A program made the position numbers and the translations under genes. From Roseibacillus ishigakijimensis (GTDB lineage Bacteria > Verrucomicrobiota > Verrucomicrobiia > Verrucomicrobiales > Akkermansiaceae), in assembly GCF_016595415.1 (NCBI RefSeq), contig NZ_JAENIO010000044.1, forward strand, positions 1 to 34,621: DNA of 34,621 nt, written 5' to 3'. A model generated the notes under the pieces. The model was not told where the DNA came from, searched no databases, and saw only the letters and a list, made by a program, of their open reading frames with translations. Within the stretch, counting starts at the first letter, position 1; every line of letters starts with the position of its first letter. Of the stretch, positions 1 through 34,621 are shown in pieces.

Positions 1-103
1 TTTTTCGAAACTTCTCGGGGGAGCGAGGGGTCAGGCTTGGCTGGGGAATCGTTTCAGACAGAGAAAATGTTCCGCATCAGCTTTGGCCCGAAAGTAGAGG
101 GGC

Positions 104-322
104 TTATTCGCCGGAAATGGCGCGTCCGGTGGCCTTGACGTCCTGGCCAACGGCGGAGCCTACCTTTTTGCCAGCGTCGACGGTGCCTTCGGCAGCATCT
201 CCGATGGTTTCTCCAGTGGCTTTGACCGCTCCGCCGGCGGCATTGCCCACCGAGCGGGCGGTATTGCAGGAAGCGAGTGCGAAGCCGAGAATGGCAAGAG
301 TGCTGATTGTGAGTGTTTTCAT
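104..322 (-). CDS. Small entericidin-like lipoprotein
   Basis: This 72-residue protein has a short lipoprotein signal peptide ending in a lipobox (residues 16-19, LASC), so Cys19 is the expected lipidation site. The mature part is a low-complexity, Gly/Ala/Thr/Lys-rich chain with repeated pieces of the type 'G-A-V-K-A-T-G'. That composition and size match the entericidin EcnA/EcnB family of small envelope lipoproteins, which are often stress-induced. The exact role is not known and there is no partner antidote gene beside it. No clear Shine-Dalgarno sequence precedes the ATG. It is transcribed in the same direction as tilS, about 100 bases downstream of it. The family call is by composition and lipobox only. 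Confidence 0.7.
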   Translation of the reverse strand: MKTLTISTLAILGFALASCNTARSVGNAAGGAVKATGETIGDAAEGTVDAGKKVGSAVGQDVKATGRAISGE

Positions 323-423
323 TGTGTTTTAGTGGTTCGTAGGTTTGCTCATCCGGTTGATTGAGCGAACCTAAAGACACGATACTCTGCCCCCGGGTCA
401 CCGGAAAAACAAAAAAAACTCTG

Positions 424-1356
424 TCACACTATAAAAATTCTCCCTTGTCGTCTCCGCAGCAGGCGCTTGCCGGGGAGGGGCAGGGCCGGGGGGCCGTCGC
501 TGGCGAGGAGAGCTTGGGCTTCGTGCAAAAGGCGGTGGGAAATGCGGGGCACCTGCTTTTCCTGCAAGTAACGGAGCAAGCACTGGCGCTGCAAGGCGGG
601 AGCCAGTTCTCTCAGCTTGGGTAGGAAAAGCCGGCCCTGCGGGTCGCGGAGATCGTGCTTGGCGAGGCAGTCTTCCACCAGCTCCCGTTCGTCCCGGGCG
701 ATTTCGGCGGCCCGCAGCAAGGCGGGAGTGACGTCGCGTTGCAAAATGTCGCAGAGAAGAGGGAGTGCTTCGTGTTTCAGGCGGTTGCGGGTGAAGTCCG
801 GACTCTCATTGGAGGAATCATCGCGGTAGCAGTGGCCTTGGGTGCGGAGAAATTCCTCGAGGTCCCGGCGCCGGGTCTGCAGGAGGGGGCGAAGAAGTTC
901 GAGGGGCTGCCCCATGACCACGATTTCTTTGCGTGGGCTCATCCCCCGGAGGCCCGCCGAGCCGCGGAGGAGATTGAAGAGGATGGTCTCGGCCTGATCC
1001 TCGGCATGATGGGCGAGGAGGACCCGGGGGCACTGGGTTTCCCTGGCTACCCGGGCAAAAAGCTCGTGGCGGGCTGTCCGCGCCGCCGCTTCGAGGGATT
1101 GGCCGCTTTCTCGCGCGCGCTGCTCCACGTCCTCGCGATGAAGGCTCAGGGGGAGGTGGTGGCGGGTGGCGAGCTCTTCCACCCAGCGGGCATCCGCGTC
1201 GGCTTCCTCGTCCCGCAGGCCGTGATGAAGATGGACCAAGTGCAGGGAGGTGAAGTTTGCTGCGAGCAGGAGGTGGAGCAGCGCTACCGAGTCTCGCCCG
1301 CCGGAGAGGCCGAGGAGGTAGGAGCGGTCTGGGGAAAGCTGCTGAAGGTCGAGCAT
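424..1356 (-). CDS. tilS: tRNA(Ile)-lysidine synthase TilS
   Basis: TilS uses ATP and lysine to convert C34 of the CAU-anticodon tRNA-Ile to lysidine, so that the tRNA reads AUA. The 310-residue protein shows the N-type PP-loop ATP-binding motif SGGRDS (residues 18-23), the HLHHGLR segment (42-48), HHAEDQAET (116-124) and the DDSSNESPDFTRNRLKHE segment (179-196) that is diagnostic of TilS. It is shorter than the E. coli enzyme (about 430 residues) and ends soon after the central helical region, so the C-terminal tRNA-binding domain is reduced, as in many bacteria. The start at 1356 places the PP-loop at the usual distance. The gene is divergent from the GlsB-type gene. Confidence 0.93.
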   Translation of the reverse strand: MLDLQQLSPDRSYLLGLSGGRDSVALLHLLLAANFTSLHLVHLHHGLRDEEADADARWVEELATRHHLPLSLHREDVEQRARESGQSLEAAARTARHELFARVARETQCPRVLLAHHAEDQAETILFNLLRGSAGLRGMSPRKEIVVMGQPLELLRPLLQTRRRDLEEFLRTQGHCYRDDSSNESPDFTRNRLKHEALPLLCDILQRDVTPALLRAAEIARDERELVEDCLAKHDLRDPQGRLFLPKLRELAPALQRQCLLRYLQEKQVPRISHRLLHEAQALLASDGPPALPLPGKRLLRRRQGRIFIV

Positions 1357-1376
1357 GAGGAAAGAGTGCGGTTATA

Positions 1377-1404
1377 AAAAATGAGAAAAACAGTTCTCAA
1401 TTTT
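1377..1404. promoter_or_regulatory. Interrupted palindrome between divergent genes
   Basis: An 11-base inverted repeat with one mismatch (arms 1377-1387 and 1394-1404, core TGAGAA-N6-TTCTCA, flanked by AAAA and TTTT) lies between the start of tilS and the start of the GlsB-type gene. Because the flanking genes diverge, a terminator is not expected here; a dimeric repressor site or a stress-regulator operator is more likely. This is inference from symmetry alone. Confidence 0.35.
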
Positions 1405-1424
1405 ATGCTGACATTATCCAAGGC

Positions 1425-1433
1425 TGTTATATG
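1425..1433 (+). promoter_or_regulatory. Possible extended -10 promoter for the GlsB-type gene
   Basis: TGT-TATATG fits an extended -10 element (TGn then a TATAAT-like hexamer) and lies 11 bases before the ATG at 1445. There is no good -35 box at the normal distance and no Shine-Dalgarno sequence, so the message would have a very short leader. Tentative. Confidence 0.3.
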
Positions 1434-1444
1434 TCTATCAGAGT

Positions 1445-1720
1445 ATGATCACAACACTCATCGCGTGGACAGTATTGGGCCTGATTGCAGGCGGTCTCGG
1501 AAAGCTGATTATGCCGGGCAAAGATCCGGGAGGGTGGCTCATCCAATTGGGTCTCGGCGTGGGCGGGGCTTTTTTGGGAGGTTTCTTGTGGACCTTTGCA
1601 ACGGGGGGAAAACTGGAGACCAGAGGCTTTTTGCCGGGTCTGGGCGATATTCTGATTGCCACTCTGGGAGCGGTGATTTTGCTGGCGATCTATCGCTTCG
1701 TCAAAAGCAAAAAAGCCTGA
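1445..1720 (+). CDS. GlsB/YeaQ/YmgE family membrane protein
   Basis: This 91-residue, very hydrophobic protein has about three membrane segments rich in glycine (residues ~4-22, ~35-53 and ~66-84). It belongs by pattern to the GlsB/YeaQ/YmgE ('transglycosylase-associated') family of small inner-membrane proteins, typified by the Gly-rich start (GLIAGGLGKLIMPG) and the central GGAFLGG stretch. Members are often under general stress control, but no biochemical activity is established. The stop codon lies one base from the stop of the convergent gene at 1722, so the two messages probably overlap at their ends. No Shine-Dalgarno sequence is evident before the ATG. Confidence 0.85.
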   Translation: MITTLIAWTVLGLIAGGLGKLIMPGKDPGGWLIQLGLGVGGAFLGGFLWTFATGGKLETRGFLPGLGDILIATLGAVILLAIYRFVKSKKA

Positions 1721-1721
1721 G

Positions 1722-2822
1722 CTAGAGCTCGACGACAAAGCGGAGAAAGCCCCGGGGACCGTCGGGAAATGCGATTCGCACCGGGCCACTTTTGCCGCGA
1801 TTCAGCGACTTGCTTCCATCGAGGAGATATTCGCTGCCGAGGGGGGTGAAGGCGCTCGCCAAATCCGGGGAATACTGCACGGAGAGAGCGAATCCCAACC
1901 CGCTCTCCGGCAGGGTGAGGAGCAAGATCGGCTTGCCCCCTTCCTCCCTAATGGTGGTGAGGGGCAGGTGGCTGGTCCCGGCCTCCAGCCCAAGGGCAAA
2001 GAGGAGGGCATAAGGGTAGCCGGAGGCATTTTTTTCCTCCCCAGTCGTTAAATCGAGATTGGCTGCTTCGGCCCAGACGGCAAAGGCCGAGGGGGCGCTG
2101 AAACTGGCTTCCGCGTAGACGTTGCCCACCTCGCGGTAGCTCTGCTGGAATTTCTGATTGGCGGCGAGTCCAGCGGCTTGGATTTCCGCTGGCGGGCTCT
2201 GGGTCGAGAGGGCGAGCACGCTCCAGAGGGAGGCCGAGTAATTTGCCCCCCAGAGATCCGAGGACTCGCGCGACACCGAGACCTGGGCTGAGCCGGTGGT
2301 GGTGGGAAAGAGGAGGTCGTCCCCGATGAGATCGTTTGCCGGGGTGGCGGCAGAGAGAATTTCCGTCGCTGTTCCCGCCCCTGGATTGAGAGTCTGGAAG
2401 TTGGACACCTCGATGCTGCCCCCGCTTAGCACGGTCTCATGTAAATTACCGTTGAGAAAGCTGTCCTCCATCTCCTGGGGTTCAGCGCTGAGAGTGCTGC
2501 GGGTGATGCCGCTGATCTGCAGATTGACGGTGAAGCTGACCTGCCCCACGAGGAGAGTGAGGACCTGCTGAATATCGGAAGTGCGTAGCGAGCCACCGGT
2601 GAAGCGGATGCTCGACAGCTCACCAGAGATCGGGTGGAGTTCGGCCTCCGCCAGAAGGGTGCCGGAATAGGAGACGCTTCCCTGATAAGTGGCGGCATTG
2701 TTCAGGGTCGGGCCGATTTTGTAGGTCACATCCGCCCGGGAGTTGCCTCCGACGACGAATTCGATGGGGACCTCGATGGCTCCCAGGGAGAGGGGGAGAG
2801 AGAGGAGTAGGGCTCGCGTCAT
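1722..2822 (-). CDS. Secreted protein with Verrucomicrobia-type C-terminal module
   Basis: The reading frame is open further upstream, but the ATG at 2822 is preferred. It directly follows an AAGGGAGG ribosome-binding sequence, begins a signal peptide (MTRALLLSLPLSLGA), and avoids overlap with the preceding gene, which ends at 2875. The resulting 366-residue protein is Ser/Thr/Gly-rich and looks like beta-structure without a recognised enzyme motif. The last ~100 residues (YPYALLFALGLEAG, then VQYSPDL...FTPLGS and a final RGFLRFVVEL) resemble a C-terminal module common at the ends of secreted verrucomicrobial proteins, where 'Y-A-L-G' and 'S-x-D-L-x-x-W/F' signatures recur. Function unknown. 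It probably shares a transcript with the zinc-ribbon gene 52 bases upstream. Confidence 0.65.
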   Translation of the reverse strand: MTRALLLSLPLSLGAIEVPIEFVVGGNSRADVTYKIGPTLNNAATYQGSVSYSGTLLAEAELHPISGELSSIRFTGGSLRTSDIQQVLTLLVGQVSFTVNLQISGITRSTLSAEPQEMEDSFLNGNLHETVLSGGSIEVSNFQTLNPGAGTATEILSAATPANDLIGDDLLFPTTTGSAQVSVSRESSDLWGANYSASLWSVLALSTQSPPAEIQAAGLAANQKFQQSYREVGNVYAEASFSAPSAFAVWAEAANLDLTTGEEKNASGYPYALLFALGLEAGTSHLPLTTIREEGGKPILLLTLPESGLGFALSVQYSPDLASAFTPLGSEYLLDGSKSLNRGKSGPVRIAFPDGPRGFLRFVVEL

Positions 2823-2874
2823 GCCTCCCTTTACTCCGGCCCAGGGGCAAAGACCATCCTTTCTCTGCCGGGGT

Positions 2875-4761
2875 TTAGTTTTCCGGCAGTCGTCCCAAGG
2901 GGGCGGAAGTGGCCGGGACGGGAGGCAAAGGTGAGGGGGAATCTTGGAGCGCATTCGCCGGGGGGGCCTCGGCGGGAAATTCCTCATCCAGGGAAGGTGC
3001 CAGTTGGCCCCGCCACTCGGTGGCCAGAACGGACTGGATGGCAAGCTCGGGAGGGGTCGGCGTGATGCCATCCAGGGAGTGGATGCGTTGGAGGGTGAGA
3101 ATCGCTCGCAAGGCCCGTCGGCCTTTGTATTTGAGCTCGGAGAGCGCCAGGGCGTCCCGCAATTGTTTGCCGATTTCGGGTCGATTCAGGCTCAGCCCCG
3201 TGGCCAGGAACTGATTGGAAAAATCGTGCAAAGTAAAGGAGTCGGGGGTGGGCCCTGCTTCCACCCAAGCCCGCACGGTTCCCTTGTCGGCCGCTCCGGG
3301 CTTGCTCTCCACGAGGTCCTGTAGGCGAAGCTCCTCGCACTCGGCAAAGCTTTTCCAATCGACGAGGGCTGGCTTGCGACCGATTTTAACTACCGTCAAG
3401 AGGCGTTCCCGGCCGTGGAAGTCTTTGATCAGGTAGGGGAAAATCACTTGGCCGTCCGGCCAAGCCTGGGGCGCAAAAGCCCTTTCGATGGTGGGAGCCT
3501 GCAAGGGTTGCCAAAAGGCTTGGAAGAGCTCGGTCGGGACCGGATGGCAAACTGCTTTCGCGGCCAAGGCCTCCTCCGCACCCAGAAAGGTCACTGCGAT
3601 GTTCCTTGCTTCCGAGAGGCGTAGATCATCGGGAGGCAAAGGGGAGCCCTGCTCGGGAAAGGTGACGAGGGGCGCCTCCTGCGCGGGAAGATCCGGCTCG
3701 GAGGCAGCTGATTGGGTGAGGTAGAAATAGGCTCCCGCCCCGACGAGCAGCAGGAGAATGACGAGCAGGATGGGGAGGGTCGCGGAGCGTTCTTTTTCGG
3801 GATAAGGATTGAAGGAGGCTTCGGGTTCGGTCTCGGGACTGGGCTGGCGGCGGCGGGCTTCCGCGACCAGATGATGAAGATCGACTTTTTCCTCCTCCTC
3901 GCTCTCCTCTTCCCGGATGCGGGGCGTGCTTTCCTGCTTGAGCGGAGCCGCTTCTTTCTTTGACAAAGGCTCTGGCTGCAAGCGGGCTGGTGGGGCTGGT
4001 GGGGCTGGTGGGGCTGGTGGGGCTGGTGGGGCTGGTGGGGCTGGTGGGGCTGGTGGGCTGTCCTCTTCGCTTTTTCCTTGAGAATCTTGGCTCTCCTCCT
4101 TCGGGGGGAGGGACTCCCGGGAGCCTTTGTCAGCCTTCTCCACCGTCTCGTCTTTTTTGGTCTCAGGCTGGGGCGTGGGTGCCGGAGGGGCGGTTGCCCG
4201 GGGGCTTTCGGGGTCGCTCTTTTCCTCGGCGCGCGGCATGGGCGGAGCCGGGGTCGGCTGGCGAGGAATCGGCTTCGGCGGGGTTTCCGGCTTCGGCGGG
4301 GTTTCCGGCTTCGGCGGGGTTTCCGCTGGCTCGCCTCCGAGGGGGAAGTGGGGCACTGGCAGCACGGTCTTGCCCGCCGCGCCTGCCAGACGTGGCGAGG
4401 GGGTAGCCGTCTTTGGAGGGAAGGCGTCCGGGTTTTCTTTCTCCCCTTCCGGCTTTTTTTCCAGTGGAAAGCTCCCTGCGAGGAGAAGGGTTTGCTGGCG
4501 GCGGAGATCTTCCTGCTGCTTCGCCAGCTCGCTGACTGAGGCGCGCAGTTCGGCGAGAGCACTCAGCACCTCGGGCGTGGGTGCGGTATCGGCAGGGGCG
4601 GTTTTCTTTTCCGCTGGGCGCTCCACGGGGACGGCGAGATTTCCCCGCCCGACCCGTCGCTGCACCCAGGCTCCACAGTGGCGGCACTCGGTGATTTCCG
4701 AGAGCTCGTGGGAGCGAAAGGCGACGAGGCGCCCGCAGTCGGCACAGCTTGCATTGGTCAT
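2875..4761 (-). CDS. Zinc-ribbon, Pro-rich, single-pass membrane protein
   Basis: This 628-residue protein has a clear modular plan. Residues 6-29 form a four-cysteine zinc ribbon (C6, C9, C26, C29). Residues ~64-92 are a likely short coiled coil. Residues ~95-320 are a low-complexity Pro/Glu/Lys/Ser linker that includes three PPKPET units (~149-163) and eight PPA units (236-259). Residues ~328-348 form a single membrane helix. Residues ~360-590 are a globular C-terminal domain that I do not recognise. The expected topology is zinc ribbon and linker in the cytoplasm, C-domain outside. The linker may span the cell wall or act as a flexible arm, as in TonB-like proteins, but the C-domain does not look like TonB. 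The start ATG sits five codons before the first cysteine. Function unknown. Confidence 0.75.
   Translation of the reverse strand: MTNASCADCGRLVAFRSHELSEITECRHCGAWVQRRVGRGNLAVPVERPAEKKTAPADTAPTPEVLSALAELRASVSELAKQQEDLRRQQTLLLAGSFPLEKKPEGEKENPDAFPPKTATPSPRLAGAAGKTVLPVPHFPLGGEPAETPPKPETPPKPETPPKPIPRQPTPAPPMPRAEEKSDPESPRATAPPAPTPQPETKKDETVEKADKGSRESLPPKEESQDSQGKSEEDSPPAPPAPPAPPAPPAPPAPPAPPARLQPEPLSKKEAAPLKQESTPRIREEESEEEEKVDLHHLVAEARRRQPSPETEPEASFNPYPEKERSATLPILLVILLLLVGAGAYFYLTQSAASEPDLPAQEAPLVTFPEQGSPLPPDDLRLSEARNIAVTFLGAEEALAAKAVCHPVPTELFQAFWQPLQAPTIERAFAPQAWPDGQVIFPYLIKDFHGRERLLTVVKIGRKPALVDWKSFAECEELRLQDLVESKPGAADKGTVRAWVEAGPTPDSFTLHDFSNQFLATGLSLNRPEIGKQLRDALALSELKYKGRRALRAILTLQRIHSLDGITPTPPELAIQSVLATEWRGQLAPSLDEEFPAEAPPANALQDSPSPLPPVPATSAPLGRLPEN
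3985..4056. repeat. Perfect 9-bp tandem repeat, 8 copies
   Basis: Eight identical copies of GGCTGGTGG run without a single base difference. On the minus strand they encode eight PPA tripeptides in the linker of the zinc-ribbon protein. Perfect identity at third codon positions shows recent expansion by slippage, so copy number probably varies among strains while staying in frame. Confidence 0.97.
4271..4324. repeat. Perfect 18-bp tandem repeat, 3 copies
   Basis: Three identical copies of GGCTTCGGCGGGGTTTCC encode three PPKPET hexapeptides in the same linker. This is a second, independent in-frame slippage repeat in one gene. Confidence 0.97.
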
Positions 4762-4920
4762 GGGTGGTGGTGGCAGTCTTATTTAGCCCCCCTTGGACCA
4801 GGGGCGGCAAGTCTCAATGGGAACTTTTACCGGGTAAAGAAGGCCCTTCTGTCGGCAGAAAACAGTCGTTCCCGGGGTTCCGGGCTTGTCTTTGGCGGGA
4901 GCGACTCTAGATCGTCTTTC

Positions 4921-7011
4921 ATGTCAACGCCTCACCCTTTTCTTGCGGAAGACTTCGAAATTCGCTGGTCCACGCTCACTCCCGAACACGCTGCTCCCGA
5001 CGTTCGCCTGGCCATCGCGCAAGCGGGCGAAGCCCTCGCCGCTATCAAGGCCCTCCCGGAGAGCGAATTGAGCTATGCGAGCACCTTCCGAGCCTTGGAG
5101 GCGGCCACCGAGCCTCTCGGACGCGCGTGGGGCCGGCTCAATCATCTCGACTCCGTCTCGAACAATCCCGCCCAGCGCGAGGCCCTCAATGAACTCCTTC
5201 CCGAGGTCTCCGCTTTCTACTCTTCCATCTCCCTCGACGGCGATTTGTGGCAAAAGTTGAAGGCTTTCGCGGAGTCTCCCGCCGTGGCGGACCTCCCGGC
5301 CGTGGAGCAGCGCTTCGTGGACGAGACTTGTCATGATTTTATCTCCTCGGGAGCCGATCTGGCCCCGGAGGAGAAAAAGCGGATGGCGGAAATCTCCTCC
5401 GAACTCGCCCAGCTCACTCAAAAATTCTCTGAGAACGTGCTCGATTCCACCAATGCCTTCGAGCTCTACCTCAGCGATGAGAGTCGGTTGGCGGGACTCC
5501 CCGCGAGTGCCCGGGAAGCCGCGGCCGAGGACGCGGCAGCCAAGGGGCGCGAGGGTGAATGGCGCTTCACCCTGCACTTTCCTTCCCTCTTCCCGGTCCT
5601 GCAGCATGCCGAGGATGAGGAGCTTCGTCGCGAGATTTGGAGCGCCTCCTCGCGCATCGCTTCCACTGGCGAGCACGACAACACCGAACTCATCTGGAAA
5701 ATCATCAAGCTGCGCCAGGAGAAAGCGGCTTTGCTCGGATTCGCGAACTTCGCGGATCTGACTCTCCAGCGCCGCATGGCGGAGAACGGGGAAAAAGCTC
5801 TCGGCTTCGTGGAAGATCTGCACGGCCGCATCACGGATGTTTTCCAAGAAGAGAGCCGCGCCCTGGAGGCCTACAAGGCTCGCCAAACCGGTCAGCCGGC
5901 GGGGCCGCTACAACCTTGGGAGGTGGCTTACTGGGCCGAAAAGCAGCGCAAGGAGCGCTACGACTTCGACGATGAGATTTTGCGCCCCTATTTCCCGGTG
6001 AACAAGGTGATGGCGGGCATGTTTTCCATCACCTCGCAATTGTTTGGCATTGAGATTGCCGAAAAAAAGTCGGTCTACCTAGAGGAACCCGGCGAGACCG
6101 GAGAGGAAGCCTTCGAGGTCTGGCACCCGGAGTGCAAATTCTACGAAATTCGCGACGCGGGCACGGGCGAACACCTGGGCTCTTTTTATGCCGATTGGCA
6201 CCCGCGGGAGAGCAAGCGGGGAGGAGCCTGGATGAATTGTCTGGAAGCGGGTCTTCCCCCGCGGGAGGGCCAAGCGCGCCAGCCCCACCTCGGCCTCATC
6301 ATGGGGAATATGACCAAGCCGGTGGGAGGCAAGCCCGCGCTCCTGACCCATAGCGAAGTGGAGACCATTTTTCATGAGTTCGGCCACCTCCTGCACCAGC
6401 TCCTCTCCGAAGTTCCCGTCAAGTCTCTCTCGGGAACCAGTGTGCCTTGGGACTTTGTGGAGCTCCCTTCCCAAATCATGGAGAATTTCTGTTGGGATCG
6501 GGAATCGCTCGACCTCTTCGCCCGGCACTATGAAACCGACGAGCCCATCCCGGAAGAACTCTTCCAGAAAATGCTCGCCGCGCGGAACTACCTGTCCGCT
6601 ACCGCCTTTATGCGTCAGCTCGCCTTTGGAAAGCTCGACCTTGAGCTCCATGTCCACACGGATCGCTATCTCGACCGGGATTTGGATGAGGTTGATAAGG
6701 AGATTCTGGCCGCTTACCGGGCTCCCCTCGCCAGCGAGGTGCCGAGCCGGGCTCGCAGTTTCAGCCATCTTTTCTCCTCTTCGACCGGGTATGCCGCCGG
6801 GTATTATTCCTACAAATGGGCTGAGGTGCTGGATGCCGACGCCTTCACTCGTTTCCAGAAAGAAGGGGTGATGAACGAAACCACCGGCCGGGCTTTTCGC
6901 GAGAGTATTCTGTCGCGGGGGAATTCCCGTCCGGTCGACGAGTCCTTCCGCGAGTTCATGGGGCGTGATCCCGACCTCACGGCACTCCTTGTGCGCAGCG
7001 GACTGGCCTGA
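4921..7011 (+). CDS. prlC: M3 family oligopeptidase A (zinc metallopeptidase)
   Basis: This is a cytoplasmic zinc peptidase of the thimet/oligopeptidase A family, which degrades short peptides including cleaved signal peptides. The frame is open upstream to 4678, but the ATG at 4921 gives 696 residues, close to the E. coli enzyme (680), and the upstream codons overlap the divergent zinc-ribbon gene. The catalytic HEFGH (zinc ligands His485 and His489, base Glu486) lies in TIFHEFGHLLHQ, and the third ligand is Glu521 in PSQIMENF. The C-terminal segment with YAAGYYSYKWAEV, a conserved substrate-binding Tyr region in M3 enzymes, is intact. It is followed by sppA in the same direction; both act on signal peptides, which suggests a functional pairing. 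Confidence 0.93.
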   Translation: MSTPHPFLAEDFEIRWSTLTPEHAAPDVRLAIAQAGEALAAIKALPESELSYASTFRALEAATEPLGRAWGRLNHLDSVSNNPAQREALNELLPEVSAFYSSISLDGDLWQKLKAFAESPAVADLPAVEQRFVDETCHDFISSGADLAPEEKKRMAEISSELAQLTQKFSENVLDSTNAFELYLSDESRLAGLPASAREAAAEDAAAKGREGEWRFTLHFPSLFPVLQHAEDEELRREIWSASSRIASTGEHDNTELIWKIIKLRQEKAALLGFANFADLTLQRRMAENGEKALGFVEDLHGRITDVFQEESRALEAYKARQTGQPAGPLQPWEVAYWAEKQRKERYDFDDEILRPYFPVNKVMAGMFSITSQLFGIEIAEKKSVYLEEPGETGEEAFEVWHPECKFYEIRDAGTGEHLGSFYADWHPRESKRGGAWMNCLEAGLPPREGQARQPHLGLIMGNMTKPVGGKPALLTHSEVETIFHEFGHLLHQLLSEVPVKSLSGTSVPWDFVELPSQIMENFCWDRESLDLFARHYETDEPIPEELFQKMLAARNYLSATAFMRQLAFGKLDLELHVHTDRYLDRDLDEVDKEILAAYRAPLASEVPSRARSFSHLFSSSTGYAAGYYSYKWAEVLDADAFTRFQKEGVMNETTGRAFRESILSRGNSRPVDESFREFMGRDPDLTALLVRSGLA

Positions 7012-7139
7012 GCGCGGGCGCCAGCCATTTATCGGACCGCCCCCCCGATTGGAGCCGCATGGGTCACCAAGCGGGAGGGCGGGCCCTTGCCTTTGAGATT
7101 GCACAAAACCTCCTTTCCATGGCGTTATGGAGGCAAGTT

Positions 7140-8936
7140 ATGAAATCTCGATTTGTCCTCAGCTTTCTTGTGGCCTTGGGGCTGACAGGAGCCTCCATGC
7201 TTCCGGGCTCCCCTTCAGCCCACCTCATCCCGGTCTTCGACCTCAGCGGCGTGCTCACCGAAAGCGGTCAAAGCGAGGCCGGTCTGCTGGCCCTGACGCC
7301 CGATACCCAGCGCCCGGTAACCCACTTCGACCTGGTGGCCTCCCTGCAGCGGGCGGGGGCTGACGCGACCATCCCCGCAGTCGTGGTGGAGCTTGATCAG
7401 GCTCTCCTCAGCTATGCCCAATTGCAGGAGATTGCCGCTCTGCTCCGCGAACTTCGCCAGGCTGGCAAAGAGGTCTGGCTCTATTCCGATGGGCTCACCT
7501 TCCAGACCGCTCTCCTGGGCTCGGCGGCCAGTCAGTTTGTGCTCAATCCGGAAGGGGCGGTCTCGCTCAATGGCCTCTATGCGGAAAATCTTTACTTCAA
7601 GGGATTGCTCGATCGGGTGGGGGTGCAGGTCGATGTCGTCCATATTGGCGACTTCAAGTCCGCCGGGGAAAATTTCTACCGCAGCGCGCCCTCGCAGGCT
7701 TCCGAGCGCCAGACTGCGGCTCTCTTGGATTCTCTTTACCAGACACTGGTGACAGAGATGGCGCGGGGACGGGGAGTGACCCGGGACTCGTTGCACCAGT
7801 TCATCAATCGGGGGGTGAAAAGCGCGCGCGAGGCCCAGGCGGCTGGACTGGTCGATCATCTGCAAGCCCGCACCGATTTCGTGGCTGCCTTGCAGGAAAA
7901 GTATGGCGAGGAGGCCGTCTTTGACCGCGAGTATGTCCTGAACGGCGAAAAACCTCCTGAAATCAAGGGGTTCTTCGACCTGATGAAGCTGCTCTTTTCT
8001 TCCGGAAAACCCTCCGTGCCCCAAGAGGATTATGTCGCGGTGGTGGTCTTTGAGGGCGGAATCGATTTGCAGAGCATCGCTCCGGCGCGCAATGAAGTTC
8101 TTCGTCTGGTGGATGACGCCCGTTGTCAGGCACTTGTTCTGCGGGTGAATTCTCCCGGTGGTTCGGCTCTCGCTTCCGAAGTTCTCTGGGAAGCAGTGGA
8201 CGAGTTTTCCCAAAGCGAGCGGCCGGTCGTGGTCTCCATGGGCAGTGTGGCGGCCAGTGGTGGTTACTATATTTCCAGTGGTGCCGAGGTGATTTTTGCC
8301 GAACCCACGACGATTACGGGGAGCATCGGGGTGGTTGGGATGAAGTTCGCGCTCGGCGGAGTGATGGAGAAAATCGGCATCACCACCCATGAAGTGAAGC
8401 GGGGGGCCCATGCCGATCTCTACAATCTGACCCGGCCCTTTTCTCCCAAAGAGCGTGGTCTGGTGCGTGAGTCTATGGAGGAGGTCTATGGCACCTTCAA
8501 GCAGCGCATCCTTGACGGGCGCGGAGAGCGCCTGGCGGGTGACTTGGAAACACTGGCCGGCGGCAGAGTCTATTCCGGTCGCGATGCCCGGCGGGTGGGG
8601 CTGGTCGACGAGTTGGGCGGGCTGAGCGACGCCATTGCCCGGGCCGCCGGATTGGCAGAATTGGAGGAGCCGGTGGTGGCGCTTTTTCCCAAGCCGCGCA
8701 GCGCCTTCGAGACCCTCTTTCAGCCCGACGGGCAGGGTGCGGGAAATGACGACTTTCTCAGCATCCAATCGGCCCCTGCGGTCGGCGATCTTTTGCCGGA
8801 GACATTGCTGAGCGAGAGTTCTTTGGCGCTTCTGCCCCTTGAGACCCGGCATCATCTCCGCGAAGCGTTGCGGCAACTACGTGCTTTGCAGAGGGACCGC
8901 ATCCAGCTTTTGGCTCCCCCCTTGCCGCAGTTTTAA
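7140..8936 (+). CDS. sppA: Signal peptide peptidase SppA, 67K type
   Basis: This membrane-anchored serine protease cleaves leftover signal peptides in the membrane. The ATG at 7140 is chosen over upstream starts because GGAGG lies 6 bases before it and because it begins an N-terminal anchor/signal helix (MKSRFVLSFLVALGL). The 598-residue length fits the tandem-domain 67K class. The Ser/Lys dyad is split between the two halves as in E. coli: Lys173 in GDFKSAGENF (N-terminal half) and Ser373 in AASGGYYISS (C-terminal half). The ITGSIGV loop follows. It ends 8 bases from the end of the convergent ruvX gene. Probably co-transcribed with, or regulated alongside, the M3 peptidase gene. Confidence 0.93.
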   Translation: MKSRFVLSFLVALGLTGASMLPGSPSAHLIPVFDLSGVLTESGQSEAGLLALTPDTQRPVTHFDLVASLQRAGADATIPAVVVELDQALLSYAQLQEIAALLRELRQAGKEVWLYSDGLTFQTALLGSAASQFVLNPEGAVSLNGLYAENLYFKGLLDRVGVQVDVVHIGDFKSAGENFYRSAPSQASERQTAALLDSLYQTLVTEMARGRGVTRDSLHQFINRGVKSAREAQAAGLVDHLQARTDFVAALQEKYGEEAVFDREYVLNGEKPPEIKGFFDLMKLLFSSGKPSVPQEDYVAVVVFEGGIDLQSIAPARNEVLRLVDDARCQALVLRVNSPGGSALASEVLWEAVDEFSQSERPVVVSMGSVAASGGYYISSGAEVIFAEPTTITGSIGVVGMKFALGGVMEKIGITTHEVKRGAHADLYNLTRPFSPKERGLVRESMEEVYGTFKQRILDGRGERLAGDLETLAGGRVYSGRDARRVGLVDELGGLSDAIARAAGLAELEEPVVALFPKPRSAFETLFQPDGQGAGNDDFLSIQSAPAVGDLLPETLLSESSLALLPLETRHHLREALRQLRALQRDRIQLLAPPLPQF

Positions 8937-8944
8937 TCGTGCGC

Positions 8945-9358
8945 CTACCAGCCCAGATAGTTCTGAAGAATTTCCAGGGCGGCTGCTTGGTCGATAATGT
9001 CCTTTTGTTTTTTCGCGTTTTTACCGGCCGAGCGCAATTTCGAGGCGGCTGCGAGGGTGGTGAAGGATTCGTCGTGAAAATACAGGGGCAGCTGGGGAAA
9101 AGTCTCCCGGAGTTCGTCACCGAAGGCCCGGATCTTTTTGGCCGCCTCTCCTTCTCGGCCGTCACTTTTGAGGGGGAGGCCCAAGAGGAGGGTCTTCACC
9201 TCGCGTTGGGCGATGATTTCCGCCAGACGCCCCAGCGGGTCGGTATTCGCACGATGGATGGTCTCCACCGGATGGGCGGCGATGCCGAACTCGTCGGTAG
9301 CAGCCAGTCCGATGCGGGCTTCGCCATGGTCAATGGCCAGGATGGGATGGTCGGTCAT
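8945..9358 (-). CDS. ruvX: Putative Holliday junction resolvase RuvX/YqgF
   Basis: This 137-residue RNase H-fold protein belongs to the YqgF/RuvX family, linked to Holliday-junction resolution and pre-16S rRNA processing. It shows the first catalytic aspartate in ILAIDHGEARIGLA (Asp10), the LLLGLPLKSDG segment, the DESFTT motif (second acidic site) and a final DIIDQAAALEILQNYL helix carrying the last aspartate. Length is typical of the family (about 140). It is the last gene of a minus-strand cluster, 14 bases after the MBL-fold gene. Confidence 0.93.
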   Translation of the reverse strand: MTDHPILAIDHGEARIGLAATDEFGIAAHPVETIHRANTDPLGRLAEIIAQREVKTLLLGLPLKSDGREGEAAKKIRAFGDELRETFPQLPLYFHDESFTTLAAASKLRSAGKNAKKQKDIIDQAAALEILQNYLGW

Positions 9359-9372
9359 GGTCGCAAGAGAGG

Positions 9373-10281
9373 TCAGATCTCCACCCCTTCGCCGGGGTCG
9401 AGGATGAGGATTTGGTCCAGCACGCCCAGGCGATCAGCCTCCTTCAGTAGGCGCTCCTCTGGTTCGCTCGGCTCCTCATTGCCCAGCGGAAAGGTGGCGT
9501 AGTGCATGGGGATGAGCTTTTTGGCTCCCAGGTCGAGGTAGGCTTGCAGGGCCTCTTCGGGGTTGAGATGGACATCGCGGCCACTAGGGGCTTCGTAGGC
9601 TCCGATGGGCATGAGGGCGATGTCGATGGGGTAGCGCTTGCCAATCTCCTTGAAGCCCTCGAAGTAGGCACTGTCCCCGGCATGATAAACGTTGTTGCGC
9701 GGGGTTTTGACAATAAAGCCGCCGTAGTCCCGATGGGTATCGTGGCCAAAGCGGGCTCCCCAATGGTGGGAGGGAGTGTGGATGACGTCCACTCCGTCGA
9801 GAATCTGCTCTTCCCAAATGGCCATCTCGGTGACGCGCTTGAAGCCCAGTTTGCGCACCAGCGAGCCCGAGCCCTTGGGCACCATGATGCCGTGGCGGGA
9901 CTGGATGGCACGCAGGGAGGCGCGGTGCATGTGGTCGAAGTGGGCGTGGGATACGCAGACCAGGTCGACCTCGGGCAGGGTATCCAAGTGGAGGCCGGGG
10001 TGCTGCTGACGCTTCACCGGACCCATCCAAGTCGCCCAATTGGGATCGAAGATGACGGAATGGCTGTCAAATTGAACCAAGAAAGAGGCGTGGCCAATCC
10101 AAGTGACCCGGGTCTTGCCATCCGCCGGAGCTTCGGGATTGGCGTGCAAGGTCTCGCCTTCCGGCTGGCGAAACATCTGCGGAATGATGCGGTGGCGCCA
10201 GAAGCGGTAGGACCGCTCGGCCCAGCCTTTCTTGGGAAAAATTCCCGAATAACTACCAGAGGACTGACCTTGTTTGGACAA
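9373..10281 (-). CDS. MBL-fold metal-dependent hydrolase (NAPE-PLD/UlaG-like)
   Basis: This 302-residue protein has a metallo-beta-lactamase fold. Metal ligands visible are the HxHxDH motif (His112, His114, Asp116, His117), His172/His173 in TPSHHWGAR, Asp203 in HAGDSAYF and His260 in LIPMHYATF. The pattern, with FDPNWA after the first strand and an N-terminal extension, resembles the N-acyl-phosphatidylethanolamine phospholipase D-like/UlaG-like branch, not beta-lactamases or glyoxalases. The substrate cannot be deduced. It lies between pyrF (21-base gap) and ruvX (14-base gap), so it is probably in one transcript with them. Confidence 0.85.
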   Translation of the reverse strand: MSKQGQSSGSYSGIFPKKGWAERSYRFWRHRIIPQMFRQPEGETLHANPEAPADGKTRVTWIGHASFLVQFDSHSVIFDPNWATWMGPVKRQQHPGLHLDTLPEVDLVCVSHAHFDHMHRASLRAIQSRHGIMVPKGSGSLVRKLGFKRVTEMAIWEEQILDGVDVIHTPSHHWGARFGHDTHRDYGGFIVKTPRNNVYHAGDSAYFEGFKEIGKRYPIDIALMPIGAYEAPSGRDVHLNPEEALQAYLDLGAKKLIPMHYATFPLGNEEPSEPEERLLKEADRLGVLDQILILDPGEGVEI

Positions 10282-10302
10282 TGGAGGGGGGGATTTGTGG
10301 GG

Positions 10303-11094
10303 TTAGCAGGGTTGTAAAGTGGCGCGGATTTGCTCCGCAAACTCGCGGGCGAGTTCCGCCGGCTTTCTGTCGTCTCCGGGGTAAATGATGCCGCGGGAGA
10401 CATTGACCAGATTAGGGGCTTGGCGCTTGCTGGCCGCGAGACTGGCGAGGTCTCCTCCCTGGGCCCCCAGACCGGGGATGAGCAGGGGGATATCCGGCAC
10501 CCGCTCCAGCACCTGGGGACCGGCATTGGTCAGACCGAGCACCAGTCCCACCGTCGAGGGCCGGTTTTGCGAAGCCGCTCTCGCGGCAAAGGCGGCCACC
10601 TTTTGGTAGAGGGTCTCGCCCCCGACCTCCAGGCGTTGGAAGTCGGCGCTGCCGCTGTTGGAGGTGAGGGCCAGGAGATAAAGGCCCTTGCCCCCGGGGT
10701 AGTCCAGAAAGGGCTCGAGCGAATCATATCCCATGAAAGGGTTCAGGGTGACCGCATCCGCACGCAGATGTTCGAAGCAAGCCACCGCGTAGCGTCGTTG
10801 CGTTTCCCCGATATCGGAGCGTTTCACATCCAGCACGATGGGAATTTCCTTGGGAATGCGGGCTACCGTGCGCTCTAGGAGAGCAAAACCTTCCGAGCCC
10901 AAGCTCTCGAAGTAGGCGCTATTGGGCTTGAAGGCTGCCGCATAGGGCGCGGTCTCCTCAATGAGAGACACCAGAAAGTCCTCCACCTCGCTCACGCGGT
11001 TGTGATGATTCTCGGCCCGAGGATCCAGGCCGATGCAGAGATTTCCGACTTCCGCCGTGCGGGCGGTCAATTTTTCAAGAAAGGTCACTGCCAA
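10303..11094 (-). CDS. pyrF: Orotidine 5'-phosphate decarboxylase (type 2)
   Basis: This enzyme carries out the last step of UMP synthesis, decarboxylating OMP. The 263-residue protein carries the active-site block VLDVKRSDIGET (Asp89, Lys91, Asp94) and the AAFKPNSAYFE segment typical of the type 2 (PyrF-2, longer) subfamily found in many Gram-negative phyla and actinobacteria. The phosphate-binding region near the C-terminus contains GLGAQGGD, as expected. It follows the SGNH esterase gene (61-base gap) and precedes the MBL-fold gene. Confidence 0.93.
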   Translation of the reverse strand: MAVTFLEKLTARTAEVGNLCIGLDPRAENHHNRVSEVEDFLVSLIEETAPYAAAFKPNSAYFESLGSEGFALLERTVARIPKEIPIVLDVKRSDIGETQRRYAVACFEHLRADAVTLNPFMGYDSLEPFLDYPGGKGLYLLALTSNSGSADFQRLEVGGETLYQKVAAFAARAASQNRPSTVGLVLGLTNAGPQVLERVPDIPLLIPGLGAQGGDLASLAASKRQAPNLVNVSRGIIYPGDDRKPAELAREFAEQIRATLQPC

Positions 11095-11155
11095 GATTGA
11101 AACCCAAATTGCCGGGGAAGCAAGTCTGGCCTCCGTTTCGCTGGGGAAGAGGTCT

Positions 11156-12367
11156 TCAGTTGCCCTCCGGCTTTTCGCTGGCCTGGGGGAGGCCGGCTGG
11201 CAGTTGGACGGTGCCCGCCGCTTCCGGTTTCCTCGGGTCGAAAGCCGCGATCCCCGGTCGGAGAGACCCCGCTAGGGCCGGGAGGTGGACGCGGATTTCC
11301 TCGACGAGGCAGCGGGCCAGTTCGTAGGCCCCGTAATTGCTGTGGTGGGTGTCATCGCGCAGGGCCTCGTGCTGCTCGGGAAAAGTGTGGGCCGGGTAGT
11401 GGACAAAGGCTTCTCGCGAGCCCTCCTCACCCAAGGCGGTGTAGAGTTCCAGACTGCGGATATGGAGGTCCAGCACGGGGACCTCTTCGGCCTCGCCCAC
11501 CTGTCGGACTGCCGCCGCGTAGTCGCTCAGAGTTTGCCCGGGCTTCCCTTCGCTCCATCGGCGGCGCTCCATCGGGGTGACGAGAACCGGTTGCGCTCCG
11601 GTGGCGCGAATGCGGGCGATGAAGTCCTCCAGATCCGCCCGATAGGTGGTGAAGGGCCCGGCCTCGGCGCGTTTGTCCTTCTGGTCGTTATGGCCGAATT
11701 GCACCAGCACGTAGTCTCCCTCGCGGGCGGCTTCGAGGATTTTCTGCAGACGGCGCTCTCCCCGAAAGCTGAAGAGCGCGCGACCGGATTCAGCATGGTT
11801 GGCAATGGCAACTCCGGAGTCAAAGAATGCGGGCAGCATCTGTCCCCAGCCCGCCCAAGGCTCGCGATTCTGGTCGGTGACGGTGGAATCTCCGGCGAGA
11901 AATACCGTGCTCGCGGCCTCGGCTGCGACCACTTCAATTCCAGTGATTCCTTTGGCATGGGGAAAAAATTCCAGGGTGAGCTTGTCGTCCCAGGTGAAGC
12001 CGGTGCGATCTTCCGGTTTGCGCAAGCGCACCTCGCGGCCGTCCTGCAGAGCGGGGCTGCGGGTGTTGACGGTGAACTGGAGAAATTTTTCCTGAGGTGA
12101 GGGTGGAACCAAAGTCATGAGGCGTCGGTCTTCCGCTTTGACCGTAAGAGGCCCTTCATGGGTGATGGTGATGGTGTGGTTTCCTTCGGGAAGAGCAAGC
12201 GCGAGGACGTTTGGCCGATCCGGAAGCCAGCCGGACTCTTCTCCGCTGGCGAAGAGATTTTCCGCCGCCAAATCTTTCTGCGAGAGCTGGAGGACACCTT
12301 GTGGAGCGGGCTCTCCGGAAAGGAGAGGAGAAAGGGCAAAGGCGATGAGGAAGGTGGCTACTTTCAT
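11156..12367 (-). CDS. Secreted SGNH esterase, rhamnogalacturonan acetylesterase-like
   Basis: This 403-residue protein has a signal peptide (MKVATFLIAFALSPLLSG), an N-terminal beta-rich segment (~25-150) and a GDSL/SGNH hydrolase domain (~153-365). Catalytic elements are GDSTVTDQ (Ser161, block I), the ESGRA glycine block (~193-197), GHNDQKDK (Asn227, block III) and DDTHHSNYGA (Asp338 and His341, block V). This arrangement matches rhamnogalacturonan acetylesterase-type enzymes, which remove O-acetyl groups from pectic or other polysaccharides. It probably acts in the periplasm or outside the cell. It is divergent from a carbohydrate acetyltransferase-like pseudogene, so both neighbours concern sugar acetylation. 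Confidence 0.86.
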   Translation of the reverse strand: MKVATFLIAFALSPLLSGEPAPQGVLQLSQKDLAAENLFASGEESGWLPDRPNVLALALPEGNHTITITHEGPLTVKAEDRRLMTLVPPSPQEKFLQFTVNTRSPALQDGREVRLRKPEDRTGFTWDDKLTLEFFPHAKGITGIEVVAAEAASTVFLAGDSTVTDQNREPWAGWGQMLPAFFDSGVAIANHAESGRALFSFRGERRLQKILEAAREGDYVLVQFGHNDQKDKRAEAGPFTTYRADLEDFIARIRATGAQPVLVTPMERRRWSEGKPGQTLSDYAAAVRQVGEAEEVPVLDLHIRSLELYTALGEEGSREAFVHYPAHTFPEQHEALRDDTHHSNYGAYELARCLVEEIRVHLPALAGSLRPGIAAFDPRKPEAAGTVQLPAGLPQASEKPEGN

Positions 12368-12511
12368 TGTTCTGATAGGCTAACAGCTTTTTGAGGGAAA
12401 AGGCCATAGCCCGTAATGGGTAGTGGCCGGGGGGATGCGGACCCATGCCTTTGAGGTGCCAGGGAGTGACTTTTGACTTTTCGTGGGAGAATCCGCAGAC
12501 AGAGTGCAGAA

Positions 12512-13624
12512 ATGAACGAGCAAAAGGGGGCCTCGCCCCGCCTGATGTCGCTCGATGCTTTGCGTGGAATCGATATGTTTTTCATCGTGGGCATGGAGGA
12601 GGCCTTTCGCGCTTTGGCGAAGATGGTTCCCATGGAGCCCGATCTGAACACGAGGGTGTAGCATGTTCCTTGGGAGGGCTTTCATTTCTACGACTTGATC
12701 TTTCCTTTGTTCGCCTTCCTGATGGGCGTTTCACTGGTCTTTTCGCTTTCCAAATCGCTTGCCGCACTCGGTCCGCGCCAAACCACAGTCAAGATTCTCA
12801 AGCGTTCCGCTCTTCTTTATCTCTTCGGGCTCCTCACCTACGGCGGGATTTCCAACGGTTTCGAGGAGATCCGGCTTCTCGGCGTCCTGCAGCGCCTGGC
12901 CTTGTGCTTTCTCGGAGCGGGCCTGGCTTTCGTCTGGTTGCCGCGCAAAGGGTGGCTGGTTTTGACGACTTCTCTCTTGCTTGGTTACTGGCTCCTCTTG
13001 TCCTTCGTTCCCGTGCCGGGAGGCAGTGCGGGAGACTTTGCCGAAACCAAAAACTGGTCGGACTGGATCGACAAACACTTCTTGCCCCTGCGCAAGTGGA
13101 ATGGCGATCATGACCCCGAAGGCTTGTTGAGCACCCTGCCGGCCATCTGCACCACTCTACTGGGGATGTTTGCGGGAAAGCTCCTTCGCGATGGCGAGCA
13201 AGATTCGCTGCGCAAAGTCAAAATCCTCGCTCTCTGGGGCGGAGCCGGGATCGTCGGGGGACTCCTGTGGAGCCTGCATTTCCCCCTCATCAAGAATATC
13301 TGGACCTCCTCCTTTGTCCTGCTCACTGCCGGAATCAGCACTCTGCTCCTGGCTCTTTTTTACTATGTGATCGATATCCGTTCCCACCGGCGGTGGTGCC
13401 AGCCTTTTGTTTGGATTGGGATGAATGCAATCACGATTTACCTCCTCGTTCACCTCGTGGATTTCGAGCATTTGGCCCGATACTTCGTCGGAGGGGAGAT
13501 TCGGGGAGGCCTGGAATCCCTCTGGACGGGATTGGGTGATCTGCTGGCGGCCCTGCTAGGACTTGCTTTCTCGGTCTGGCTCTGCCGTTTCCTTTATCGA
13601 CGGGGAATTTTCCTGCGGGTGTGA
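12512..13624 (+). pseudogene. DUF5009/HGSNAT-like membrane acyltransferase, interrupted by TAG
   Basis: Codons 1-49 and 51-370 are in the same frame and together make a complete polytopic protein of the DUF5009 family, related to heparan-alpha-glucosaminide N-acetyltransferase. The N-terminal SLDALRGIDMFFI motif and the HVPWEGFHFYDLIFPLF motif of the family are both present, but codon 50 (12659-12661), directly before HVPWEG, is TAG. The rest has about ten membrane helices and a C-terminal Arg-rich end (CRFLYRRGIFLRV). A single CAG-to-TAG change would explain it. Everything downstream is well conserved, so the mutation is recent, is read through, or is a sequence error. Reinitiation at TTG 12695 would lack the first helix and the His-containing motif. 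The ATG at 12512 is chosen because it starts 15 codons before SLDALRG. Confidence 0.8.
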
Positions 13625-13684
13625 TGCGGACTTTCTGCCTCGTTCTGGGAAGGGCGAGGCCTCGTATCTTTTTCTGGGGACAAT

Positions 13685-13716
13685 AAAAAACGCCTCCGCC
13701 GGAAAGGGCGGAGGCG
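13685..13716 (-). terminator. Rho-independent terminator of the giant repeat-protein gene
   Basis: A perfect 10-bp GC-rich stem (CGCCTCCGCC at 13691-13700 with GGCGGAGGCG at 13707-13716, 6-base loop) is followed on the minus strand by six Ts (13690-13685). It lies 28 bases after the stop codon at 13745. There is no T-run on the plus-strand side, so it serves mainly the minus-strand gene. Confidence 0.87.
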
Positions 13717-13744
13717 TCGGGATTTCAACCTGCGAAAGAAGGCA

Positions 13745-16099
13745 TCAGGGGAGTTCGCTGAGGCGGTAGAAGGCCTTTTCGGCGGGAGGAGAGAGGTCGC
13801 TCAGGCTTTCGCTGCTTCCGGTGGGGGAGAAGGCGTCACCGAGCGGAGTGAATGTGTTCAAGCCCGGGGAGCTGATCATCCACTGGTAATTTTTTTCCGG
13901 ATCCAGCCCGCTGTAAGTGACTTGGAAGGTCCCTTCGGTGTAGTCCGAGGAGATGATTTCGATTCCTTCGCCCATGGCGACCGGGGAGCCGAGCACAAGG
14001 CTGGCAATGGCGGTGCGCTGGTATTGTCCCAGATAGAGATCCTGATGGCTGCCTGCAGGTCCCACCTGACCGTAGCTGTGGAAGTGTCCACTGCTGCCAA
14101 TCACCGCGTGGGGCAGGAGGTCCGTGTCGGGATTGCCGGAGGCAACCGAGAGAATCCGGGAGTTGTTGAAGTCGTTGTTCGCCGCTGCTGAGAGCACGAA
14201 GCCATCGTTATTCGTGATCTCGTAGTCCAGCTCCAAAGCGGTCGCGGGTGCGGTCTCGGTGCTGCCGATGGCAAGGCTGGCGGCGATTTGCGAGACATTG
14301 CTGAGCGCAAGCTGACTGTAGGCGTAGGAGAGCGCGGTGAGACCGGGATCGCTGCTGACCTCAAAGACTCCTTCCGTGGCGGAGGGGTTGTGTAGGTAGA
14401 AGACAGTTGCGGTCTGGGCTCCCACTCCGGGATCCTGAGCATGCAAGGCGGTCATAGCCTGCCCGGCAAAGGTTGCGGTGGGCAAGGCTCCATTGCCGCC
14501 GATTCCTTCCGCCGTGAAGAACAAAGCCACGAAATTCCCGCCGTTCAGAGCGAAGGATGCGCTGGTGAAGATGACTCCGGTGTCACTATTACTGAATGCC
14601 TCGTTGGCAGTGAGGCCCGCTGCAGAATTGGTCTCGGTGATGAAGTTCTCAGGGAAGAGGGCTCCATCATTGGGATCCGTGCCGACTGCGAGCTCGGTAG
14701 CATCGCTGAAGCCGTCTCCATCGCCATCTTCACTCAGAGGGTCGCTGCCAGCAGTGACTTCTTCTCCATCGAGGAGTCCGTCGGCGTCACTGTCAGCCAA
14801 GAGGGGGTCTGTCAGGGTGGTGTTGATTTCTTCTGCGTCGGTCAGTCCGTCATTATCACTATCGGCCGAGGTGGGGTTCGTGCTCGCAAGAAGCTCCTCC
14901 GCATTGGTGAGGTTATCGCTATCGGGATCGCCCGAACCACCTTGATCGCCCGAGCCGTCAGTGGGATCGAGGCCGTTGAGGATTTCCCAGCTATCGGAAA
15001 GACCATCGGAATCGGTATCACTGGAGAGAGCGTTGGTGATGAAGCCATCGTTGCCGGCCGTCACTTCCTCGGCGTCACCAATGCCATCCGCGTCCGAGTC
15101 CGCGACCAGAGGCAGGGTGTTGTGGGTGTTGATTTCTTCCCCGTCGGTGAGCCCGTCTCCGTCACTGTCGGGGACATTGGGATCAGTGCCTGCGGTTTCT
15201 TCTTGCTCATTGCTGGCGAGATCGCTGTCCGGATCGCCGGAACCATTCTGAGGGGTGAGGTCGCTTTCTTCAATCGTCCCACTGGCATCACCAAAGTGTT
15301 CGTCTTCCCAGAAATCATTCAGCAGGTCGCTGTCCTGGTCATTCACGGAAGCCACCCCAAAGGCCAGAGTGGCGACGGCCGTGCGTTGATACTGCCCCAG
15401 GTAGCCATCGAACTGCTCTCCGGCGGATTCGATCCGGCCAATGGGGTGGAAATGTCCACTGGAGCCGACGGTGACAAAGTCCAAGAGGCTGGAATTGGCG
15501 TTTCCGTAGGCTAAGGAGAGCGGGCGCCCTCCGTTGTGGTCGTTATTGACGGCGGCAGTGATGACAAAGCCATTGTCAGTCGCGGTGGTGTAGCTGACCT
15601 CCAGAGGGATGTCGGCGGAGTTGGTGGTGCTTCCCACCGTGTCTTGACCCGCAATCCCGGGGGCCCCAGAGAGCGAAATCGCGCTATAGGCCCACGTGAT
15701 GTTCGTGAGGTTGCTATCGGTGAACACTTCAAAGATTCCTTCCGTGCTGTCGGGATTGATCAGGTAGAAGATCGAGGCTCCTTGTGCACCGAGACCTGAA
15801 TCCGTGGCTGAGACCGCGTTCATCACTTGTCCATCGAAGGTGGCGATGAGATTGTCGGTTTTGTCGGTCAAGTTCTCGGTGGTGAGGACCAGGGCCACGG
15901 CATTTCCTCTCTGGAGGTCAAAAGATTCCGAGCTGAACAGGAGCCCCGATTCTCCAGTGGAGACTTCCGCTTGAAAGACGCCGGGCGCGGTAGCTGCGAT
16001 GGTCAGGTAGCCAGCCGTCGGGGATCTCTTCTGCCGAGCTGGGGTCAGTGCCTTTGGCGACCTCAAAGGGATCGGAGAAACTATCGCCATCCGAGTCAC
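13745..16099 (-). CDS. Giant secreted calcium-repeat protein, C-terminal part (after frameshift)
   Basis: This frame continues the protein begun at 17354; the codons before ~16020 are out-of-frame and not a real start. In the numbering from 16099, residues ~28-250 and ~485-706 are two copies of one domain, each with LLFSSESFDL or VIFTSASFAL near its start, an ATFxGQxM strand, FYLxNP, an NND(H/F)N turn and the signature GSSGHFH (212-218 and 668-674) followed by YLGQYQRTA. Residues ~252-482 carry about eight thrombospondin type 3-like calcium repeats (DSDGDGLTDGEE type). Residues ~715-784 are a C-terminal module ending FYRLSELP, with SGLDPEKNYQW and FTPLGD. The same GSSGHFH domain forms the whole PEP-CTERM protein at 18276. 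Likely a cell-surface or exported adhesion/matrix protein; function inferred only. Confidence 0.8.
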   Translation of the reverse strand: MTRMAIVSPIPLRSPKALTPARQKRSPTAGYLTIAATAPGVFQAEVSTGESGLLFSSESFDLQRGNAVALVLTTENLTDKTDNLIATFDGQVMNAVSATDSGLGAQGASIFYLINPDSTEGIFEVFTDSNLTNITWAYSAISLSGAPGIAGQDTVGSTTNSADIPLEVSYTTATDNGFVITAAVNNDHNGGRPLSLAYGNANSSLLDFVTVGSSGHFHPIGRIESAGEQFDGYLGQYQRTAVATLAFGVASVNDQDSDLLNDFWEDEHFGDASGTIEESDLTPQNGSGDPDSDLASNEQEETAGTDPNVPDSDGDGLTDGEEINTHNTLPLVADSDADGIGDAEEVTAGNDGFITNALSSDTDSDGLSDSWEILNGLDPTDGSGDQGGSGDPDSDNLTNAEELLASTNPTSADSDNDGLTDAEEINTTLTDPLLADSDADGLLDGEEVTAGSDPLSEDGDGDGFSDATELAVGTDPNDGALFPENFITETNSAAGLTANEAFSNSDTGVIFTSASFALNGGNFVALFFTAEGIGGNGALPTATFAGQAMTALHAQDPGVGAQTATVFYLHNPSATEGVFEVSSDPGLTALSYAYSQLALSNVSQIAASLAIGSTETAPATALELDYEITNNDGFVLSAAANNDFNNSRILSVASGNPDTDLLPHAVIGSSGHFHSYGQVGPAGSHQDLYLGQYQRTAIASLVLGSPVAMGEGIEIISSDYTEGTFQVTYSGLDPEKNYQWMISSPGLNTFTPLGDAFSPTGSSESLSDLSPPAEKAFYRLSELP

Positions 16100-17354
16100 T
16101 CAGATTGGGATCGGTGATGAAGCCGTCCGTTCCGCTTTCAACTTCTTCTCCATCAAGAATGGAGTCGCCATCGCTGTCATCACTGAGCGGATTGGTGAGG
16201 TAAAAGTCGATTTCGTCGGTGTCGGTGAGGTTGTCGCCGTCACTATCCGCGTTTTTGGGGTCGGTGTTGAAGGTTTGCTCATCGAAGTTCTCCAAGCCAT
16301 CTCCATCTGGATCGCCGAAATCGCCGTTGTCTCCCTCAGCGCTGGTGGGATCGAGATCGTAGGTGATTTCCCAGAGGTCGAGGAGGAGATCGCCGTCGCT
16401 ATCTTCACTGAGTGGATCGGTCTGGAAGCCATCGGAACCGGCGAGGACTTCCTCGCCATCCAACAGGCCGTCGTCATCGCTGTCGTCATCGAGCGGATCG
16501 GTGGGCAGGTTGCTGTAGGTATTCAGCGAACCGTCGATTTCCGGGCCATCATCGAGTCCATCTAGATCGGTGTCGGCAAAAAGCGGGTCGGTGCCGGCTG
16601 TTTCTTCCGCTTCGTTGTTGGCGCCATCTTCGTCCGGATCGTCGTCGCCATCATAGACTTCATAATCAGTGGGCTCGACCGTGCCACTGTTGTCGCCGAA
16701 GTAGGCATCTTCCCAGAGGTCGTCCAGGCCATCGTCATCGAGGTCGGGATCGGTGGCCACTTCGAAGAGCAGGCCATCCAATTGGGTGCGGTTGTTGGAG
16801 CCCGTCCAGTCCGCCCCATTGTCGAGAAAGATGGTGACGTTTCCCGAGGCATCGGTGGAGATGGTGCCGACATTGACCCCGACGAGTGAAGCCCCTGCAG
16901 AGGAAATGACTGTGCCTGGAAGCTGGGGATCTCCGGTGATGGTGGTGAGCTCGCCCGAGCTGGTGCCCCAAGAAAAGTCGTAGATGGCCCCTGTGTTGGA
17001 CACCGCTACGACCCAGAGAGCGTAGCTGGTGTCGGGTTGTAAGCCCGTGACCGCGAATTCGATCTCCGGTCCCGTATCGTCCTTGTCGTCAGCGCAGTTG
17101 CCATTGACGGTGATGCCGCTGTCGCTGCTGTCGGGAAAGGTCCAGCCGCTGGGACCGTCGATCCAGGTTCCGGTGGCATCGCCATTGGTGTCGGTGGCGG
17201 CGATGTCGAGATAGAGGCCGGTGCCGTTGCCCAACGCGGTCTCCACCTCGGCGACGGTGGCAGCAGAAAGTGGGGTGGCTAAAACGAAGGCCAGCCCGAA
17301 GCCGCTCCAAGTCAGCGGCGAGGGTGGGTTGATGGGTTTGTCAGGAGTTTTCAT
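15918..17354 (-). CDS. Giant secreted calcium-repeat protein, N-terminal part
   Basis: The ATG at 17354 starts a protein with a signal-like segment (hydrophobic residues ~16-31, LATPLSAA). It is followed by a beta-sandwich, fibronectin III-like region (~35-200, with FAVTGLQPDTSYALWVVAVS). About nine aspartate-rich thrombospondin type 3-like repeats follow (~201-437, for example DSDDDGLLDGEEV), which should bind calcium and form a stiff stalk. Coding sense ends at about residue 445 (AEEIP): beyond that this frame becomes Arg/Ser-rich nonsense (to residue 478), while the next frame carries on with YLTIAATAPG. The switch sits at a run of four Cs on the coding strand (16020-16023). Removing one C joins both parts into about 1202 residues. 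Confidence 0.78.
   Translation of the reverse strand: MKTPDKPINPPSPLTWSGFGLAFVLATPLSAATVAEVETALGNGTGLYLDIAATDTNGDATGTWIDGPSGWTFPDSSDSGITVNGNCADDKDDTGPEIEFAVTGLQPDTSYALWVVAVSNTGAIYDFSWGTSSGELTTITGDPQLPGTVISSAGASLVGVNVGTISTDASGNVTIFLDNGADWTGSNNRTQLDGLLFEVATDPDLDDDGLDDLWEDAYFGDNSGTVEPTDYEVYDGDDDPDEDGANNEAEETAGTDPLFADTDLDGLDDGPEIDGSLNTYSNLPTDPLDDDSDDDGLLDGEEVLAGSDGFQTDPLSEDSDGDLLLDLWEITYDLDPTSAEGDNGDFGDPDGDGLENFDEQTFNTDPKNADSDGDNLTDTDEIDFYLTNPLSDDSDGDSILDGEEVESGTDGFITDPNLSDSDGDSFSDPFEVAKGTDPSSAEEIPDGWLPDHRSYRARRLSSGSLHWRIGAPVQLGIF
16020..16023 (-). other. Frameshift point (CCCC run) in the giant gene
   Basis: The coding strand reads ATC-CCC-GAC in the upstream frame. With one C fewer it reads ATC-CCG-ACG-GCT-GGC-TAC and continues directly into the downstream domain. 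Total distance 17354-13745 is 3610 bases, one more than a multiple of three, which agrees with a single extra base. It could be a mutation, a homopolymer sequencing error, or a +1 shift on CCC. Confidence 0.75.
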
Positions 17355-17438
17355 GAGAAGAGAGAAGAGAATTCTCAGTCCCGTTTCGGGAGCCGAAAGG
17401 GTCTCGTGACAAGATGGTCAAGGCCATGAAGATTGGCC

Positions 17439-17448
17439 ATAGTCCGAA
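17439..17448 (-). promoter_or_regulatory. Shared motif TTCGGACTAT upstream of the giant gene
   Basis: TTCGGACTAT on the coding strand ends 84 bases before the ATG at 17354. The identical 10-mer occurs in the same orientation 76 bases before the PEP-CTERM gene. It is a candidate binding site for one of the adjacent response regulators. In between lies a palindrome TTTCGG-N3-CCGAAA (17384-17398) that repeats part of the motif. Confidence 0.4.
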
Positions 17449-17472
17449 AGTGATAGGAGGAGAGAAGTGAGT

Positions 17473-18123
17473 CTAGGAGGGCGAATTTTCCTGGGATTCG
17501 CGGTAAAGAAGAGCCGCTTGGGTGCGGCTGTTGACGTGCAACTTCTCGTAAATGTTCCGATTGTGGGCGCGCACGGTTTCCACAGAAATGGCGAGCTGTG
17601 CCGAGATGGCCTTGTTGCCCAAGCCGTCGGCCAATAGGCGCAAGATATCGGTTTCCCGTTCGGTGAGGTGGGCTTCCTTCAGGGGATCGCGGTAAGTGCC
17701 ATGAAAAGCCTCCACCACTCGGCGGGCGATTTCCGCGCTCATGGGCGCACCCCCGGCGAGGACGTCGCGAATGGCCTCTTCCATTTCTTCCATGGAAGAG
17801 CGTTTGAGGAGGTAGCCTGTCGCCCCGGCTTCCAGCGCAGCAAAGATTCTGTCGTGATCGCCATAGACGGTCACGATGAGGATGTGGATGGCTGGATGGG
17901 ATTTGCGCAGGCGGCGGGTTGTTTCGATCCCCGAGATGCCGGGCAGGTTGATATCCATGAGGACGACCTCGGGAGGTTTTTCCATGAAGGCCGCGAGAGC
18001 GTCCTCGCCACTGGGCCAGGTTCCCATGCAAACAAAGTCGGGGACGGCCTCCACGGCCGTGCGGAGGACCTCCGCCAGCTGGCGATTGTCCTCTACAATG
18101 GCGATGGAATGCGGCGAGCCCAT
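17473..18123 (-). CDS. NarL/LuxR-family response regulator (first paralogue)
   Basis: This 216-residue two-domain regulator has a receiver domain (residues ~5-122) with the acidic pair Glu11-Asp12, phosphoacceptor Asp57 in VVLMDINLPG, Thr85 and Lys107. A LuxR-type helix-turn-helix follows (~150-208) with LTERETDILRLLADGLGNKAIS and VETVRAHNRNIYEKL. The start at 18123 places the first receiver strand immediately after the N-terminus. It is closely similar to the regulator at 19114-19770 (shared GAPMSxEIARRVVxAF linker and receiver motifs), so one is a duplicate. No kinase gene adjoins it, and it is divergent from the PEP-CTERM gene. The 152-base gap between them carries several inverted repeats, so both genes may be under its control. 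Confidence 0.93.
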   Translation of the reverse strand: MGSPHSIAIVEDNRQLAEVLRTAVEAVPDFVCMGTWPSGEDALAAFMEKPPEVVLMDINLPGISGIETTRRLRKSHPAIHILIVTVYGDHDRIFAALEAGATGYLLKRSSMEEMEEAIRDVLAGGAPMSAEIARRVVEAFHGTYRDPLKEAHLTERETDILRLLADGLGNKAISAQLAISVETVRAHNRNIYEKLHVNSRTQAALLYRESQENSPS

Positions 18124-18185
18124 AAACTGACGGATGAGGATAGCGACCAGGGAGGCGCGGCCGCAAGGAGGTTTACCGCATCTGC

Positions 18186-18252
18186 CCTATTCGGACTATA
18201 GGCGGAAATGAAGGCAGGGGATAGAAGTGCTATCCTCCCAGACAGTTCTGTC
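18186..18252. promoter_or_regulatory. Cluster of inverted repeats and shared motif before the PEP-CTERM gene
   Basis: Four elements lie in 67 bases: the shared 10-mer TTCGGACTAT (18190-18199), nested in CCTAT-N7-ATAGG (18186-18202); then GGATAG-N5-CTATCC (18219-18235); then GACAG-N2-CTGTC (18241-18252). The CTAT half-site recurs. NarL-type regulators commonly bind such inverted heptamers, and two regulators of this family are the neighbours. Some of these could instead form hairpins in the 5' leader. Confidence 0.45.
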
Positions 18253-18275
18253 GGGATGAAACACGAAAAAATCCG

Positions 18276-19076
18276 ATGAAAACAAAATTCACTACTTCCT
18301 CCGCTGTCATCGCTCTCCTCGCCGGGAGTGCAGTCAGTGCCTCAGCCGCAATTTCGGTGGCCAATACTTTGGCTGGCTCTTCCGCTACGGTGAGTTCATT
18401 CGATGCCACGGGCCTTCTCTTTTCGACGGCACCCTTTGACTTGAACGGCGGAAATGTCGTGGCTCTCCTCGTGAGTTCGGAAGGAATTGGCGACAGCGGG
18501 GTGCGCCAGGCGACTTTTGCCGGACAGGTGATGAATGAAGTCTATGTCGAGGATAATGGAGCGGGTGACCAGACGGCGGCGATTTATTACCTCATCGATC
18601 CTGTGGCGACTTCGGGTAGTTTTGAGATGGTGCTGGATCCCAGCTATGGGCAGAGCGTGTCCTATGGAGTAAGTGCGATTTCGCTAGGAAACGTTTTGGG
18701 CTATGCCGATGAGAATACCAATCGCAGCACCTCTTCGGCCAATACAGCAGATTTTCCCGTCAGTTACACTGTGGCTACTCCTGGAAGCTTTGTCCTCGGG
18801 GTCGCCTCCAATAACGACTTTAATGGAGAGCGACCGCTCGGGGTGTCTTCGGGGAATCCCGACACTCCCTTGCTCCCTTTCGTGACCGAGGGGTCGAGCG
18901 GACATTTCCACACCTCCGGTTCGATCGATGCTCCCGGGACTTATACCGACAACTATTTCGGGCAATTCCAGCGCAATGCTCTGGCGACTCTCGCTTTTGA
19001 GGCTATTCCCGAGCCCTCTTCTGTTCTCTTGGGGGGCTTGGGAGTGTTCGCTCTCCTTGGTCGCCGTCTTGGGTGA
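18276..19076 (+). CDS. PEP-CTERM protein with GSSGHFH domain
   Basis: This 266-residue exported protein has a signal peptide (MKTKFTTSSAVIALLAGSAVSASA, cleavage near residue 24), one domain (~26-242) and a PEP-CTERM tail: PEP at 245-247, a hydrophobic stretch (SSVLLGGLGVFALLG) and terminal Arg-Arg. The tail is the sorting signal for an exosortase (not in this window), usually for export with exopolysaccharide. The domain is homologous to both repeated domains of the giant protein: LLFSTAPFDLNGGNVVALLV, ATFAGQVM, IYYLIDP, NNDFNGERPL, then GSSGHFH (206-212) and YFGQFQRNALATLAF. I do not recognise this domain as a described family. Neighbouring regulators suggest controlled expression. Confidence 0.88.
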   Translation: MKTKFTTSSAVIALLAGSAVSASAAISVANTLAGSSATVSSFDATGLLFSTAPFDLNGGNVVALLVSSEGIGDSGVRQATFAGQVMNEVYVEDNGAGDQTAAIYYLIDPVATSGSFEMVLDPSYGQSVSYGVSAISLGNVLGYADENTNRSTSSANTADFPVSYTVATPGSFVLGVASNNDFNGERPLGVSSGNPDTPLLPFVTEGSSGHFHTSGSIDAPGTYTDNYFGQFQRNALATLAFEAIPEPSSVLLGGLGVFALLGRRLG

Positions 19077-19090
19077 TGGGACGTTTTTTT
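19065..19090 (+). terminator. Possible terminator overlapping the PEP-CTERM stop codon
   Basis: A 6-bp stem with two G-U pairs (CGTCTT at 19065-19070 with GGGACG at 19078-19083) is followed by seven Ts (19084-19090). It includes the end of the coding sequence. The stem is weak, but the T-run and position fit. Confidence 0.4.
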
Positions 19091-19113
19091 CGCTGCGAGG
19101 GGAGGGTGACCGT

Positions 19114-19770
19114 TCATCCTGCTGTCGTGCGAATCCCGTCTCGATACTTCATCACTGCCTGGGTGCGGGTGGAGACTTCGAGTTTCTTGTAAATGCTCCG
19201 ATTGTGAACGCGGATGGTTTCGGCTGAGATGTCGAGGCGATCCGCGATTTCTTTGTTGGCGAGCCCTTCCGCCAAGAGAGCGAGGACTTCTTCTTCGCGG
19301 GGCGTCAGGTTGGCTGTCGCCACTCGATTGTTTCGCTGTTGGTAAAAGGCGTCTACCACGCGGCGGGCGATTTCCGGACTCATGGGGGCTCCCCCGGCGA
19401 GAACCTCGTGGATGGCTTGGCAGAGTTCATCCGGAGCGGCGCGCTTGAGAAGGTAGCCTGTCGCCCCGGCTTTGAGAGCAGCAAAAATCTTGTCGTGCTC
19501 GCCATAGACCGTGACCGTGATGATGAGAATGTCCGGCAGATGCTTTTTGAGCAGGGCGGTGGCTTCAATCCCGGAGAGGCCGGGGAGATTGATATCCATC
19601 AGAACCACTTTTGGCCGGAAGGCTTCAATTTTGCGCAGGCCTTCTTCTGCGGATTTCCAAACTCCGGCGCAGCGCAAGTGATCGCTGGAATCAATGACCA
19701 AACGGAGGGTTTCTCCCAGGTCGGAGTTGTCTTCGATAATGGCGACAGAGTGTTTCTCGGAGTCCTTCAT
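19114..19770 (-). CDS. NarL/LuxR-family response regulator (second paralogue)
   Basis: This 218-residue regulator has a receiver domain with Glu13-Asp14, phosphoacceptor Asp59 (VVLMDINLPG) and Lys109, and a C-terminal LuxR helix-turn-helix (LTPREEEVLALLAEGLANKEIA, AETIRVHNRSIYKKL). The ATG at 19770 overlaps the kinase stop codon by four bases (ATGA), which indicates translational coupling. The frame is open further upstream, but that part overlaps the kinase gene and is not receiver-like. It is the cognate partner of the propeller kinase and a paralogue of the regulator at 17473-18123. Confidence 0.94.
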   Translation of the reverse strand: MKDSEKHSVAIIEDNSDLGETLRLVIDSSDHLRCAGVWKSAEEGLRKIEAFRPKVVLMDINLPGLSGIEATALLKKHLPDILIITVTVYGEHDKIFAALKAGATGYLLKRAAPDELCQAIHEVLAGGAPMSPEIARRVVDAFYQQRNNRVATANLTPREEEVLALLAEGLANKEIADRLDISAETIRVHNRSIYKKLEVSTRTQAVMKYRDGIRTTAG

Positions 19771-22535
19771 GATTCGCTGGGTAGGGGCAGGGTGATGGCG
19801 ACTGTGGTGCCGCAGCCGGGCTCGCTCTCCAGGTGAAGTTGCCCGCCGCAATCAGTCATCCGGGTGCGCATATTTTTCAGACCATCTCCCAGTGAAGCCT
19901 GGCCGCCTTCGAATCCTTTGCCGTCATCGGCAATGTGGATGTGGAGGTTTTGGTCGGCAAAGGAAATGGTTAAGGTGACTTTAGTGGCATTGCCGTGTTT
20001 GACCGCGTTGTTGATGGCTTCGCGGGCAGTGAGGAGAATGTTGTGACGTCGTCGGGGACCGATGGTGGCCTCCGGTATGGTTTGGGGAATGTGGGTTTGG
20101 AGCGGAATGGCAACGACCTTGAGAAATTCCCGGGCAAAGAAGGCGAGATACTCCACCAGAGAGCGGAGACTGTCTTGGCTGGGATTGGTGGCCCAGACGA
20201 TTTCATCGAGAGTTCCCACCGCCCGCTTGGCCTTGATAGAAAGTTGCTCCAGCGGGCGTGGGCCCGAGGGGAGGACTTTCTCTCTTTTGGCCAGATCAGA
20301 CAGAATGGAAAGTTCAGTCAAACTGGCTCCGAGGTCGTCATGCAGATCGCGGGAGATGCGGGAGCGCTCATCCTCGAGGGCCCGCTCGAGCTGGATGATG
20401 GCGAGTCGGCGTTTGTGGCGGCGGCGGGCCAAGAGCCACCCCACGGCGAGGACAAAGAGGGCCAGCAGGCTGGCGGAGAGGGTGACAAACCAGCCTGTTT
20501 CCCAGAAATGGGGGCGGACTTCGACCGAAAGGACGGCTGGACGGGGAAGGGCAGAGCCATCGGCATTGATTGCGGTCACTTCCAGCCGGTAACGGCCGGG
20601 GGGAACAGCCGCATAGGTCACCTCCCGCTGGGGACCGAGCAGTTGGGGGTGGGGCTCAAGACCCGCGAGTCGCACGCGGTAGGACACTTCCTCCGGTGCA
20701 CTCAGACTGACCCCGGTAAAGCGGAATCCCAGGCTGCTACGTCCAGGGCCGGCCTGGAGAGGGTGGGCGCCCGGAATAGGCTGGGGAACGCCATTGACCA
20801 TCACGGGAGAGAAGTGGACATGGGGAGGCGTGCGGTTGAATACGAGGGTCTCCGGCTGCACTTGAGCCAGCCCCGCCGTGGTTGTGAACCAGATCGAACC
20901 ATCGGGAAGATCGAAGACCGCAGGCTGCCCTCCTCCCGTGCATTCGCGGGTCAACATCCCGTCATCTCGGTCGAAGCGGAGCCAAACTGGCCGGGGGCGA
21001 TGAGGAGGCATCGATTCCAACAAGGCCGAACGCGAGACCCGGAGGATACCGCCCAACGAGCCGAGCCAGAAAGCGTCCTCTCCCTGCAATCTCAGCCCGG
21101 TGAGACGCTTGTCCGGGAGCCCCGAGGCGCGACCAAAGTGATGGGTGTGACCATTTTTCCACACATACAATCCCGAACGAATGGTCGTGAACCAGACCTC
21201 CCGGGGAGAATACACGAGGATGGACGATATTTGAGGGTTGGGCACTTCTCCCACTGTGGCCAGGAGGTGAAATTTCTTGCCGTCGTAGTGGAACAGTCTT
21301 CCGTCGCGAGTGCCGAGGAAGAGCCCTCCCTCCTTGTCGGCAGTGAGGGTGAAGATGTCCCCTTCTTCCCCGGGGAGGTCAGGTCCCAGATTGACCACCG
21401 AATCGCCATCCCAGCGGAACAGGTTGCGCCGGCCAGCCAGCCAGATATTTCCTGCGCTTTCCTCCGCCAAGGCATGGATTTTTCCCATCCCGGGCACGCG
21501 GCGAAAGACCGCTTCAAAGTCGTTCAGGGATTCATCCCATTGAAAGACCGAGGCATTGCGCGAGGCGAACCAGAGTCGTCCTTGGCTATCTTCCAGCATG
21601 CTGACCACCACTCGTTCGGAGCCACTGGTGATGAGGGGCTGGGGAATGATGCGACCGTCTTGAATCCGCTCGACACTGCCTTCCGCCAACCCCAGCCACC
21701 ATTCTCCCGCCCGGGTGCGGAGTGCGGAGACCACTGCTTTCTGATAGGGCCCTTCCGCCGTGGTGAGCGCCGTCACTCTTTGTGGACGCACTCGCACCAG
21801 ACCTTGGCTGCGGCTGGCAATCCAGAGGTTGCCTTCCAAGTCCTCTAAGAAATCGCGTGCGAGGAGGTTGTTGTCGAACTCGTCCACTTCTCCACGGTGT
21901 TGGCCGCTTGCATTTTGAAACTGCAGGGCCCCTTGGTTCACGGACCAAAGGTCTCCTCGGCGGGTGGTCAACTGCGTGGGTGGAAGGGTATTGTCCGCAC
22001 GCCCTCGGGCCAAGGACTGGAGCCGATCTTTGTCGTTGCTGGCTTTGAGCTGGCTGCTTGGTTGCTCCACCATCCGGGCGGTTTCTCCATCCCAGTGCCA
22101 AAGCTGTTCCCTGCGGACGAAATAGGTGTTTTCCTGATGATGGAAAAGTCGGGTGATCCGGCCTGAGTCGCCGTGCTCGTAGTCTTCGATTTCGCACACG
22201 AGGCTGTCCCCCTGGAGCCGAAAAAGGCCGTGCCGATTGGTCGAGAGCCAGACTTCCCCGTGGCCCGGGGTAAAGACGCGAAAAAAATCGAGCGGACGGC
22301 CCTGCCAGTCACCGCTTGCTGGAATGGTCGTGAATTCCAAGCCGTCGAAGCGCTCCAAACCTTCAGCGGTCGCGATCCAGAGATAACCGTCTTGGGTTTG
22401 GCCCAGGGACCGGACGATGCCACCCGCCAAGCCTTCATCGGCCTTCCAAGTGCGAACCAGAAAGCGGGCGCTCTTCTCCGTCTCCACCGCTCCGAGCGCG
22501 GTCGTGAGGGCGAGAAGGAGGCACAGAATCTTCAT
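19767..22535 (-). CDS. Two-component propeller sensor histidine kinase
   Basis: This 922-residue kinase has a signal peptide (MKILCLLLALTTALGAVE) and a large periplasmic region of beta-propeller repeats (~25-580, repeated 'G-x-L/I-W-x-A/G-T/S' blades such as DGYLWIATAEGLERFDG and EGNLWIASRSQGLVRV). A Y_Y_Y-type domain follows (~595-675, ending RYRLEVTAINADG), then one membrane helix (~682-704). The HisKA_3 dimerisation domain carries RISRDLHDDLGASL (phosphorylated His732), and the C-terminal ATPase has an N-box (EAINNAVKHG, ~839-848) and DDGKGF (~870-875). This architecture resembles the sensors of polysaccharide-use systems in Bacteroidota, but here the HisKA_3/NarL type is used. The ligand is unknown; it is coupled to the regulator at 19114. 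Confidence 0.95.
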   Translation of the reverse strand: MKILCLLLALTTALGAVETEKSARFLVRTWKADEGLAGGIVRSLGQTQDGYLWIATAEGLERFDGLEFTTIPASGDWQGRPLDFFRVFTPGHGEVWLSTNRHGLFRLQGDSLVCEIEDYEHGDSGRITRLFHHQENTYFVRREQLWHWDGETARMVEQPSSQLKASNDKDRLQSLARGRADNTLPPTQLTTRRGDLWSVNQGALQFQNASGQHRGEVDEFDNNLLARDFLEDLEGNLWIASRSQGLVRVRPQRVTALTTAEGPYQKAVVSALRTRAGEWWLGLAEGSVERIQDGRIIPQPLITSGSERVVVSMLEDSQGRLWFASRNASVFQWDESLNDFEAVFRRVPGMGKIHALAEESAGNIWLAGRRNLFRWDGDSVVNLGPDLPGEEGDIFTLTADKEGGLFLGTRDGRLFHYDGKKFHLLATVGEVPNPQISSILVYSPREVWFTTIRSGLYVWKNGHTHHFGRASGLPDKRLTGLRLQGEDAFWLGSLGGILRVSRSALLESMPPHRPRPVWLRFDRDDGMLTRECTGGGQPAVFDLPDGSIWFTTTAGLAQVQPETLVFNRTPPHVHFSPVMVNGVPQPIPGAHPLQAGPGRSSLGFRFTGVSLSAPEEVSYRVRLAGLEPHPQLLGPQREVTYAAVPPGRYRLEVTAINADGSALPRPAVLSVEVRPHFWETGWFVTLSASLLALFVLAVGWLLARRRHKRRLAIIQLERALEDERSRISRDLHDDLGASLTELSILSDLAKREKVLPSGPRPLEQLSIKAKRAVGTLDEIVWATNPSQDSLRSLVEYLAFFAREFLKVVAIPLQTHIPQTIPEATIGPRRRHNILLTAREAINNAVKHGNATKVTLTISFADQNLHIHIADDGKGFEGGQASLGDGLKNMRTRMTDCGGQLHLESEPGCGTTVAITLPLPSES

Positions 22536-22621
22536 GGCAGTCTTTCCATGCTAGGAGACTCGCGCTTCTTCCGGCGAGGAAATCTTCTAGTCCGTGTGGA
22601 GTAAGCTCCAAAAATTTTTCC

Positions 22622-23158
22622 TCAAGCCTGGTCGTGACCGTAGAAGTAGCGGGCGGACTCGATGATGCCGGCCGTGATTTCGGAAAAGCTCAGGCTGGTG
22701 GTCTCCAGGGTGAGATGGGCGGCGTCTTGATAGAGGGCGTTGCGCTGCTGGAGCAAGTCGCGGATGGTGCCGAGGGGGTCTTCGGTTTGCAGGAGGGGGC
22801 GTTCCTTGTTGCGGGAGGTGCGCTCGAGGATGGTCTCGGGCTGGGCCACGAGCCAGACCACGAAGCCAAGCTCGCGCAGGAGGCGGCGGTTTTCTTCCCG
22901 CAATACGGTGCCGCCACCGGTGGCAATGATGCGTTTGTGGCATTTGTCGGCGGTCAGGGAGGTGAGCACTTCCGTTTCCAAGTCGCGGAAGTGGTTCTCT
23001 CCCTCGCTGGCAAAGATGTCGGCGATGGGGCGCTTTTGCTGGGCGATGATGCGGGCGTCGGTGTCGATGAGCGGGTAGCCGAGAGCCTTGGAGAGCTGCC
23101 GACCGATGGTCGACTTCCCCGTGCCCATGAAACCAACTAAGATGAGATTCTTTAGCAT
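22622..23158 (-). CDS. aroK: Shikimate kinase
   Basis: This enzyme phosphorylates shikimate at O3 in the chorismate (aromatic amino acid) pathway. The ATG at 23158 gives 178 residues with the P-loop GFMGTGKST at residues 9-17, immediately after a first beta strand, as in all shikimate kinases; the longer open frame adds only Arg/Pro-rich residues. Asp34 (in DTDARI) and Arg58 (in FRDLE) are shikimate-binding positions, followed by the GGGT loop (81-84) and the lid arginine in ERPLL. It is upstream of the kinase gene on the same strand with an 86-base gap, and divergent from the Sua5/TsaC gene. Confidence 0.94.
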   Translation of the reverse strand: MLKNLILVGFMGTGKSTIGRQLSKALGYPLIDTDARIIAQQKRPIADIFASEGENHFRDLETEVLTSLTADKCHKRIIATGGGTVLREENRRLLRELGFVVWLVAQPETILERTSRNKERPLLQTEDPLGTIRDLLQQRNALYQDAAHLTLETTSLSFSEITAGIIESARYFYGHDQA

Positions 23159-23272
23159 CCGCGTCCGCACCCTAACCAAGGGCACCGGCAATCGAAACCA
23201 AAAACAGCGGGATGAGGGGCGGGAAGGCGAATCGGCCATTGAAAAAGGCGCTTCGCCTCGCTAACCAAGGCC

Positions 23273-24289
23273 ATGGAAACACGGGTCGAGGTAGCGGATT
23301 TCGAGGATTGGCGCGATTTGGCAACGGAGGCGGCGGAGCTCTTGCAAGCGGGCGAAGTGGTCGCCTTGCCCACGGAGACGGTTTATGGGTTGGCCGCCGA
23401 TGCCCTCAATGAAGAGGCGGTGGCCAAGGTCTTTGCGGTGAAGGGGCGCCCCTCCTACGATCCCCTGATTGTCCATCTCGGCAGCTGGCGGGACCTTGCC
23501 AAAGTGGCGGAAATTCCGGCTGAGATCGAAGACACGGTGCGCACCTTGACCAAGGAATATTGGCCGGGGCCCTTGACCGTCGTTCTCCCCAAGAAGGAGG
23601 GTGTCCCGGAAGCGGTCACCGCCGGATTGCCCACGGTGGCGGTGCGGGTGAGCGCCCACGAGGTGATGCGCGAGGTGGCCAAGCAAGTGGGGCCCATCGC
23701 GGCTCCAAGCGCAAATCTCTTTGGCCGCATCAGCCCGACCAGCGCGGCGGCAGTGGTCAGCGAGCTGGGGGGCAAGATTCCCCTCGTGGTCGATGGCGGG
23801 GCGTGCCGCGAAGGTCTCGAGAGCACCATTATCAAGATCGAGCCGGGCGAAAAGAAGCCCCTGATTACCATTCTGCGGCCGGGACCGATCACCCGGGAGG
23901 AGTTGCGGAAATTTGGCACCGTCAAGAAGGCGCGTCCGGCCAAGGGAGAGACAAAAGTGGAGGTTCCGGGCCAACTGGACAGTCACTACGCGCCCAATGC
24001 CCGGGTGCGGATTCTGGAGAAAAACGAGGAATTTGTGCCCGAGGAGGGCAAGAGCTATGCTCTGCTCTCCTACCGCGGCGATAGCAAATGGGAGGACGCC
24101 CACGAGTGGGTGGCGCAGGACGCGCTCAGCCCGGGTAGCGGCAAGCTGGCCGAGGCGGGGGTGCGGCTCTTTTTCCTCCTGCGTCAGCTCGATGAAGCCG
24201 GACCGGATGTGATTCTGGTGGAAGCGGTGAGCGAGACCGGGGTGGGCGTGGCCCTCATGGACCGCTTGCGCCGCGCGGCCAGCAAGTGA
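23273..24289 (+). CDS. tsaC: Threonylcarbamoyl-AMP synthase, Sua5 type
   Basis: This enzyme makes threonylcarbamoyl-AMP from threonine, bicarbonate and ATP for the t6A37 modification of ANN-decoding tRNAs. The 338-residue length marks it as the two-domain Sua5 form. The N-terminal YrdC domain (~10-195) contains PTETVYGLAADA, the KGRP substrate motif (Lys57, Arg59), the WPGPLTVVL segment and the APSAN motif. The linker PGQLDSHYAPN (~229-240) joins it to the smaller Sua5 C-terminal domain (~240-338). An AAGG precedes the ATG closely. It is a near-universal core gene; its neighbour tilS (at the other end of the window) also modifies tRNA but is not linked. Confidence 0.93.
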   Translation: METRVEVADFEDWRDLATEAAELLQAGEVVALPTETVYGLAADALNEEAVAKVFAVKGRPSYDPLIVHLGSWRDLAKVAEIPAEIEDTVRTLTKEYWPGPLTVVLPKKEGVPEAVTAGLPTVAVRVSAHEVMREVAKQVGPIAAPSANLFGRISPTSAAAVVSELGGKIPLVVDGGACREGLESTIIKIEPGEKKPLITILRPGPITREELRKFGTVKKARPAKGETKVEVPGQLDSHYAPNARVRILEKNEEFVPEEGKSYALLSYRGDSKWEDAHEWVAQDALSPGSGKLAEAGVRLFFLLRQLDEAGPDVILVEAVSETGVGVALMDRLRRAASK

Positions 24290-24314
24290 GGGCCAGTCGC
24301 AAGTCTTTGCCAGA

Positions 24315-24348
24315 TTGACTTCTCCGAAAAAGTGGACAAATATTGTCC
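24315..24348 (+). promoter_or_regulatory. Promoter with embedded operator palindrome of the toxin-antitoxin operon
   Basis: A TTGACT box (24315-24320) is followed after 17 bases by AAATAT (24338-24343), a plausible -10. The -10 lies inside a perfect inverted repeat GGACAA-ATA-TTGTCC (24334-24348). The palindrome ends two bases before the antitoxin ATG, so transcription would begin at or next to the start codon, giving a leaderless message. Autoregulation by the antitoxin is the expected use. Confidence 0.6.
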
Positions 24349-24350
24349 CC

Positions 24351-24623
24351 ATGAAAACGGTGACCGTGCGGGACTTGCGCAACAACTTCGCCAAGGTGGA
24401 GGCCTGGTTGGCGGAAGGAGAGCCCATCCGGGTGGAAAAACGGGGCAAGCCGGTGGCCTACCTGTCGACGGAAGCTCCCGAGTCGGGGGGGGAGGCTGGA
24501 AAGCGGGTCCTGCCGGACTTCGAGGCGCGTTTGCAGCGCTTGTGGGGGAATCGGGTCTTTACCGAGGAAGAAGTGGAAGCGATGCGGGAGGCAGAGGAGA
24601 AGAACCCTTTTGAAGTTTTCTGA
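24351..24623 (+). CDS. Antitoxin of the Phd/YefM (prevent-host-death) type
   Basis: This 90-residue protein has the Phd/YefM N-terminal DNA-binding fold: MKTVTVRDLRNNFAKVEAWL, then EPIRVEKRGKPVAYL. The C-terminal part (~50-90) is acidic and probably disordered until it wraps the toxin. The ATG at 24351 is preferred to upstream codons because it begins the conserved 'M-K-x-V-x-V-R-D-L-R' start. The toxin ATG follows directly after the stop codon, so the two are translated together. The palindrome just upstream fits autorepression by this protein, with or without the toxin. Confidence 0.88.
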   Translation: MKTVTVRDLRNNFAKVEAWLAEGEPIRVEKRGKPVAYLSTEAPESGGEAGKRVLPDFEARLQRLWGNRVFTEEEVEAMREAEEKNPFEVF

Positions 24624-25076
24624 ATGAGGGTGTATCCGGATACCTCTTTCCTGTGCTCCCTCTACCGCAAACAGGTTCATACCCCTGTTGCCCTGTCCTA
24701 TGTTCGGAGCCAGACCGAGCCCATTCTGGTGTCGTCTTTTCTCGTGCTCGAGTTTCGGCAGTCGGTGCGCCTGCAGGGATGGATCCACGAGCGCAATCCC
24801 AGCCAGGGGTTTTCCCTATTCGAGACCGACGGCATGTTGCGGGATTTTCAGTCCGATCTGCGGACCGGAATCTGGAAAATGGTCAGCCCCGACTGGGCGG
24901 AGGTCCACCAGCTGGGCGAGGCCATCAGCCGCAAGCACACCGCGGTCAGTGGCAATCGCCTGGTCGATATCCTTCATCTGGCCACGGCCCTGCACTTGGG
25001 ATGTGAGACCTTTCTTTCCTTTGACAAACGCCAGCAGGCTCTGGCTACCGCAGAAGGGCTGCGGTTGGGAGTTTGA
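24624..25076 (+). CDS. PIN-domain ribonuclease toxin (VapC-like)
   Basis: This 150-residue PIN-domain nuclease is the likely toxin of the pair. The four acidic metal-binding positions are visible: Asp6 (YPDTSFL), Glu43 (VLEFRQ), Asp115 (RLVDILHLA) and Asp134 (LSFDKRQ). Typical VapC targets are initiator tRNA, other tRNAs or the sarcin-ricin loop of 23S rRNA; the target here is not deducible. Gene order is antitoxin first, with no intergenic base. Pairing of a Phd-type antitoxin with a PIN toxin is common. All catalytic residues are present, so the toxin is probably active. Confidence 0.9.
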   Translation: MRVYPDTSFLCSLYRKQVHTPVALSYVRSQTEPILVSSFLVLEFRQSVRLQGWIHERNPSQGFSLFETDGMLRDFQSDLRTGIWKMVSPDWAEVHQLGEAISRKHTAVSGNRLVDILHLATALHLGCETFLSFDKRQQALATAEGLRLGV

Positions 25077-25139
25077 AACGCAATTTTAGTGCGATAAAGG
25101 CTTGCGGGTGGCTAAATTGTGCTGCAAGTTTTTGGCGTT

Positions 25140-26360
25140 ATGATTTTTCGCACGGCGACTGCGCTTTCGATGGTGGTGATGGGTTCCGCCCAGGCGGACT
25201 GGGAGCTCTATGACCGGGAGGACTGGTTGTCCTTTGCGGCCCACCTCCGCGTAGTGGGTGCGGCGGGCGGAGGCGACTTCGAGGAATTGGCGGCCCACGC
25301 CCACGATCCCAACCGGGACCTGTCCCTGCAGGGCATTGAGTTTGCGACCAGTATGCGGCTTAACGATCACGTTCACGGTTTTACGACTTTCAATGTCTTC
25401 CGCAGCCTGGACGATGACCTGGATGTGGATTGGGAAGAGGGTTTCTTGAAGTTCGCCGATCTTCCCGGGGGCTTCGAAGTGCGCGGCGGCCGTTACCTCA
25501 ATCGTTTTGGCGGGCAGAACTCCACCCACTTGCATGGGTGGGATTTTGTCGATGCCAACCTGGTGACGGCGGCTTTTCTCGGTGACCACGGGCTGGCTAC
25601 CGAGGGGGCGGAGGTCAGTTGGATTTGGGAAGGCCCGGTGACTTCAGCTTTCTCCTTCTCCTTTGGCAACGCGCTGGGTCATTCCCATGGTCATGACGAG
25701 CACGAGGAGCATGAGCATGAGGAAGAAGAGCACGAGGAGGCGGAACACGAAGAGGAAGAGCACCACCACGAGCATGGCCATGGTGCTGGCGAGGAGGCTT
25801 TCTTCGATGACAATCTCTTCACCGGTCGCTGGCTGGTGCGCTGGGACTACAATGACTTTCATCGTCACGAGTTCGGCCTCAATGGCGGCTGGGGCGAGAA
25901 TGGTTACGGGCGCGATACCCAGCTTTACTCCGGCGATTACTACTACACCTATCGGGAAAATGGCCTCGAGCCCGGAGGACGTTTCCTGCGACTCGGCGCC
26001 GAGCTCTACTTCCGCGATGTCGAGTGGGCGCACGAGGAGGACGGGCATGCCGAGCGCGGCGATGCCGACCATTGGGGCGTGGTGGCCTCGGCCACATACG
26101 GCTTCGCCGAAAATTGGGAGGCCGGTCTGCGCTACGATTACATTGAGGGCGTGGAATCCGGCCCCGAGCCCGAAGAGACCATTTTCGCGGTGGAGGAGCG
26201 CCATCGCTACTCGGCGGCGCTGACCCGTCGCTTTCAGCTCGCGGAGGATTTTTCCGCTCTCGCCCGGCTGCAGGTGAATTTCGATGACCTGCCCGATGAG
26301 GACGAACAGAGTGTCTATCTCCAGCTCGGATTCGACTGGGGTGGACCGGAAGTTCGTTGA
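25140..26360 (+). CDS. Outer-membrane beta-barrel protein with His-rich loop (metal uptake)
   Basis: The 406-residue protein starts with a signal peptide (MIFRTATALSMVVMGSAQA). It consists mostly of alternating aromatic/charged strands typical of an outer-membrane porin (for example LFTGRWLVRWDYNDF, YYYTYRENGLEPGGRFLRLGAELYF and a last strand VYLQLGFDW). At ~180-217 it carries an extremely His/Glu-rich segment (repeated HEE/HEH), placed like an extracellular or plug loop that could collect zinc. It is the first gene of an operon with ABC transporter genes for zinc or manganese. It is too short for a TonB-dependent receptor (no plug domain), so a zinc porin is more likely. No clear Shine-Dalgarno sequence; a GTG at 25119 is an alternative start. 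Confidence 0.78.
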   Translation: MIFRTATALSMVVMGSAQADWELYDREDWLSFAAHLRVVGAAGGGDFEELAAHAHDPNRDLSLQGIEFATSMRLNDHVHGFTTFNVFRSLDDDLDVDWEEGFLKFADLPGGFEVRGGRYLNRFGGQNSTHLHGWDFVDANLVTAAFLGDHGLATEGAEVSWIWEGPVTSAFSFSFGNALGHSHGHDEHEEHEHEEEEHEEAEHEEEEHHHEHGHGAGEEAFFDDNLFTGRWLVRWDYNDFHRHEFGLNGGWGENGYGRDTQLYSGDYYYTYRENGLEPGGRFLRLGAELYFRDVEWAHEEDGHAERGDADHWGVVASATYGFAENWEAGLRYDYIEGVESGPEPEETIFAVEERHRYSAALTRRFQLAEDFSALARLQVNFDDLPDEDEQSVYLQLGFDWGGPEVR

Positions 26361-26391
26361 TTTCCCAACCCAAGACCCCAAATTCCCCCCT

Positions 26392-27267
26392 ATGAAAACA
26401 CTGATCACAACCCTCCTCGCCCTGTTGATGGGATGGGCCCAAGGCCAGCTGAAAGTGGCCAGCCTCCATCCCCTCATGGGCGATCTGGTCACTCAAGTCG
26501 GAGGCGAGCGTGTCTCCGTTCTCGCCATCGGCAAGCCCGGCTTCAACAGTCACACCTTTGCTCCCACCGCCCGCGATCTGCAGGCCATGGGGCAAGTCCA
26601 CCTCGTGGTCGCTTCCGGCAAAGGCTTGGAGCGCTACCTCCCGGCGGTGCAGGATGCCATCGGCTCCATTCCCATTCTCGAGGTCGGGCGTTCCATTCCT
26701 TCGCGCAGCATATCCGGGGGAGAGTCACTCTACGTGTGTTGCCCCGAGCATTCCCACGGCACGGTCGATCCCCATTGGTGGCACGACGTCAGCAATATGG
26801 AACGAGCGGTCAAGGTGGTGGAAAAGCAACTTGCCAAGATGGATCCGGAAGGAAAAATCTACTACAAAGCGCGTAGTCAAGAAATCCGCAAGCGCTACGA
26901 GCAGCTCGATCGCTGGGTGAAGGGGCAAATCGCCGCCATCCCCAAGGACCAGCGCAAGCTGGTCACCGCTCATGCCGCCTTTGGCTATTTTTGCGAAGCT
27001 TACAAAATGGAGCCGGTCTTTGTCCTTGGGCTGAGCGGCGACCACGAGGTGCCCGCGCAGGAGCTGGCCAAGGAAGTGGCGAAGTTGCAAAAAGAAGGCA
27101 TCAAGGCGGTCTTCCCCGAAACCAATTCCAATCCCAAGGTGCTGGCCCAGATCGCCCGGCAGGCCGGGGCCAAGGTGGGCAAGAAGCTGATCGCCGATGG
27201 AGCGGCGGCGAATTATGACCAAATGATGCAAGCCAATGTAGCTGCGATTGTGCAAGCCTTGCGCTGA
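26392..27267 (+). CDS. znuA: Zinc/manganese ABC transporter substrate-binding protein
   Basis: This 291-residue periplasmic binding protein belongs to the cluster A-I (ZnuA/TroA) family. The signal peptide is MKTLITTLLALLMGWAQG. Likely metal ligands are His54 (FNSHTFAPT), His128 (DPHWWHD), His194 (TAHAAFGYF) and Glu243 (FPETNSNP); a four-ligand site ending in Glu or Asp is typical. The long His loop of E. coli ZnuA is missing. Instead there is a short CCPEHSHG insert (116-123), and the His-rich segment is found in the outer-membrane protein encoded just upstream. The ATG at 26392 is chosen for the signal peptide; the upstream codons overlap the porin gene. Zinc is favoured by the His-rich partner, but manganese cannot be excluded. 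Confidence 0.88.
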   Translation: MKTLITTLLALLMGWAQGQLKVASLHPLMGDLVTQVGGERVSVLAIGKPGFNSHTFAPTARDLQAMGQVHLVVASGKGLERYLPAVQDAIGSIPILEVGRSIPSRSISGGESLYVCCPEHSHGTVDPHWWHDVSNMERAVKVVEKQLAKMDPEGKIYYKARSQEIRKRYEQLDRWVKGQIAAIPKDQRKLVTAHAAFGYFCEAYKMEPVFVLGLSGDHEVPAQELAKEVAKLQKEGIKAVFPETNSNPKVLAQIARQAGAKVGKKLIADGAAANYDQMMQANVAAIVQALR

Positions 27268-27692
27268 TGAGAGATGCTCCCCTGCGTGAGGGCCTGCTGT
27301 TGGCAGGCGGTCTCGCGCTTTTGATTTGGCCCCTGGTCCTCGTGACTGGTCAGGCCCAGGCTCCCGCGACCGAGGTGGTCGCGGTCGAGTCGTCTCAGGG
27401 CCAATGGATCACCGATGTCACGGTGCAGGCCGCCCATGCCTTCGACTGGATGGAGCTGCGCCGGGGTGAGGAGGTGCTCGGGCGCGTGGAGGGTCCTACG
27501 AAAGCGGGGGAGTTCGAGTGTCTCCTGGAACGTCATGGCGAGATTCTCATTGTCGCGGCCCAGTTTGTGGAAGGGAGTCCCGAAAGCGCCCTGAAGCTGG
27601 AGCTGTGGGCGGGAGCGATGCCGGAGGTGGTGCTCAATCTCTGGGGAGAGGGCGAAATTTTCGAAGAAGTGGAGGTCAAATTCCATGAGTGA
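27267..27692 (+). CDS. Small membrane-anchored or secreted protein of the metal operon
   Basis: I do not recognise this 141-residue protein. It begins with a short N-terminal region and one hydrophobic helix (~10-30, LLLAGGLALLIWPLVLVTG), then a predicted all-beta domain (~37-139) with many Val/Glu strands and no cysteine pair or His cluster. Its ATG overlaps the stop codon of the binding-protein gene by one base (TGATG), and its end overlaps the start of the ATPase gene by eight bases, so it is translationally coupled on both sides. Such tight embedding suggests a real role in the transporter, for example a metal chaperone or an accessory to the binding protein, but no sequence motif proves it. 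Confidence 0.78.
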   Translation: MRDAPLREGLLLAGGLALLIWPLVLVTGQAQAPATEVVAVESSQGQWITDVTVQAAHAFDWMELRRGEEVLGRVEGPTKAGEFECLLERHGEILIVAAQFVEGSPESALKLELWAGAMPEVVLNLWGEGEIFEEVEVKFHE

Positions 27693-28452
27693 GTGTTGCC
27701 CGGGAACGGTCGCCGGAGGGCACGCCTCCCACCGGCTGGAGGTCTCGGATCTGTGCGTGACCTATGGCCCGGTGACCGCTCTCTGTGAGGTGAGCTTTGC
27801 CACCACCTGCGGCCATCGCCTGGCCTTGCTCGGTCCCAATGGGGCGGGGAAGAGCACCCTCATCCGCTCGCTGGCGGGACTCTGTCACTCGGTGCAGGGG
27901 TCGATTTTGTGGCGGGGAAAAAGCCTCACCGGTTCCACCCGTGAGATCGCCTACTTGCCGCAGCTCGATCGCCATCGCGAGGGGTTCCCGGTCACGGTGC
28001 GGGAGGTGGTGGCCATGGGTCGTCTGCCGCACATGGGCTTTTGGCGAACCACCCGCCCCATCGATGTCGAAAAGGTGGACGAGGCACTCTCCATCATGCG
28101 CTTGGAGAATCTCGCCACCCGCCAGATTGATGCCCTCAGCGGGGGCCAGAGGCAGCGGGCTTTTCTGGCGCGCGCGCTCGCGCAGGAGGCCCACATCGTG
28201 ATGCTGGACGAGCCCTTTACCGGGTTGGATGTCGAGAGCGCGGAGGAACTCTCCGAGACCCTGCGCGATCTGGCCCGCCGGGGACACCTCGTCATTGCCT
28301 CGCACCACAATCTGGCCACCGTGGAGACCATCTTTGACCAAGCATTGGTTTTGAAAAAGCATCAGATTGCCTTTGGCCCGGTGGCCGAGGTGATGGTCCG
28401 GCCCGAGGTGCGCACCGTGCTGGGCCTGGAGAAAGGAGGGGGTCATGTTTGA
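27685..28452 (+). CDS. znuC: Zinc/manganese ABC transporter ATP-binding protein
   Basis: The 255-residue ATPase has a Walker A motif (GPNGAGKST, residues 50-58), Q-loop Gln93 (YLPQLDR), signature LSGGQRQR (151-158), Walker B IVMLDEP (171-177) and a switch histidine in IASHHNL. GGAGGT lies 8 bases before the ATG at 27685. It powers the ZnuB-type permease encoded directly after it (eight-base overlap). A short N-terminal extension with Cys4, Cys5 and two His residues (SECCPGTVAGGHASH) precedes the ABC domain and could be a metal-sensing tail, though this is speculative. Confidence 0.93.
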   Translation: MSECCPGTVAGGHASHRLEVSDLCVTYGPVTALCEVSFATTCGHRLALLGPNGAGKSTLIRSLAGLCHSVQGSILWRGKSLTGSTREIAYLPQLDRHREGFPVTVREVVAMGRLPHMGFWRTTRPIDVEKVDEALSIMRLENLATRQIDALSGGQRQRAFLARALAQEAHIVMLDEPFTGLDVESAEELSETLRDLARRGHLVIASHHNLATVETIFDQALVLKKHQIAFGPVAEVMVRPEVRTVLGLEKGGGHV

Positions 28453-29284
28453 GATTTTCGAGCTCGCCCTCATGCGCCGCGCGCTCTTGGCCGCCCTCAT
28501 GATCGGCTTCACCAACGGCTTCGTGAGCGCCTTTGTGGTCCTGCACCGCAGTCCTCTCAAGCTGGGGGCTCTCAGTCATTCTGTCTTTCCCGGCATCGCG
28601 GCGGTTGTGCTACTGCTGGGCTTGTCAACGGTGGGGGTCTACTTCGGAGCATTGGTGGCAGCCGCCCTGGTGGGATTGGGAGCGGTTTTCTTTGCCCGCC
28701 GGGCCATGGTGGGGGAGGAGACGGTACTGGCCGTGCTCATGACGGGTGCCTTTGCCGCCGGGGTCATGATGTTGACCCGCTATGAGGGAGCCGGCGGGCT
28801 GGAAGACTGGCTCCTGGGCAACATCGTGGGGATGTCGGACTCCGACCTCTGGATGAGCTACGGGGTGGGGGCCTTGGCCGTGCTGGTGCTGGCCATTCTG
28901 CGGCGCCCCATCCTGGTGACACTCTTCGAGCCCGATATCGCCGCTACCCTGGGCGTGCGCACCCAGGTGCTGAATTACGGGCTGTTCGCACTTCTCATCC
29001 TCGTGCTGGTGACTACCTTGCAGGCTGTGGGGGCTATTCTCGCGCTCGGCTTCATCGTCACCCCGGCGGCGGCGGTGCGGCAGCTGGTGGGTTCGGTGCG
29101 GGGGCTGTTTCTCTGGAGTGGCGTGGTCGGGGCGACCGGGGCCGGGCTGGGCTTTTTGGGAGCGGTCATTTTTGACCAGCCCATTGGTGCTTTCATGGTG
29201 GTGGTTCTGACCGTTCTCTTTCTCATCGCGGTGCTCATCCGGCGTTTGCGTGAGGGCGTGGTGCGGAAGCGGCATCGGCATTGA
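28445..29284 (+). CDS. znuB: Zinc/manganese ABC transporter permease
   Basis: This 279-residue membrane protein has about eight helices and belongs to the ABC-3 permease family. It starts with FEIFELALMRRALLAALMIGFTNGFVSAF, which is the usual opening of ZnuB/TroC-type permeases, and retains the LGxxSHSVFPGIA stretch and the LGFIVTPAAAVRQLV region. GGAGG lies just before the ATG. It is the last gene of the metal operon; 85 bases separate it from the KefG-type gene, with no clear terminator seen. Confidence 0.92.
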   Translation: MFEIFELALMRRALLAALMIGFTNGFVSAFVVLHRSPLKLGALSHSVFPGIAAVVLLLGLSTVGVYFGALVAAALVGLGAVFFARRAMVGEETVLAVLMTGAFAAGVMMLTRYEGAGGLEDWLLGNIVGMSDSDLWMSYGVGALAVLVLAILRRPILVTLFEPDIAATLGVRTQVLNYGLFALLILVLVTTLQAVGAILALGFIVTPAAAVRQLVGSVRGLFLWSGVVGATGAGLGFLGAVIFDQPIGAFMVVVLTVLFLIAVLIRRLREGVVRKRHRH

Positions 29285-29369
29285 GAAGCGGTTGCCAGCA
29301 CTTTCTCCGCCGGGGCAAAGCAGGATTCGCTTCTTGTCCTTTCGGGCAAGTTGATTAGCTTCAGGGCCT

Positions 29370-29894
29370 ATGCGTGAGACGCTCCTCATCTTTGTCCATC
29401 CCGCCTGGGACAAGTCGCGGGTCAACCGAGCACTGTTGGAGGGGGTGGCCGATTTACCCAACCTGACCGTCCACGATCTCTACGAGGAGTATCCGCACTT
29501 CGACATTGTGCCGGAGCGGGAGCAAGAGCTGCTGTGCGCCCATCAGCGCATCGTGTGGCAGCATCCTCTTTTCTGGTATTCCACCCCGGCCCTGCTCAAG
29601 GAGTGGTTCGATGTTGTGCTGCAGTATGGGTGGGCGTATGGCAGCGAGGGCAAATGCCTCCATCAGAAGGACGTTCTCTCCGCCATCACGACTGGCAGCC
29701 CCCTCGAGGCCTATCAGGCGAACGGCCTCCACCGCTACCCTTTGCCGGAATTTCTTCGTCCCTTGGAGCAGACCTGCCGGCTGTGTGGGATGAACTACGA
29801 GGAGCCTTTTCTCGTCCCCGGGGCCCTGACCCTCTCCGGAAGCGAGCTGGATGCCGCCGTCGGCCGCTATCGCAATCGCCTTCTCGAATCCTAA
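29370..29894 (+). CDS. kefG: NAD(P)H quinone oxidoreductase-type ancillary subunit (KefG/KefF)
   Basis: The 174-residue protein is a flavodoxin-fold NAD(P)H-dependent oxidoreductase. It shows FVHPAWDKSRVNRALLEG (FMN phosphate-binding loop), the QHPLFWYSTPALLKEWFDVVLQYGWAYG block typical of the NQO/KefF/KefG family, and TTGSPLEAY. In E. coli the ancillary subunit binds the KefB/KefC efflux channel and is needed for full activity. Here the channel gene follows after six bases, so this pairing is clear from context. KefG rather than KefF is the best call by length and sequence pattern, but the two are hard to separate by eye. Confidence 0.9.
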   Translation: MRETLLIFVHPAWDKSRVNRALLEGVADLPNLTVHDLYEEYPHFDIVPEREQELLCAHQRIVWQHPLFWYSTPALLKEWFDVVLQYGWAYGSEGKCLHQKDVLSAITTGSPLEAYQANGLHRYPLPEFLRPLEQTCRLCGMNYEEPFLVPGALTLSGSELDAAVGRYRNRLLES

Positions 29895-29900
29895 GCCATC

Positions 29901-31802
29901 ATGTCCAACCAAAGCCTTTTCACTTCCGCCTTCGTCTACCTCCTCGCGGCTGTCATCAGCGTGCCCGTTGCCAAGCGGCTGGGGCTCAGCTCCGTGTTGG
30001 GTTACTTGGTCGCGGGCATGATCATCGGCCCCTTCGGCATTCAGCTGGTGGGTGAAGAAGGCGCCGATGTCATGCATTTCGCTGAATTCGGGGTGGTCAT
30101 GATGCTCTTTCTCGTGGGCCTGGAGGTGCAGCCCTCGCGTTTGTGGAAAATGCGCGGACCCATCCTGGGGCTAGGGGGTGCCCAAGTCGGAATCACCATC
30201 GCGGTGGTGGCCGGGCTCGGTCTGTTCCTGGGACTGGATTGGCAGGTGGCCTTGGCGATTGGCATGGCCCTGGCCCTATCCTCCACAGCCATCGCTTTGC
30301 AGTCTTTGCAGGAAAAGGGACAAACCAAAAGCCGGGCGGGGCAGAGCGCCTTCTCGGTCCTTCTCTTTCAAGACCTGGCCGTCATCCCCATCCTCGCGGT
30401 CATGCCTCTGCTGGCCACCCTGACCCCGGCGGGCGCGGATCATCATCATGCCGACCTCAATGCCCTGCAGGCATGGCTGAGCCATCAGCCTCCCTGGGTG
30501 AATACCGTTCTCGTGCTGGTCGCGGTGGTCCTTATCGTGGTGGCTGGGAAATACCTCTTCCAGCCTTTGCTCGGTTGGGTGGCCCGCACCCGCGTGCGCG
30601 AGACCTTTGTCGCTCTCGCCCTCTCCCTCGTCATTGGCATCGCCCTGCTGATGACCTCCCTGGGGGTCTCGGCCGCCTTGGGCACTTTTCTCGCCGGGAT
30701 GCTTCTCTCCGATAGCGAGTATCGCGCTGAGCTGGAGGCCGATATCGAGCCCTTCAAGGGCCTCCTCCTCGGCGTCTTTTTCATCGCGGTGGGCGCTTCC
30801 ATCGATTTTGATTTGATCGCCAGCCAGCCTCTCAATATCGCGGCGCTGGTCCTCGCCCTCATCGCCCTGAAGGGAGTGATTCTCTTTGCCCTCGCCAAAT
30901 GGGCCGGCCTGTGTCTGGACGGGTGCTTTCTCTTCGGCTTCGTCCTTGCACAAGGCTCCGAGTTTGCCTTCGTCATTCTGGGCTTTGGCATCTCGGAAGG
31001 GGTGCTTCCGCTGGAAATCGGGCAGCTGGTGACCGCCGTGGTGGCCATCAGCATGGCGATGACGCCTCTGCTCTTGATCTTCAATGACAAGGTGCTGCGC
31101 CCGCGCTTTGGCACCCGGGAGCAGGAAGCTCCCCCCGCCGATGACATGGATGAGGAGGCCCCCGTCATCCTCGCCGGCATGGGCCGCTTCGGCAACTTCG
31201 TAGCCCGCATGCTGCGCGCCCAGGGCATCGAGGTCACCATCATCGACAACGACCCCGAGCACATCGATTTCCTCCGCAACATCGGGGTCAAGACCTTCTA
31301 CGGGGACGCCAGCCGGGTGGACCTCCTCGAGGCGGCGGGAGCGGCTGAAGCCCGTGTCCTCGTCATCGCTCTCGATCAGGAGGAAACCATCAACGAACTG
31401 GTCGCTTCGGCCCGAAAGCATTTTCCCCAGCTTCAGATCATGGTCCGCGCGCTCAGCCGGGATCACCAGTATGAATTGCTGGAGGCTGGAGTGGATTACA
31501 CCATTCACCAGCACGCCGGCAGCGCCATCGCGATGGGGGAAGAGACTCTGAAAACCCTCGGCTTCCGGGCTCACCGGGCCGCCCGTTTGGGAAAAATCTT
31601 TGCCCGCCACGACCGCGAATCCTTCGAGCAGCTCAATGAAGTGCGCAAGGACGAAAAAGCCTACGTCCATCGCATCCGCGAGCGCCTGAGCGATATCGAA
31701 GACCAATTCAAACGCGAAAACAGCGACTTCGCCAAAGACCCCGGCTGGGACACCGAGCGCCTGCGCAAGGATTCTCTTCCCGGCCTGGATCAGACCTCCT
31801 GA
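29901..31802 (+). CDS. kefC: Glutathione-regulated potassium-efflux protein (KefB/KefC family)
   Basis: This 633-residue K+/H+ antiporter has an N-terminal CPA2 exchanger domain with about 12-13 helices (~1-385, including LGYLVAGMIIGPFG, MLFLVGLEVQPS, LALSSTAIALQSL and LGTFLAGMLLSDSEYR). A cytoplasmic TrkA-N (RCK) domain follows (~415-530) with an NAD/AMP-binding GMGRFGNFVAR and GDASRVDLLEAAGA. The C-terminal tail (~570-633) is charged and helical. KefB/KefC channels release K+ to acidify the cytoplasm during electrophile stress and are held closed by glutathione. The gene order kefG-kefC supports a working pair. A His-rich piece (DHHHADLN) lies in a loop after helix 6. Confidence 0.93.
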   Translation: MSNQSLFTSAFVYLLAAVISVPVAKRLGLSSVLGYLVAGMIIGPFGIQLVGEEGADVMHFAEFGVVMMLFLVGLEVQPSRLWKMRGPILGLGGAQVGITIAVVAGLGLFLGLDWQVALAIGMALALSSTAIALQSLQEKGQTKSRAGQSAFSVLLFQDLAVIPILAVMPLLATLTPAGADHHHADLNALQAWLSHQPPWVNTVLVLVAVVLIVVAGKYLFQPLLGWVARTRVRETFVALALSLVIGIALLMTSLGVSAALGTFLAGMLLSDSEYRAELEADIEPFKGLLLGVFFIAVGASIDFDLIASQPLNIAALVLALIALKGVILFALAKWAGLCLDGCFLFGFVLAQGSEFAFVILGFGISEGVLPLEIGQLVTAVVAISMAMTPLLLIFNDKVLRPRFGTREQEAPPADDMDEEAPVILAGMGRFGNFVARMLRAQGIEVTIIDNDPEHIDFLRNIGVKTFYGDASRVDLLEAAGAAEARVLVIALDQEETINELVASARKHFPQLQIMVRALSRDHQYELLEAGVDYTIHQHAGSAIAMGEETLKTLGFRAHRAARLGKIFARHDRESFEQLNEVRKDEKAYVHRIRERLSDIEDQFKRENSDFAKDPGWDTERLRKDSLPGLDQTS

Positions 31803-31870
31803 CTCACCGGGTCCGTTCTTTTTCCCATTTCCCGGTTGCGAGCGGGGTAAGGCCGCTTAGGCTCCTCGTC

Positions 31871-32923
31871 ATGAGTCGCGAGGATATCAGACGCCTGACC
31901 GAGCTCTCATCCTGCGCGGGATGAGCTTCCAAACTGTCGCAAGCTGAGCTCACGCAGGTCTTGCGTGGCTTGGCTCATGTCGAGGACCCCAATTTGATGG
32001 TCGGTTCCGCCTCTTCGGATGACGCGGCCGTCTATCGCTTGTCCCCGACCCAGGCGCTGGTGCAGACTCTCGATTTTTTCACCCCCATCGTCGATGACCC
32101 CTACCAATATGGGCAAATCGCGGCCGCGAATTCCTTGTCAGATGTTTACGCCATGGGCGGCCGTCCCGTGACGGCGATGAACATCGTGGCCGTGCCCACC
32201 GACGAGCTGCCCCTGGAAACGGTCAACGCCATTTTGCGAGGCGGAGCCGACAAGGTGGCGGAGGCAGGCTGCGTCCTCGCCGGCGGTCATACCGTGCAGA
32301 ACGCCGAGCCCCTTTATGGTCTCTCGGTCACCGGCCTCGTCCATCCCGACAAAGTCATCTCCAACGCCGGGGGGCGCGCGGGAGACCTTCTGCTGCTCAC
32401 CAAGCCTCTCGGCACCGGCATCCTTTCCACCGCCGTCAAGCGGGGACTCCCGATTGGCGATCTGGAGGAAAAAGCCGCGCGCCTGATGGCCACCCTCAAT
32501 ACCCCCGGCACCCCGGTGGCCGAGGCCGGGCTCACCATCTGCGGCACCGATGTCACGGGCTTCGGGCTCCTCGGTCACCTCTTGGGCATTTGCCGGGAGT
32601 CGGGCCTCACCGCCCATCTGGAGGCCTCCTCCATCCCTGCCATTGATGACCAGGTGCTCTCCCTCATCGAAGAAGATTGCGTCCCCGGAGGAACCCGCAA
32701 AAACCTGGCGACGGCCGAGCCCCACCTTTCTTTCGGAGCACAGGTCAGCCCGGCTCTGCGCCTGCTTCTGGCCGATGCCCAGACCTCGGGCGGACTGCTC
32801 CTCGCCATTGCTCCCGAGAAGCTGGCCCAAGCGGAAGACCTCCTGCAAGAAGCCGGTGCGCCCATCGTCGCCCGCATTGGCTCCCTACAAGCCCGGCAGG
32901 AAAAAGAGATCGTGGTTTCTTGA
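31871..32923 (+). CDS. selD: Selenide, water dikinase SelD, itself a selenoprotein (in-frame TGA = Sec18)
   Basis: SelD makes selenophosphate from selenide and ATP, the selenium donor for Sec-tRNA. The ATG at 31871 is followed by 17 codons and then TGA at 31922-31924, after which the same frame stays open to 32923 (350 residues). The context around the TGA is S-C-A-G-U-A-S-K-L (Sec at position 18 with Lys21), which is the conserved active-site loop of SelD, where other species have Cys. The downstream part is typical: LMVGSASSDDAAVYRL, LSDVYAMGGRPVTAMN, AGGHTVQNAEPLYGLSVTG and DAQTSGGLLLAI. Starting at the TTG at 31961 would remove the catalytic loop. A SECIS-like hairpin follows the TGA. The organism must therefore use selenocysteine, so selA, selB and tRNA-Sec should exist elsewhere. 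Confidence 0.95.
31922..31924 (+). other. UGA selenocysteine codon in selD
   Basis: This TGA lies in frame inside the catalytic loop of SelD, with conserved sequence on both sides. Nearby genes use TGA as an ordinary stop (for example at 27265-27267), so decoding here depends on the hairpin that follows. Confidence 0.93.
31951..31967 (+). promoter_or_regulatory. Bacterial SECIS hairpin of selD
   Basis: A perfect 6-bp stem (CACGCA at 31951-31956 with TGCGTG at 31962-31967) closes a 5-base loop GGTCT. The E. coli fdhF SECIS apical loop also contains GGUCU, where the G and U are contacted by SelB. The loop begins 32 bases after the TGA, within the spacing known for bacterial elements. Confidence 0.75.
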
Positions 32924-33004
32924 GACAGCCCGTCCGGATCACTCACTTCGCCCTGCCGGACTTCCGCATTGCCGCCCGGGGTGCCAGCTCCCATCTTCTC
33001 GTCC

Positions 33005-34051
33005 GTGATTGAGTCCTTGCGTTTGGCCGACTTCCGCTGCGTTGCAGGGGCGTCCTTGTCCATCCCTCCGGCCGGACTCGTCTTCGTGGGCCGGAATGCC
33101 CAGGGAAAAACCAGCCTTCTGGAAGCGGTCTGCGTCCTCGTCCGCTTGCACTCCCCCCGCACGCGGCGCCCCTACCAGATGGTGCGCTTCGAGACCCCGC
33201 AATTCGGAGTTGCCGGTCGGGTCTGGGGTCAGGAACGACGGGTCGATTTTTGTAAAGGGGACTATCGCCTCCGCGTCGATGGGGAGGCCCGTGGCTCCCA
33301 GAGCGATTACCTCGCCGATGGCGGCTTGCTCGTCTGGATGGGCAATGAAGACCGCGAGCTCGTCACCGGACCAGCCGAGGGACGCCGCCGTTACCTCGAC
33401 TTCATGGCTTCCCAGATTGTGCCTGGTTACCGGCGGGCCCTCTCCCGCTATCGCAAAGCCTTGCAAGAGCGCAATGCCCTCCTCCGCGATGGCCGCGGCG
33501 AGGCCCGCGAGATGGTCGCCTTCACCTCCTTGCTCATCCAGCACGGACTCGAACTCACCGCAGGGCGAAAGGAAATGGTCCGCCATCTGGCCCGGCCCGT
33601 GAGCTGGGCCCAAGACGCGGTGGGAGGAGGCGGGGAAACTGTCGGCCTGGGCTATCAAGCCGCATCCGGGGACGACTTCGAAGCCTCCCTTGCCCGGGTG
33701 CGGGAGCAAGAAATCCGCCGCGGCATGACCCTCGTCGGCCCTCATCGCGATGACCTCAAGCTCACCCTCGGAGGACTCAAGGCCGCTGATTTCGGCAGTG
33801 AAGGCCAGCAGCGCACCCTCGCCCTTGCCCTCAAGCTCGGTCAGGGCGAACTCCTCCGCGAGCAAGGAGGCAAAACCCCCGTCTACTTGCTCGACGATAT
33901 CTTTGGCGAATTGGACAAAGGGCGCCGCGAGCGGCTCCTCGCCAGCCTCCCGCCCGGCGCGCAGACCCTCATCACCACCACCAATGCCCACTGGCTGGGT
34001 GATGGAATGAACCTCGAAGTCCGCGAAGTGAGCGGCGGAACAGTGGCCTGA
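33005..34051 (+). CDS. recF: DNA replication and repair protein RecF
   Basis: RecF is an SMC-like ATPase that, with RecO and RecR, loads RecA onto gapped DNA. The 348-residue protein from GTG 33005 shows the opening IESLRLADFRC typical of RecF, Walker A GRNAQGKTS (29-37), the signature SEGQQRTLALALKL and Walker B YLLDDIFGELD. Starts further upstream (GTG 32981 or TTG 32969) add Pro-rich residues that are not family-like, so 33005 is preferred, although no Shine-Dalgarno sequence is evident. It follows selD by 81 bases on the same strand and is not next to dnaA or dnaN, so the classical replication-origin order is not present. Confidence 0.93.
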   Translation: MIESLRLADFRCVAGASLSIPPAGLVFVGRNAQGKTSLLEAVCVLVRLHSPRTRRPYQMVRFETPQFGVAGRVWGQERRVDFCKGDYRLRVDGEARGSQSDYLADGGLLVWMGNEDRELVTGPAEGRRRYLDFMASQIVPGYRRALSRYRKALQERNALLRDGRGEAREMVAFTSLLIQHGLELTAGRKEMVRHLARPVSWAQDAVGGGGETVGLGYQAASGDDFEASLARVREQEIRRGMTLVGPHRDDLKLTLGGLKAADFGSEGQQRTLALALKLGQGELLREQGGKTPVYLLDDIFGELDKGRRERLLASLPPGAQTLITTTNAHWLGDGMNLEVREVSGGTVA

Positions 34052-34202
34052 GAACCAACCTCGCTTGGACTCGCGAAAACGCCGAATCTCTATCAGAAAA
34101 CGCTGTGCTTTTGGAAATCCTGTTTGTTAGTAAAAGCGTCCCGTTGTTTTGAGTGAATGAAGTATCTCGATATCTTCCGGGCGGGAAAAGATAAAGAGAA
34201 TG

Positions 34203-34237
34203 TTGACGGATTGATTTTTAAAAGAATAACTTCGGAG
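34203..34237 (+). promoter_or_regulatory. Possible promoter and ribosome-binding site of the terminal small gene
   Basis: A TTGACG box (34203-34208) lies in an AT-rich stretch followed by a GAATAA-like -10 (spacing about 15). A GGAG (34234-34237) sits 4 bases before the ATG at 34242. The -10 match is modest. Confidence 0.35.
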
Positions 34238-34241
34238 AATC

Positions 34242-34559
34242 ATGGTTGATGGTTTTTTTGGCATCAGGACCCCAGTTTTGGGAAAGAAGAAAGAGAGACT
34301 TGTCTGCTTGCCAGTCTTCCTCTCAGGGCACGCTGGTGATGTGGTCCATTTAAAAATCGGAGGCAATCTGGATATTCCTAATTTAGAATGGAGGCTGAAA
34401 TCTGGTGATGCCACGATAGGAGTGTTTACTAATGAGACGACTACAGACGCGGAGTTTAAAGCCCTAAAGCCTGCGAAAGATGAAATCGAATTGGTTATTG
34501 ATGGAGATGTTGCTTGGTCTGCACCAGTTCACACTACACGACAAAAATCGAGCACGTAA
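34242..34559 (+). CDS. Hypothetical small protein in AT-rich DNA
   Basis: The 105-residue product is soluble-looking, with no signal peptide or membrane helix. I recognise no family. It has mixed beta-like strands (DVVHLKIGG, NLEWRLKSG, EIELVIDGDVAW) and an acidic middle. Support comes from a GGAG before the ATG, a TTGACG box and an ordinary amino-acid composition. Base composition is clearly lower in GC than every other gene in the window, with AT-rich third codon positions, which suggests acquired DNA. An open frame on the opposite strand covers part of the same bases, so the coding strand is not beyond doubt. Confidence 0.5.
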   Translation: MVDGFFGIRTPVLGKKKERLVCLPVFLSGHAGDVVHLKIGGNLDIPNLEWRLKSGDATIGVFTNETTTDAEFKALKPAKDEIELVIDGDVAWSAPVHTTRQKSST

Positions 34560-34595
34560 CGCACTGAAAATAAGGAAAAAATACGCAAAAAAGGC

Positions 34596-34621
34596 TTGCA
34601 ATGTCGGTGGCCGCCCAAAAT
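34596..34621 (+). promoter_or_regulatory. Possible -35 element cut by the window end
   Basis: After an A-rich stretch (34573-34592) comes CTTGCAA; TTGCAA (34596-34601) is a plausible -35, and a -10 would fall at 34619 and beyond, outside the window. A gene on the plus strand probably starts just after the window. Confidence 0.25.

Follow-up and report, generated by a model that had tools for sequence, protein, structure and literature searches.

We describe a locus of the verrucomicrobium Roseibacillus ishigakijimensis, in which a membrane sensor kinase, two NarL-type response regulators, a short PEP-CTERM protein and a giant repeat protein are encoded side by side, the last two carrying the same domain. 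With a probability slightly under one half (about 0.48), the locus may be read as a glycan-response locus without SusD, where a short anchored protein and a long one would be built on a single candidate binding domain; this interpretation is drawn from sequence comparison. All the parts of the locus are of known kinds, and most of what follows concerns the way in which they are combined.

The window, that is the whole stretch of DNA analysed, is 34,621 nucleotides long and is contig C131 of a draft genome of 4.14 Mb, in 192 contigs and 95% complete. Comparisons involved the genomes G001, G009, G015, G021, G027, G035, G078, G087, G294 and G313, and L048, a Verrucomicrobiia MAG carrying a relative of the shared domain; contigs named without a genome belong to the window's own genome.

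Organization of the locus

The features identified are collected in Table 1. As proposed in the initial annotation, a coupled kinase-regulator pair lies on the minus strand: its Pfam domains score over their cut-offs and the start codon of regulator 1 overlaps the kinase stop by 4 nt (ATGA). The kinase combines a hydrophobic N-terminus with a Reg_prop propeller, Y_Y_Y, HisKA_3 and HATPase_c and, having all four Pfam domains over cut-off in one chain, is a propeller (Reg_prop/YYY) sensor kinase. It is not a hybrid of the Bacteroidetes type, with receiver and DNA-binding parts fused to the kinase, the regulator being encoded by a separate, overlapping gene. The kinase had been described as the only one, which is true of the genes called in the window, as searched with a kinase profile of our own making, and not of the genome, where at least one other full-length relative is found, on contig C116.

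The second, closely related regulator was recovered where originally placed, and is 56% identical to the first over 205 aa; it has no adjacent kinase of its own, and a gap of 152 bp separates it from the divergently transcribed PEP-CTERM gene. The latter lies, as initially reported, between the two regulators on the opposite strand, and ends 37 bp from the stop of regulator 1. Its PEP-CTERM segment scores 22.0 bits against a cut-off of 20.7; with one exosortase match in the genome, and a signal peptide read by eye, the protein qualifies as a PEP-CTERM/exosortase substrate.

The giant gene, 118 bp after regulator 2, spans positions 17354-13745 as two overlapping frames: the repeat protein originally described is there, with TSP3 repeats and domain copies, though not as a single open frame. 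TSP3 repeats are readable in one frame to about 16030, while the first domain copy opens in another at about 16003, and the downstream frame proceeds for 784 codons without a stop. The frame change is either a real frameshift or an assembly error, the latter being possible in a draft of 192 contigs. Pfam assigns the repeats to TSP3_bac, and they could form the calcium stalk that had been suggested. No sigma-70 promoters were found in the region 13600-22700. On the whole, the initial description was confirmed in part: the gene order, domains and three domain copies were borne out, the corrections concerning the frame of the giant, the extent of the domain, the putative nature of the calcium stalk and the number of kinases in the genome.

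Table 1. Features of the locus, in window coordinates
Feature	Position	Strand	Basis
Terminator-like hairpin, 12 pairs, behind giant gene	13689..13718	-	hairpin scan
Giant protein, downstream frame: domain, TSP3 repeats, domain, C-terminal Fn3-like region	13745..16099	-	Pfam, alignments
C-terminal Fn3-like region of giant, ending ...AFYRLSELP	13748..14002	-	profile search
Shared domain, second copy of giant	13982..14647	-	BLASTP, alignment
Shared domain, first copy of giant	15350..16003	-	BLASTP, alignment
Giant protein, upstream frame: hydrophobic N-terminus and TSP3 repeats	15918..17354	-	translation, Pfam
Frame change in giant	16000..16035	-	frame translations
Candidate regulator site TTCGGACTATGG upstream of giant	17437..17448	-	promoter comparison
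NarL-type response regulator 2	17473..18123	-	Pfam, pairwise alignment
Candidate regulator site TTCGGACTATAG upstream of PEP-CTERM gene	18190..18201	+	promoter comparison
Short PEP-CTERM protein, 266 aa: hydrophobic N-terminus, shared domain, PEP-CTERM	18276..19076	+	Pfam PF07589
Shared domain, copy of short protein	18345..19007	+	alignments
Terminator-like hairpin at end of PEP-CTERM gene	19065..19083	+	hairpin scan
NarL-type response regulator 1 (ATG 19770, stop 19114)	19114..19770	-	Pfam, overlap
Membrane sensor histidine kinase, 922 aa	19767..22535	-	Pfam, translation
Candidate-site core CGGACTA, 59 nt upstream of kinase ATG, same sense	22588..22594	-	word search

The shared domain

Three copies of the domain were found, as anticipated; the GSSGHFH motif by which it had been named, invariant in all of them, is the most conserved patch of a domain of about 215 residues. 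The copies of the giant are 46% and 44% identical to that of the short protein, with BLASTP E values of 9e-50 and 8e-49, a likeness beyond chance. The domain matches no Pfam family at E<=0.01, no NCBIfam domain covers the region, and no further match occurs in the genome at E<=1. Among relatives, it was detected in 3 of 115 other genomes at E<=1e-3; a broader profile, seeded additionally from G015, G035 and G078, detected it in 8 of 386 other genomes of a phylum-wide draw at E<=1e-5. The copy of the short protein is nearest by path to that of L048, not to those of the giant (50% identity, against 44-46%), although the fork of the four copies lacks a clear order. As it is no nearer to the giant than to L048, the pair of short and giant proteins is not a fresh duplicate.

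The structure model of the domain is all-beta (mean pLDDT 73, pTM 0.80), with low values at residues 161-194. Fold searches with it gave no convincing match: the best Foldseek rows, PRD1-type coat proteins, had TM-scores of 0.19-0.27, and the best row of VIA-align 2, a collagen-binding domain, had a Z of 7.3, below the level that the tool itself considers meaningful. No sequence match to solved structures was found at E<=1. When the domain was evaluated as a carbohydrate-binding module, there was again no Pfam match, and the fold matches of the model were unconvincing; the argument for glycan binding comes, therefore, from the company of the genes.

The two regulators and a candidate promoter site

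Both regulators feature PF00072 and PF00196 over cut-off, together with the phosphoacceptor Asp, Thr and Lys, and are thus of the NarL/FixJ type; in regulator 2 the residues D57, T85 and K107 and a full GerE domain are retained. At the aligned position of the recognition helix both carry HNR, absent from the other 53 of 55 aligned regulators, which come from relatives and most often carry HLR or HLK (11 each). VYG, following the conserved Thr of the receiver, is likewise limited to the two regulators of the window (2/55). GATGY was considered as a further joint mark and discarded, since it is present in 5/55, so that HNR and VYG alone are particular to the pair.

The initial annotation had proposed to examine whether both regulators carry matching kinase-contact residues. 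Along alpha-1, only 4 of 14 residues are the same in the two, which makes a kinase common to both doubtful. Their sisterhood is neither supported nor excluded by the trees (AU p 0.51, with support of 61/88 in one of 17 rows), and the same is true of a recent tandem duplication. The branch of regulator 2 is longer than that of regulator 1 (0.71 vs 0.45). We infer that the two regulators may have a common DNA target, possibly with separate inputs.

A possible target is found in the promoters of the two domain genes: both contain TTCGGACTAT, with the same orientation towards the gene, and its first base lies 86 and 94 nt ahead of the ATG. In the whole genome of 4.14 Mb there are exactly two copies of TTCGGACTATRG, both upstream (about 85-95 nt) of the domain genes, and seven more places have it with one mismatch. 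In the divergent promoter, the TTCGGACTATAG site is one half of an imperfect 18-bp palindrome. The core CGGACTA also precedes the kinase gene, this third candidate site being of 7 bases only; in 333 other upstream regions of the genome it occurs 0 times in sense and 2 in antisense. A fourth CGGACTA of the window falls within the coding region of the giant. Words of 10 or more bases are shared by 2.2% of 6000 random promoter pairs of the same genome, and the odds of the site are post hoc, as it was found by comparing these same promoters; moreover, the PEP-CTERM and giant promoters each have a word in common with some other of the 333 promoters, the longest being of 12 and 11 bases. The comparison favours, at the level of sequence, co-regulation of the domain genes.

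Extension of the site to other promoters was not successful. As a general promoter element, TTCGGACT was rejected, since it has 81 sites and its reversed control 78. Recurrence of the window's motif at kinase relatives was also rejected, CGGACTA being missing from 6 of the 9 kinase loci examined (L039-L047); L039, L043 and L045 have one copy each, in every case inside a called gene.

Relatives of the kinase and of the domain

Full-length relatives of the kinase were found at six loci, on contig C116 and in G021, G009, G015, G001 and G087, each with a NarL-type regulator beside it. Their neighbours include RGL11 and DUF2961 in G021, GxGYxYP and GH2 in G001, PL4 in G087, a CBM96 protein on C116 and PATR repeat proteins in G009, G015 and G021. 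A lyase or a glycosidase is present among the scanned neighbours at 3 of the 6 loci, and none was recognised among the proteins scanned at the C116, G009 and G015 loci. Reg_prop is present in the kinase relatives of G009 and of contig C66 of G015. In G015, a kinase relative and the only domain match of the genome are about 11.5 kb apart on one contig.

Around the domain relatives, stretches of 20 kb each were inspected in L048, G035 and G078, and of 3.6 kb each in G313 and G294. In L048 the domain is the C-terminal part of a 1495-aa secreted protein with GH115_C, encoded between GH31 and GH2 genes. PEP-CTERM-like domain proteins lie beside ECF sigma genes and SASA-esterase proteins in G035 and G078, where domain relatives are also attached to SASA esterases, and beside AraC-type genes in G313 and G294. 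A second short copy of the domain sits behind the first in G078. Short PEP-CTERM-like members of the family have an adjoining regulator gene at all five loci found: a NarL response regulator, two ECF sigma factors, an AraC and an AraC with a periplasmic-binding-protein-like domain. Of these five proteins, those of the window, G035 and G294 have a PEP-CTERM segment recognised by Pfam; for the G078 and G313 proteins Pfam gave nothing at E<=1e-3, and the tail was read by eye.

According to the initial annotation, the association would be due to chance if, in relatives, the domain occurred without the regulators or the regulators without the domain. Both situations were encountered, the domain without regulators of the window type in L048, G035, G078, G313 and G294 (within the stretches seen), and the kinase-regulator pair without the domain on C116 and in G021, G009, G001 and G087; the exact gene set is, therefore, not conserved. 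Chance, however, is not implied, given the promoter word unique to the domain genes, the CGGACTA core before the kinase, the HNR change shared by the two helices and the recurrence of short and long proteins beside local regulators. These same observations give the proposed regulatory interpretation partial support, its exact gene set not being conserved and its reading as a matrix system being less favoured.

Short and long proteins at other loci

PEP-CTERM matches number 39 in the window's genome and from 8 to 57 in the nine Verrucomicrobiota genomes counted. Of 189 places listed, those of relatives being the best 150 of 209 matches, 86 were tried and 84 mapped, one yielding no locus and another no gene; the mapped genes belong to four genomes (39 to the window's own, 24 to G027, 19 to G021 and 2 to G015). 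A PEP-CTERM gene was counted as sharing sequence locally if a neighbour within 10 kb matched the mature part of its product at E<1e-4. This was the case for 16 of the 84 genes, in 8 of which the partner is 600 aa or more. Matches to a non-neighbour of the same genome, looked for among the examined loci only, are equally numerous (16/84), but just 3 involve a protein of 600 aa or more.

In 10 of the 16 neighbour-sharing cases, the twins, the partner is long (>=400 aa) and untagged. A response regulator (RR) or ECF gene lies within 5 kb of 9 of these 10 pairs, compared to 21 of the 74 other PEP-CTERM genes (Fisher p 3e-4), the ECF, RR and kinase profiles having been seeded partly from the twin loci themselves; at random control loci, taken from the window's genome only, the figure is 2/20. 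Leaving out the window and the two G015 loci, which had been chosen for a regulator nearby, the proportions are 7/8 and 20/73 (p 0.0016). Counts for FecR were not used, since the corresponding profile took in beta-helix and citrate-transporter-like proteins. Independently, of 63 regulators from the clade to which those of the window belong (the latter left out), 8 have a listed PEP-CTERM gene no more than 5 kb away, where 2.2 would be expected (P 0.0013).

The pairs are of various composition. On C118, ECF sigma and Ser/Thr kinase genes are located between the short gene and that of an 829-aa protein with two copies of the part common to both. G027 features a 1570-aa partner (63% identity) with a two-component system devoid of a Reg_prop match, on contig C221, and a 1053-aa partner with SASA accompanied by an ECF sigma gene, on C177; in G021, a 1286-aa sulfatase partner is found with ECF sigma and FecR. 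The exception to the pattern is the twin of G027 C181, with no RR or ECF regulator nearby. C112, too, speaks against it: this contig contains a two-component system, a short PEP-CTERM gene and a gene for an 848-aa secreted protein, the short and long products having no domain in common; the 848-aa protein shares one with a PEP-CTERM protein of another contig, C104.

Propeller sensors were also looked for at other twin loci and rejected as a common trait: the kinases of C112, G027 C221 and G015 C1 match HisKA_3 and HATPase (HisKA_3 below cut-off in G027 C221), but not Reg_prop. The C112 kinase also contains a laminin-G-like region, and its Y_Y_Y match scores at the cut-off; that of C170 is HisKA-type.

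For the Fn3-like region at the C-terminus of the giant, a search of the genome at E<=0.01 gave 43 matches; in all 11 of those examined, 7 of which are profile seeds, 0-4 residues separate the stop from the end of the region. It may represent a second C-terminal tag, used by long partners. As a mark of all of them it was rejected, being C-terminal in 4 of 12, three of these seeds. Many long partners end in F-x-R-L-like words.

From these observations a tentative generalization can be proposed, which we regard as doubtful rather than probable: Verrucomicrobiota might have a SusD-free type of polysaccharide locus, formed by a short exosortase-sorted and a long secreted protein with the same ligand-binding domain, and by a local regulator of changeable class. 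The classes covered by such a reading are two-component, ECF sigma and AraC regulators, and the long partners have esterase, sulfatase or repeat regions.

Proposed mechanism and alternative explanations

In the mechanism that we propose, the propeller, lying outside the inner membrane, would bind an oligosaccharide there, as happens in the hybrid systems of Bacteroides, and the kinase would phosphorylate regulator 1. This, in turn, would bind the CGGACTA-containing sites before the kinase, PEP-CTERM and giant genes and switch on all three; regulator 2 could bind the same site and, possibly phosphorylated from a different source, tune or extend the response. The short protein would be processed by the one exosortase of the genome and then displayed, while the giant would reach further out or be released, the common domain letting both bind the same ligand. 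As output of the locus, glycan binding or attack is more likely than a matrix system as such, since lyases or glycosidases adjoin 3 of the 6 full-length kinase relatives; the glycan reading is slightly weakened by their occurrence at these three loci only and by the missing Reg_prop in the other twin kinases scanned.

The same genes could serve adhesion or a matrix, with the domain binding cells, matrix or a surface, the TSP3 repeats acting as spacers and the sensor reporting contact or matrix state instead of a nutrient glycan. Such a function would suit the ties of PEP-CTERM proteins to exopolysaccharide and biofilm life (PMC1569441), the weak matches of the TSP3 stretches to MtsD, which acts in cohesion, and CglD, which acts in gliding, and the collagen-binding domain that is the best structural row, at a Z value which the tool calls uninformative. 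The lyases or glycosidases beside half of the kinase relatives, and the esterase or sulfatase domains of long partners elsewhere, however, make us regard it as rather unlikely.

Quite improbable, in our opinion, is an accidental neighbourhood, where short and long genes would be the outcome of ordinary local domain duplication, without common control, in a genome in which two-component and PEP-CTERM genes are numerous. The abundance of PEP-CTERM matches, the lack of conservation of the exact gene set and the regulators found near other PEP-CTERM genes, too (21/74), are what such an origin would predict, and so is the domain shared between the proteins of C104 and C112; yet it sits poorly with the excess of RR or ECF genes at long-partner pairs, the clade regulators near PEP-CTERM genes, the uniqueness of TTCGGACTATRG to the two domain genes and a short copy no closer to the giant than to L048. 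We attribute a similarly low probability to a decaying locus, in which the frameshift of the giant would be real, regulator 2 a drifting leftover, and the kinase, regulator 1 and the short protein the sole functional elements. The two overlapping frames and the long branch of regulator 2 can be explained in this way, but the long downstream frame has no stop, sequence error is possible in a draft of this kind, and regulator 2 has kept its phosphorylation residues and DNA-binding domain.

Relation to known systems

The glycan reading recalls the polysaccharide utilization loci (PULs) of Bacteroidetes. In Bacteroides, oligosaccharides are the ligands of sensors that contain Reg_prop and YYY, and the commonest regulators of PULs are ECF-sigma/anti-sigma and hybrid two-component systems (PMC3243724). 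The locus has in common with them the parts of the sensor (Reg_prop, YYY, histidine kinase) and a local regulator beside secreted genes, and the other twin loci mostly have a two-component or ECF regulator nearby. It differs in the separate kinase and NarL-type regulator, in the exosortase-tagged short protein and in the lack of a SusD match, as do the kinases scanned at other twin loci in having no Reg_prop match. PF07980, the sole SusD model used, found nothing at E<=1e-3 in the 95% complete genome; by this search, the locus is not a polysaccharide utilization locus of the SusC/SusD type.

Control of PEP-CTERM genes by a kinase and a regulator, PrsK/PrsR, with a conserved upstream word and sigma-54, has been proposed in Proteobacteria, PrsR being an NtrC-like sigma-54 activator with presumed sites before 99 of 167 PEP-CTERM genes (PMC1569441). 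The likeness consists in a histidine kinase acting with a response regulator, and in a conserved DNA word that precedes PEP-CTERM genes; here, in contrast, the regulators are NarL-type and the site is found exactly twice in the genome. The PrsK model matches the kinase at E 0.0064, with 15.1 bits against a cut-off of 300, and the system is thus distinct from PrsK/PrsR.

No description of paired short and long proteins, sharing a domain beside local regulators, was found in open-access full text, the subscription literature being mostly outside this search. The "choice-of-anchor" families of NCBIfam join one head domain to different C-terminal anchors. They resemble the present case in having one head domain with differing C-termini; unlike there, both forms are found here in one locus, and neither the short nor the long protein is matched by a model of these families.

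The Verrucomicrobiota genomes examined encode many PEP-CTERM proteins, whose role is mostly obscure. The unique promoter word, along with the HNR helix shared by the two regulators, makes the regulatory step testable. Should the association of short and long proteins with a local regulator be true, many PEP-CTERM proteins would gain a testable function and a likely inducer.

Loci with a similar layout or with relatives of the window's domain and regulators

At L154, a locus of the organism's own genome, the long protein carries one domain in two copies, and the same domain is found in the short PEP-CTERM protein; the genes for an ECF sigma factor and a Ser/Thr kinase sit between the two domain-sharing genes. 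The gene order at another own-genome locus, L133, resembles that of the window, the kinase being of the HisKA_3 type with a laminin-G-like region and the long protein TSP3/laminin-G-like. Comparison of the short and long proteins of L133 revealed no domain in common.

Close relatives of the window's regulators were identified in two other genomes, G028 and G018 (loci L135 and L136), and no kinase match was found near them. The PEP-CTERM gene at L054 belongs to the window's domain family, and the adjacent regulator includes a periplasmic-binding-protein-like domain. Giant proteins at L050-L052 have a segment similar to the beginning of L050. In the domain scan, which covered L050 alone of the three, L050 matches peptidase M66 and also contains PATR repeats and the window's domain.

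Location of the features compared
Feature	Locus	Coordinates	Strand
Kinase-regulator pair, then short PEP-CTERM gene and long protein	L133 (own genome, C112)	6708-13710	
Long protein, ECF sigma and Ser/Thr kinase genes, short PEP-CTERM protein	L154 (own genome, C118)	3499-10069	
AraC-type regulator and PEP-CTERM gene, divergent	L054	62-2178	
C-terminal Fn3-like region of giant, FYRL-type ending	Window	13748-14002	(-)

C-terminal region of the giant protein

The Fn3-like region has 43 matches in the own genome, lying in open frames with a median of 856 aa (n=43), versus 281 aa for PEP-CTERM matches (n=39). This region may possibly represent a second C-terminal tag, or merely a common terminal fold.
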